The notes under the pieces were generated by a model. The model saw only the letters and a list, made by a program, of their open reading frames with translations, had not been told where the DNA came from and ran no database searches. From Paraphysoderma sedebokerense (Eukaryota; Blastocladiomycota; Physodermatomycetes; Physodermatales; Physodermataceae): a stretch of DNA of 64,000 bases. Of this stretch, positions 1 through 64,000 are shown in pieces (position 1 is the first letter of the stretch; every line of letters starts with the position of its first letter). Made by a program: the position numbers and the translations under genes. Location of the stretch: NCBI GenBank assembly GCA_025602915.1, contig JAHLJZ010000092.1:1-64000 (forward strand), read 5' to 3'.

Positions 1-907
1 TTATTCCCTGGATTGAAATATAAATTTTCCTTGTATTAACTTTAGTCAAACGACGCAGCACAAAATTCGCAGCAGCCATCTTGTCGTAAACGAATATTCG
101 GACAAAATTCTATAATTATGCATAAATTGTCACCTTTGGTATTTGCATCCTACATTTTGAGTAACTGCAATAACACCGTATCGTGAAGATTCAAAAGTAT
201 GAACTTAAACTCGTTATAGACCGGAAGGCACTCATTGCTGTATTACTTCATTCGTCATAATGTCAAAGGACTACAACAACGGCCCTGTAGTGATTTTCCC
301 ACCATTTGTCCGAAATGCAAGGTGTCGGATGAGGGATTTTTCTCCAATCTGTTTGAGTCTTGAATTTTTGCAGTTATCTCTACGTCCCCTTTCGTAGAGC
401 AGCCCGATATTGGCAAGAGCGAATTCAAATGGTAGAGAGTCCATATTTTGTGCGAGGATATCATACTCCTTCTGAGACGATAGAATGTGTTATCAATCCG
501 GCCATGTATGTATCTGTCTGTGATGTAAGCTCTCGGAAGTGAATTGAATTTGATCTTAAGATGAGCACGTAAAAGAAAAGGAGGAATTGAGTCTCTTCTC
601 AAGCCCAATTGGCGAGATTTATATTTCTTTTAGACTTCATACAATATAAGCAATAGCACATATAACAATACTAATTATATAACATAGACATGACTCTTGT
701 ATATACACTTAAATAATTAAAAGCTTTTATATATCCATTAAATAATAGAGATCGCTACCTACACGTAGCGCGAGAAAAGTCGAAATTACATCGAACAAAC
801 ATTTCCGTATTGAAAACTTTTTAATCTTTTGTCTCCGCCGATTGAATCCGGCTCAAAATTAACTTTTTAAAAATCTCTACACGTTATCGCATCGTAATAA
901 CGTCTAT
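1..907. other. left-edge non-coding stretch
   Basis: This stretch lies downstream of the minus-strand gene that ends at 908. The part next to that gene is AT-rich and probably holds its 3' UTR. A 117-codon minus-strand ORF (608-255) and a 60-codon plus-strand ORF overlap here, but neither resembles a known family or has convincing splice or promoter context. Nothing else is recognisable. Confidence 0.4.
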
Positions 908-3900
908 CTAGTATCGTCTGTTTAAAAGAAATAGATTAGATCAAGTTAAATGCACTTGAGGGACAGAAGAAAAAGAAAACTAACCTCTTGGATCCACCTT
1001 TCAATTGTCTTCGGGTGGAGTTATTCCCATAGCCATTACCATAATCATCACCATTCAGCCATTGCTGAATTTCTTCTCCATTAGACCGATTTGGCTTCTG
1101 ATAAGTGCTGCGGGAGAAGCTGTCGCCATTTTTTTTTCGAGCATTGTATCTACCGCCACCCTGACTCTGAGGTTGGGACTTGCCGCGGTGATTCGATTCT
1201 TTCTTGGTTTTATCATATTGACGATACGTTTGTCGCCTACGGGTATCTTGATCGGTAGTAGCGGTGTATTTAGGAACCGCATACAAAGGTTGAGAAACCT
1301 TAATGTTTGTCACAGGAAACCGATGTCGCTTAGGAGAGCCACTCTCACTTTCTTCGCAATCTTTAATGTCATCGGTTACTTTCTTCACACTTTGGGTGCT
1401 TACATCGGAAGCTACTTCGTCGGTCTTGAAAACTGTTGCGATATCAATCGCCTCGTTACTTTTCGCGCTGTCAATGTCAGGAATTCCAGCACCGGTATCA
1501 TTGATCTCCAACTCATCATTTGAAGAATTACATGACGATTCATCAGAAGTGAATACTGTCGCAATGTCTATCGCCTCATTGCTTCTGGAACCGTCAGTTT
1601 TAGGAGTTCCGATGGCCGAGTCTTTTACCTCCGCCTCAACGTTCAAGGAACCAGAAGACGATTCGCTAATTTCAATAACACCTGCGGGTTCGGACATATC
1701 TTGACTTGTCGCCGTTTCTACGGAATTCAATAAAACAGAGTCTTCACCGGTCGATTCGTAGGCCGACAATGCATCATTAAAGACGGACAAGTTGTCTGCG
1801 TTGTCTTGATTTTCCAAGGCATCGTCAATTGGTTTTGGTTGCTCTTGTGGGTCGACGACTTCATTCAAGTCGGATTCTTTTAGCACCAAAGACATCTCAT
1901 TTTCTTCCGAGTCGTTGGATTCGGGTAAACAAACTTCAGGATGAAAACCACAATCCTCACCAGAAAAGCCGTTGTTGACAGAAGATTCCAGATAAGCGGG
2001 TGATGCAGCCTGATAAGAAGTTGGCCAATGATAACCATAATTGTTGGTTGGAGCCCAACTAGGGTTTGCTCCATTCCACTGATGATTAGTGTTCCCATCA
2101 GCCGGATAGTGCTGAGGATAATCATAATGGTTCGCGTAATAATAGTTTGGCGCACTTCCATATGATGAAGGATTATTGTGTCCGTATTGGGTACAGTGCG
2201 AGTTGTTGGTGCCCGCGTTATAACCATAGGCGACATTTGTAGCTGGTGGATTTGAGGATGGAGGATAGCCTGCTTGATAATAATTGCAGGGTGGCTGTCC
2301 GGCGTACGATCCGATACTGTGAGTGTTGTAGTATTGTTCAGAAGAGCCATATCCTTGTTGAGCTTGATTATAATAATGTTGTCCACCTGCTTGATAATAA
2401 TTGCAGGGTGGCTGTCCGGCGTACGATCCGATACTGTGAGTGTTGTAGTATTGTTCATAAGAGCCATAGCCTTGTTGAGCTTGATTATAATAATGTTGTC
2501 GATTATCATAGGCGTAATTAGAACCGTAGTAGTGGTTTGGTGCGGCATTTCCATAATAAGTGGTATAATTGGCATGTTTTTGTTGAGCGAACTTGTTTCT
2601 GTTTGGATTGCGCACTGAAAGAGATTATAGAGATAATCAGTCTACTATGTCTGCGGAGAGTCGCCATCGGATGGAAGAGAATAATGAATAATACCTCGTC
2701 TTCTTGTCCGTTTCTTTTTGCTCTTTGGCACTTCAGTTGTACCGGCTTCTTCTTCCTTGGCGTTTTCTAAACCGGTATAACGTTAGATAACTTTGTCGTT
2801 CAACAAGAAATGTGACAAGATGAACGTACCAGTTGGGGTGGCATCACCCTCGTGAGAAGCACCGCTAGTCTAAGACAGGCAAAAGGGGGTTAGTTGAATG
2901 GAACGATAAGACTCTAAAGTCAAAGAAGAGTAATCAAATACCTTTACTACAATCAATTCTGGCGTTTCAATATATTCGGTATACATTTTACCGATAATAC
3001 GCATGAAGTAGGCTCGCTTCACCGAGCTATCGAGCCATGAATTTCTTGTCATGGCCTGCCCCGATAATGTTGGGTGCAAAATGAGAGGCATGGCTACCTC
3101 AGGCACCGGGAGAGGAAGAGCATCTAGAAGGGCCAGCGGATTAACCAAGACCTATTAGGAATACAAGGTGTAGACGGTTAGTACTCCAGTGATTTGAATA
3201 TATCAAGGATACAAAACAGATTGTTAAAGAATGTACTCACGCTAGCATCGACTCTGATGTTATCAGCAGAGAATGTGGCACCACTGCCAAAAAAGTGGGT
3301 TGATGATACTATGAGGAGGATGTGCGATGAGTAAAAGGGTACCCAAAAGGAAACTATCCAAGTTATAAACTTACCTAAACTTGAGCTAGTGTTTAGTTCG
3401 GTATACATTTTACCGATAATACGCATGAAGTAGGCTCGCTTCACCGGGCTATCGAGCCATGAATTTCTTGTCATTGCCTGCCCCGATAATGTTGGGTGCA
3501 AAATGAGAGGCATGGCTACCTCAGGCACCGGGAGAGGAAGAGCATCTAGAAGGGCCAGCGGATTAACCAAGACCTATTAGGAATACAAAGTGTAGACGGT
3601 TAGTACTCCAGTGATTTGAATATATCAAGGATACAAAACAGATTGTTAAAGAATGTACTCACGCTAGCATCGACTCTGATGTTATCAGCAGAGAATATGG
3701 CACCACTGCCAAAAAAGTGGGTTGATGATACTATGAGGAGGATGTGCGATGAGTAAAAGGGTACCCAAAAGGAAACTATCCAAGTTATAAACTTACCTAA
3801 ACTTGAGCTAGTGTTTAGTTCGGTATTCATCTCACTGATGATACCCATGTAATACGCTCGCTTCTCCGGGCTATCGAGCCATGAATTTCTTGTCATGGCC

Positions 3901-5554
3901 TGCCCCGATAATGTTGGGTGCAAAATGAGAGGCATGGCTACCTCAGGCACCGGGAGAGGGAGAACATCAAGAAGGGCCAGCGGATTAACCAAGGCCTATT
4001 AGGAATCCAAAGTGTAGACGGTTAGTACTCCAGTGATTCGAATATATCAAGGATACAAAACAGATTGTTAAAGAATGTACTCACGCTAGCATCGACTCTG
4101 ATGTTTTCGGCAGAGAATGTGGCACCACTGCCAAAAAAGTGGGTTGATGATACTATGGGGAGGATGTGCGATGAGTAAAAGGGTACCCAAAAGGAGACTA
4201 TCCATGTTATAAACTTACCTAAACTTGAGCTGGTGTCACGAGTCATCACACAAGTGTCCGATGCTTCAGATGCATCGGTATCCCCAACTTTGCGATCTGG
4301 AGAACCTTTGACCAGATCTTTGCGAGCAGAAATTGACATAGCTTCGCACATGGCTTGGAGCGATTCACCCAAGGAAACGACGGCCGCAGAAAGTGCCAGA
4401 AAGCCGCTTGTCTGAGACAGGCAAAAGGGGGTTAGTTGAATGGAACGATAAGAATTTAAAGAAAACGAAGATTGATCAAATACCTTTTTGACGGTGACCA
4501 TTTTGGGCTTTTTACAGAGTTCTGTATAGAGCTCAGTAATAGCATCCATATAAAAGGATCGCTTATCTGAATTATCCAGCCATTGGTGTTGTCTCACGGC
4601 GTGGTCAGACAATGTGGGATGTAAGATGACAGCCATTGCCATCTCTGGTACTAGTGGTGGGAGGAAATGTGAGGAAGCCAACAAGCTACAGCTCAGCTCG
4701 ACCTATTAAGAATCCGAAATGTAGACGGTTAGTACTTCAGTGATTCGAGTATATCACGAATACAAAACAAGATTGTAAAAAGAATGTACTTACATTCTCA
4801 TCTAATCTGAGACGATATATGGCAAAGCACATGCCACCACACAGCATAAAATAGTTGGTTGACACTAAGAGGAAGATGGGCGATGAGTGAAAGGGTACAA
4901 GAGGGATGTATTGATGTCACCAACTTACGAAAGCTTGAAGTAGAGTCCTTTGTCACCACTGCACAAGAAGCAGTAGGATTCACCGAAGTTGCTTCAGCAG
5001 ATGTCTCGGGGTCACGAAGGATGCGTTCCAATTCTGGTATTAGTGGAGAGGGACCAGCGACGGCGGTAGCGGGGGACAGATCCAAGTCGCTGTAGTCATC
5101 TGTGAAGGAAGAAGCAAGGTTGATGTTAGTTATAATGCAAGTTAAAGAGTCTGTGAGCGGGGGTAAGGTGTTGCAGATGACTCTGCCGATCACGCATCGC
5201 GGAACAAGAAGGCAAAAGTAAAAGCATCTACTCTGATCTCCATGAGAGACAGAGAAGGATGTCATGATGAAGAGAAGAAGAAGCAGCACATACTAGCACC
5301 CACTCTGTGTGGAGAGTAGAGTGCAAAGTAGGTGTGTCACCCACACCCCCGCGGGAGAAGAGGAAGCAAAGGGGAAGAAGGAGGAAAAGAGTAGACAACA
5401 TACCATCGTACAAATTTTCGAGCGATATATCCACATCACCTATGCAGGTGAGGGAGTAGAGCATGTTGATGCCCTGGAGACTGAGATCCTTGATGGAGGG
5501 GGATGCGGCGATGGTAGCCAAGAGATTGACAGCCGCCGCGAAAAGAGAAGACAT
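908..5554 (-). CDS. multi-exon protein with triplicated exons and a prion-like Tyr/Gln/Asn-rich C-terminus
   Basis: I do not recognise this gene. Fifteen exons with matching phases can be drawn: 5554-5404, 5099-4929, 4864-4794, 4702-4484, 4411-4219, 4152-4085, 3995-3797, 3730-3663, 3573-3375, 3308-3241, 3151-2942, 2869-2830, 2766-2695, 2614-985 and 917-908, giving about 1,122 residues. The N-terminal half is helical-looking and contains a module built around PLILHPTLS followed by WLDS..KRA, present four times, three of them nearly identical. A basic stretch KSKKKRTRRR (about residues 567-576) looks like a nuclear localisation signal. Next come a Tyr/Gln/Asn/Gly-rich low-complexity region with a roughly 39-residue tandem repeat, a long acidic Ser/Glu/Asp region, and a basic tail. 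The composition fits an RNA-granule or nuclear protein, which is inference only. The start is the first ATG of the frame; the stop lies just after the last short intron. Confidence 0.7.
3241..4152 (-). repeat. tandem exon duplication, 422-bp period
   Basis: Exon pairs 4152-4085/3995-3797, 3730-3663/3573-3375 and 3308-3241/3151-2942 repeat with a spacing of exactly 422 bp between equivalent splice sites. Exons and introns are nearly identical between copies, so the duplication is recent. All copies keep the frame. The last copy ends with the intron type found after the ancestral exon 4702-4484, and the middle copies carry a fused tail (NTSSSL) matching the end of exon 4411-4219, so unequal exchange mixed the units. 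A more diverged older copy lies at 4864-4484. Confidence 0.9.
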
Positions 5555-7128
5555 GATGTCGGGATCAGGAGAAGACGGTGGATGATAAGGGTGAGATGGA
5601 GATGAGATGAATAAGAGATGGATAAGAGAGGAGGGGTGAGATGGGGATGAGAGGGGTGAGAGAGAAAAGAAGGGAGAGGGGGGGATTATAAGGGAATGGA
5701 GTGGGAGAGGGAATCGCGTGCGAGTCGCGGACCAGAGTCAGAAATACCCTTGTCGGCAGCGTGGGTTGTGGGCAAGGCAGCAAATCAAACGATTGAGAGA
5801 CAGACAGACAGGGCGAATGATTGAGATACCGAGAGTGAGAGACAGAGCGAGAGGGGGAATCTGCCTCCTTGACAGCTTGAATGTACCCTTGGATGCAGAT
5901 GGATTGTAGTCTCGGAATGAGTAGCAGAGCAGTCGGTGGAGTGTCTGTAGTCTGGCAGTGTAGTGTAGAATAGCCAGACACAGAGAGAGGGAGAGGAACA
6001 GAACAGAATAGCACAGCTGGACAGACAGACAGACTAGCACTGGGACAATGGACACCTCACTTGGTAGCATTCACTCCCTTGCATTCACTCACTACCACTC
6101 ACTCACTTACTACCACTTACTCACTCTGCCACTCACTCTGCTACAGCCATCCTCCACTGAGACAGCTCACTCCCTCTCTCTACATCCCACTCTACACCCC
6201 GCTCCTCGCGACATCACTCGGATCCACTCCCATCTCCCCACTCCTCCCTCTCCATCCATCCTCACAAAGCACCCTACCGTCTCAAGTCGTACCCCTCCAC
6301 ACCCCCAAAACCATCATCCCTCCCTGCTCTGCAACGCACAAATGAAAATAAACTGGCACAACATTCGTCTCTTCTTCTTGATCTCCACTCTTTGAGCAGT
6401 ACAGCATCCCTCCAACTGCATCAGCGTCAGCATCAGCCTCTGCATCAGTACTTGTGCCAGTTCATTTTGATTTGTGCGTTGCAGGCGCTTTGTGTCTGGT
6501 TTGCTACCATTTCGACCGCAACAAAACACATGCACTCCCAGGAACCACATAACCACAACATTCGACTACACCGCTGTACTATTCAAACTGACACTGATTT
6601 TATTCATTGTTATTAGCCACACACAGATACTGCCACTCAATAACTTTCAAAAATTGAATCAAGAAATATCAACAAATCAGGATGTTGTCGTTTGAAGCAA
6701 CCGTGGACACCCGCTCAACTTTTCCAAGACTTGCACTAAATCTCACTGCGCGCCAATCAAATTGAAAGTCCTGAAACCTGCAATAACTCAAGCCACATAT
6801 CCTGTACTGTTCACATCGACCAAGAAAAAAGTTGTCAACATTCTTTATTCACTCTGTGCTCGATAAAACACAAACTCGAAGCTGAAGCTATGTCCAGTCC
6901 AATTTGTGTGAAAGTTGGCGGTTGAACGTCAATGAAATTCATGCGACGGTCACCCCCCTCAATCGCACCAGCATCGAACGACATCCAACAGTCATCTATC
7001 GACATTTTCTAGGGTAACTCCAAATCTTTATTCAATTTTTAAACCTAAAACAAATCAAAATGCCAATAACATATTTACACTTTTATTATTTACTAACCCT
7101 CACACCGAATATTTAAACTCATCGATTT
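5555..7128. other. intergenic, simple-sequence rich
   Basis: This lies between the start of the triplicated-exon gene and the stop of the first expansin-like gene. The part from about 5600 to 6350 is purine/pyrimidine skewed (GAGA-rich, then CTCACT-rich), with imperfect ACTCACTC tandem runs near 6065-6145. The long ORFs in it are low-complexity by-products. It probably holds the promoter of the gene starting at 5554. No transposon or RNA gene was seen. Confidence 0.5.
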
Positions 7129-8538
7129 TTAATTCTCCTTGATCCCAAGTCCAACGGAACAATCAACAGGTCTAAACTCCATATGAATAATCCCGTCATT
7201 CAAATTGGCAATAGATCGGAATGCGTCTCTATTTAAATCCATATGATTTAAACTGCGGCTACTTTCGCCACACGGGTTTTCATTTCCTTTGCCTTTATTG
7301 ATGGGGTGAATATTTGGGCATGCTATCGACAGCAAGAATCAACGGTCAGTCATCATTTCTTTCAGAGAGTGCCGGAATAATGAAGAGATAACGAACCATC
7401 AGCGACGGTAATCACCACACTTTTGTTGGGTGCGTAGCAACTACTCTTGTCGTTTGTATTCCCTTGATCGTACCACATGAATTTAGAAACACACCGAACC
7501 TCAAAACACTTGCCACAGGACCCTTGATTTTCACACAACGGCATACCACCGTACGGATTATCTCTACATTGAGGACCATCGTAAATAGGAGAAAGGTCAC
7601 TGATAGCTGCGAAAAAAGCGGTATTGGGGTACCCGCCGCGGCAGGCGAGTTGGCTATGGTCTGTCGCGGATTCGTGTAAAGCAGGGTAAAAGGATGCTGT
7701 AGCAAAGAAGAAAATGAGTGTTAGATTTTTGTTATGCAATAAAGAGAGTCGTCAAGGTGGGTTTCGTACCTCGTCCTTTGGTGAATCCACCGCTGCCGCG
7801 GGTACTATTGCCGTAGCTTCCGCCATTTTGACCTCCATTTTGACCACCATTTTGGCCACCGTTCTGCCCTCCATTTTGGCCACCATTCTGCCCTCCATTC
7901 TGACCACCGTTCTGACCTCCATTGTTTTGGCCGGCGATAAGACATGATTGTCCATTCTCAAACCCAAATTTACGACCATCTCGACCCGTTTCAGTGACTT
8001 GATCATTTTGACAAATCGGAAAGTTTTCACCGGGATATCGATTGACATTTCCTCGATTATTATTCGAGCCGTTTCCTCCACCTTGACTGCCTTGATCCCC
8101 AGCGATTAAACAACTTTGACCATTTTCGTACCCAAATTTCCTACCATCCCGACCAGTCTCTCTGACTACCCCGTTTTGACAAGTTGGAAAGTTTTCTCCG
8201 GCATACCGGTTCACGTTTTCCCGACCAGCGGTTGAGCGACTGGGATTGTTGGAATAAGAGTTTGCTCCTCCTTGACTACCTGAACCTTCAGCGATTAAAC
8301 AACTCTGACCGTTTTCGTATCCGAATTTTCGACCGTCCGTACCAATCGCCGTGACCTGGTTAGAACTGCAAGTCGGATAATTCTCCCCCGGATACCGAGT
8401 CACCCTCGCAGACATGTCACCGCCATAACTACCTTCCTCGACCCCATAATACTGAGCCGGTGAAGTCTCCACCACCGGATAATGAAGTTGAAACCAAGCA
8501 ACCGATAATAAAAGTACCGATAATTTCGAGCTAAACAT
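7129..8538 (-). CDS. expansin-like secreted protein with three CBM10/dockerin-like repeats
   Basis: Three exons (8538-7770, 7696-7397, 7322-7129) close in phase to 420 residues. A signal peptide (about residues 1-25) leads into three repeats of the form YPGENFPTC...DGRKFG(Y/F)ENGQSCLI, near residues 48-82, 112-145 and 164-197. These resemble CBM10, the family that includes dockerins of anaerobic fungi. A Gly/Gln/Asn linker with about nine GGQN units follows, then a cysteine-rich double-psi beta-barrel of the expansin/RlpA type (ACRGGYPNTAF, CGKCFEVRCV, SSCYAPNKSVVITVADG, and a C-terminal MDLNRDAF ... CSVG). Expansin-like proteins loosen cellulose or chitin networks without hydrolysis; the target here is unknown. 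There is no C-terminal expansin CBM63 domain. It has a paralogue at 15.9-14.7 kb. Confidence 0.8.
7780..7925 (-). repeat. GGQN-coding tandem repeat in the expansin linker
   Basis: A 12-bp unit coding Gly-Gly-Gln-Asn is repeated about nine times inside exon 1 of the expansin-like gene. It forms the flexible linker between the binding modules and the barrel, and its length is likely to vary between strains. Confidence 0.8.
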
Positions 8539-10140
8539 GTCTTGTGTATTCTAATAAACTCTAATCTACAAAATCCAACACAACAACTCTCAACGGGGTA
8601 GACAACCCCCCCTTCTTATGTACATGAATCAAAAATTAAACTCTGATGCTGACGGGTCCATTGCGAATTTTTCCCCAGCCTAAACACCAGCGCACAATGA
8701 AAAAATTCATTAACGTGTTTCGACCTTTTCTAGCTACACCACCAAAACACAATACCCTCAGAAACAAACTAGCTCCTTCCGCATCATTTTACACCGTGGC
8801 TTGACTCCGGTGCATAACGTGCCGTCGTACTTGTACATTCTTGAATTTGTTTAAACTGGTATAAACTGGTATAAACTCGAGTCCTCGACTACGGCGTTCC
8901 GTTTTAAACAATAACATCAATAATGACATCAATCATATTTATTTGCAAATTGGAAGAATCACATCATGATAACGATTGTTAATTCCAATTCGGGATTGTT
9001 TAAGACGGATGGGCTTAACTACTATTCCCTTTTTTCACATTACTAAGAATCACATCATGACCGGCAATTAAACAACTTGTTATATCCAATTCCTATTCGG
9101 GATTGTTTAAGACGGATGGGCTTAACTACTATTCCCTTTTTTCACATTACTAAGAATCACATCATGACCAACAATTAAACAACTTGTTATATCCAATTCC
9201 TATTCGGGATTGTTTAAGACGGATAGGCTTAACTACTAACTAACGAAAAAGCAAATGATGAAATGTTGAGGTTACATTCTTTAAATTCAACGTGGGGGGA
9301 TTTGAGTAGATGACGATATTGACGATATTGTTTATACTTTGTTTTCACTATTATACTTTGTTTTCACTTTTTACAGAATCACGTCATGGGTGCACTCGGA
9401 ATTCAAAGTGGTTTCAAAATAACGTACAGGGGGTATCAGTTCTTTATCAGTTCTTTATCGGTACTGTATCTGTTTCTGCTGTTTGGCTTTAAATTCAGTA
9501 GTTCATTTATTTAGAGTGTTAGTTTAATTAGATATTATAGGGTAATAAATTGTAACGTGGGGTGTATTGGGGAATAATTATTGGGAAATTCTGAGTTCTC
9601 GAGGTTAGCTTATTTTGACGTATTTAAGTGTTGTCCCGTGAAAATTTCGTGTGGGTGGTTAGATTTTTTTCCGGTGGTTGGAGATTGGGGTTGTTGGAAT
9701 GTTGAAATTCGAGGGGAGGGTTTGGATTTTGGAATGGGTATGAATTATTGATGATGCGTTGAATGGCAGTTTGGTTTCCTGAAACGATAGTTCCGATTAG
9801 AACTTGGGGAGAGTGGATATAGAAGATGTAAAAAAGCGGCTGCGTTTTATGCGTTGACAAAATATCAGATACTTCATCATAACATCTAATCCTGGGGCGC
9901 CCGTTTTTGAATCAACCGCAATCATTTTTAGCATACAAGTTTCGTATCTGTGCTGTTATGTATCAACATTTATTACATCTTGAACTCAATTTCTGGTAAC
10001 AGAGTACTAATCGTTTAGTATACCAATATATTACAATTTTACATCAATAATTATCATACATAGAGAAATATCGTATCCGTATTTACGAGATTCCATGGTA
10101 ATATCGACAATAGTATCAATAGACGTGGTCATTTCCCAGT
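8539..10140. other. intergenic between expansin-like gene and family A cluster
   Basis: This gap contains the minisatellite described separately and is otherwise AT-rich. A 78-codon minus-strand ORF at 9860-9624 has no signal peptide and no recognisable similarity, and I do not call it. The part near 10020-10140 is shared with the downstream flank of the copy at 13.3 kb, so it belongs to the duplicated family A unit. Confidence 0.5.
8957..9230. repeat. minisatellite of about 107-bp units, probable relic of a CBM10-like exon
   Basis: Three copies begin with AATCACATCATGA at 8957, 9048 and 9155. The second and third are almost identical; the first is about 16 bp shorter. All share the blocks CGGGATTGTTTAAGACGGAT and GGCTTAACTACTA. 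On the minus strand the unit reads SCLIAG within a broken frame, matching the end of the CBM10-like repeat coded just downstream, which suggests that a piece of that exon was captured and amplified. The origin is inference. Confidence 0.7.
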
Positions 10141-10572
10141 TTAGTTTTCGTCATTGTCGAAAGAAGCAGCACCGTTTACGTTTGGAAACTTTGGAAAATC
10201 ATTGAAATTTGGAAATCCTTTGGGGATTCTGGGAAAATTTGGTGGCCCGTTTGGAGTTCCGGAAAATTCTGGTGCATTTGGAAATCCTGGAAAGTCTGGA
10301 ATGTTTGGTGCAGCGCCGCCAGACGAAGCACATGAAGATGAGGTGGATCCTCCGAGACGCACGGTGAAACATCCATTTCCATCATCTGTCACGGTTGGTG
10401 TACCTTCACCACAAACGGTACTGGTTGATGAACCGCCACCAGAATTCAAAGTTACTTTAAAGCACCCGTTTCCAAGAGATTCGATTTGAGGGCGACCGGA
10501 TCCGTTTTGGGGGAGGGCGGAAATGGTGGAAACCAAGGCAAGCAGGGCGAAGATTACGATTTTGTTGAACAT
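10141..10572 (-). CDS. family A small secreted protein, Pro/Phe-rich tail
   Basis: An intronless gene of 143 residues. A signal peptide ends near ISA-LPQ. The conserved core follows: GNGCFKVTL ... VCGEGTPTVTDDGNGCFTVRLGGS ... C, four cysteines in two similar half-repeats. The tail (from about residue 88) is built on short FP/PxFP units and ends acidic. The family is not one I know. The core looks like a small disulfide-bonded beta module, and the variable tail suggests an extracellular or surface role. The nearest relatives are the genes at 12.1 and 13.8 kb. A TATA-like ATAAAAAG lies about 105 bp upstream. Confidence 0.75.
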   Translation of the reverse strand: MFNKIVIFALLALVSTISALPQNGSGRPQIESLGNGCFKVTLNSGGGSSTSTVCGEGTPTVTDDGNGCFTVRLGGSTSSSCASSGGAAPNIPDFPGFPNAPEFSGTPNGPPNFPRIPKGFPNFNDFPKFPNVNGAASFDNDEN

Positions 10573-11723
10573 CTTAGAGGACTATCTATAGTAGAATTTA
10601 AATGTAGAGAAGGGTAAATTTTGTGTGCTACTTAAAAGTTGTCTGTATAATAGTGTAAAGAATGAAGAATACTGCGCTTTTTATGTTGCCAGCTAGCAGA
10701 ATACGAACAATCACCGGCCACAGCACATTCAACTCAGACACGTTAACGTTCATTATCAATCTAGCCTAAAATTGACACTGCAGCCTGATTGTGAAGAAAC
10801 GGTAAAATTATTATGACAAACAATCTAGTAGTTGCCCCAATATCTAAATTTGGCTGTTGAAACTGATTTTGTTGTTGAAATTAATGCACAGCGCTGGAGC
10901 GAATACCGCCCACTGATTGTTCCCTCGTTGCGATGCTTAAAACATCTTCAGCGTGTGGTAGAAAACAATCGCCGGCTGAATTGAGGCAAATTCGAGAACC
11001 AATTCTATCATGAATTCAATATCGGTAATATTCATTACTGTGATGTGCTTCGGCACTTCGCATTGCATTACATTAAAGCAAATCACTATCGTGATGAATA
11101 TTACCCAAGAGGAAGTAGATTGTTATTGAGCTTGTTACTATTTATAGGTTTAACGTCGAAGACAAACATTTCAGTGACATGTTATGACGGAATCCTGGAA
11201 ATAAACAGAAGTAGTTAGATTAGTTTCGCTTAACGGTTCTGATTGGATCCATGGAAATGAGCAATTCGGTGATGGAGTCCATTAAGCAAAGACAATTGAA
11301 TGAACTCTATACAATTCGTGGTAATACAGCGTTAAGAGCTGTCAAAACTTTGCAAAATGGAATATCAATTCCCACGGACCACCGGATTTCGGACCAAATC
11401 AGGGAACGGTTCGAATTCCGAAACCGACAATCAGACCATCCGTGTCAACCATAATGCCGTCCGAATTTCGGACCTCGGATCGGACGGCCAGAACACTTCC
11501 ATAATTAAATTCATGTAGTGCTTTACCATACAGATTAATTTGTATACAAGCTGTATGTATCAACATTTATTTCATTCCCCACTCAAGACTTACTTACAGA
11601 TTACTATCTCTCAGGTTATTATTACATTCTTAGATCAAAAGTTTTGTTAAAAAGATTTATATGCCTATTTCTGAGATTCCTTGCAAATATTGATAAATAT
11701 TGTTAACGACATCATTTCCCTAC
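10573..11723. other. family A intergenic unit
   Basis: The 5' flank of the 10.1-kb gene, then the 3' flank of the 11.7-kb gene. A block near 10676-10760 (TATA-like box, GCCAGCTAGCA, CACCGGCCACAGCACAT) recurs upstream of the next two members, showing that promoter and gene were duplicated together. A 67-codon plus-strand ORF at 11251-11454 lies here and is not supported as a gene. Confidence 0.55.
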
Positions 11724-12062
11724 TTAGTTTTCACCGCGGTTGAGTCCAGGGAAACCATTAAAATTAGGGAATCCGGGAAAGTCTGGAAAGTTTGGGGGTG
11801 CAGCGCCGCCAGATGAAGCACATGAAGATGAAGTGGATCCTCCGAGACGAACGGTGAAACATCCATTTCCATCGTCAGTCACGGTAGGTGTACCGTCTCC
11901 ACAAATGGTACTGCTTGATGAACTACCGCCAGATCTCGAAGTGACTTCATAGCATCCGTTTCCGAGAGATTTAATTTGAGGGCGACCGGATCCGTCTTGG
12001 GGGAGGGCGGAAATGGTGGAAACCAAGGCAAGGAGGGCAAAGATAACGATTTTGTTGAACAT
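11724..12062 (-). CDS. family A small secreted protein, short form
   Basis: 112 residues, no intron. The signal peptide and core are nearly identical to those of the 10.1-kb member (SLGNGCYEVT ... DDGNGCFTVRLGGSTSS, four cysteines). The tail is reduced to about 20 residues of FP-containing sequence, showing that the tail, not the core, is the part that changes length. A TATA-like box lies near 12163. Confidence 0.75.
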   Translation of the reverse strand: MFNKIVIFALLALVSTISALPQDGSGRPQIKSLGNGCYEVTSRSGGSSSSSTICGDGTPTVTDDGNGCFTVRLGGSTSSSCASSGGAAPPNFPDFPGFPNFNGFPGLNRGEN

Positions 12063-13317
12063 CTTAGGAAGTGTTATAGTGGATTTTAAATGTGGAGAAG
12101 ATTAGTTGTGTATTTCCTTGAAAGGTGTATGGGGAATGATGTAAAGATTGAAGAAGAAGGCGCTTTTTATCTTGCCAGCTAGCAAAATAAGAACAGTCAC
12201 CAGCCACAGCACATGCAACTCGGATGCGTGATAAACATTACCAATCTTGCCTAAATCCGACATTGAGCCTAAATGGGAAGAAAGAGTGAAATTATTATGA
12301 CAAACAATCTATTTGCTGCCTCAATAACTGATTTTGACTGTTGTAGCTGATTTTTGGTGTTGAATTTAATGCACCGCGCTTGAGCGATAATTATTCCCTA
12401 ATTGCGCTTTTACAATACAACATCTCTAACGTGCGGTAGAAACAATGGCAAAACATTGTGGCAATTTGAGAGCCACATCTTTCATTCAAAAAATTTCATA
12501 CTTACTATCAATTCAATATCGGTACATTAAGTGTTGTCATGTGTTTCGCGCTGCATTACATTGAAGCAATTCACTATCGTGATCAATATTACCAAAGATA
12601 AAGTATATTTGAGGGAGCTACTATTTTTAGGATCAACGTTGAGGGTATTGATTACAGTCAATATTATGACTTGATGTTGTGAGTGAAATATCCGTGATTT
12701 GTTTAACCCACCGACGCGTTTTGGAAGGAAAAATTAAGGTAGTTTTTTTGGCAGAGTTTTGATGCTATTCTCTACAAACAAAACATATGACATTTCTCAA
12801 TAGAAAATTTCCTATCTCTATGTATAGGAAGACGGCATCCGATCTCGCTATTGTACATAGTATATAAGGAAGGCAGGGGATGATACTATTACCATTATAA
12901 CACCAAAGCTAACCTACTTATTTGATCATACTATTGATCTTTAGAAGTTGTAAGAAGTTTTAACTAAGTTGGTCAATCGACTCGGAAGTGCTTCCGATTT
13001 ACGAAGTACGATTATGAAGTCACTGTAACCGGGTCAGTGACCATCTAACCAAACAATTAGTGAACAACTCAATCAGTATTACATCAGGGTGGAGCTTCAT
13101 TCCGTTTTCCACCATTATGAAATTTGATTAAACACGTGAAACTTCAAAATAGCGTCGGCATTCCTATGACACCAACTGATCAATTGTGGTGACCGAATAT
13201 TGATCGTTTATTATATCAATATGTTACAATCATATATCAATAACTATCATACATAGAGACGTTTCAGATGCGCAATGATCGACAACAATATCATTAAGAG
13301 CCGTGATCATTAACAAT
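12063..13317. other. family A intergenic unit
   Basis: Contains the duplicated promoter block (about 12155-12240) matching those before the 10.1- and 13.3-kb genes. Further out the sequence is AT-rich with no ORF or element I can support. The region near 13200-13290 matches the 3' flank of the 10.1-kb gene. Confidence 0.5.
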
Positions 13318-13779
13318 TTAGTTTTTATCACTGTCGAAATCAGCGACACCATCTAAATCTGGAAACTTTGGGGAGTCATTAAATGGAAATCCAGCAAAGT
13401 CTGGTACAGTGCTTGGAGTTCTAGGAAACTTTGGTGGTGCCTTTGGAGTTCCAGGAAATTTTTGTGGCGCTTTTGGACTTTTAGGGAATTTTGGTGCAGC
13501 GCCTGGAAAATCTGGTGCAGGGCTGCCAGATGAAGCACATTGAGATGAAGTGGACCCCCCAAGACGCACGGTGAAACATCCATTTCCATCGTCAGTCACG
13601 GTAGGTGTTCCTTCACCACAAACGTTAGTGGTTGATGTACTGCCACCGGAATTCAAAGTTACTTTATAGCACCCGTTTCCGAGAGATTCGATTTGAGGGC
13701 GAGCGGATCCGTTTTGGGGGAGGGCGGAAATGGTGGAAACCAAGGCAAGGAGGGCAAAGATAGCGATTTTGTTAAACAT
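13318..13779 (-). CDS. family A small secreted protein, Lys/Pro-rich tail
   Basis: 153 residues, no intron. The signal peptide is near identical to those of the two neighbours. The core has SLGNGCYKVTL, NVCGEGTPTV and DDGNGCFTVRLGGS with four cysteines. The tail, from about residue 88, is a KFP/KAP/TP repeat followed by an acidic end. It is the third copy of a tandem array with units of about 1.6 kb. No catalytic motif is visible. Confidence 0.75.
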   Translation of the reverse strand: MFNKIAIFALLALVSTISALPQNGSARPQIESLGNGCYKVTLNSGGSTSTTNVCGEGTPTVTDDGNGCFTVRLGGSTSSQCASSGSPAPDFPGAAPKFPKSPKAPQKFPGTPKAPPKFPRTPSTVPDFAGFPFNDSPKFPDLDGVADFDSDKN

Positions 13780-14717
13780 TTTGGGTAGTGATAAAGTAGA
13801 ACTTTGGTATACAGAATAAATGTCAATTTCGGTTCTTCCTAGAGAGTGGGATATTAATCTTGAAGAAGGAACAGCTGCCTTTTATGGTGGTGGCCAGCAG
13901 AACAAGAATAATCACCGGCCACAGCAAATGCAAGCAGACAAGTTAACAGACATGACAAATCTAGTCTAATTTTGACTTTGGAACCTAATTGAGAAGAAAC
14001 ATCAAAATTATCATGACAAATAGTCTATTAGCTGCCTCGATTACAGAATTTGGCAAATGTAGCTGATTTTTGGTGTTGAATCATTGCATAACGTGGAAGT
14101 CAGTAACGCCAATTGATTGTTGCCTAATTGCGACGCTTAGAATACAGAACCATCAACGAGCGGTAGAAAAAATTGCAAATTGAGTATTGGCACATATCAG
14201 CCACTTTTTTTCAGTTAGACAATTTTACAGAGGAATGAATTCAATATTGGTATTATTAAACGCCGTCATAGGCTTCGCATGGCTTTACATTGAAAAGCTG
14301 AAGCAAGTCAGTATCGTAACCAATATGGAGCATATTTGAAAGTGATATTTATAGATTTAACGTTGAGAGCATTTCCTACAGTCAATTAGTATTAGTAATC
14401 GTGGAAATGGAAAACTAGAAGTAACTGAGTTTGGGAATTCCGAGGAAACACTTGGATTTGCTGGCAAAAAAATTCATCGCAGGAGATGTTTATCAAAGCA
14501 TGTACACAAGGGTGAGGCAACTTAATATCGTTATATGAATATGTTACACTATTTAAACAAAGTTAACTTATAATAAATGAGGTAATATTACTAAGAAATA
14601 TTAACAGGGTAAGTATTGTGTATATTTACAAGTTAATTTACGCCATCGAAAGCAGAATACAAATTCTTGGAGTTCAATCTTAGCATTTCTGACTACAGCA
14701 CCCGCTTGTTGAATGTC
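13780..14717. other. intergenic, array edge
   Basis: Holds the third copy of the family A promoter block (TATA-like CATAAAAGG near 13880, then a CACCGGCCACAGCA motif) and the 3' flank of the second expansin-like gene. No further gene is seen. Confidence 0.5.
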
Positions 14718-15881
14718 TCAATATTCTTTAATCCCAACCCCAACCGAACAATCAACCGGTTTGAACTCCATATGAATGATTCCATCACCCACATTTGCAA
14801 TGGATCTGAATGCGTCGACATTTAAATCAAAATGATTCAGGCCGCGACTTGTTTCTCCACATGGATTTTGGTTACCTTTATCGGTATTAATCTTGTGATT
14901 GTGAGGACAAGCTATGAGTAAAAAGCAATCAGTTTAATAATTTAGCACGTAATTCACACTAAAATAAAATATATTGTTATACCATCTGCAATTTTGACGA
15001 CGACAGATTTGTTTGGAGCATAACAACTACTTTTATCGTTTTTGTTGCGCTGATCATACCTACAGTCGGTAATATATGTTATAGTTAGAATAGAGCTTCA
15101 TTGCCAATCGAAATTTGCAATGTAGGAAATGGAAAAACCACGCACCACATAAACTTTGAAACACAGCGAATTTCATAGCAGCTCCCGCAAGACAACTGAT
15201 TTTCGCATAGCGGAGCGTGAGAGGAATCATATGGGTTGGGAATACATGCTGGGCCCTTATACTCAGGAGACAAATCACTTATCGCACCAAAAAATGCCGT
15301 TCCGGGATATCCACCTCGACAAGAAAGATTGTTGTAATCTGTCGCAGGCTCACCGGGACCGGGATAAAAGGAAGCTATCGTAGATCCGTATTAATAAAAA
15401 ACCGAAAATTTGAAATCAAAATTTAGCCGTTACCTCGTCCTGATGTAAAACCTCCAGTAGTGACGTTACTTCTTCCTCCTCCATTGGATGGAGGCTGACC
15501 GCCTTTGGTACTCCCACCCGATTGAATCAAGCAAGTTTGACCATTTTCATATCCGAATTGTCGCCCATCAGTACCAGTCTGCGTAGGGACATTACTCTGA
15601 CAAGTAGGGAACGTTTCACCGGGAAAGCGCGTCCCAGCATCCTGCTTTGCAGTTGATTGCCTGCTCTCTTCGATCAGGCATGATTGTCCGTTTTCCCACC
15701 CAAATTTTCGTCCATCGGTGCCAGTCCTTGTAACAACATTTGTTGCACAAGTTGGAAAAGTTTCTCCGGCATATCGTGCACTGCCGGTAGGATTGTAGTA
15801 ACCCTGGGGCGAACTGTTAACGAGGTAGGAGCAGTGTAGCGAAACAAAACTCAAAATAATAAGAAATAATTTAACAGCCAT
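14718..15881 (-). CDS. expansin-like secreted protein with two CBM10-like repeats
   Basis: Four exons (15881-15434, 15374-15146, 15059-14983, 14911-14718) close in phase to about 315 residues. A signal peptide starts at the second ATG of the frame, chosen because it gives a standard signal peptide (MAVKLFLIILSFVSLHC). Two CBM10/dockerin-like repeats follow (YAGETFPTC and FPGETFPTC types), a short Gly-rich linker, then the double-psi beta-barrel domain with LSCRGGYPGTAFF, CGSCYEIRCVSKFMW and SSCYAPNKSVVVKIADG. Compared with the 8.5-kb paralogue it has one repeat fewer, lacks the GGQN linker, and carries one additional intron inside the barrel between the W and Y of FMW-YDQ. The other splice sites are conserved. 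TATATAAAT lies about 60 bp upstream. Confidence 0.8.
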
Positions 15882-17342
15882 TACTGAAGAATAATATGTC
15901 AAAATAAATTATTTCAATGCTGGGTACCGTCCGGTGATTTATATATCCTGTACGTTCAGTACAAGTTTCTTTAAGCTCCTTGGAAACCACCAGAACGACA
16001 ATAGACTTCATTATCAACATTCAACGCGCTGAATTTGCTTTTCACAAATCTTGCTAATTGAATGCGTCGGTCACCTAGCTAAAAGCGTTGCGGGGGGCTG
16101 ATGAAATCATTCGCATTAATTACTTTTCCATTCATTTCGAGTGATGATGGAATAGTTCTAAATAAACTTAAGCAGTATTTTGATAGATTTATGAAATGCT
16201 TATAACAGCATCTGATAATCATGTCGGAAAATCAATTATGCCGAATTTCAATTAAGTTGCGTGGTAACTGAACCTGCAGAAGCCAAACAGCATCTCACAT
16301 GACCTGCTTTAATTGTTTCATCTAATGTGGCAGTGTCACGAGTGCTATTATAAATAGTTTAACCGTTAACGTAAAGCAGCTGTAATTGGAAATAATTAAC
16401 ATTAGATGGATTTGCTAATTTGTAGATATTATCTTGCAGTCTTGCATAATCTTGGAACACTTTCCCGAAAGGCGTACGGCCGAGATATTATTTATAATCG
16501 TTCATCACCTTGACAGACTAGATCTTATTAGCTAACCATTTGTAGCGTAAACATTTTCTTCAGCGCCTCTCCGTCCATCGTACCATAACCTTAATCTTTC
16601 AAACTGCAGGAATCGGTGTTGTCGCAGATGATTGGAAAGTTGAATAGCTTAAAAAGGAGCGGAAGTCTTACCAAACACCTGCTATCACCTTCGGCCACAC
16701 TAGTCTCTACATCTTCATCCACAATTAATTCATTATATAAGCAAATGTAAATAAATTGTACAGAGTAGCCCGCATTAGCGAATTTGCCATGTGCAAGAAT
16801 GATGCGTATTCCACATCTTTCAAGCCTTATTACTGATGTCTGGGGAGTATTAACAAACATTCGGAAAACGCACAAAATCGGTTTACAGTATTAGGTGTTC
16901 CCATCCATATGCTTCACCAGCCTTCGCACAATAAAAAACGAAACCAAACTTCCATTCTATTGTTTAATATTGGAGGGATTCCGTGTTGATTTACAATGTA
17001 TTGGTGACTGTCTTTATAACCTATCATTGGCATAAATTCCGACTTTCGGAGACCGAATAACTGGCAAAGCATACCAGGATGAATGCTGGGACAATGGTGT
17101 AACATCCAGAAAAAATTGAGTCAAACTGTATTAATAGTTGGGTAGGAACAATTATATTTGACAAATTCAATATTTGAAAATACAAATTGTACTATCGTAA
17201 GGGAGCTTATTTATTCGCCAACAGCTGTACAGTTGATTCTTGCGCATCTGAGGATAATTTACATATTCATAGATATATTTTACAATTTGAGACAACCGAG
17301 CCAGCTGGTTGCCGATAGAGATTTTCAAATGTAGCCGCTTGC
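15882..17342. other. intergenic, no supported gene
   Basis: An AT-rich spacer between the second expansin-like gene and the interrupted family A copy. The ORFs at 16875-16591 and 17105-16914 have no recognisable features. Nothing repetitive was noticed. Confidence 0.45.
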
Positions 17343-18077
17343 CTACTTCCGTGAACGCCGGATTTTCTTTGACATACCGTAGGTTCCACCCTCTGGTACA
17401 TCCGGTTTCTTCGGTGTTTTGTTGTCGGATATTTCCATGTTGGGGATATCAATATTCGGAATGTCAATTTTTGGCATTTCAATCTTTGGCATCTCGATGT
17501 TCGGCATTTCAAATTTTGGGATATCAATTTTAGGAATATCAATTTTTGGCATTTCGATCTTGGGCAATGCAAATTTTGGAACGTCTGCATTGGGGATTTC
17601 GGGTCTCTTTGGATAATTCGGCGTTCCTGGTGTTCCTTCTTTCCCATCACAATCAGACTGATCGCCAGAACCGGCATCAGGTTTCCCAGGTTTAGTATCA
17701 TCACCAGTTCCGGGTTGACCATTATCACCTTTTCCAGGCTGGCCATTTTTACCATCTTGGCCGGGCTGTCCGATCTGGCCATTGGATCCATTGTTGACGT
17801 CCAATCCACCGCCGCTAGATCCACATGATGAAGCATGGGATCCGCCTAAAGTCACAGCATAACACCCATTTCCTTTATCGGTCACTTGTGGTTCCCCTTG
17901 ACCGCATACCACATTTTTGGAAGAATACCCATCCGAACTGAAACTGACTTCGTAGCATCCGTTTCCGGTGGGTTTGATTTGTGGTTTACCCCCTGAGCCT
18001 GATCCGTTTTGAGGAAGTGCGAAGCCATTGCCGGCGAAAGCGAGGAGAACGAAAATTTATTTTTTGGTTGTTGACAT
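17343..18077 (-). pseudogene. family A member with an in-frame stop in the signal peptide
   Basis: An open frame with a family A core (GKPQIKPTGNGCYEVSF ... VCGQGEPQVTDKGNGCYAVTLGGS, four cysteines), a GQPGxDGxxGQPG collagen-like spacer and a tail with five-residue periodicity (PK-I-D/E-I/M) ending in basic RSRK. It is the closest paralogue of the 19.0-kb gene. The expected start at 18077 is followed by TAA at codon 7 (18059-18057), replacing what looks like Lys in the n-region of the signal peptide. The first ATG after the stop in this frame (17912) lies inside the core and would lose both the signal peptide and the first cysteine. The rest of the frame is intact, so this is a very recent pseudogene, a read-through case or a base-call error. 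Confidence 0.65.
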
Positions 18078-19016
18078 GATTGTGAGAGTATGCAAATTGT
18101 TGTAAGAAAAGAAAGAAATATCTTAGTTTCTGAGCTACAAAAGGATTTTCATTCGTTTTTATACTGCTCTACGAGTACCTATTAATAGCTTGAGTGTTCG
18201 CTTTGGTGCCAATAAGCTGGTTCATACAATTTTGCTGACGACTTAACTCCACTGCTGATAATACGCCTGTAAGTTTGAATAGCGCTGAGCCACTATTCAT
18301 CGCAACGGTATGTGCATTGATCATGAGAGAAATTGCTTGATATACTTAAACTTTGAATTTACAGTAGATACTGAAGCGCACTAATTGTTTTTCTTCGGAC
18401 TAATAGAAAATTCTGCTTTGCAAACCGTTGCACACCGCAATTTGTCAAATGATTACCATAGCGACTTGCTAATATGGTGGAAGTCCCAGCCATACAATAA
18501 TAGGGATTTGTGTTAAGAGAAATCGATTCATTATTCCATAATGGGAGTTAACACACTGGCAGCCAGCTAATTCAACGCATTCTGAACTTTGAGGTCCGAT
18601 GTATTCGCTGTGGAAGTAAGAAAACTGTTCATGAATTTATCCTGTGATGTCACTTGCGTTCATCTCGGTCTCGTTATAATAGGAAGTGCAGTTGTGTCAT
18701 GACATTCTAGATTTATTCCACTAATATTAACAGAGCAGGAACAATTGATTTGATATATGAAGACTACTGGAATCTCTTTTTCAGAATGAAAAAAAAATAG
18801 GCGTAAATATTTCACAACCACTTGCTTCTCTTCACACAACACCATTACGTTATAACGTGGAAAATGTATAGATGGTTAACTAAAAACGCGAATTTATTCA
18901 ACGGTTCATTTTCTTTGTATTTACAAGTAATAAAAACGGTACAATTAATTATCTTTGGAAAACGTATTAATTGACTGACCAGGTATTCGAATTGCAATAG
19001 TTCAGAATACGAAAAT
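18078..19016. other. intergenic between family A members
   Basis: A TATAAAAA-like box near 18157 belongs to the interrupted copy. The remainder is AT-rich with no supported ORF. Confidence 0.45.
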
Positions 19017-19844
19017 TTAGATTCTAGAACGGCGAAATCTTCGAACTTTACCTGGCTTAGAGGAGTTGGGCATATCGGGCATGGCAGGCATATCAAATTT
19101 TGGTATATCGATTTTGGGCATCGGGGGCATAGGTGGCATAGGTGGCATAGGTGGCATAGGTGGCATAGGTGGCATGTTCGGCATATTGGGCATACCCGGC
19201 ATATTGGGCATACCCGGCATATTGGGCATACCTGGCATGTTGGGGAATTTTGGCATGTTCGGGAAATTCGGCATGCCAGCACCACCTCCAGGCATGTTAG
19301 GGAAATTTGGCTTTTTCGGAATATTTGGCATTTTTGGGATAGTTGGCATTCCCGGAGGATTGGGGGCTCCGTCACCAGTACCACCTCCAGGCGGTTTTGG
19401 AGTTTCGTCACCGTTTCCAGGCGGTTTGGGCGACTCGGATCCACCATCTTGGCCTGGTGGACCGTCAGAGCCATTTTGACCACCATCAGATCCGGGTCGT
19501 CCACCAGGCTGACCGTTGCTACCGTCTTGACCATTCGGACGGTCGGCTCCATTGTTTACATCCAACCCCCCGCCCCCACTAGAACCACATGATGAAGCCT
19601 GGGATCCGCCTAAAGTCACAGAGTAGCATCCGTTTCCTTTATCGGTCACTTGAGGTTCCCCTTGACCACACACAATATTCTTAGAAGAGTAACCATCCGA
19701 ACTGAAACTAACTTCGTAGCATCCATTTCCGGTGGGTTTAATTTGTGGTTTACCCCCTGAGCCTGATCCGCCTTGAGGTAATGCAGTGGCAGTGGTAGAT
19801 ATAAAAGCGATGATTGCAAGCGCCAATGGTTTTGTCATAAACAT
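19017..19844 (-). CDS. family A secreted protein with collagen-like spacer and Met-Pro repeat tail
   Basis: 275 residues, no intron, the longest intact member of the minus-strand array. Signal peptide to about residue 22, then the core (KPTGNGCYEVSFSS ... IVCGQGEPQVTDKGNGCYSVTLGGS, four cysteines). A Gly/Pro/Asp/Asn-rich spacer follows (about 95-165), then a Met/Pro tail made of PNMPGM and PPM units (about 170-250), with a strongly basic terminus (KVRRFRRSRI). The tail probably adopts an extended polyproline-like structure; the basic end could bind acidic wall polymers. Both are inference. TATAAAAG lies near 19910. Confidence 0.75.
   Translation of the reverse strand: MFMTKPLALAIIAFISTTATALPQGGSGSGGKPQIKPTGNGCYEVSFSSDGYSSKNIVCGQGEPQVTDKGNGCYSVTLGGSQASSCGSSGGGGLDVNNGADRPNGQDGSNGQPGGRPGSDGGQNGSDGPPGQDGGSESPKPPGNGDETPKPPGGGTGDGAPNPPGMPTIPKMPNIPKKPNFPNMPGGGAGMPNFPNMPKFPNMPGMPNMPGMPNMPGMPNMPNMPPMPPMPPMPPMPPMPPMPKIDIPKFDMPAMPDMPNSSKPGKVRRFRRSRI
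19095..19345 (-). repeat. Met-Pro coding minisatellite
   Basis: Short tandem units of 9 and 18 bp (GGCATAGGTGGCATAGGT and GGCATACCCGGCATATTG types on the plus strand) code the PPM and PNMPGM runs of the family A protein. Such arrays change copy number easily, explaining why tails differ in length between paralogues. Confidence 0.8.
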
Positions 19845-21121
19845 ATTGAAATGGTCAAGTATTGTGATGTAATTGAAATAGCCTACTCAAGGAAGATTCT
19901 CTTTCCCTTTTATACCTGGAACTTCTGTACTAGGAGTATCTTTGTCAGGCATCAATCTATTTTAGATCATCAGCATGCACTCCTCATTTAATTAGTTTAT
20001 TCGAACATTAGCTATCGGTCTCTATAATGCCAAGTTTTTACAATGTCTTCACCCGCAAGTCCGAGTTTAGAACTCACTCTAAAAACAATTAACGCGCCAC
20101 TTCAACCTTGGGAAGTATTGTGATTGGAAGATTAAGACTGCCGGTTAAACCGGACACCGAAAGGAGAGTATTGCCTCGGAAGTTGGAGCTCAACTCCAGC
20201 ATATCTTTATTTTTAAAAGTAAGCAACATTTGTCACCTTATTTTCCCGTGAAAGCGGACACAGGTTAAGTGGTTGTTGAAATTTTGTTTGTTACTCCGCC
20301 ACCGGCCAAATTATCAAAATGGTGCTTATAACTATTATTGGACTGTGCACTTCATTTGTACAAATTAATGCTATTTTGCTGATAATAGTGAAGGCTCAAA
20401 AGATTGTGGCATGCACCAGGGCATATGCTTACCGGGATATATACAATAATACAACATGAACTTAATATACAAGACGATGTCACTCCACTGCCATCGCCAG
20501 ATCGGTCGTAATCGACGCAATATTCTAAATATTCGCCAAAACGCAGAAGGAGCATGCAAATTTGCAATTTCTTCGAGCTCGAAAAAGAATTTGCTGCTAG
20601 TTGCCTTAGATGATGCAAACATTCACCGTTGTGCTTGCATTTATGCTCTCCGTGAACATTATGGAGAAGAACTAATAATCAATGGGGTCGGAAACCTCAT
20701 TTTTCAGTACTACTTCAATTAAATTATTATCTAGAACCGGGAACGGATAATTCCAGGCTGTTATGTAAGTTCTTCTCTGTATAAGATCTGGAGAGCCACC
20801 AGAAAGAACGTCGCACTTACGGTGTGAATTGTGATAAATCCGCAGACGCAAACCAAAATCAAAATATATTTCAAAGAAATAGTATATGGCAATATATCTT
20901 AGATTTATGTTTAATTTTACTTTAGTTCAGGTTGAAATCACAATCTATCATGTTGCGGAAGGACAGAAATATTTAATTGATAATATGGTACATAAATTGC
21001 TATTTACAGGCCATTTTAATTATGCAACAGACGAACAGACTGATATTTGAAGTAATGGATTTATATGCCGATATATACGAGTGGGTTTCGAACTAATTGA
21101 ACATGTTGCAAAGTGATGAGG
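19845..21121. other. intergenic, no supported gene
   Basis: AT-rich spacer. An 89-codon plus-strand ORF at 20456-20722 and opposite ORFs over the same stretch have no signal peptide or recognisable motif. Nothing else was seen. Confidence 0.4.
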
Positions 21122-21586
21122 TTATGAAAAGGGGAGAATGTGAAATAAACGCGGAACTACCTGATTTAAGTTGCCACAATTACTACTACCGCCGCCAGTA
21201 CACTGTACAACTGCCACGACTCCGGGAATCTGACCAAGCGCACCTTCTTTGTCATCTTGTTTTTCTGCATCTGTGCCTCCGGTTTCATTAACACCAAGTC
21301 CGATATGCCCTTTCAACTCCCGGCCTAAACCAGCACTCCTGTCCAAGCAAACAGCGGAAGTATAATTGGCAGAGTCGTGGCACCCATTTCCGTTATTCTT
21401 CGGTTCAGGTTGACCATCTCCACACACGGTACTGTTAAACGATTTACTACTGTTAAAAAGTAAAACATCGACGCATTCGGCTTCGACGGTTTTGGTCTGT
21501 GGTTTTCCGTATGGAATTGCTCGAATTGAAGAAGAATAGAGGAGAATGATGAGAGCGAATGCAAATGGATACCATACACACGTCAT
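21122..21586 (-). CDS. diverged family A secreted protein
   Basis: 154 residues starting from the second ATG of the frame, which gives a proper signal peptide (TCVWYPFAFALIILLYSSS). The core is degenerate but still shows a VCGDGQPEPKNNGNGC-type segment, with additional cysteines towards the C-terminus. The tail lacks the Pro/Gly repeats of other members. An unannotated intron could shorten the C-terminus. Membership rests on the short motif and on its place in the array. Confidence 0.55.
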   Translation of the reverse strand: MTCVWYPFAFALIILLYSSSIRAIPYGKPQTKTVEAECVDVLLFNSSKSFNSTVCGDGQPEPKNNGNGCHDSANYTSAVCLDRSAGLGRELKGHIGLGVNETGGTDAEKQDDKEGALGQIPGVVAVVQCTGGGSSNCGNLNQVVPRLFHILPFS

Positions 21587-22775
21587 ATTGAGATGGTGCA
21601 GCGGCAACACTTAAATAGATGGAAACGGCATTCCTCTTCTTTATCTCTGCTTTTACGGTCTTCGACACTCATACTCTTCTCGTGCGCTCACACGGCTCAT
21701 TCAATGTCTATTGAACTTAGCTTCTTACTGTGCATATAGCATACATGTACTCGAAAGGGTATCTACTTAATATCTGACGACTGGTTACACCGGAGCCAGA
21801 CAGTATGGTTACGTGATGTTCGGAGATTTCGTACCTAATACTCTCAGATGTTATTTCTGGAATTAAGTTGCTGTTGTATTCCCCTTTGCCGCATCTGATG
21901 AAGAATCTGTGACCAGCTGTTTGTCGTTAAAATTTGCGAAGATTGTATCGTCAGCGGTGCTTCAGCACAACCTTTGCATCCATTTTTTCCGAACGGCTTG
22001 TTATGATTGTGCGGTCAGCTGGAAAAATTATGTGGAGCTAAAATCAGAAGAAGGATTGCTACACAGTGTACTCACTACTCCCTGTTATATGAATATCTGA
22101 GAGGAAGCACATTAGCTGAAATTTTAAGTTCAGACTGTATCCCCGTTTGAATGGAATTGTAGAGCTCCTCATAACCCTACAAGTTCAAAGATGGGCACAA
22201 TGATACAGCGCCATCGGTGGTTTGATTGAGGCAATCTCTTTTCTGACGAAGGCCCTACAGATAATATTGATTGACAGTAAAGTTATAAAACATTTTATTC
22301 TTTGTGTTCTTCAATTTGTATCATTGATAAAAAGTGAATGAGAGAATAATAACTGTCGATTTCTGAAGGTTAGTCCTACAGCATAAGAAGAGATAGATTC
22401 CAAGGGAAACGATATGCGAGAATTTCTTGAAATTTCCATCCACGGTGAGGCGCCTTTCATTTACACCGATTGTCTTTTCAATCCATTCAATTCCACTTTG
22501 TTGATTCTTATCCTAAAACGACAACATTCTCCAATTTCCACCACAGCAACTGTTATTCTATCTCTCTCGACATCTCCTGTTCCAGCTGTCTATATTTCAG
22601 TTTTCGGCCTTCAAACTCTCGGCATCTTAAACTCCACCAAATCACAGGAAACCTCGAATCTAAACGCTTCCTCCCCAACGTTCACAGATAACGAGACTTA
22701 AATATAACAAATACTACTCCCACAGCCAACTCAAATCAACAAATAGATTTTAACGAAAACAGAACTGCGGAAATA
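21587..22775. other. intergenic, divergent promoter region
   Basis: Lies between the diverged family A gene (minus) and PRP38 (plus), so it should hold both promoters. A 95-codon plus-strand ORF at 22414-22701 overlaps the likely PRP38 5' leader and looks like chance. Confidence 0.45.
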
Positions 22776-24463
22776 ATGTCAGAAAAGACTTCAAATAAGC
22801 TAGAAACTTGGGGAAATGAGAAAACCATGAACTTGAATTTGATTTTGCATCAGAACATCCTTAATTCAGGCTACTTTAAACAGTTATAGTACGTTTATTG
22901 GTTCTTTCTTTGTTAATTTTCTCATACTTCCCTATTCTGCTGCTTTTATTTGTTCTGGGCTTGGTCCCCGCACTGGAATACTTCTCCTTCATGTGAGTTT
23001 ATGATGATGGCTGTGAACATCGGTTGGAATAGGGTTGACTGACTGATATTTATGTTTATTTTTCTGAAATAGCGAAAAAAAAACATATCATCAAATTATT
23101 GATGAGATTTATTACCACGGTAAGTTGAACTTATCTGTCCCACTGTTTCACCTTTCCTAGTTCTGTGTAGATGCTTATAGCTAACCAGCACCACCATCAC
23201 TTCTTTCCTTTATATTTCTTGTCCTTGAATCAATTTACCTCATTTGCCCCTCTTACGTCACTGTTTGAACACTTTTTTTCTTCATGTCGATAGTTGACAA
23301 CTTAAGTACGTATTTCTAGAAGTTTTTCTTAAAGGGTTGAATCAACTAAATTTCATGTCAGACTGAGTTCAGTCCCTCATGTTGCTCCTTTCCGAGAGAC
23401 AACTTTTCAACATACGAGAATGAGGGAGTGAGACACTGGAATCATGTAATTCTTTTGCTCTTCACTTATGTTGATTTATTCATTTCAGATTGTTTGATTC
23501 TTCCATGTCCCACTCCTGCGTGGCTGTTGATATCTAACACTGACTTTCTCCTCTTCCCCGCTTATCTTTTGTTGTGTTCCTTCTTGTGCCGCTTGTTCCC
23601 CTCCAGGTCCGTTTCTAAAAGGCACTGTAGCTTCGAGTTGTTTTTGTTTACTCTACAAACTTTGGACTATTAGGTTAACGGTGAAGCAGATTTACGGGTT
23701 ACTCGACCATACCGATTCTCCGTATGTTCTATTTATATTTTTTGATTCCTATAATTGATACTTCGTCAATTAATTGTTTCCGCGCAATACAGACACATTC
23801 GGGCGGTCGGTTTACTCTATCTCCGGTACGTTTGTAAACCTGCTGATCTGTGGTCTTGGTTTGAACCGTACCTGGACGATCCGGAGGAGATTCAAGTCAC
23901 GGGGGGTGCAAATCCTAGGTATTCTACAATTGGAGAGGTCGGCCGAGATCTCTTGACCGTGGAGAAATGGGAAGGTTTGTTTTTGCGACAATTCATTCAA
24001 TATATGATTCAGATCAGGTTTTCATAAAATTCTCCTTGATTGAAACATAGGAACACAATTGCCCCGAATTCCCGTACCGATTGCGCGAGATATTGAAGCT
24101 AAATTGCAAGAGCGATATCCGCAAAGGTCCGGTAGAGGTGGAAGAGGAGGGAGAGGCGGTGGCGGTGGGTATCGAGGGGGTAGCAGGAATAGTAACGAAG
24201 GTTACGGTGATCGTAGGGGAGGTAGGGGAAGTGGCGGTGGGGGCGGATATGGCGGCTACGGGTAAGTAAAGGAATTGGTTGATAAAATCTGTCTTAATAG
24301 CGGTAGTGTTTCTTGGAAGTTCAATCGTTAACCCTGTGTGCTTATACATAGATCGAAACCTTATGATCGGCCTTACTCTTCGAAATCAAGTTCAGGACCA
24401 GGATCGTACGGGAAAGGTGGTAGAGGTGGCAGTGGTTCCTATAAAGGTGGAAGGGAATGGTAA
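22776..24463 (+). CDS. PRP38: pre-mRNA-splicing factor PRP38 (PRP38B-like)
   Basis: Confident exons are 22776-22888, 23073-23119, 23607-23721, 23793-23974, 24051-24261 and 24352-24463. At least one small exon between 23120 and 23606 is unresolved; it probably codes an HVAPF-type segment near 23370, equivalent to HVEPW of the family. Family signatures seen in order are ETWGNEKTMNLNLILHQNIL, TYHQIIDEIYYH, SSCFCLLYKL, LTVKQIYGLLDHTDSP, IRAVGLLYLRYV, DLWSWFEPYLDD, TIGEVGRDLL and LPRIPVPIARDIE. PRP38 joins the spliceosome with the tri-snRNP and is needed for activation. The C-terminus is an RGG/GGY-rich tail, not the long RS domain of animal PRP38B. It is the only housekeeping gene within the secreted-protein region. 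Confidence 0.88.
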
Positions 24464-24968
24464 AAGTAAAAGGTGGCCATTGGGTTATTTGATGGTGTGC
24501 AAGGAGTATTGACGGCAAGATAAGTTATAGGGATGAATGAATACAAAATCATTGCTTCAAAGAAATGGTCGACCGTTACTGAAAGAGCAGAACCCATCCG
24601 TGCATAATTCATTATTTTATTCTATTGTATTGTATTTCTAAAGCGATAAAAATGATCACAGTAATTACAGAAACGGAAGGATTGTCCTTAATTGCGGATA
24701 TATTAGAGTCAGCAGCCTGTTTGTTTACAATATCATACGTCCAGATGTTGGAGATAATTTAATTTCGCAGCAAATCTATTAATATCTATTCAATCACTTG
24801 GACAATTACAATAGTAATATCCTATCTACAACGATGTATCAATTATTGAGTTTTACAATTAACAATATCAGTACAACTTCAAAAAGGATGAGATGGAGTT
24901 ACATCATCCATGAACGACACAATGTCGGAATTTCAGCGGGCTGATATGGGTTTCGAATTGTATGTGTG
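24464..24968. other. convergent intergenic spacer
   Basis: Holds the 3' ends of PRP38 and of the 25-kb family A gene. AT-rich; no other feature seen. Confidence 0.45.
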
Positions 24969-25274
24969 TTAAGCGTTAGCACCACCAGTACGATTGCGGG
25001 GAGCATCAGATGTTTGTTGGCCCCTTTCACATACAGTATTCGAACTGGCACCAATGGTAATATTGAAACAACCATTTCCGATCCTCCTCACTACTAGTTG
25101 CCCATTTCCGCACATGCGGCGGCCAGTATTCTGTTTAACGTCGCCAATCATGTAGCAGTCGTCTCCTAAGGGCTCAATGTTTGCAGGACTTAATCTCATT
25201 GGAGAAGGGTTTGCGCTAGCGGTGCTATAGAACACAGTGAGAACGGCAAGTACTAATGCTTTTGTCATGAACAT
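24969..25274 (-). CDS. short diverged family A secreted protein
   Basis: 101 residues. The signal peptide (MFMTKALVLAVLTVFYSTASA) closely matches that of the 19.0-kb member. The core keeps LGDDCYMI, MCGNGQLVV and IGNGCFNITIG plus a fourth cysteine, so the four-Cys pattern is preserved while most other residues differ. The tail is about 15 residues and has no repeats. Confidence 0.65.
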   Translation of the reverse strand: MFMTKALVLAVLTVFYSTASANPSPMRLSPANIEPLGDDCYMIGDVKQNTGRRMCGNGQLVVRRIGNGCFNITIGASSNTVCERGQQTSDAPRNRTGGANA

Positions 25275-26142
25275 GTTGTATAGTGGGTGTGATTAATCAA
25301 TACAAGGAATAGAAAGGTCGATAAAAGAAACAACGGATCTAATCAGTTTTATAGACAAAAAAAAGCAATTACCCGCTCCTTTTCTTCCTCATCGGATAAA
25401 CGTACAGATTGATAAATTAATCTTGTCAACTAAATTAAAGCTTATCCACTTTTTTTTTCCATGACTAGCAGTGCGGCTCGTTCAAACCCGATTTATTTTC
25501 AAGTTCGCGCCACAATTCAGATATATATAGAGCTCGCTCAACTGGGGCTTATGAGATTAAATGCAACATTCGGTTAAATTTCAACGACTCTTTTCGGCTG
25601 AACACTTCATAATTTAGCTCTAATGTAGGTTGAAATTTATCCGGGCCCCGTATTTGCGAATTGATGCAAGTACCAGTGCACATATGAAGTAATTTTGCTT
25701 AATTCAATATCTCACCAATTTTATCTGATAGCTTGCGTTGATCGGCCCTTGACGGGGTCCTTAAAGAACTAACTGGTTTTTTAAAGTTATCTCAATTGTT
25801 ATGTTTTTGGTTAGGATTTGTATCTTGTGTCAATCGTACCAGGGAATGCAAATCCAACATTGTGATTTGATTACTCTATATTGCCCCTAGCAAACAATAT
25901 ATATATTGACAACAGTCTGAACAGAGTTCATTTTCGTTTCCTGATTGAGTTGTATGAGTGAGCATGATACAGAAAGATTGAAAAAATGTTTATTTCTATT
26001 CATAAAATGTGGGAAACACAGCAGCTATAGATTCATATCTACAGCGCATCTCTTATATTACCCCCCCTACTGGAAAAACTATCAATTGCAACCAAATTAA
26101 ACCTGCAGAGTTATATTAAAAGCTACTCTGGTAAACTATATT
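25275..26142. other. intergenic between two diverged family A genes
   Basis: AT-rich with no supported ORF, repeat or RNA gene. Confidence 0.4.
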
Positions 26143-26529
26143 TTATTTTCTGAAACGAGTTGAATTTCCCTCTATTACAGCAGAGGCCTTCTGGCCTCTA
26201 CTTGTTGGTCGAGGCGAAAATTCCCTTCGAGCCTGGCTTTTGGTAGGCACTGGTGCTCGCCCAATAGTTTCGTAATATGTCTGGTCACAAATATCAGGCA
26301 GCGAAGAATTACCAAGCGAGATATCGTAGCACCCTTTTCCCTTATCCATTACGACAAGTGGCTCGTCCCCGCACATGAGATTCCCGATACCAATCCTATA
26401 GCAATTACCTTGCGCCGGTGAGATGTTTGCGAAACTTAAAAAGCTCTGCTCTTGTGGGTGATGTATTGCGGTAACTGTGCTATATAATGTAGTAAGGGTG
26501 GCAAGTACTAATGGCGTTGTCATGAACAT
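26143..26529 (-). CDS. diverged family A secreted protein with basic tail
   Basis: 128 residues from the ATG at 26529, which gives a signal peptide like the 25.0-kb paralogue; an upstream in-frame ATG would add a second hydrophobic stretch. Core: GNCYRIGIGNLMCGDEPLVV then KGKGCYDISLG and a fourth Cys. The C-terminal 45 residues are basic with Ser/Thr. A TATA-like CATAAAAAGG lies near 26612. Confidence 0.65.
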   Translation of the reverse strand: MFMTTPLVLATLTTLYSTVTAIHHPQEQSFLSFANISPAQGNCYRIGIGNLMCGDEPLVVMDKGKGCYDISLGNSSLPDICDQTYYETIGRAPVPTKSQARREFSPRPTSRGQKASAVIEGNSTRFRK

Positions 26530-27496
26530 GGGGCAGGCAGTTAGATAGATCAATACGACGAGAGCTTGAGTCAGATGAAAACGACGGATTAAAAGCAAAT
26601 TGAATTGTTACTGCCTTTTTATGCTCCATTATTGAATGATTTTTACAAGGTGTGGTTTGCTCGGCTTTACCGGCTCAACCACTAGTCTATTTGCAAACTG
26701 GCTTTCGGGATTTACCCAAGTCCGCGTATCAACCCGTAAATTTTATACTTGAGCCACATTCAAAGGTACTGCTGCCAGGCTTGAGATAGTCGCAGTGATC
26801 CGATTGAAATACAAGTGGCACATTTTTTTCGGTTATACCAAAATACCAAAATAGAGTGATTGATGGTGCGAATCCAATTTCGTTGTTGTACTCTTGCGAT
26901 CGAACTGCGAGATTTGTTAGATGAATTGTAAATTCTTCGGAAGTATTTTCGTGGACGTTGAATTAACACATACGATGTCTTGTCAAAATCTTTGCTTGAT
27001 GTAGAATTGGATGTAGATGTCTCTCATCATAAGCATCCGCAAGATGTTGTCATACTTATAACCATATTTCTTTTTCGTAGACCGATCTGAATGCCTTTAG
27101 AGTTTGTCGCTTATTGCTGCTGTTAGAGCAAGTGATTTCTGCACAATAGCTTCTTTAATGGTATATGTTCACAAATATTTCTATAGGGTAATAATGATTC
27201 TTGATGATTGCACGGAATATCTGGCAGCAAAATTCCGCTTGTCGACGCCCGCACAAGGCAACTCTCGTTTTTGGCCCATCCCTTCAATTCGACAAATTCC
27301 ACCCGTTCCACTACTTTCATCTGCACTACTTCCTTATTAGTTTGTCGCTACTTGGATATATTTTATTTTATTGCTATTATATTGCAGACTGGATTAGAAA
27401 TTTACTCACACACCCAGCGGCTTCCTCACTTGCTTTAATTCACCGCCACCCCCGAACAGAAAAATAGAGAACTTTATCGTTTACTAATTTCCACTG
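26530..27496. other. divergent intergenic region
   Basis: Upstream of both the last minus-strand family A gene and the plus-strand CCCH gene. Several short ORFs overlap on both strands near 27100-27470 with no recognisable content; part is probably the 5' leader of the CCCH gene. Confidence 0.4.
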
Positions 27497-30400
27497 ATGC
27501 CGAAAGCATTCACTGCCCTCGCAGTTACTGTAACCACTGTAGCTGTGTCTGCTGTTGCTTTGGTGACTCTTGGATATGGTAAAAACTGGAATCTAGTCCC
27601 CAAGTGGGCTTCCCCAAAAAAGACGAACGAGAAAACCCGTGAAAAATCAACCTCATCAAATGAAAAAACGAATACCAAAGAGAGCATATTGACAGAGGTG
27701 AATGGTGCAAAGTTAGATGTGGTAAAAGATAATAAAATTGAATCCGATGATGATTACGAAAATGTAAGAATTGTTAGAGATGATAAAGGTTCGTAGATAC
27801 GCAAATTGGCTCAAAAAATTTTTTTCTCTTTCTCTTTTTGAGCTGTTTTCATTGAATCTAACTCACTGACTTCAACTTTGTGTTTTATAATGTGTAATCG
27901 AACATCTTCAATCTTTATATCGTTATTGGAACGAACTCGTATGAACTTGTACTGTTATCAACTCGCAAACTTTGTTTTCACCGTCACAATCAAATCGTCG
28001 ACTTTTTTCATACAGCAACAACGACGACGACAAATGTCACAGATAATCTTCCCTCTACCATTCCGTCATCGTCTGCAAAATCAGTGCCCTCAACGGCATC
28101 AAAAGTGACAAACCTTGGTTCTTTCCGTTCATCAGTCAGTTCCAAAGCCGCCACCAAAGAGAACGAAGACGACAATGTTTACGATGAATTGATTCAAGAA
28201 TTGGAAATGAAGTTAGATCAACGAGTTGCTACGGCTGACACAAATGGAATCCAAGATTCACATCTGGTTGGGGATGATGAATTTGAAATCGTGAGTTATG
28301 ATGAAGTCAAAGATTTCAAAGACTCGAAGGATCAAGAAGTGAAAGGTTAGTTAGCTCTTCTTTGGTTCTTAGAATAAATTGCTCTTTTTGTTTGATTGGG
28401 AGGCTATACTGAATATTTGGTTGTGTTAATCTAACATTCATTCCTTATTCTTATCGCGCTTTCATCTAAATCTATGGCTCTTTCATCTCATCAACATCTG
28501 TTCGTCCCTAAATTAATTTGGCCATGGTTATTCCCGATTATCTACTCCTTTTCAAATATCCCAGAACTTTCACAATCTATTTCTGAGTCTCAACCTCAAC
28601 CGGAATGTCAAATTCACAAAACGGAACTCTCTATTCTTTCCTCGTCTGAAATCAAGGAAGAACTTGAAGTCGTCGGTACATTAGGTGTGGTTTCTGACTT
28701 AAGGAAAAGCGGTTTCTTCGACGCCGACATGATTCCCAGTGACGATAACCAGAAACATAAGGAATCAACAAAAATTGCACAGTCTGAAGCTGTCTCTGAA
28801 ATTGAAGTCGCCAAAGTCCCTGTATATGTTGAATCGTCTCAATTTGAGTTGGGATTTAAAGTTGATCAGAATATGGGAATTGGAAGCGGAATGGTCATAG
28901 CAGTTGTGAGAGATGCAGAAAGCTCAGGATCTGGTGGCTTTGGAGTTGTCGAGTATTTGCGAAAGTCGGAGGCAACTGGAAAAACAGGTACTGTGTCACC
29001 AATCGAAGCCAGACCTCAAATTGAAGCTGAAATCAAACCGAAATCTACCAAGTCCAAGTTGGAAAGTGTGGTAACGATTTCTGTTGCTTCTCAACCAGTA
29101 GAGGTTTCGGCTCTGAAAACTGCAGGATCGATCTCTGAACCAAAGCCTCAACAGAAAGCAGTCGTTCCGAACATTCCCATCTCCCAATCGAGCACCGATT
29201 CACAACGAATTGACGAAATAGATCTTATTGTTGCTACACCGTCTTCATTTAACATCAATATTCCCCCATTGCAAGCCAGCATCCGAATGGCTGAATGGAA
29301 TGGTGACGATGTCGCCGTCGGCATTAGCGGAGTCGAGATGGAAGAGCGGGAAACGGAGAAGGTCGCGGAGTCCAAAAATACGATTGTTTCGGAAGGAAAA
29401 GTCGAAGAACCTAAACCTAGTGAAGCCGAATCTCAACCAGAACGTGAAATTTCACCTAAACCGGAGCAACCATCAGACTCCCCACTTTCTCAGCCGCCTG
29501 CATCCCCATTACAAGAAGTAGACGAAGACGTCGTGTCGGTTGAACTGGAGTTGGAACCTAAAACCCAGCCATCAACGCCACAATCTTCTCCTGCTAAATT
29601 TTTAAATGGAAAGGGAATTCGAAATGTAAGTGTTGGGGTTGCACTAGACGTTGTAGAGACATTAAAACGAAAGGAGACAGAAAATGAAAAGAAAATTGAA
29701 AGTAAAGAATCCGAAATGGGAAGTGAAAGGGAAACGGAAAAAGAACGAGAAGGATTAGGCGTGATTTCTCCACCCAGTACGCAACCTAATTCACCGTCCC
29801 CGAGTTCTAGTTCTAGTTCCAATACATCCTCCACTACGACATCAATCAATCAGCCGAGCTCCCTAGCCGTTTTGTCTGCAGTGGCAAACGAAGTTAGAAC
29901 TGTTCCGGAAGAAACTGCCGTTTCCGAATCATCCAGCACATCGGCTTCTTCTGCATCTCTCAACATCAACGCCCCAGAGTTCACCCCACGTATTCCACTA
30001 CTCTCTGATGGTCGACCTAAACGCATTCGCTGTCATTTCTGGCCATTCTGTGCTAACGAAGGTGTATGTATTTACTGGCATCCGTCCGAGTTGTGCAAAA
30101 ATGAAGAGTTATATGGAAAAGGAAGCTGTATGTTTGGGACGAAATGCTTCTTCGTTCATGCCGAAGATTTGGAGAGATTGAAAAATGGTCCTCCGCCAGC
30201 TGGGCCCACAAATTCGACTGCTAATCCTAATGCAAGCGGGACCTCGAAGAAAAATGGTCTTAAAGATTCCTCTACTCCTGGAACTGGAAACGGGACTGGC
30301 AACAAGAGAAGAAACGGAAACAAGTACAACGGTACCCGAAAACAACGGTTCCGAAATGCATCTCAATCACAGCAACACAATCTACCTTATGCACCATCCC

Positions 30401-31005
30401 ATCTTCAACCTCCCTCCACCTATCCACAAGAGTGTGATTACGAATTTGATTACACAGCTCCATACGCGATGGTCGCCCAAGAAGAAGGGGTGATTAGTGC
30501 CTCGCAATTTGTACCTGTGTTACAAGGTGTACATCAACATCCCCATCAACCAGCTATGAATGTTCCCGTATCAGTGCCAATGTCGCTTGTGGATCCGGCC
30601 ATTGCGGGGACTCAGTATCATTCTAATGGTGTAGCCCACGAAACGGCACATTTGAACCTCGGAAACATAAACTCAAACTCAACCGAAAATGAGACATCGA
30701 CATTAAATATGGAATCTGAAGAAGGTGTCGTTTCGGGACTTTGCCATGTTCCTGTTCCCTCTCATCCTCATCAGCATGCTCATGTCAATCAGTACCAATA
30801 CACTCAACATCCTGGTTCTCATCGTCCAAATAATTTGGAAATTGTGAATGCGGTCAATGGCTATAATGGTTATGGATATACCGGGTTTGAAGTGAACGAA
30901 TACGGTTATGATGTCGGTGAGATTGGTTTGAATGGTAATAATATCAACGGGGTCAGTGGCAATGGATTTGAAGTGAGCGTTAATAATGAGGAAGGGACGG
31001 TCTAA
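27497..31005 (+). CDS. Nab2-type CCCH zinc-finger protein with N-terminal hydrophobic anchor
   Basis: Three exons (27497-27788, 28016-28345, 28565-31005) join in phase to about 1,020 residues. Residues 1-27 contain a hydrophobic segment (TALAVTVTTVAVSAVALVTL) resembling a signal anchor. Long acidic, Ser/Pro/Glu-rich disordered sequence follows. Two CCCH fingers lie near residues 697-745: CHFWPFCANEGVCIYWHP (C-x5-C-x5-C-x3-H, the Nab2/ZC3H14 spacing and WP..C style), then C-x10-C-x5-C-x3-H ending FFVHAED. A basic Asn/Gly/Thr stretch and an Asn/Gly/Tyr-rich tail end the protein. Nab2-type fingers bind poly(A) RNA; that role here is inferred. If the first exon is right, this is a membrane-linked RNA-binding protein. 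The first ATG and both splice junctions agree in phase. Confidence 0.72.
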
Positions 31006-31787
31006 TAAGTTTGATTGTATGAACTACGGCACTTTGCTTGGTCCATTTTCTATTGTTCTTAATTTCTTCAGTTCTTTTCACCCTTTTAAAATTGCATTTA
31101 GTTCCTTGTCTGTTGCTTCCTTCTAGAAAAGTCCGATGTTTAAAATTCGTGTAGTCTTTGTATTTGTATTAATCTCAATCGCATGTAATCAACTTACAAA
31201 AATGTCGAAACATAAAAGTAGAGTTTTAATTATATTATACATCCCCTTTTCTCCATTTCCATATTAATATTCCTCATTCCTGTCATTTCTATCCTGTGAT
31301 GTGCGTTTCGGTAGGGATATGTTGATCGAATCAGCGGAATTGAGGCAACGTCAAAAGTAAATCAAACGGCAAATAAGAAAGCAGAGAATAAATGTGATCA
31401 GCGGGTCATAACATTTGAAAACAAGCAAGGAACAAAGAATCTCCAGGAAACAGCAAATATAATAACAAACAGAACACGATAATTAATGATCACTTTATCC
31501 ACCGCGTGACACTGTAACAAATCGAAAAGCCAAAACTTTGTGGCGAACAATTATTTGACCTCGCAAGTCAGAAATCAAAAGTCGGAAAAGGGGGAACAAT
31601 ATGCGATTTGATTCACTATGAAATTTGAAACATCGATGACATCCCATACAGCTTGGAAGGTTCCAAAGGACTTCAAATATTGAAATACCTAATAGGTGGA
31701 GTTTGAGTGTTTGATATAAAGTCAGTTCTCTGTCCGCAGTTATCCATTTCTTGGAGTCTTCAATTTAATACCAGGAAATATATACAG
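31006..31787. other. intergenic
   Basis: The 3' UTR of the CCCH gene and the promoter of the next gene; GATATAAAG near 31715 may be its TATA box. No ORF or repeat is supported. Confidence 0.45.
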
Positions 31788-32716
31788 ATGTTTTCGCCAC
31801 GACTTGGATTGGTTTTGCTCTACTCGTTGCTGTTGCTACAAATTTGGGAAGGTCAAGGTATTGATTTAGATAGAACCCTGGGTAACGATGAATGCAGTCA
31901 GACTGCAAAAGCGTTGGTTGATGAAAAGTGCTTTCCGGCAGAGTTGGGCAATGCTAACGTAAGTTCTCCGTTCTTGGATACAGTGGCTCAAAGAGGTATT
32001 AACTATGTCAGTCGTCTTGAATAGCCTGACATCACGAAAATCCTTCCAAATATGTGTGTTCCCGAGTGTCGATCCAAAATCTTTGGTTCAGTTCAAAATA
32101 CCCTCTCCAAGTGTCAAAAGAACCAACAAGTAGTCCAGTTGCTCCAATTACTACCCTTTAGCAGAGACTATTTGTGTCTTAAATCGACAGATGGCGACTA
32201 CTGTCAACTGAAGTTACAAAAGCTGTTGAAACAAGAGAATGTGGAGTTAAATGGGTTGTTCCATGTCGCTTTGTTCCTGTGGGCAAATGGAACTGCCGTT
32301 GACATGAACGAAGGAGGAGTGAATTCCACAAAGATGCTTCCGAAAAGCGTACTTTGTAATGATTGCTTTAAGAACTACTTCGAACAGAATTACGCAGTAA
32401 GTCAACTGTCTTGTACTCTCCCTAATTAGTTATAGAGTGTATCTGACTGAGTGTTCTTTTTTTGCTGTAGTTTGTCAAGTCACCGAATTACACCCTTGGA
32501 ACGTTGACGCCAGCCCAAATTGAACAACAGAATCAAGAAATCAAAGAAACAAATAATAAGTGTGGCGCAAATTACATCAATGCCGATGCACCTTTGATTT
32601 TAGGTAAAACCGAAGAAGTAGGCGCAGGTGGCACTATTCCTAATTCAGCAGAGAAACGAATGACATACTCAACTGCGAAATTTGCCATGATAATATCTTT
32701 TTTTGCGTTTTTATAA
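31788..32716 (+). CDS. secreted cysteine-rich protein, probable GPI anchor
   Basis: Three phase-0 exons (31788-31958, 32025-32396, 32471-32716) give 262 residues. A signal peptide covers about residues 1-24; the second ATG of the frame was chosen for this reason. The mature part has paired cysteines (DECSQTAK ... DEKCF, MCVPECRSKIF ... LSKC, SVLCNDCFKNYF) and several NxT/S sites. The C-terminus ends in a small/polar stretch followed by a terminal hydrophobic segment (FAMIISFFAFL), the layout of a GPI signal. The family is not recognised. Confidence 0.7.
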
Positions 32717-33417
32717 TTTGTGGTTATTTGTAGATGAACGCGGGCTATTGTCGGTAATAAAATAATTAAGGCACTGGAAATAGGAATGAAAATAGCGATA
32801 TATGAGTCCCGAATTAAATAAATGATGTCGTTTATGTCACCTCATTTCAGTTTCAATTAGATTCAAATTCGGTGCATATTTTTGCGGCTGTGCCCATTGA
32901 CACATTTTACTTTCACTATCAGCTCGGCTGGGTTGAACTTCAGCACTCAAAGATATTTATTCGTCAATACATTATCGTACGAAGCGGTGTCCATCTGAAC
33001 TCATTTTCATTGTAAACGTCATATTAATTCCCCATTGCGGAACAATGCCGAGTACTGACAATGACTATGGGATATTAATTTTCCAATCCATTTTAATTTC
33101 GTGACGCGGCAATCGCACCGCACAATAGGACGCATGTATTTTGGATAATGGATGTAACCGTAACCCAATTTTTTGACCAACAAAAAAAGGTTATTGAAAT
33201 GTATTTTGTCACTTGGCACATATTGTTTAAATCATATGAACTTTTCTATTACTCTCAAGGCTTGGAATACAGCAGCACAACTGTTCCATCGTGTATTTAT
33301 ATGTTCGATTGGACAAACCCCTATATCCAAAAATTCGCTGTGTCGCTGTTCTTTCAATTGATTCGTAATTCTACGATAAAACACACCACCTGTGCTATAA
33401 GCTTATCATCGTTAGAC
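32717..33417. other. intergenic
   Basis: No supported gene. The long frame from 33148 upstream of the DD3-3-like start is probably leader; its upstream ATG would hide the clear signal peptide of the next gene. Confidence 0.45.
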
Positions 33418-35988
33418 ATGAAACATTGTTTCGCTGTCATCGCCTTTTTGGCATGCCTCGCTAATGCGGATGTGTATCTACACAACCCCAGAGGCTCCAA
33501 TAACCGTTGCGACGAAAAAAGTATGAATTGCGTAAAAATATCCAACAATATAAAAGAGTCAAAATTTCTAATCGACTAACTATTGATATTCATTTTTTTT
33601 TACTCATCCTCGACAGATAATAACGCCAACAACAATAATCGTATCTTCGATTCGCAGAACAATGCTCAAGGTGGTTACCCCATCACACAATCAGGACAAA
33701 TGGAAGTGTTCGAAGGAACTGTAAGTTTTACCAAAATGTGGAACATCGCCAAAGACATCCATCTAATCTGAGCTTCTAGGTTCTCCCACTGAGATGGGCC
33801 ACCCAACACGGTTGTAATACCGCCAATGAAGAATGTACAGTTATCGTACAAGCTATGTGCGCCAACGATTTAACCGACGGTACTCCCCAAGGCAATGGCG
33901 GCAACACATGTACTCAAACCCGTCCTGAGAATCAAGCTCAAATCAGAGAAAACGATCAATTCGCTATGCATGAGTCTGCTGAGTTTTATGCTAAATGCAA
34001 AGAACGAGAGAGAAACCCGAACTTATTTACAGCTGATCAGAATTTGAAAGGAAAAGACAGCAGGTTTACTAGACAGAACCCTAAGGGAAAACGTTCTGGA
34101 TTCGAATGCCCTACGGAAAGAGTACGTCTCAAATTTGTAGATGCGTATTGAGTTGCAGCACGTGATTGACAATGTCGAATAATTCAGGATTACTTCCCTA
34201 CATGGATTCCGAATCCTTTCTTTGACAGTGAGTTTTTCAAGTTGATAAATCGAGCAAACGGAAATGCCCATACTAATATTACTTTTTCTTATTAGTTGCT
34301 GTCTTGACAAGTAACACTGATCGATGTGGCCTCTATCAAGCCAAGTCTCAGAATGTTGATCCGAAAGGAGAATGCTCAAATCCCAGAGCCAACGATCCCG
34401 CTAGATGCGCTGAACTCGGTGGTACTTGGAACTTGGCCCCTCTCCCTCTCAACATTTCTGCACCCGATTGTATTCGTGCCCAAGCCTCCAACCAAAACCG
34501 CCTTGGTGACATTGCTGCTGGCAACATGTCTTCCTACGATTGGCTTGTCCCTCAAGGTCTTGTCCCAGCAGGTCAAGACAGCACAAAATGTGTCCTTCGA
34601 GTTAGATACAATATTACCTCTGCCGATGCCCCTTTCAACTTTACAGCCGCTGATAACAACAGATTGAAGAAGAACCCGGTGGTAAATCTCGGCAATGGTG
34701 TCAATATGAGGTATATACTTAATCCACCAATAATATGTATCGTCAGACGTACTGACATATGTCTGCTTTATGTTAGATTCGCTGTCAATACCGCCCAAGT
34801 GGCCCGTACATTTGAAGATCGTTCGTTTGTTTTCAATGTCCGAAAACGACCCGCCGAGCTTGCGGCAGCAACTATTCATTCCGTAACTGTCATGGGTCGC
34901 CGCGGAAACATTGCTCAGATTGGTCCCAACTCCATTGAATACGAATTCGCCCCAAGAAAGTTAGCCGCCAAGCCTGGTGATGTCATCAACTTTCAATTCC
35001 TTGGCTCCAACTTTGACCCACAAAATAATGACGGAGAGGGTAAAAAAGGCACATCTCGTAGCAACTTGGTGAGTAACGCAACGGACAGTCATCCATTAGA
35101 TTTATATATGCTTACTTATACTGTTGCACCAAAGGTACCCGCCGCCGCAAACGCCCCTGACAGATATGTTGGAGCTGAACTCAGCACTTTCTCTGGATTA
35201 TTCACAGCCGAAGATTTTACTGCGCTTGCCATGGTTGGTCAGAACCCAGCTAAGTGTAGAAAGAATAACCTCGGGCAAGACGAAAATGCCAACGACGCCT
35301 GTGAATTTTTAAATGCCGCTCCTGATTATTTGTAAGTACATTAAGATTTTATTTAACAGCTTACAATCGTCGTTGTCGCTCTTGTAGTTAACAATCCGAA
35401 ATGTTTTGTAGTGGCCGTCAAGTCACTGTTCAAAACGGACAAGCTGGAGAATTCAACTTCATTTGCAGTCGCAACAACAACTTCAGCAACCGCAATCAAG
35501 CTTTCACTTTGGTTCGTGATCCTGCTGCACCTGGTGCTGTCGGAAGTGGTCCTAAGATCACCGGAACAGCTGAAGCAGTGAGCGTTAGTGGTAATGGAAA
35601 CGGTCAAGCTAAGAAGCAAGGCAAACAGCAACAAAACCAAAATGATGCTAAGAAGAAGGATGCTAAAGATGCGGCTAAACAAGATCCCAAACAACAAGAT
35701 CCGAAAAAGCAAGACCCGAAGCAACAAGATCCTAAACAACAAGATCCTAAACAACAAGACCCCAAACAACAAGACCCTAAGCAACAAGACCCTAAACAGG
35801 AAAACCCTAAGCAAGATCCTAAGCAAGCTGATTCAAAGAAACAGGGCGATAACGCTAAGCAACAAGAAACAAAGAAAGCTGGATCTAAACAGCAAGAAGT
35901 GAAAGCGGCCGCTGCCAACAACGAAGTATACAAACCGAGAGGATATGTCAGAAATCGATTATTCCGCCGTTTTAGAAATGTCGCATAA
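33418..35988 (+). CDS. DD3-3-like secreted protein with Gln/Lys repeat tail
   Basis: Eight exons (33418-33520, 33617-33720, 33780-34121, 34188-34227, 34296-34710, 34777-35068, 35135-35331, 35412-35988) close in phase to 689 residues. A signal peptide precedes DVYLHNPRGSNNRCDE, then FDSQNNAQGGY, LRWATQHGCNTANEEC and CTQTRPENQAQ, all hallmarks of the secreted DD3-3 family named from Dictyostelium and found in protists and early fungi. The family has no established enzymatic function that I know of. After the conserved part (to about residue 545) an unusual Lys/Gln/Asp/Pro tail repeats QQDPK about eight times and ends in a basic RNRLFRRFRNVA segment. The tail looks like a lineage-specific addition. 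Confidence 0.82.
35690..35825 (+). repeat. QQDPK-coding 15-bp tandem repeat
   Basis: A 15-bp unit (CAACAAGAYCCYAAA type) repeats about eight times in the last exon of the DD3-3-like gene. The protein unit is conserved while third positions vary, suggesting selection on the peptide as well as recent expansion. Confidence 0.8.
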
Positions 35989-36348
35989 AGCAACTTGACA
36001 GACAAATTAAAATGATAAAGATTATATAAAGTATAAATTAGTAGCGTATTCTATTAGTATTATTATTGTAAGATATAGTGGAGTCACGTTGTCGATGAAG
36101 CAATGATGACATGTAAATAATATTTTTCCTTGAATATATCGAGCCGCAGCTGGAATGCGTTTTACAAAATCAAATGTCTATCTGCTACACCTCTTTCCAT
36201 TTCAAGCCACCCATGACGCATATCTTTTTTGTGAATCTACTTCCGGGAAACGGAATTAAGAGCGACAGCTTGTTCGTGACTTCGTTATAATCGGAACTAG
36301 ATCAGAATGAAATGCGACAGGTCGTTCAAAAATGACATGATAAATACA
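35989..36348. other. convergent intergenic spacer
   Basis: Contains the 3' ends of the DD3-3-like gene (plus) and CLP1 (minus). No other feature seen. Confidence 0.5.
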
Positions 36349-38981
36349 TTATGATGAGAAAGTCTGCGCATATTCGTGATAAAAGATGAAGACAACGAGA
36401 GAAACATACACATAAACAAAACCTTCGCTGCATTTCCACACCACAGTCTCCATTCCATCATCACCATCCTCTCCGCCCGTCTCCTTTCCTTCTTTTGCGC
36501 TGCTGCCTTGTAAGCTTTTAGTGCGCGTTCTGACGAACAGTTCTTCTGATTCCGAAACGACACTTAAGATACTGCCAATTAGAATATTACCATCTGAAAC
36601 TTGAATAACTGATATTTTCTCAGAAATAGAAGCGGTCGTTTGAGGAAGATGTAGGCTCTGCGAGGAGGGCGATGTCGATTCGGTATCTGGCTGTTCCTGA
36701 GCTATCTCTTCAATAAATCAATGTCCAAGGCAATATCAGCAACATACGGTTTTTCTCGAGTTCATGAAAGAGTCGAATGTACCTTCGCCAACCCGCACAA
36801 CTTTAATTAGGGCCCACGGAACATTGATTCTATGAGGACTCAGTTCCAATTTACGTGGGATGCCATAAAAATATTCCCTGATTTTCGTGCTTGTTAAAGT
36901 CTTTACTTGATCTTCGTTTAATGGCGTTAGATTTGGCAGGGAGACTAATCTAAGGATCTGTGGTGAAGTGGATAAGGTTGAAGGAAATTTCTCAACCAGA
37001 GCGGTGTAGAGTTCCGGGTTTGAGAGCACGAGGATAGCGTTCACTGTGGATGGAACGATAATCAGTATAACGAAAGGTAAAGAATAAGTGTTCGGACCAC
37101 TGACCTTTGAAAGATTCAATAGCCTGGATTACTGCATCATACGCTAGTCCTTCAGGCTTAATCAGACCAACAGTGTCAATAACCATTCCCGAACATCGTG
37201 CTGCGCCATGGATCCAAAGGGATAACCACAGTTAAGAAAGAATAGCAAGAATACATAACCAATGAAGTTCTATGTCGTGAGTGATTTGTAAAAGGTTAAC
37301 TTTCGACGCGGAAGATATGATTATAATACCTGCAAGATCACTTTCGCACCGCTTTTCCACATCCCTCGCCAACTTGTTCACCAAGAACTTGTAGTATTGG
37401 AAATTCTCTTGGTGGGTGTTGAATCCATAGTAGTACGTTAACGGGATATCACCTGGCGAGAGATACGATTGCGCATATTGAGGGAAGGAATTTTCGTCAT
37501 CATGTAATTCTCGGTCACGACTAGACGAAGAAATGGAAAGATGAGGACAACGTACCGGAACTGGCAGTCGTCAAGCCATTGCTCAGTAAGTGTCCCATTG
37601 AGGGATCTATGATCTGTGTTACACACATGGCAGATACCGTTCCTGGAATAGCTACCGAACCCTATGCTAAATCATTAAGAAAATAGGGCAAAGCGATCGT
37701 CTGGAAAAAAAAATTGAGTAATCATACCATTCCAATATCTAAATCAACAAACAGTGGTGTCCTTCCGCATTTAAGGGCATATGACAGTAGAATTTTTGAT
37801 AAAGTTGACTTGCCGGAACTGGGTGAGCCGACAATCATAACCTGCAATAGATTTTGGAATTGACACATCCAGTATTCGTCAGTACGCAATCACAGTGCAT
37901 AATGAACAAGGAAGGAACGATTGCCGACAGAAAAACATAGAAGAAAATCAAACCTTGGGTCCCATTCCTCGTTTATCGTCGGCATCCTCTCTCATCTGCT
38001 CCAATGCCACATGAACATTCAAATACGAATTCATTGCGTCTGCCGACTCCTTACAAATGACTTCAGATACGGTTGTGCCTGTGATGTGTTGAAGTTGAAT
38101 CGCTAAGGAGAATACTATGATTCCGCATTAACAGATATTGTAATTCATAATCACCAAGCTCCCTATAAGAAAAAAAAGTAACAAAGGATATTTCAATTTC
38201 GCATCCTTCCCAACTCCAGACGCCAAAATTTATGCCAGTAAAAGTGTACGGAATATTTGCAGCGAGCTCGTTTCCATTTATTTCGGCATTACCTGCGGTG
38301 ATCTAATATAAGGTTTCGAATAGAAGAATGCAGAAGTGTAGCCGAAATTTGATGCGGGAGGTAGCGAAACCGTGAAAAGATCGGGCCGAACGAGTATGTT
38401 TGATAATACATTTCATAAAGACGCCATTAGAAACAAATATAAATAAAGATTGCTTCGTTAGAATTTGTAGTTATTCAACGAAATTCAGTAGGGCCGTGAT
38501 GCCATCTTTAAGATGTTCGGAACGAGACATAGCGAACCAGCTTTGCCAAATCCCATTAGTACTGAAATCACCATAATTTAATTCTAATTCTAAATGCTCT
38601 CTGAAATGTTAAAGATTAAATTGAAAAAGGCTTCACACCAAACTCATAACAGTAAGCACCGATATTTTCTCTTCAAAAATGGCCAAACACGAATGGACAT
38701 AGCCCCAAGGAACAATACACAGAGGGAAGACTAATCATAAACCACACATAATGATAACAACAAAACAAAACTCTCGATGTCATATATCGAAACCGCATAA
38801 CTCAAATCAAATAATAAATCACCCCAAGTTAGTTTACCTGTATTTTGACATCACATCCAAAATCTACTTGTACTTTCAATTCTTCTTCGCCGCTTAACTG
38901 TACCTTTCTAGTATTCTGCTAATCGTAGTTATATGGTAAATTTTATAATTCAGGCAAATATCCGATCGTATACGAATTCAT
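36349..38981 (-). CDS. CLP1: CLP1, polynucleotide kinase-fold subunit of the mRNA 3'-end processing complex
   Basis: Well-supported exons: 37841-37728, 37661-37556, 37452-37330, 37200-37105, 37043-36748 and 36690-36349, all in phase. Upstream exons near 38292-38180 (GNAEINGNELA ... WSWEGCEIEI) and 38102-37954 (TGTTVSEV ... YLNVHVALEQMR) have the right family content but their exact junctions are not settled. An N-terminal exon (LKVQVDFGCDVKIQ) lies near 38840-38900, with the start codon unresolved. Motifs: Walker A VGSPSSGKST, VDLDIGMGSVAIPG, TYYYGFNTHQENFQYYK, MVIDTVGLI, and a C-terminal beta domain. The Walker A reads SPSSGKST where the family usually has GPTDVGKST; the Lys is kept. CLP1 acts in pre-mRNA cleavage and polyadenylation, and in some lineages in tRNA splicing as a 5'-OH RNA kinase. 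Confidence 0.85.
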
Positions 38982-39567
38982 TGACGATGAAAGAGCGGAG
39001 GGCAGATAAATCAAGAGATAGCAACGATTAAACTTCACCCCTGTCCAGACCGTTAAAAGAAGATAACAAACCGAAGGACGATCATTTGAGAAGGATACCG
39101 ACATATGGTCAGTATAAAAGTCTAGTCGAAAACGAGCCCACCGCAGATGCGTAAGATTTCGGTCCTCTCTAGTTTGGTTTCGGACTGATCTAGCTTGTGA
39201 GCTCTTGTCGAGTCGCTATCACGCAGAAATCAGTCTTAATTTTCTAGTGAAATTACGAGGCGCCGGGGATTCTTTATTAAGCTAATAACGTATGAAATTC
39301 ATATGGATAGTAGTACAATACTCAATTCAAATGGAATGAATAAGTCAGGTTTAAATTACACCGCCGAATCCTTGCAATGTCAGCCATTCAATCATCCTTA
39401 CAAGACACATTCAGGATGTATATTGCAGTGTCAGCGATACGGTCAAGGTTTTGTGGAGAAAAAACTATATGACCGCAAATGATTGTCAAAGTTTCAAGGG
39501 ACTGGAGTGAGAATTGATATATTTACAGGAATTTCATTTTAACAACCCAAGAAGCCGATACCAGCAA
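38982..39567. other. intergenic between CLP1 and ZMAT2
   Basis: The promoter side of CLP1 and the 3' flank of ZMAT2. No ORF, repeat or RNA gene could be supported. Confidence 0.45.
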
Positions 39568-40680
39568 TCATTTCTTTGAACTACCAAATCCGCCGAACCC
39601 CATTAATTGTGCCATTTCGTCTTCTTCATTCACATCTGCTTCGTCATCAAAATCTCTTTTACTAGTTCGTCCATTTTGTTCCCGGCCTTCGTCTGAATCC
39701 GCTGTCCGCCTTCGCTTTCCATTTTCTTCCTCATCATTATCATCGCTTCGTTCATCATTATCTTCTTCATCAGAGGGTGCCCGCCGAGAATATCCATTCT
39801 GTTTTTTCCTTTTCTTATTCTCTCTTTTTCGGCGTTTAGCTTCTAGTTCTTGCTGCTTTAGGAGTTCAACTCGGGCATCGAGGTCTGTATAACGTAAGTT
39901 AAACTCTGGTAAGAAAAAGCCAAAACAAATACTAGTCATCTGAAGTGACAGACCATATTCTTTAGCAACATCCTCTTTCTTCCTTTTCAATGCGTCCAGC
40001 CGGCTCTTCACATCATCTACTGTCGATCGTTTAACTTTTAACGAGATCCCGAGGGCCTGTTGGTCTGCAAAAGAGGGAAGATTGGGAGCGGAAAATAACA
40101 GACAGGAGTGAAACAAAGACGTTAGTCAATTTTGCAATCCATCTAAAATTGGACTTGAACATTAGAATGAGCAGAAGGAGCTTAGGTAATGGGGATGGCC
40201 AAATGCAGGCAAACCTCCTTGAACCTCCAGCCTCTTCAATTGCACACTAAAACTTACGTCTCCGTCCGTTTATATGGTCCAAATAATTCACCGAATCCTT
40301 TAACACACAATCACAGACACTACAATAGAACCCCGGAGTTGCACTGGCATTACTGGTCGCTGCTACTTGTACCACTTGAGTTTTTCCAACCATGGACTCT
40401 AGTTTCAACTTCGCCTTTCTCGACTCTAAAAACTGAAGTTCGGCGGCATCGACGGGTGGTTTGGATGATTTAGGCTTTTCAGATGGTGGTGGTGGTGGTT
40501 CTGACGACGCAGAGGAGCCATATTTTGATTTATCCCACGTTCGCCTGAAAGAAGTGTCGGACTACGCATTGAAAAGCGAAAGTAAGTCAATCATAACGAA
40601 AGTATAGTTCATACTCTAACATTGCATACAAGAAAGAGAAAGAAAAACTTTACCGTTTTGGCTCCGTAGAAATTAGACAT
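39568..40680 (-). CDS. ZMAT2: ZMAT2/SNU23, U4/U6.U5 tri-snRNP zinc-finger protein
   Basis: Four exons (40680-40654, 40561-40258, 40064-39954, 39884-39568) close in phase to 252 residues. In order: RRTWDKSKYG, an alpha-helical LESRKAKLKLESMVGKTQVV segment, the U1-type C2H2 finger YCSVCDCVLKDSVNYLDH followed by INGRRH, then QQALGISLKVKRSTVDDVK, a Lys/Arg/Glu-rich helix and the terminal MGFGGFGSSKK signature. These match ZMAT2 (yeast Snu23) from end to end. It helps stabilise the U6/5' splice-site region before spliceosome activation. A long Asp/Glu-rich insert near residues 175-235 is longer than in animal forms. The acceptor at 40561/40562 was chosen over a nearer AG because only it keeps the frame. 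Confidence 0.92.
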
Positions 40681-41199
40681 TTTGTGGAAGGATTTTGTAA
40701 GATTTCGACTGTGAGTGATATCTGGAATTCTGAACAAAGACCAGGAAGGACTCCATTTGGCGCCGTTAATATATTCACGTGACATTTAAATTAACCTGCC
40801 TGTCTGAGTTCTTTTGTGAAGCTTGGGCATAAAAGTGGACATGAAAGTTTGAAATGGCAGCTATGCACGGTCGAAAATAATATATACCAGAGATGTACAT
40901 CATAATGAGGTAAAAAAGCAATCACAGAAAAGATATCGAAACACTCTTCGATTTCAACCATCTCTTTATATCTGTTCAGACAAAAGTGCGAGTCGCTTCT
41001 CACTGTCTCGTCCGTAAGATTAACAGATATAAAATATCCGTATTCTTGTGATATATCATATGCAATATGAAAGTTCAAAGTTCGGAATTTATTTGATGCC
41101 TGCGACCCTGTCCGATGTCACTTCTAAATCATCTATATCATTTATCACATTTCATGCATAGCACAAGGACTTAACTATTTATAACCATTCAGTAATAAT
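40681..41199. other. intergenic
   Basis: The ZMAT2 promoter and the 3' flank of the small chitin-binding-like gene. A 95-codon minus-strand ORF at 41078-40791 has no recognisable family and is not called. Confidence 0.4.
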
Positions 41200-41486
41200 T
41201 TAAGCTGCATGACCGGGATAAACGGTATTCCCGTTTTGAACACATCTAGGTCCGATAGGTTGGGGTGGTTGCCATGCACCTAATCAAATACAAAATACAA
41301 TTAATCCTGAGAACAAAGAGGCATTTTTTTATGACATTTGAGGAATCAAGGCTGAATATATCACTTACCCCAGACACATGTTTGAAATTGGTTGTTGCTA
41401 ATGCATCTTTGATGGCCACTAGTACAAGCTTGGGCCGATCCAGCAAGAAAGACTAGAGCGAACGCAAAGAGGGAGGCGGATTTCAT
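41200..41486 (-). CDS. minimal secreted chitin-binding-like module (family B, N-module only)
   Basis: Two exons (41486-41369, 41279-41200) give 66 residues. A signal peptide (MKSASLFAFALVFLAGSAQA) is followed directly by CTSGHQRCISNNQFQTCVWG-AWQ, then PIGPRCVQNGNTVYPG. The spacing C-x5-C, the FxxC-x2-G-xW pattern and the late Cys resemble carbohydrate-binding module CBM19 of fungal chitinases; this is by eye and moderate. The same module, with the intron at the same phase and an equally long first exon (118 bp), forms the N-terminus of the genes at 46.2 and 48.0 kb, while this gene stops right after it. A TATA-like CATAAAAGG lies near 41555. Confidence 0.7.
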
Positions 41487-42143
41487 TGTTGATAATATAG
41501 TTCGATTAGATGTGAATTGTTGGTGTAACTTGTAAAAGGCAGGACTCGACTCCTTTTATGCAGTTTGCATTGATACCCTCCTGGAAATTTTTCCGAAGCT
41601 AGTTTTGGCGGTTATTGGTGAATTCGACACGGAATGCAAGCTTATCGCGTGCGCTGTTATTCATTGAGCCTGCGTGCAATCATTTCGACTTTAAGTATTG
41701 TCAAAAGAAATTAGAACGCAGAATTGGCTTTCAATGTTGAATAGTCCGGTTGCAGGAAGATGCAGTAAAAGTTTCATCCGCTAGTTCATCCGTTAATTGG
41801 CTCCGGAATAAAATTATGCCAGAAAATGACGATATTTTCGGTATTATTATCTATTAATAGTAATGGATTGTGGGTCTCTTAGATCATTGCTCAACTAATA
41901 TTGTAGAGAGGCAATGTCAAAGTGGATAAACCACCATTCTCGCACCAGCAAGGAGTGCTTCTCCAACTACACAAAGAAAGCAGATAACGAGGCCGCAACT
42001 GATATACAGTGCTATGAGAGGATAAATGGGTCTTGAAATAATCTTGGCAAAGATTGATTGAAGGCTATTCAAATGCTGCCTGACATCAATTTTCCAAAAG
42101 CGATATACAAGAATAAATAGAATTGTATTTTAGTAGATTAGAA
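41487..42143. other. intergenic
   Basis: The promoter of the minimal module gene and the 3' flank of PIGF; nothing else is supported. Confidence 0.45.
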
Positions 42144-43287
42144 TCAGTCTGCCTTGCCGTTATTATTATAACTTTCGGCTTGGATGCGCTTTAATTTGAG
42201 ACGTAAGAACAACACTCCAACTGTGTATCCTATAGAGGAACTGTAAACGCAGGATAGAGGCCACCTCTATTAAGGAATGGACAAGGAGAACGAACAAAAA
42301 GAGAAATGAGCGATTCTGCGATCTTTCAATCCATGGCGGCCGACATTTATTTGGAGGGAACACTGACCTGCCACCATTCGTCCCAATCTAATGGAAGAAC
42401 AAAAACACCTAGCCATAAGCCAAGCAGTGCCGCTGCATTCACGTACAACACCGGATGAGAAAGCCTGTTGGACTGTTGTCAGCGAAGTTCACTTAAGATA
42501 GATGCGAATAGGAATTAGAACCGTAACGAACATTTCTTCCCATGCTTTATCTCGCTTACTGTGTAATATGGAAAGAAAATCCATCTCTATCAATGTCGGA
42601 GATATGATGAATGTGGAAACAAACAGCGACAGGAGGTAAGTTTTCAACTTGTTTCTTTTTGCAGAGTGAAATAGAAAGGTGACTAAGTTAGCATTCTTTC
42701 AACCTGATACCGAGTCATCTCATTGACGATATAATATTCTTCGCCATACTTACAATACCACAGGGGCTCCAAACATTATAAGAATAAACTGAACTGGAAG
42801 CGAACCCAGTAGGGAAAACATGCCATGTTGCAAGATGCTTCCAATCTAAAATTGGGTATCACTCAGTCAGTTCCCAATATTTGAAAGCAGTCGTAACCTA
42901 ACTTTTCCAGAATCACCGGTATTCTATGCAAACTCTTCATGAAATCTAAATGCAGCAGCACATAGCTTGCAAACATACCAAGCTCGTCTTTCCACTTGCT
43001 GTTGCAACGGCCGATATGTTGGATGCATTTCTCTTCCAGTAGTAAGTTCCTTGTAAAACGGCAGCACCAATAACCCCTGCGCTTACTGTGTATGCTAGAG
43101 TCTCTGTAATCTGTTGATCCCCGATTGATATCGATTCATGCTCATGTTTGTGGAGATCCGGTTGCTTTTTGTGGCATGCTTTAAGCAAGGGAGAGGACAC
43201 AGCCAGAAGGGCGATGAGGAGGGATAGATTCAAGAGTGGGGCGTTAACCGAAAATGAAGAGCTTTGGGATTTCATAGTTGTCGACAT
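42144..43287 (-). CDS. PIGF: PIGF/GPI11, GPI ethanolamine phosphate transferase subunit
   Basis: Five exons (43287-42979, 42845-42754, 42654-42528, 42472-42368, 42266-42144) close in phase to 251 residues. It is a multi-pass membrane protein. Segments that identify it are LPVQFILIMFGAPVVL (family LFGAP motif), LKTYLLSLFVSTFI, AWEEMF, GLWLGVFVLPLDWDEWWQ and RWPLSCVYSSSIGYTVGVL, in the same order as PIG-F. It acts in the ER with the PIGO and PIGG catalytic subunits, adding ethanolamine phosphate to GPI. Family B and the 31.8-kb protein in this window are predicted clients of that pathway, though proximity is probably chance. Confidence 0.9.
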
Positions 43288-44313
43288 TGAAAAGCAGTTG
43301 CCATTTACTCTACCGAAAGTAGTGAAGATGCAGAGTGTACGGACTGACTGGACAAAGTTCAGTCTTCGGACGCGGGCGGACAGTCATAATTATATTCTCC
43401 GTAATAAAAATAGTCTTCGTATAATCTAGTCTCTGGTTCTTTCATTAGACTGAAAACTTAATTGTGTACCAATCTTTAGCTGATTAGACATCCGTCACCA
43501 CACCATTGGTCTCTGCCCCGTTGGGTTAACAGCGATTGCAACAGGAGAATGGACAATCTCGCACGAAATGTCCCAAAAACCATGACAAATTATTTATTAA
43601 GGTTATTTAATTTCTTAAAGATCGATTTTCTTTGCCGCAGTTTGAGTCGGCCCCAATCAACCAAAAAGCTCGAAGCACAAATACATCTGCCTAAGAAACC
43701 CATATTGCCAAAATATGTCTAAGTAATTAATCCCAAATATCGGTAATAAAAAGGACATTTGATATCATTTGATGTGTTGCGAGACACATGCATGTACAGT
43801 GGTACAGCATAGTGAGATAATGCTTTTTTTGTTCAAGTCATCGAGGATCAAAGCTCGATCAAGCAAACATTCATTTGGAACTGAGTAATTATGTAGCTAT
43901 TTTTAACCAGTCAAACATGCTTTTTTTTGACGGAGCCGTACCAATTCTTGTTGATGCAGATATCATAATATGGCAATTTTAGCGTATCGGATTAAAGTGT
44001 TTTTTTCATACCACAAGCCATAATCATTACCCTGTTGAATAGTGACGAGGCTGAACAATGTGTGAGCGGCACATACTGGCAGAGTTAGTTTTGTTTATCC
44101 GACATCATGATTTTCTCAAAACAATTGTTCCAAGGATGCTTAAATTCAGCAAACGCAGGGCGTATTGTTCTTTCGCGCAAATGTAGAGTAGCAATTTCGC
44201 GACTTGGTCTAAAAATATGAACCGAACAGGGTATAAATACCAGAGTGCCCAGAACGATACATTTTAACTTTGATAGTTCTGCAATCCTTTCACACCCAGC
44301 TCAACGAATAATT
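43288..44313. other. divergent intergenic region
   Basis: Holds the promoters of PIGF (minus) and the collagen-like family A gene (plus), the latter with a clear GTATAAATACC near 44230. AT-rich; no other feature. Confidence 0.5.
44229..44240 (+). promoter_or_regulatory. TATA box of the collagen-like family A gene
   Basis: GGTATAAATACC lies about 80 bp before the start codon and matches the TATA consensus. Most other secreted genes in the window have a similar box at a similar distance. Confidence 0.6.
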
Positions 44314-45093
44314 ATGTATACCAAATCTTTTGCTATCCTACTTATTGCTTTGGCCGTCTGCAACGTTACAGCACTCCCTCAAAACGGTTCAGGTAGTCCC
44401 AAGATCATGACTACCGGAGGAGGATGCTACTCGGTTAGTTTCGACGCCGGTGGAACAAACAACATAATCTGTGGAAATGGAGAGCCGAAAGTCTCCGACG
44501 AAGGAGGTTGTACTACAGTTACTATTCCTGGATCAACATCCAAAGCCAAAAATTGTGGTGGTTCGTTAGAAGTAAGCAATGGAGAGCCTGTGGCGATTGG
44601 TGGTGGTGGAGCACCCGGAAAGGACACTCAACCTGGTGCTGGCAGTGGTCAACCTGGAAAAGATGGTACCCCCGGCAAACCTAGTAAAGATGGACAACCC
44701 GGACCTGGAGACAGTCAGCCTAGTCCCGGTAAAGAAGGAAAGCCTGGATCTGGCGGCGGTCAACCTAACAAATGTGTCCCTACTGGCGGAGGTTCTCCTC
44801 CTGGTAAAGACGGTACTCCCGGCAATGGTGGAACCCCTGGCAACGACGGAAAACCCGGCAAAGATGGTGCTCCAGGAAAAGACGGTGCTCCAGGCAATGG
44901 TGGTGCTCCAGGTAAAGGTGCCGATCTTGGTAAAGATGGTAAAAACGGTACCAATGGTCAGCCTGGTAAGGTCGGTCAACCCGGATCTGGTGGTCAATCC
45001 AATAAAGGGGGTACACCTGGAAAAGATGGTAAACCCGGTTCTGATGGCAGCAGACCAGGTAAAGGTGGCAATCCTGGCAAAGGAGGCCAATAA
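44314..45093 (+). CDS. family A secreted protein with collagen-like Gly-X-Y tail
   Basis: 259 residues, no intron. The second in-frame ATG gives the signal peptide MYTKSFAILLIALAVCNVTA followed by LPQNGSGSPK, as in the minus-strand array. The core reads TTGGGCYSVSFDAGG ... ICGNGEPKVSDEGGCTTVTIPGS ... NC, keeping four cysteines. The tail (about residues 98-259) is rich in GKDGxPG and GxPGK triplets, a collagen-like pattern interrupted in several places and with one extra Cys (NKCVPTG). It lies 18 kb from, and opposite to, the main array. An extracellular fibrous or adhesive role is plausible but unproven. Confidence 0.75.
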   Translation: MYTKSFAILLIALAVCNVTALPQNGSGSPKIMTTGGGCYSVSFDAGGTNNIICGNGEPKVSDEGGCTTVTIPGSTSKAKNCGGSLEVSNGEPVAIGGGGAPGKDTQPGAGSGQPGKDGTPGKPSKDGQPGPGDSQPSPGKEGKPGSGGGQPNKCVPTGGGSPPGKDGTPGNGGTPGNDGKPGKDGAPGKDGAPGNGGAPGKGADLGKDGKNGTNGQPGKVGQPGSGGQSNKGGTPGKDGKPGSDGSRPGKGGNPGKGGQ

Positions 45094-46195
45094 CTTAATC
45101 GGGGCTCCCAATAAGCGGCTGGCGTCCGTCAAGTATTTCATGGATACTGCAAATACTCTTGTCCTTGGTCAATTTAATGTATAATTATGATGTAAATAGC
45201 AAGCAATCTGTAAATATCTCAGTTGAATAATAAGTATTGTCGTCAGTTGAAAGGCTAAGTGCCATTCTACCTATCCAAAGCACTATTAAATAACATCCAA
45301 AATCGCGCGCAAGTCATTATTATCTAGTACTCTCGACTTTTCATGCAGCTCACATAAGGATATGATAGTCAGTAACTGGCTTTAAAGTCGAATTTTCAAT
45401 GATATCAGACTATCAGTATTGTGCCTAAAGATAGGATTTTATCAAGTCCCACCAAACACAAAGCCCAGATATTGAGAGAACAATGTATCTCCTTTGATTT
45501 AAAGATTTATTACGACATAATCAATCAGCATATAATCAGTTCCTCTGATTCAATTAGTTTTCGTGGTGATTTAAATTAAACATATACAGTCAACCTCGCT
45601 GCACAAAGTGCTGGTAACTGAAATGACTAAAAATGACGAATAGCTAAATCTCCACTTTTCGAAACAAGTTTTGGTGTGTCGATTTTGCTTCGGATAATCT
45701 TTTAGTTTCGTCCTTTTTGGCCCATCGTGAGTTCTTTTACCCGAACCATGACATTGACGTAGACTGTGCTTGCACCTCGTGAAGCGTGTTAAGAGAGAAG
45801 GGACGTTCGTTGGCATGTGTGGCCTCATTATGTTGTCAAAATACCAATGCTTGCAACAGAATAGTTGCATGAATTTTGACAGCTAAGCCATAAGCTAACG
45901 AAAAGAAATTGTATGAAACTTATACCCAGTAAGAACGATTGAACTTTGACAAGTGAAAACTATTAATATTTAATTTCGACAGGTCAATATACATGTAGGG
46001 AATGCTCAAGGAAAACTGTCATCTAGAATTGACATCAAGCTCCTGTGAAGGAATTTATTGTAATTTGTTTTAAATACCCATAAAAAATTATGGCATTACT
46101 CAAAGACAATGTCACTTAACAACAAATTACTCTAAACAAAATCTATGTTCCTAAGTGTAACCACATCATACCACATCATACCACATCATAGTAAC
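45094..46195. other. convergent intergenic spacer
   Basis: The 3' flanks of the collagen-like gene and of the first two-module family B gene. A 10-bp CCACATCATA unit repeats three times near 46160-46190. A 99-codon minus-strand ORF at 45870-45571 is not supported. Confidence 0.45.
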
Positions 46196-46973
46196 CTAAA
46201 GATATAAGGCGGTACCGACAAGCATCGATAGTAGGGTGATACTTGCAACAGCAGTTTGTGCACCGCTAACTTTATCGTTCTTTGCTGCCTCGCCATTACT
46301 GGAAGCTTCGACCTTAGAGCCACCACTTTTTTGCTTGGCGTTGTCAGTAGTAGCACTGGCACCGGAGTAAACAGCAGGGGGATTTGCTACTTGGTAGGTA
46401 GAAGCTTTTCCGCAGAAGTTCGATACGTGACCTTGTTGAGCGGCAATTTCAGCAACCATATTGGGGCAGTTGTTGTAGCAAACTGCGACTTCTCTAGCAT
46501 TATGGCAGAGACATTGATAATATCTCGCTTGATCAGTTTTTTCATGCGGATTACAGTGAGTTGCGACAATATCACGAGAACGATCAAGACATGCGTTGAC
46601 AATATGCGAGGCACTGCATGTTTTTGGGGCGGATTGACTAGGTTGGTTGTTGTGGCCAGGCTGATATTGATCATTGCGGACAGGTTGATGCTGATCATTG
46701 CGGCCAGGACCCTCAATGTGCCCAGGATAAACGGTGTTTCCGTTTTGGACGCATCTCGGAAGAATTAATTGAGCAACTTGCCAAGTACCTATAAGGTTTA
46801 ATTATTAATACTGATGATAAGAGGCCTTATTCAGGAATAACAATTTTGTACATACCGTGGGCACACATTTGATAATGAGTTTGGTTGAGACATTGCTGAT
46901 GACCTGGAACACAAGCATTGGTTAAACCAGCGAGGAAGACGACAGCGAACAAGCTGAGAAGAATCGATTTCAT
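46196..46973 (-). CDS. family B GPI-anchored cysteine-rich protein with N-terminal chitin-binding-like module
   Basis: Two exons (46973-46856, 46788-46196) give 236 residues. Signal peptide, then the N-module (CVPGHQQCLNQTHYQMCAHG-TWQ ... LPRCVQNGNTVYPG), a short Asn/Gln/Pro spacer, and the family B core (NACLDRSRDIV ... CNPHEKTDQARYYQCLC, VAVCYNNCPNMVAE ... FCG). A Ser/Ala/Gly-rich stalk follows, and a terminal hydrophobic segment (TLLSMLVGTALYL) with small residues before it, typical of a GPI signal. The core resembles cysteine-rich GPI proteins of other fungi (CLC..A..V..CY..CP), of unknown function. Confidence 0.78.
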
Positions 46974-48009
46974 GTTGATACAGTTCTTGCAGTCAATTGA
47001 GATTGCTCTACGGAATGGGGAAACTGTGCCCCTTTTATCAAGTCGACACTGAACATTGAATCTGGTCCTGAAACAAATTTCGGATTAAAACTCAAGACAA
47101 AATTTCGGAATATCTTTTCTTCGACACGTTTAGCCAATCGCATGAAATTATCCGAGATATGCTTAACACATCGAGTCATCGACAATCGACGCGATGCGAA
47201 AGGGGGAGGCCACTGACAAGCCATGCAAGCCTGAATCCTAAACCGATGCTCTGCGCAGTGCAACATGCGAAGAAGACTGCAAAAAAATAGTAGGATAGTC
47301 CAAGGTAAAAATATAACAGATTAAATTCTTCCTTGCTTCAACATTGTGTCACATCATGCTTAGAAGCAGCTTTTTAATTCCTAAACCATGGGTTCTAAGA
47401 TGCCAGTTTTACTTACCCAGGCATTTTTATTTCTATTCCAGATAGAGTAAATAATTATAGTAACATAAAGTGTCTTAAAATTACTTACTCAACTTTGTGA
47501 ACTGTTTACCCCTCTCATAACTGATAACTCTGTTTTTCGTGGGTCCTTTGATTCATCAAATATGTGTTTAAAATACGATATACTTTCGGAACACCTTAAT
47601 TCAATTAACACTTTAAGCAGCGGATGGCTCTTGCATTGATGAAGAACGCAGCGATATGCGATTAATAATGTGAATTGCAGAACTAAAGGATTCATCGCGT
47701 CTTGCATGTATAGTGCAACTTGGGATTACACTCAAACAAAAATGTATCCTACACATACCCCTACCCTGTACACAGTTTAAAACGATTGAAATTATTCAAA
47801 AGAAAACCATGAATAAATAGTTTTTCGATGTCACATATATTTGCAATGCCTTGAGAATTTTCATTAAGTACTGATATTGAACTCTTGCGTAGTAATAGTA
47901 TTCATTGTATTTCATTTAAATACATATTTACAAAAACATGCCAAGACATTGTCACCTGACAGCAAATCACTCCAAACCAATCTCTACGTCTTGAATGTAT
48001 TAGGTTAGA
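46974..48009. other. family B intergenic unit
   Basis: The 5' flank near 47100-47280 shares conserved stretches (TTTAGCC, AATTATCCGA, TGCTTAACA, CGCGATGCGA) with 48940-49050. The 3' flank at 47940-48010 resembles 46090-46190. Gene and both flanks were therefore duplicated together. A 72-codon ORF at 47707-47489 is not supported. Confidence 0.55.
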
Positions 48010-48795
48010 TCACATCACACTAACATCAAAGTATAAGGCGGTACCGAGAAGTATCGATAGTAGCGTAATACTTGCAGCAGCAGTTTGTGAACCGCTTACT
48101 ATATCGTTTATTGCTACCCCCTCACTACTGGAAGCTTCGACATTAGAACTACTACTTGGTTGCTTGGCATTGTCAGGGGTGCCATCAGACTGACCAGCAG
48201 GAGGGTTTGCCACTTGGTCGTAGGTAGAAGCTTTTCCGCATAAGTGCGACACTTGACCTTCCTGGGCGGCAATTTCAGCAACCATATTGGGGCAGTTGTT
48301 GTAACAAACAGCAACTTCTCTAGCGTTGTGACAAAGACATTGATAATATCTCGCTTGGTCAGTGTTTTCAACCGGCTTACATGAAGTTTCCACGATATGA
48401 CTTGAGCGATCAAGACATGCATTGACAAGTTCCAAGGCACTGTATGTTTGTGGAGTGGATTGACTAGGCGGATCGTTACGGCCAGGTTGGCCGTTATTGC
48501 CGTTATTGCCGGGCTGGCCGTCGCTGCCAGGACTCTCAAGTTGCCCAGGATAAACAGTGTCTTCGTTTTGTACATATCTTGTTAGAATCAATTGAGGAAC
48601 TTGCCAATTACCTATGACGGTGGATTTTTAATATCGATGACACGAGCACTCAATTCAAGATAAATTATTTTTCTTACCGTGGGCACACATTCGAAAATCA
48701 GTTTGGTTGAGACATTGCTGATGACCGGAAACACAAGCGTTAGTTGAGCCAGAGAGGAGGGCGATAGCAAACAAACTGAGAAGAGTCGATTTCAT
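48010..48795 (-). CDS. family B GPI-anchored protein, two-module form with collagen-like spacer
   Basis: Two exons (48795-48678, 48611-48010) give 239 residues. Layout as in the 46.2-kb paralogue: signal peptide, N-module (CVSGHQQCLNQTDFRMCAHG-NWQ), spacer, core (NACLDRSSHIV ... YYQCLC ... CYNNCPNMVAE ... LCG), stalk and GPI-type terminal segment. Two differences stand out. The last Cys of the N-module is replaced (TRYVQNE where others have PRCVQNG), so one disulfide is probably lost, and the spacer has become a short GSDGQPGNNGNNGQPG collagen-like run similar to family A tails. A TATA-like box lies near 48868. Confidence 0.78.
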
Positions 48796-49320
48796 GTTGA
48801 TATAATGCTTGTACAATATATGTAATCGTCAATTGAGATTGCTCTCCTCAACTGGGAAGCTTTGCCCCTTTATAGTCTCAGCTGTACATAGACCAGAGTT
48901 AAACAACAAAGGAAAGATCAGAACGCAGTTCGGAATATCACCTCTTCAACCGGTTTAGCCCATGCCATGGAATTATCCGAAATGCGCTTAACATATCGAT
49001 AATCTACGCGATGCGAGGAGAATAGCCACTCACCGGGATCAACTGCGATGGAAGCCAGAATGTAAAGCGGCACACTGCGTAATGTAACGACGATTGTAAA
49101 AAGTGGGAAAATGTTATAAAGGTAGGAATACACAACCACATTACCCCATCACCAACTTTAACATTGTGGCACTTCATGATTCCATGCAGCTGTTAACTCG
49201 GGATCCAAATTCCTGACCGATGGGTTCAAGACGGAAGTTTTATTTAACCAGGAACGTTATTTTTATCCGCAATATAGGGTAATTAATGGTAATAATATAA
49301 AAGAACAAGACTAAGTTCTC
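48796..49320. other. family B intergenic unit
   Basis: The upstream copy of the duplicated family B flank (see 47.1-47.3 kb) plus the 3' flank of the core-only gene. No other gene. Confidence 0.5.
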
Positions 49321-49833
49321 TCAGATATATAAGGCCATGCCAGCTAGTAATACAAGTAGTGTAACACCAGTGACCACAGTTTGAGCACTACTCTCCTTTT
49401 CTTTCTTAACTTTCGCTACTTCACTGTCATCAGAAGGTTCAGCAGTAGGGATGTCACTCACTTTTCTGGTACCACCAGTAGATGAAGTAGGGACTGAATT
49501 GACAGAGCTGGTAGAAGTTGGTAATGGGTTAAGAGCTGAAGCTGCACCGCAAAAGCTCGTAACTTGACTCTGCTGAATTGCCATTTCAGCAACCATATTG
49601 GGACAGTTGTTGTAACAGAGAGCCGTATCTCTAGCGTTATCGCAAAGGCACTGATACCATCTGGCTTGGTTAGTCCTTTCGAGGGGGTCACATAAAGTTG
49701 CCTTTAAAAGGCGAGAGCGGTCAAGACAGGCATTGACAATTGAGAGAGCATTACAAGTTTGTTGGGCCGAAGTGCCTTGAAAACCGATGGCCGCAAGGAC
49801 GAAAATAATCCAGACAGTGTTAGCGGAACGCAT
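49321..49833 (-). CDS. family B GPI-anchored protein, core only
   Basis: 170 residues, no intron. Signal peptide (about residues 1-23), then directly the family B core (CNALSIVNACLDRSR ... CDPLERTNQARWYQCLC ... CYNNCPNMVAE ... FCG), a Ser/Thr-rich stalk and a GPI-type hydrophobic end (GVTLLVLLAGMALYI). The N-terminal chitin-binding-like module of its neighbours is absent, along with the intron that lies inside that module. Together with the N-module-only gene at 41.2 kb it shows that the two modules occur alone or combined. Confidence 0.78.
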   Translation of the reverse strand: MRSANTVWIIFVLAAIGFQGTSAQQTCNALSIVNACLDRSRLLKATLCDPLERTNQARWYQCLCDNARDTALCYNNCPNMVAEMAIQQSQVTSFCGAASALNPLPTSTSSVNSVPTSSTGGTRKVSDIPTAEPSDDSEVAKVKKEKESSAQTVVTGVTLLVLLAGMALYI

Positions 49834-50692
49834 ATTTATTTTTCAGTGTGTTACACAAGAGGATGGAAATCCGTTTTATAACTGGGATGAAGTGATAGAA
49901 ATTTCTTTACAGAACGCCAGTTTGTTGTACGTTTCCATTTTAAGTATCAGCGAGGAGCAGCTGACGCTTTGTACGGATCTTCGCGAAGAAATGGCATTGA
50001 TGTGATGTGCTCGAAACAGTCACCATAACAACTCTGTGAAAATATTTCTCGGTAATAAATGGTTTCGGGAAGATCATACAAACAGCGTTCTGCTTCAAAT
50101 GTTTCCCTTTCACCCATTGCTATGTCTAACCGCTATCCCACCGGAGAACTCTGCCATTCTTGGTGGCATCAACTCATCAACTCATCATAGGTTTTTAAAT
50201 ATGACGGCCTTCGCTTAAGAAATAAAACTAACCGTTGGAACGAATTGACAGTTGAAGAAAGAGTCGAAGACGAGAGTAAACCCTCGTCATAAAAATTCTA
50301 AAGGATGGACATTTTCCTTTCCGATACAATAACGCCTATATTTCCTATCTATTCCGGCCGTTAAACATTTACCTTCACCAATATATTTTCATGAATAATA
50401 TCTTCCGACGCACGCCAGCTTAATGTAAAAACGATCATCATTTTTTTTTTCCGAATCTGCAGTACAAAGGAGTACAAACTCTACAAAAGGCTGTGCATGC
50501 GGCATCGAAGTTTAAGCATCGTGACGTCATAGTTCTTCTATAGGTGACTGGTGGTGAATATCCAACAGTTCATATATATGTGGGTTTACTCTTACGGAAA
50601 TTATCAGCACAAAATGATTACTGCACAAAGTTTGAACGAACCTGGTTAGTGGATTTTCTATATCTACTGTCTGCATGTTGACACCCGTGTGA
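49834..50692. other. divergent intergenic region
   Basis: Upstream of the core-only family B gene (TATA-like TTATAAAAC near 49870) and of the unknown plus-strand gene, whose first exon probably lies here but could not be fixed. Short ORFs at 49787-50005 and 50036-50218 are not supported. Confidence 0.4.
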
Positions 50693-52273
50693 CATTGTGG
50701 TTTCGCGATCATAGAAACCTATTTTCAAAAGCCTCTCCGAGTTCGGAAGGCGGTATCGAGTTCGACTGAATTGAGAGAATCTCGTACAGAACTGGGCTAT
50801 CTTAACAATAGATTTTTCAGTATTCAAACGCATCTTGGGACTTTCTTGTCAACAACAAATGTTGAGTCCAGACCGGAGATTTGTGTATCACCTCAACGGA
50901 AACCGTTTCACCTCTCGAAACCCTCCGTCAACTCCGCCGAACTGTCGACTTCGAGTGAATTGGAATCTCTGGATTTAATCTTTACGCAACCCTTCCATCC
51001 TGCTGTTATATCATGTGTTAGTAACGAATTCAACGGAACGAGACCAATGTACTTGAAACTTATTCCGGTGTCCACCGAATCTGAACCAACGATATTCGCC
51101 ATACAAGCGGTGGACAAATTGTCATTTCAGCCGTTGTCGTTGTTCCTAGAGGCTGACGTGGACAACGTCAAGTTCGTTGAACGAAAAAGTATCCACGATG
51201 TACATGCATTGGGAATGTTCATCATTGAGAAAATAGAGAGAGTTCGGGTGTTGAGTATGTCGGAGTGTGGGATATCGACCTGGATACAGAATGTTTCGGT
51301 ACAGTCCGATCGGGGTTTGGAGAATTCGGAGACAGAGAAATGGCTCTTACGAAACGAAGATAGCAAACCAGAATTAACTGAAACATTATCCAAACAGTGG
51401 ATACGCCATCAAATACCTACTTTGCAAGATGAAGTGAAGTCGCGTAACGTTCTCTTCGTTGTTTCCATTAATCACTTTCCCATTAATGAAATCAAAAATG
51501 TCGTTTACATTCCGTGTGCACCTCGTCCAAGTATGCAAACTCATGCCCTCTTCGATTCGCACGGAAGAACTTATCACCAGGCGGAGCAGTTCGATGCCTA
51601 TAAAATTCATGATTTGCTAGAAATCCCTTCTGATCGGATATTTCTGACGAACGACTTGTTATCGGGCTACGTTCAAATTAGGCGCGATAATATGTTGATG
51701 TCATTGTTACCGCTCATCATTTTGAATGTGTATCCAATCAACTCGATGCTTTTAATCGATACAAATCGCAGTGTGAAGAGCTTGTATCAAAGTACTTTGG
51801 GAGCTGGAGAGGACTCGGATCACCATGGCAAAATATCCGTTGTGTCGTTGATTTCGGATGAATTCGTGACCCATCATGATGTGAGCGTTCCGTTGTCGAG
51901 ACTCCTTATCCCGACTTCCTTGACGACTGATACCAGCGATTCAACGACATTGCCCCCAAGAAAATCAGAAACCTTATCAAATTGTATTATGGATGACTTA
52001 CGCAGTTATATCAAGAATGTTATAATGCCGTTCTACAGGCCTAAATGCATCTTGCTTGTTCCAAATGACAATCTGGCGGAAAGATTTTTGGAGAGGGAAT
52101 GCGTCAAGGATGCGTACGGGAATTGTATCCTGAGAATGGAGAGGGAAGAGTTAGGCGGAGAAGATAATTTATCTCCAATTACAGTGAGATGCCTTGATGA
52201 CGGAGTCTTAAAGAGCGGCTATGTAGAATGGGGATGTGTCGGCGGTCAAAATGATGTACCATGGGATCAGTAA
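50693..52273 (+). CDS. unrecognised protein, about 500 residues, 5' exon unresolved
   Basis: The frame is open from 50693 to the TAA at 52273 without a usable ATG near its start, so a short upstream coding exon is likely. Candidate acceptors lie near 50714 and 50785. The first part (RFFSIQTHLGTFLSTT) faintly recalls fascin-like beta-trefoil strands; this is weak. The middle has a mixed alpha/beta pattern (RNVLFVVSINHFPINEI, VVYIPCAPRPSMQTHALFDS, IPSDRIFLTNDLLSGYVQI, LLPLIILNVYPINSMLLI). The end is acidic with KCILLVPNDNLAERFLEREC. No transmembrane segment or catalytic motif is evident. Codon use and the long uninterrupted frame argue that it is real. Confidence 0.6.
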   Translation, partial: HCGFAIIETYFQKPLRVRKAVSSSTELRESRTELGYLNNRFFSIQTHLGTFLSTTNVESRPEICVSPQRKPFHLSKPSVNSAELSTSSELESLDLIFTQPFHPAVISCVSNEFNGTRPMYLKLIPVSTESEPTIFAIQAVDKLSFQPLSLFLEADVDNVKFVERKSIHDVHALGMFIIEKIERVRVLSMSECGISTWIQNVSVQSDRGLENSETEKWLLRNEDSKPELTETLSKQWIRHQIPTLQDEVKSRNVLFVVSINHFPINEIKNVVYIPCAPRPSMQTHALFDSHGRTYHQAEQFDAYKIHDLLEIPSDRIFLTNDLLSGYVQIRRDNMLMSLLPLIILNVYPINSMLLIDTNRSVKSLYQSTLGAGEDSDHHGKISVVSLISDEFVTHHDVSVPLSRLLIPTSLTTDTSDSTTLPPRKSETLSNCIMDDLRSYIKNVIMPFYRPKCILLVPNDNLAERFLERECVKDAYGNCILRMEREELGGEDNLSPITVRCLDDGVLKSGYVEWGCVGGQNDVPWDQ

Positions 52274-52556
52274 ATTTTAGCCGCGATTCCGAATGTGAGG
52301 TGGCGATCCTGTACTATATTAATGAATAATGAATAATATATTGTGGGCATTGTGCCGTTTGACGTGATGTGTGAGACGAAGGCTGTTCCATGGGATAGAG
52401 CAATGGCAGTGGTGATTAGGATATAGGTAGAAAGTAGAACTTCTGGATGTAATTGTAGTCATTAACCATTGTGGCGATAGCGCAAGCGTGTAGTCCGCTT
52501 AGTGCTGGTTGGTAATACACTAACATATTGAACAGAATATCTACAATCAATCGAAA

Positions 52557-53246
52557 ATGACTGTTCCAAATATAGCATCTCTCTCCTTAGACGACCAACC
52601 GTCTTCCAACTCTCTTGTGGATAATTCTCTCCCTTCGTCCGTTTTGCCTTCCCCTTCATCTCAGCAATCTGAACTCCCCCCAATTCCAGTCTCTATTAAA
52701 CAAACGACAACTTTTGTAAATGGAATCAAAACGGATTTTATCGTACAGGCATATTCAGATGCTATTTGGGTGATTGTCAGTCAACTAGAAGGAAAAGTTG
52801 GGAGCTTGGTATAGTCATTTACTGTTGTAGCACTTTGTTTCCGGGCCCTCTTTCTGTGAAACGAATTGCATCTATGGTAGATAGCGCTCTTACACAATGG
52901 AAAGATTACTGATGCAATACTTCTATCCAAAATCATTTTCTATTAGACATGTACAACGCTTGACCTCCCCGCCGCTGATTCTCTACTTTCCTCCACTGGC
53001 GGCTCCTGTCCGTGTACTACCGCCCCACTATTGAATGTTGATTCCAACCGAGAAATACTGAATCACATATACGCTTCAGAAATATTGACAAATATCTTGA
53101 AATCTAACCCCCGGGAGAGGAGGAGATTGATTTGCGGTTTGGCGTTTAAGGGAAATCAGGGAAGAAATGAAGAAATCGAAATGAAAATTGAAAGAGAGAG
53201 GTTGAAAACTATTTGCGATGTTTTGGAGGAGTTAAATGTTTGGTAA
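52557..53246 (+). CDS. PSMG3: proteasome assembly chaperone 3
   Basis: Two phase-0 exons (52557-52808, 52947-53246) give 183 residues. After a Ser/Pro-rich leader of about 45 residues comes the family pattern: SIKQTTTFVNGIKTDFIVQA, WVIVSQLEGKVGSL at the exon boundary, PLLNVDSNREILNHIYASEI, and the terminal VLEELNVW, parallel to the ending of human PSMG3. With PSMG4 it helps assemble the alpha ring of the 20S proteasome. Its lysine-rich C-terminal third is longer than in human. Confidence 0.82.
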
Positions 53247-53733
53247 AATGTGTGGATTTTTAGATACGGTTGCTCACTGGTAGATTTTGGAGTGACATTG
53301 AATTGTAGGCAGTTATTCCTCAACATGTCTCAACGCAAGTGAAAGACAGAATTCCTGCAACAAAATCAATGTACATTTTCGTTTAAGAGGTAGATGGAAA
53401 TACATGTAGCCCTTAGTTTTAACATCAAGTTATCTATAAATACAATTATATGATGCATTCCAGTATCCACATTTAAAATACGGGTCTCTCTGTTCCTAAC
53501 ACAACAACTTTATCATCCCTTCTTACTATCATCTCGGGTCTAGGGTTAACAAGCGTATACGACAAGACATTTCCGTTATGCGAGATAGTGCGATACAATC
53601 CAATTGAGACACTGCAGTGACTGCGTAAGAGGTAAGTGAATAAAGCAGAATAAGGTCGACCTGTTCAAAATGTAAAATCAGTAGCATGGAAGCCAAAAGT
53701 CAGAACAAGCAAAAATTGCGTGGTACTACAAGA
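53247..53733. other. convergent intergenic spacer
   Basis: The 3' ends of PSMG3 and of the channel gene. AT-rich with nothing else recognisable. Confidence 0.45.
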
Positions 53734-56700
53734 TCAAAAGTATTCCAGATACCAACCAACAAACAGTTTAGGTGCCAACACTTGAAACAAATGGCTACTT
53801 TTGGGATTCCTTCTTTCTTTCCTACCATCCGAATTCGATCGTCCTGTTTCGTCGTTAATCTCCACCTCCTCCTCGCCTCCTGCTTCTGTGCTTTTAATCC
53901 ACTCTTCTTCCTCCTCTTCAAGTGCCCGCTCATATCCAGTTTTACGACCACTGAAAATAAGTCGTTTGATAATGTCGAGTAAGAATGGGTTATAGTAAGT
54001 TTGAGTGATTACAGAATCAAGCATCGATGAAGCGAAGACGTGGCCGGCCATGAACGAAGGTCGGAGGACGACTTGTGCTGCAATAAAAAATAGAACAGAA
54101 TTGTTGTTAACGTAGGTTCTGAGTGAGCGCTTGTAAAGGCGAAAAAGTGGGAAAGTGAAGACTATGAATTCATAAGGAACTGAAACATACTTGATTCATC
54201 CGCAAAAGTTTTAACCACATCGGTGTCGCCGATATACTTCATATTTTCACGATGAATGAATTCGACAACAATAAAAATCTCATCAGACGCGATAGCTTCA
54301 ATATTTAGTACTGACAATAAAGCCGAAGCATCGGCTGTTCGCTTTGCAGCACTATTGAAATTAGAGAGATTAGTTTATAATAGCTATACTCATTTTAGCC
54401 TAAAAAATAAATGCCCGAATATCGTACCTGTCGTAATATTTTTTATTGCTCATCACGACTGCTCTCTTTGCTTTGTCTACCTTCGCTTTCAATAAATCTT
54501 TCTTCATCAGAGGACTACCCTTAACAAAATACACATCCCCTAATCTCCTCAATTTTTCTATCTCACTTTCTTCTTCTCCATCTCCGTCATCGTCGGCTAC
54601 CATCTGTTCCGCTTCATCGATGGCAGGACTCAAAATGACGATTGGCATCGGATTGGTGATATGTTCTCCACGTAATGGGGCGATGAAAACGTCCAGATTT
54701 CGCGGAAACGTGGGCGAGCAATCCGCAATCAGTAAATGCGAGGTGACAGAGTCGGGTAATGGTGACTTTATTTTCGGTTGGATAAACGAAGAAGTAGACG
54801 TGGTGCGAATAAGGGTCGTCGATTTTACATCAGATACATCCGTTGCGACTGATTGATCCACCGATGGCGAGCATGGAGGGGATTGGACAACGGCTTGGGG
54901 AGTGTTCGATTCAATCGGGATGGAAGAGGTAGATGAAGATTTTGTGGGAGGGAAGAAAACGAGATCAGGATTGGGGCCCAAATCTTCATCGGATGATAAA
55001 CCAGGTCCTTCAACATCTAATACAGTTTCATGAAGTTCGTCTTTATCTAAAGCCATTCCACGTTTCTGTTTCAGTTTTTTCTTTAATCTTGCATTCGTAG
55101 GGCTAATAATAGGAGGAGACGTTGGACCAGATTTAGGTAATTTTGGGAATGGGACTATCCCGGCAGTTGATTGTTCAGTCGAAATGTTAGGCGCATCATT
55201 AAAGCGAACTCTTCCGTCCCGACCTAATAAGGGACTCGATTCCAAGTACTCGCTATCTTCGTCTACACGGATAGCCTCTTCCTCGGAGAATTCGAAGCCT
55301 TTGATTTGCTCAACAATCTCAATCTCTGTGCTAATTAAAAATCCTAACTCATCGCCTTTGATTACATATTCTCCGGGATTCAAAACAACGCAAAGCGTCT
55401 CACTAGGAGGTAATCTTTGTCTGATGTCTAATTCAGGTTGAAACCCGATACCAATTAGACAAGAGTTAAAGTTGGAGTAAACAATTTCGGCTGCTTCCAG
55501 GAATGTTAATCCGATGAAGGATGCAGGAAGAGGCGTGCAATATATTTCTTGGGAAACTCCGCGAAGGTAGGATTTCAAAAAGGAGACAGACGCTGCGAGG
55601 ATGTGAAAGTCAATATATGGTAACCAAACCACCATATGAATGGGGACTCACGTGTATGACGATCAATTGCCTGCACCAATTCAAGCCTTGATTCCTCAGT
55701 GATACTAGTAGTCAACAAAGCGATTAACGTGGCAAATCCAGGAATTCGACAACTTTGCGATAATATTCCCAACTTCAATTCATCAACACAAAGAATGTGC
55801 TCAGCTGTTAGATTTCAAAAGACCATGAGTCAGTCGCCCAAAAAAAGGAATAATCAGCTCACGCCCATGTCTGTGATGAATTTATAAAATAGTCCAAGCT
55901 TACCGATGTATTCAAAATGACTTTGATTTTCAGGTAAAATAGTTTCCACAAACAACGGTATGGTTCGATCAAATCTTTTGATTGCCAAAGCTCTCATGAC
56001 ACCTTCAGCATCCTCTTCGTGTAAATCGTCTTGTGAGAATTTGTTGGCCAACACAAAACAAGCTGCATCAGAGTGGAAAAAAATCCACATAATTTCAGTG
56101 TGAACAAATCGCAAGTACGGAGACATTGTCAGCTACCAAGAATGAATCTTTAGTAGAAGCAAAAGGTACGTACCGACAGCAGTATGTGCTGACACTTTTC
56201 TTAACGAACTGAAAGAGGTGGCCGACCCTTTCACGTATTGTACACGACTTAAGTATGCGGGGTCTTGTAACAAGGCAGAGAGCTCGTCATTTGGTTCATT
56301 GGGGTTTAATATTACGACTACAGAATAATATACACTTGAGTTAGTTCATTACACATTTGAATGATTGACAGTTGTAAGGTTACCTCGTGTAGTGATTGTG
56401 GAGAGACCATGATCGCTAGAAAGTGTCAAGTACAGAAGGTTAGACGACATTGATATACAAAGCTTGCAAGCTTAGAAACAAACCTGCAGAAAAATTCCTT
56501 TAAAAATTCAAGCATAGATGTAATTTCAAAGTTACCACAAACGATGACATGTTGTTGAGATTTCTTATGGGCATAAGGTACAGTGAACTTTGACCGGTTT
56601 TGAATCATTGTCAACCTGCATTTCGACAAGAAACGTCGTTAGTATTGAATACTTCAAGCGGATAGCATAAGCATGTAAAACGAATAAAACCGTACAGTTC

Positions 56701-58013
56701 GCTTAAATGGGTTGGAATATAGAATGCTCCTGCAATCAGAATGTAAAGCAGCAAGAGTTTTGTGAACGGATTATCAGCTGTAATCCCACTTGTGCTGAGA
56801 CCGGATGTACTGGACACTGAAATAGATAAACATTGTTAAATTTTATATAGGTAGGATTGTAAAGAGTAGCACGTACTAATTGTGAAATAAAATACGTCAA
56901 GGAAGGTCGTGTCATTGTCACCTTGATGTTTATATACGACGATGTGGATCTGAAGTATAAGTGCGCAAGAGTTAGCGTTTAAAAAATGTCATCTCAAAAG
57001 ATCATTGAGAACATACAAAGGCGGCCACTGTCAGAATTGTGAACAAAATTGCAATCACAAGATTCACAGCTTTCCTCGCGATCATTGAAATGTGAAGTAT
57101 GGGATCTTTGACTGGCACCAGACAAATCGAAATAGCATCATGTAGTCTAGCCCATCTGAAGGGATACAGATAGACCAACATTCCAGCCGAGAAATAAGAA
57201 TGATAATAGTCGTCTTCGAACGAGGAGATAATGAAAGCACAAATGACGGGTACAGTCGCGAGGAAAGTCAAGAACGAGAACTTTGTGAGTAGGTAAGACA
57301 TCGGTGCCGGATGAAAGAAAACTCTAGGAAGCCATTGAAATAATATGATGGTTGATAAGGTCACTTCAAAATAACGGTTGACTGACGGCAGAGCTTGAGG
57401 ATTTTTATTGACATCTCGGACTGCATGCAGGAAGGGTCAGTTAACATTAGAGCGAGGCCAAAGAGAGATAAGCGAGTTAGTTGAGGAATAAACACAACAT
57501 GGATTACTGCGTCCATAATAATTGAAATTCTGACATCTTACCGTAAGTAGTATTCCACAAATATAACGAGCAAAACAAAACATTCAAAAACGCATCAAAG
57601 AATTCCCATATTCTGCCACTTCTGGAGGTATCCAACCAAAATGCAACTTTCTCTTTCACCGACGGCATCTTTACTTCTTTCTGATAATCTACAATATTTT
57701 CAACACTACTCAAACCCTCCGTCCCTTTACCAGGCTGCACAAAGTTCAGCGAGGCATGGTCTAAAACGCTAGGCCTTCGATTGCGATTAGCGGGAACACC
57801 GAGGGACCCTGACTCTGGTCTTGAATAGGCAAACGAGGACTTTCGGTTGAATGGATTAGGATCACTTTCAAAATTATATGGACCGGGACCAGTATCTTTG
57901 TACAAGGTTTTTTTCGAAGCGTTTGCTTTTGAGACTGCTAAAACGGTATTGTACAGTCGCCGACGAGGTAGCAAATTCGCAGCCGGGTTATTTTTCCTTT
58001 GTGACGAGGACAT
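53734..58013 (-). CDS. Slo/BK-type channel with two RCK domains and an atypical selectivity filter
   Basis: Twelve exons close in phase to about 1,119 residues: 58013-57542, 57420-57017, 56949-56877, 56816-56696, 56615-56484, about 56415-56382, 56317-56174, 56062-55904, 55804-55652, 55592-54428, 54351-54191, 54077-53734. A cytosolic N-terminus leads to six hydrophobic segments with the pore in exons 3-4 (VFYFTIMSSTSGLSTSGITA). The RCK domains are clear: HVIVCGNFEI, VVILNPNEP, ACFVLANKFSQDD, DELKLGILSQSCRIPGFATL, LRGVSQEIYCTPLPASFIGL, a disordered acidic insert, then a second Rossmann-like part. These match BK channels segment by segment. The filter reads TSGLS in place of TVGYG, and S4 (LYPFRWARLHDA) carries few basic residues, so voltage gating and K+ selectivity are both uncertain. 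No EF-hands or classic Ca bowl were seen. Confidence 0.85.
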
Positions 58014-58904
58014 ACTAAACGAAAATTGTCTGAGAATAGGATATATCCCTGCACGAAATAATATTTCCTAGATAATGTTGGTATTTCCGAATGGAGTAGA
58101 AATGCCATGCCGAAAATAGGATTGAAGATATGCATTGTCTTATTGTGGCTTTTGAACCAATCATGGACAAAATTTCATCCGGGCCGTTACATCAATGACA
58201 CTGAAAATCATGATGAGAAATTGACCACAACATGCAGCTAATAATACAAAATGATTGAAGCAATCTGCATACCGAGAGAATGACTCTATAACGAATATGA
58301 TAATATGATGGATGTTTTCTACAAACGGGAGGGTGGAATTATTTCTCCAATTGTTCACTTGCCAAAACGCACACACGCCTTCGATCTCTCCTTATTGAGC
58401 AATTGCTGCCTCAAATTCAACTCTCTCAATTTTGTGGTAAATGAAAATGGTGCCAATCGATTGACAACGTCTCTGTGTATTTTAAAAGATACAATTGTGA
58501 AATCCGACGTGGACGAAATTATGGAAATTCTTATACACAAGTAACGGACATTCGCATAACTGAACTCAAGAGATATGGTCCAGATATTATGCTGTATGCA
58601 CTATATATTATTTAGCGGTATGCAATTATACCAATTATTTTAACGTTCTACAGAGTACAAACACAGTATATTAACAAAGGCGTTTATCATACATTGCTGA
58701 AACAGACAGAATTACGGCTCCTGCTTAATCTTTTCTATTTGTTCAGCACATAGCCGTTGGCCGCACACTAAAAATTGCACCAAAGTTATGCACTGCAGAA
58801 ACAGAATTGAAAGCGTTGTTATTTTTATTTTTTGATAGCTGCACTCATTCAAAACCGGGGAAGAGATCGTAGTCCTAAACTCAAAATGTCGACATATTCC
58901 ACAA
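58014..58904. other. spacer between the channel gene and YME1, with a doubtful ORF
   Basis: The channel promoter and the YME1 3' flank. A 79-codon plus-strand ORF (58305-58544) reads as plausible protein (LPKRTHAFDLSLLSNCCLKF ... DEIMEILIHK), and the opposite strand is also partly open. No family was recognised and I do not call it a gene. Confidence 0.35.
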
Positions 58905-61973
<3,069 letters not shown>

Positions 61974-62668
61974 TCAACCGACTACTAAATAGGTATCTTT
62001 CTCTTTTTGTGTAGGGAGTAATAGGAATTGACGAATGCTCGGATAGATTGTAATTTACAGAGTGGATATAATCGATGTAAACCGTTGATGACGTATTCCG
62101 GAGATTGGCAGAGGAAAACCTTAAATCGGAGTTTGACAAACGATTGTATCCTTCGACGAGAAATTTCAGATAATATGTCTTAATCCCTTCTTCTCGTATG
62201 CATCAATGAGTTGAATGTGTTATCGTCTAGATAAATTCGTCACCATGTCTTTCCATCGTGATCCTGTTTTTGTTGTTGTCGTCGCACTTATTCACTGCAA
62301 ACGTGACGGTTGAAAGATAAAATGGCACGAATTCAGAGCTCAAGATTCGACTCTGACAATTTTACACAATCGTTTAATCTATTTTTCTCTTTGAATATTT
62401 CGTTCAGATTTCATTATTGAATCATTAAATCATGAACATTATTTGATGTACTCAATCTCAATCCCGAACAAGAGGCACGCCGCAGATTTCTGGTTGGCAC
62501 ATCCAATCTGTAGGCTGCTAGACAATTGCAGTTTGAATAAGGAGTAAGGCGAAACACAACTTTTAAATCTTTATCTTGTTGTATTTCGTCTCATCAGTTG
62601 ATACACAAATCTCTCAGAAACTTCCATTATTCAGCAGTAGCCACCTTAATTAATCAAATTCATATCCT
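61974..62668. other. intergenic between YME1 and NDUFV1
   Basis: The YME1 promoter and the NDUFV1 3' flank. A 78-codon minus-strand ORF just upstream of the YME1 start is probably leader. Nothing else is supported. Confidence 0.45.

Positions 62669-64000
<1,332 letters not shown>

What the first reader, a model, noticed from the sequence alone, without database searches (positions are those of the whole stretch)
10141..26529. Tandem cluster of an unfamiliar secreted family with a fixed four-Cys core and ever-changing tails
Eight minus-strand members over 16 kb, plus one at 44.3 kb, share a signal peptide ending near LPQ and a two-half core built on GNGC ... VCGxGxPxVxDxGNGC ... LGGS ... C. 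The tails are completely different low-complexity types: FP, KFP/KAP, PK-I-D-I/M, PNMPG/PPM, basic, or none. Such a core-plus-hypervariable-tail array is what is expected of surface or host-facing proteins under rapid change. I know of no described family with this motif.
Basis: partly seen in the sequence, partly recalled or inferred. Interest (0 to 1): 0.8.

Follow-up and report, generated by a model that had tools for sequence, protein, structure and literature searches.

The report
Algal parasite's stapled-hairpin secreted protein cluster
A parasite of green algae carries a tandem cluster of small, probably secreted proteins of an undescribed kind, each built on a short repeat that seems to be clamped by sulphur bridges, and at least twice pieces of such genes have been exchanged right where the secretion signal appears to end.

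Summary
The array is real: eight minus-strand members (10141-26529) and one plus-strand member (44314-45093) are homologous. One has an in-frame stop; two or three are degenerate. The genome is Paraphysoderma sedebokerense (Blastocladiomycota, a parasite of Haematococcus); I examined eight more family loci on three contigs. Three protein-database searches named only this species, but their reach is limited. The core is a tandem pair (four units in five genes) of about 30-residue units. AlphaFold2 (moderate confidence) gives three strands per unit; by strand limits the two cysteines face each other in all six modelled units, so I infer a disulphide-stapled hairpin. No Pfam cut-off was reached in 16 proteins scanned; the nearest match is the bacterial 'collagen-flanked surface repeat' (24.9 bits, cut-off 27, one protein). 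Cores are under purifying selection; alignable tails show no positive selection; three tails are partly collagen-like. Best explanation: surface or wall-bound adhesive proteins diversified by duplication and module exchange. Function is inferred, not shown.

The parts
10141..10572 (-). GNGC-family member m10, FP-rich tail, open 143 aa
11724..12062 (-). GNGC-family member m11, shortened FP tail, open 112 aa
13318..13779 (-). GNGC-family member m13, KFP/KAP tail, open 153 aa; core (residues 21-92) modelled
17343..18077 (-). GNGC-family member m17, collagen-like run then P-K-I-D-I/M tail; in-frame TAA at 18057-18059 in the presumed signal peptide
17784..18020 (-). core tract of m17, 87% alike to the m19 tract 19545-19784, starting at the A-L-P-Q codons; upstream, signal peptide and downstream at shuffled baseline
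19017..19844 (-). GNGC-family member m19, Gly/Pro collagen-like run then PNMPG/PPM tail, open 275 aa
21122..21586 (-). divergent member m21 (first GNGC lost, four core Cys kept, spacing 17-14-11)
   Evidence: (E 2.9e-4)
24969..25274 (-). divergent member m25, short tail, open 101 aa (spacing 15-14-13)
26143..26529 (-). divergent member m26, basic tail, open 128 aa (spacing 10-14-14)
44314..45093 (+). GNGC-family member m44 with Gly-X-Y tail (13 consecutive triplets), open 259 aa (spacing 15-13-15)
7732..8538 (-). protein with 3 CBM_10 (PF02013) domains beside the array
   Evidence: E 1.5e-16, 61 bits
15423..15881 (-). protein with 2 CBM_10 (PF02013) domains inside the array
   Evidence: E 1.7e-8, 35.2 bits

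Best explanation
The cluster encodes an apparently lineage-restricted family of secreted proteins of Paraphysoderma sedebokerense. The core is two (in five genes elsewhere four) tandem three-stranded units of about 30 residues. Each unit is a beta-hairpin whose open end is closed by one disulphide (cysteines 17 positions apart in the first unit, 13 in the second), set on a proline-rich or collagen-like stalk that varies from gene to gene. I propose that the core is the binding or packing head and the tail an extended spacer that keeps it in the wall or extracellular matrix of the swarmer, cyst or rhizoid, next to CBM_10 proteins, where it helps attachment to the algal wall. The family grows by tandem duplication; cores are kept alike by purifying selection and, in one pair, a conversion-like exchange; a new gene has arisen by recombination at the short shared sequence that encodes the end of the signal peptide (A-L-P-Q). 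Shown: homology, duplication, purifying selection on the core, cysteine spacing, the chimeric gene and its junction. Predicted: the hairpin fold and the register of the cysteines. Inferred: secretion (by eye), disulphides, surface location, adhesion.
For: Own-genome searches give the array plus loci on C27, C48 and C19. Core models: 6 strands for two units (pLDDT 70.1, pTM 0.52) and 12 for four units (pLDDT 69.4, pTM 0.40); in the strand-2/strand-3 hairpin of all six modelled units the two Cys are at paired positions, judged from strand limits, not coordinates. Core dN/dS 0.10-0.40 in six pairs. m10/m11/m13 are duplicated with their upstream DNA (71-77% in the longer pieces). m17/m19: core 87%, upstream 54% (shuffled 53%), signal peptide 53% (50%), downstream 53% (53%). 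C27 chimera: A/B 83% 5' of the junction and 52% 3'; B/C 53% and 76%; A/C 53% and 50%; all three share TCCTCAAT at the junction. A TATA-like box lies 70-113 bases before the ATG in 7 of 8 array members (no chance control run). CBM_10 neighbours. In print: swarmers attach to the outside of the host wall, and a sugar moiety of that wall was proposed as the binding molecule (PMC9123766, passages).
Confidence: 0.45

Rival explanations
1. Soluble secreted effectors that act on the alga: small, cysteine-bridged, lineage-restricted, tandem, with recombining parts, as in other pathogens' effector sets.
For: Size, signal-peptide-like N-terminus, cysteines, no named relative elsewhere, tandem array; reassortment at a fixed boundary as in oomycete CRN effectors (PMC3726527, passages).
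Against: Long repetitive Pro-rich or collagen-like tails fit a stalk or wall protein better than a diffusible effector. No positive selection seen in core or alignable tails; the one dN/dS above 1 (1.38, 14 signal-peptide codons of m17/m19) I take for unrelated sequence. Expression on infection unknown.
Confidence: 0.25
2. Structural proteins of the cyst or sporangium wall, cross-linked through Pro-rich tails, with no role at the host.
For: Proline up to 20% of residues (19017), Gly-X-Y runs, tails with repeat turnover; the organism forms resting cysts (PMC10537327, title and start of abstract in the listing).
Against: No localisation; some members have almost no tail (m25, the four-unit genes).
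Confidence: 0.2
3. The unit is a cysteine-bearing branch of the bacterial 'collagen-flanked surface repeat' (CFSR, PF19079), perhaps taken from bacteria together with collagen-like sequence.
For: P0006 matches PF19079 with E 2.4e-5, 24.9 bits, and the protein database's precomputed annotation of P0006 lists PF19079.6, besides PF06165.19; three window tails are partly Gly-X-Y.
Against: Below the cut-off of 27; only 1 of 16 family proteins scanned matches. P0006 has no match in phage or plasmid records. CFSR also gives 13.5-20.9 bits on phage repeats that I had picked by a GNGTYT-like motif (17 of 50 records), so the match may be to a common hairpin pattern. The own-genome search with PF19079 gave 0 matches, but it also missed P0006's own gene, so it says little.
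Confidence: 0.08
4. Decaying array: leftover tandem copies with little function.
For: In-frame stop in m17, degenerate m21 and m26, stop-bearing fragment on C48.
Against: Core dN/dS 0.10-0.40, including 0.10 for m17/m19; 16 of 17 examined genes are open; TATA-like boxes in 7 of 8.
Confidence: 0.05

Closest known systems
CFSR, collagen-flanked surface repeat (PF19079)
   Same: Short repeat unit around G-N-G-x-[FY]-x-V-T (30 residues of P0006 match); association with collagen-like sequence (for CFSR from the family's name only; here).
   Different: Below cut-off in 1 of 16 proteins, no match in the other 15; the fungal unit carries two cysteines at a mostly fixed spacing. I obtained no true CFSR sequences to compare.
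Terminal reassortment of bacterial type III effectors; recombination of oomycete Crinkler (CRN) genes at HVLVVVP
   Same: N-terminal and C-terminal parts exchanged at a fixed sequence boundary; new genes combine the N-terminal part of one gene with the C-terminal part of another (PMC3726527, passages).
   Different: Here the boundary is the presumed end of the signal peptide itself, the promoter travels with it, and the parts are small secreted proteins of a zoosporic fungus; only two events are shown.
CBM_10 proteins (PF02013, cellulose or protein binding domain)
   Same: Small tandem-domain proteins with signal-peptide-like N-termini in the same cluster.
   Different: No sequence relation to the GNGC core; CBM_10 was found in none of the 16 family proteins scanned.
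Collagen-like proteins (PF01391)
   Same: 13 consecutive Gly-X-Y triplets in the 44314 tail; shorter runs in 17343 and 19017.
   Different: Below cut-off (16 against 27.2 bits); most of each tail is not triplet-periodic.

Membership tests
CFSR (PF19079) | score over the curated cut-off of 27 bits | tested here: not met
   Best 24.9 bits, in 1 of 16 family proteins scanned. Against this: the precomputed annotation of P0006 lists PF19079.6.
CFSR (PF19079) | repeat flanked by collagen-like sequence | tested here: inconclusive
   Gly-X-Y runs of 13, 7 and 5 triplets in 3 of 14 genes tested; none in the gene whose protein matches CFSR.
Collagen-like (PF01391) | score over cut-off 27.2 bits | tested here: not met
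   16 bits in 44314, E 0.01, none in the other 15 family proteins scanned; the own-genome search gives one sub-threshold place, C104 (25.9 bits), and not 44314.
CBM_10 (for the neighbours 7732-8538 and 15423-15881 only) | score over cut-off 23 bits | tested here: met
   61.0 and 35.2 bits.
Genes made by terminal reassortment (a kind of event) | N-terminal part from one gene, C-terminal part from another, at a shared boundary | tested here: met
   C27 genes A, B, C: 83/52%, 53/76%, 53/50% 5'/3' of the junction. The m17/m19 core tract has the same 5' boundary but no known donor for its flanks.
Oomycete Crinkler effectors | FLAK and HVLVVVP motifs after the signal peptide | not tested
   Used as an analogy of mechanism only.
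Lectin or other solved fold | significant match of fold | tested here: inconclusive

The most novel reading that the evidence does not exclude
The codons at the signal-peptide end (A-L-P-Q) are a standing recombination joint in this genome: promoter-plus-signal modules and mature modules of unrelated secreted proteins are repeatedly recombined there, so that a new secreted protein gets a working promoter and export signal in one step. The stapled-hairpin core is one of several mature modules in circulation.
Probability: 0.2. Interest if true: 0.75.

Novelty: new variant of a known kind. Interest (0 to 1): 0.5.

Why it matters
The family would be a new secreted domain type in an early-branching fungus that destroys commercial algal cultures; my searches for papers on this organism, which are no full survey, pointed to no such protein. 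The C27 chimera is a clean case of gene birth by recombination at the end of a signal peptide in a zoosporic fungus. RNA-seq of four infection stages is already public (PMC10276916, passages), so expression can be tested at once.

Tried and rejected
Pfam, NCBIfam and PDB sequence searches: no Pfam cut-off reached in 16 family proteins; NCBIfam best E 0.017 among 11 members of alignment A2, one of them E 0.028 to a bacterial repeat-containing surface protein model; PDB best E 0.35 and 0.95.

Three protein-database searches named only P. sedebokerense (limits E 0.01, 1 and 10). Their reach is poor: searches scored only the 7991 candidates sharing most words, one search had 7 candidates, one search missed P0006 and P0007 that one search found, and one search found neither. 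So relatives in other fungi are not excluded.

Bacterial CFSR sequences for a profile comparison: a motif scan of genome contigs gave one locus, whose 1174-aa open frame I judged unrelated by eye; a motif scan of viral contigs gave 68 loci, 50 of which I searched with PF19079: 17 of 50 with matches at E <= 0.001, 0 of 50 over the cut-off. I dropped this line as uninformative. P0006 against plasmids and phages: no match.

Fold searches: nothing significant; top rows (SH2 and lipid-binding proteins; OspA and a bacterial lectin; laminin G modules) are taken as generic beta-sheet matches.

Promoter and signal-peptide modules of m17 and m19 as DNA queries were found only at themselves, so no donor was found; the module of C27 gene A was found twice, both on C27, and the Pro-rich protein of gene B only on C27 (its third match is the shared signal peptide). 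These go against a busy exchange.

Idea that the core is the unknown partner (cohesin) of CBM_10/dockerin domains: no evidence beyond proximity (PMC8262932, passages: the fungal cohesin remains elusive); kept out of the rivals. Telomere: no TTAGGG array of three or more in the window.

Literature: no paper with Paraphysoderma and cellulose-binding, none with the phrase collagen-flanked surface repeat, none with five terms on shuffling of fungal effectors, nothing pertinent in the 12 rows listed; passages of PMC8371127 gave nothing on this.

Limits of my counts: 17 genes were examined. The C19:108833-109045 match and the stop-bearing C48:127462-127596 fragment were not. In one search the automatic split into signal, core and tail failed for the C19 pair (its pieces give 0.22 and 0.07; left out of my range) and put the signal peptide of m25/m26 into its core (0.36; kept). 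Tail dS was saturated for m17/m19, m25/m26 and the C48 pair.
Full report
WHAT IS THERE. The window is bases 1-64000 of contig C92 of a 27.3-Mb genome in 195 contigs. Database names of homologues on contigs whose lengths equal those of C19 and C48 identify it as Paraphysoderma sedebokerense. Nine ORFs that look free of introns share a signal-peptide-like start, often ending A-L-P-Q, and a core of two halves. The halves are themselves repeats, P-x-[VI]-x-x-x-G-N-G-C-[FY]-x-V ... [VI]-C: one gene on C48 and four on C19 have four units in a row. Cysteine spacing is 17-14/17-13 in 18 of 22 two-unit domains of the 17 genes examined. One window member (17343-18077) has an in-frame stop; 21122, 24969 and 26143 are divergent.

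ORTHODOX SEARCHES. In hmmscan no Pfam cut-off is reached by any of 16 family proteins. NCBIfam gives at best E 0.017 for the 11 members of alignment A2. The one lead is PF19079, collagen-flanked surface repeat, in the four-unit protein P0006: E 2.4e-5, 24.9 bits against a cut-off of 27; the database's precomputed annotation of that protein does list PF19079.6, and PF06165.19. Its siblings do not match. The six-frame search of the genome with that family gives nothing, not even P0006's own gene, so that negative is weak. Three protein-database searches name only this species, but they miss known members too, so the restriction to this lineage is apparent, not proven. PDB by sequence: best E 0.35 and 0.95.

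FOLD. The two-unit core of 13318 is predicted as six strands (pLDDT 70.1, pTM 0.52), the four-unit P0006 as twelve (pLDDT 69.4, pTM 0.40). In the second hairpin of all six units the strand limits put the two cysteines of the unit at paired positions (17/34 and 48/61 in the core; 38/55, 72/85, 123/140, 157/170 in P0006). From this I infer one disulphide per unit, closing the open end of a hairpin; I did not measure distances. No solved fold matches significantly.

HOW IT EVOLVES. The three FP-tailed genes are tandem duplicates with their upstream DNA (71-77% in the longer pieces). Core dN/dS is 0.10 to 0.40 in six of seven pairs computed; the seventh (C19) was not split properly, its pieces giving 0.22 and 0.07. 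Tails of the FP group have dN/dS of 0.33 to 0.39; three further tail pairs are saturated. In m17/m19 the core is 87% alike (dS 0.38) while upstream, signal peptide and downstream are at the shuffled baseline and the tail is barely above it (55% against a mean of 51%, maximum 52%). Purifying selection alone would not hold synonymous sites at 0.38 if the flanks are saturated, and other family pairs do reach dS above 1, so I read the core tract as exchanged or converted. The tract begins at the A-L-P-Q codons. On C27 the same boundary separates two parents: gene B has the promoter and signal peptide of gene A (a GNGC gene; 83% over about 480 bases) and the mature part and 3' flank of gene C (a Pro-rich protein; 76% over about 450 bases), all other comparisons being at baseline, with the 8 bases TCCTCAAT shared by all three at the junction. 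The matches are far from identical, so an assembly error is an unlikely cause. Against a general engine: DNA searches with the m17 and m19 promoter/signal modules found only themselves, and the A module and the Pro-rich protein were found only on C27. So I can show two events, not a rate.

CONTEXT. Genes with three and two CBM_10 domains stand beside and within the array. CBM_10 places also lie on C127, C27 and C28. Seven of eight array members have a TATA-like box 70-113 bases before the ATG; three of these promoters are homologous, so there are fewer than seven independent cases, and no chance control was run.

FUNCTION. Swarmers attach to the outside of the host wall, and a sugar of that wall was proposed as the ligand in earlier work, as told in PMC9123766 (passages). 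A secreted, disulphide-stapled repeat head on a Pro-rich or collagen-like stalk, beside carbohydrate-binding-type proteins, fits a wall-bound adhesive protein; it also fits a cyst-wall protein or an effector. I rate the first highest but below even odds. Decisive data are public RNA-seq (PRJNA822859; PMC10276916, passages) and a core structure.

VERDICT. Real, unfamiliar, and partly better than reported: the chimera at the end of the signal peptide is the more surprising part. Kind: a new domain family, diversified by a known kind of recombination (terminal reassortment, CRN-like; PMC3726527, passages) at a new place.

Noticed in passing
L012 (G000:C27:166000-175999) 1671-2000, 3612-3950, 4872-5504, minus strand: Gene B (1671-2000) is a chimera of gene A (4872-5504: promoter and signal peptide) and gene C (3612-3950: mature part and 3' flank), joined at TCCTCAAT.
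   Followed up: yes
window 7732-8538 and 15423-15881, minus strand: CBM_10 proteins (3 and 2 domains) interleaved with the array; similar stretches lie downstream of both (7136-7326 / 14725-14915, 74%).
   Followed up: partly
window 46182-49770: Another tandem duplication (72-75% over up to 1.3 kb); within it an ORF at 49321-49833 with signal-peptide-like start, several Cys and a hydrophobic end (by eye), no Pfam match.
   Followed up: no
window 2975-4946: Tandem repeats of about 420 bases, up to 97% alike, holding near-identical ORFs of 111 aa.
   Followed up: no
L009 7119-8045 / L010 7569-8500 (C48): Duplicated GNGC gene, 95% DNA identity over 934 columns with identical protein; a stop-bearing fragment lies just before the second copy.
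   Followed up: partly
window 54400-55635, minus strand: Matches to BK/Slo-type potassium channel domains (PF22614, PF03493) in a zoosporic fungus.
   Followed up: no
window 35401-35988, plus strand: ORF with a Lys/Gln/Asp/Pro repeat (KKQDPKQQDPKQQ...), another low-complexity tail in the window.
   Followed up: no
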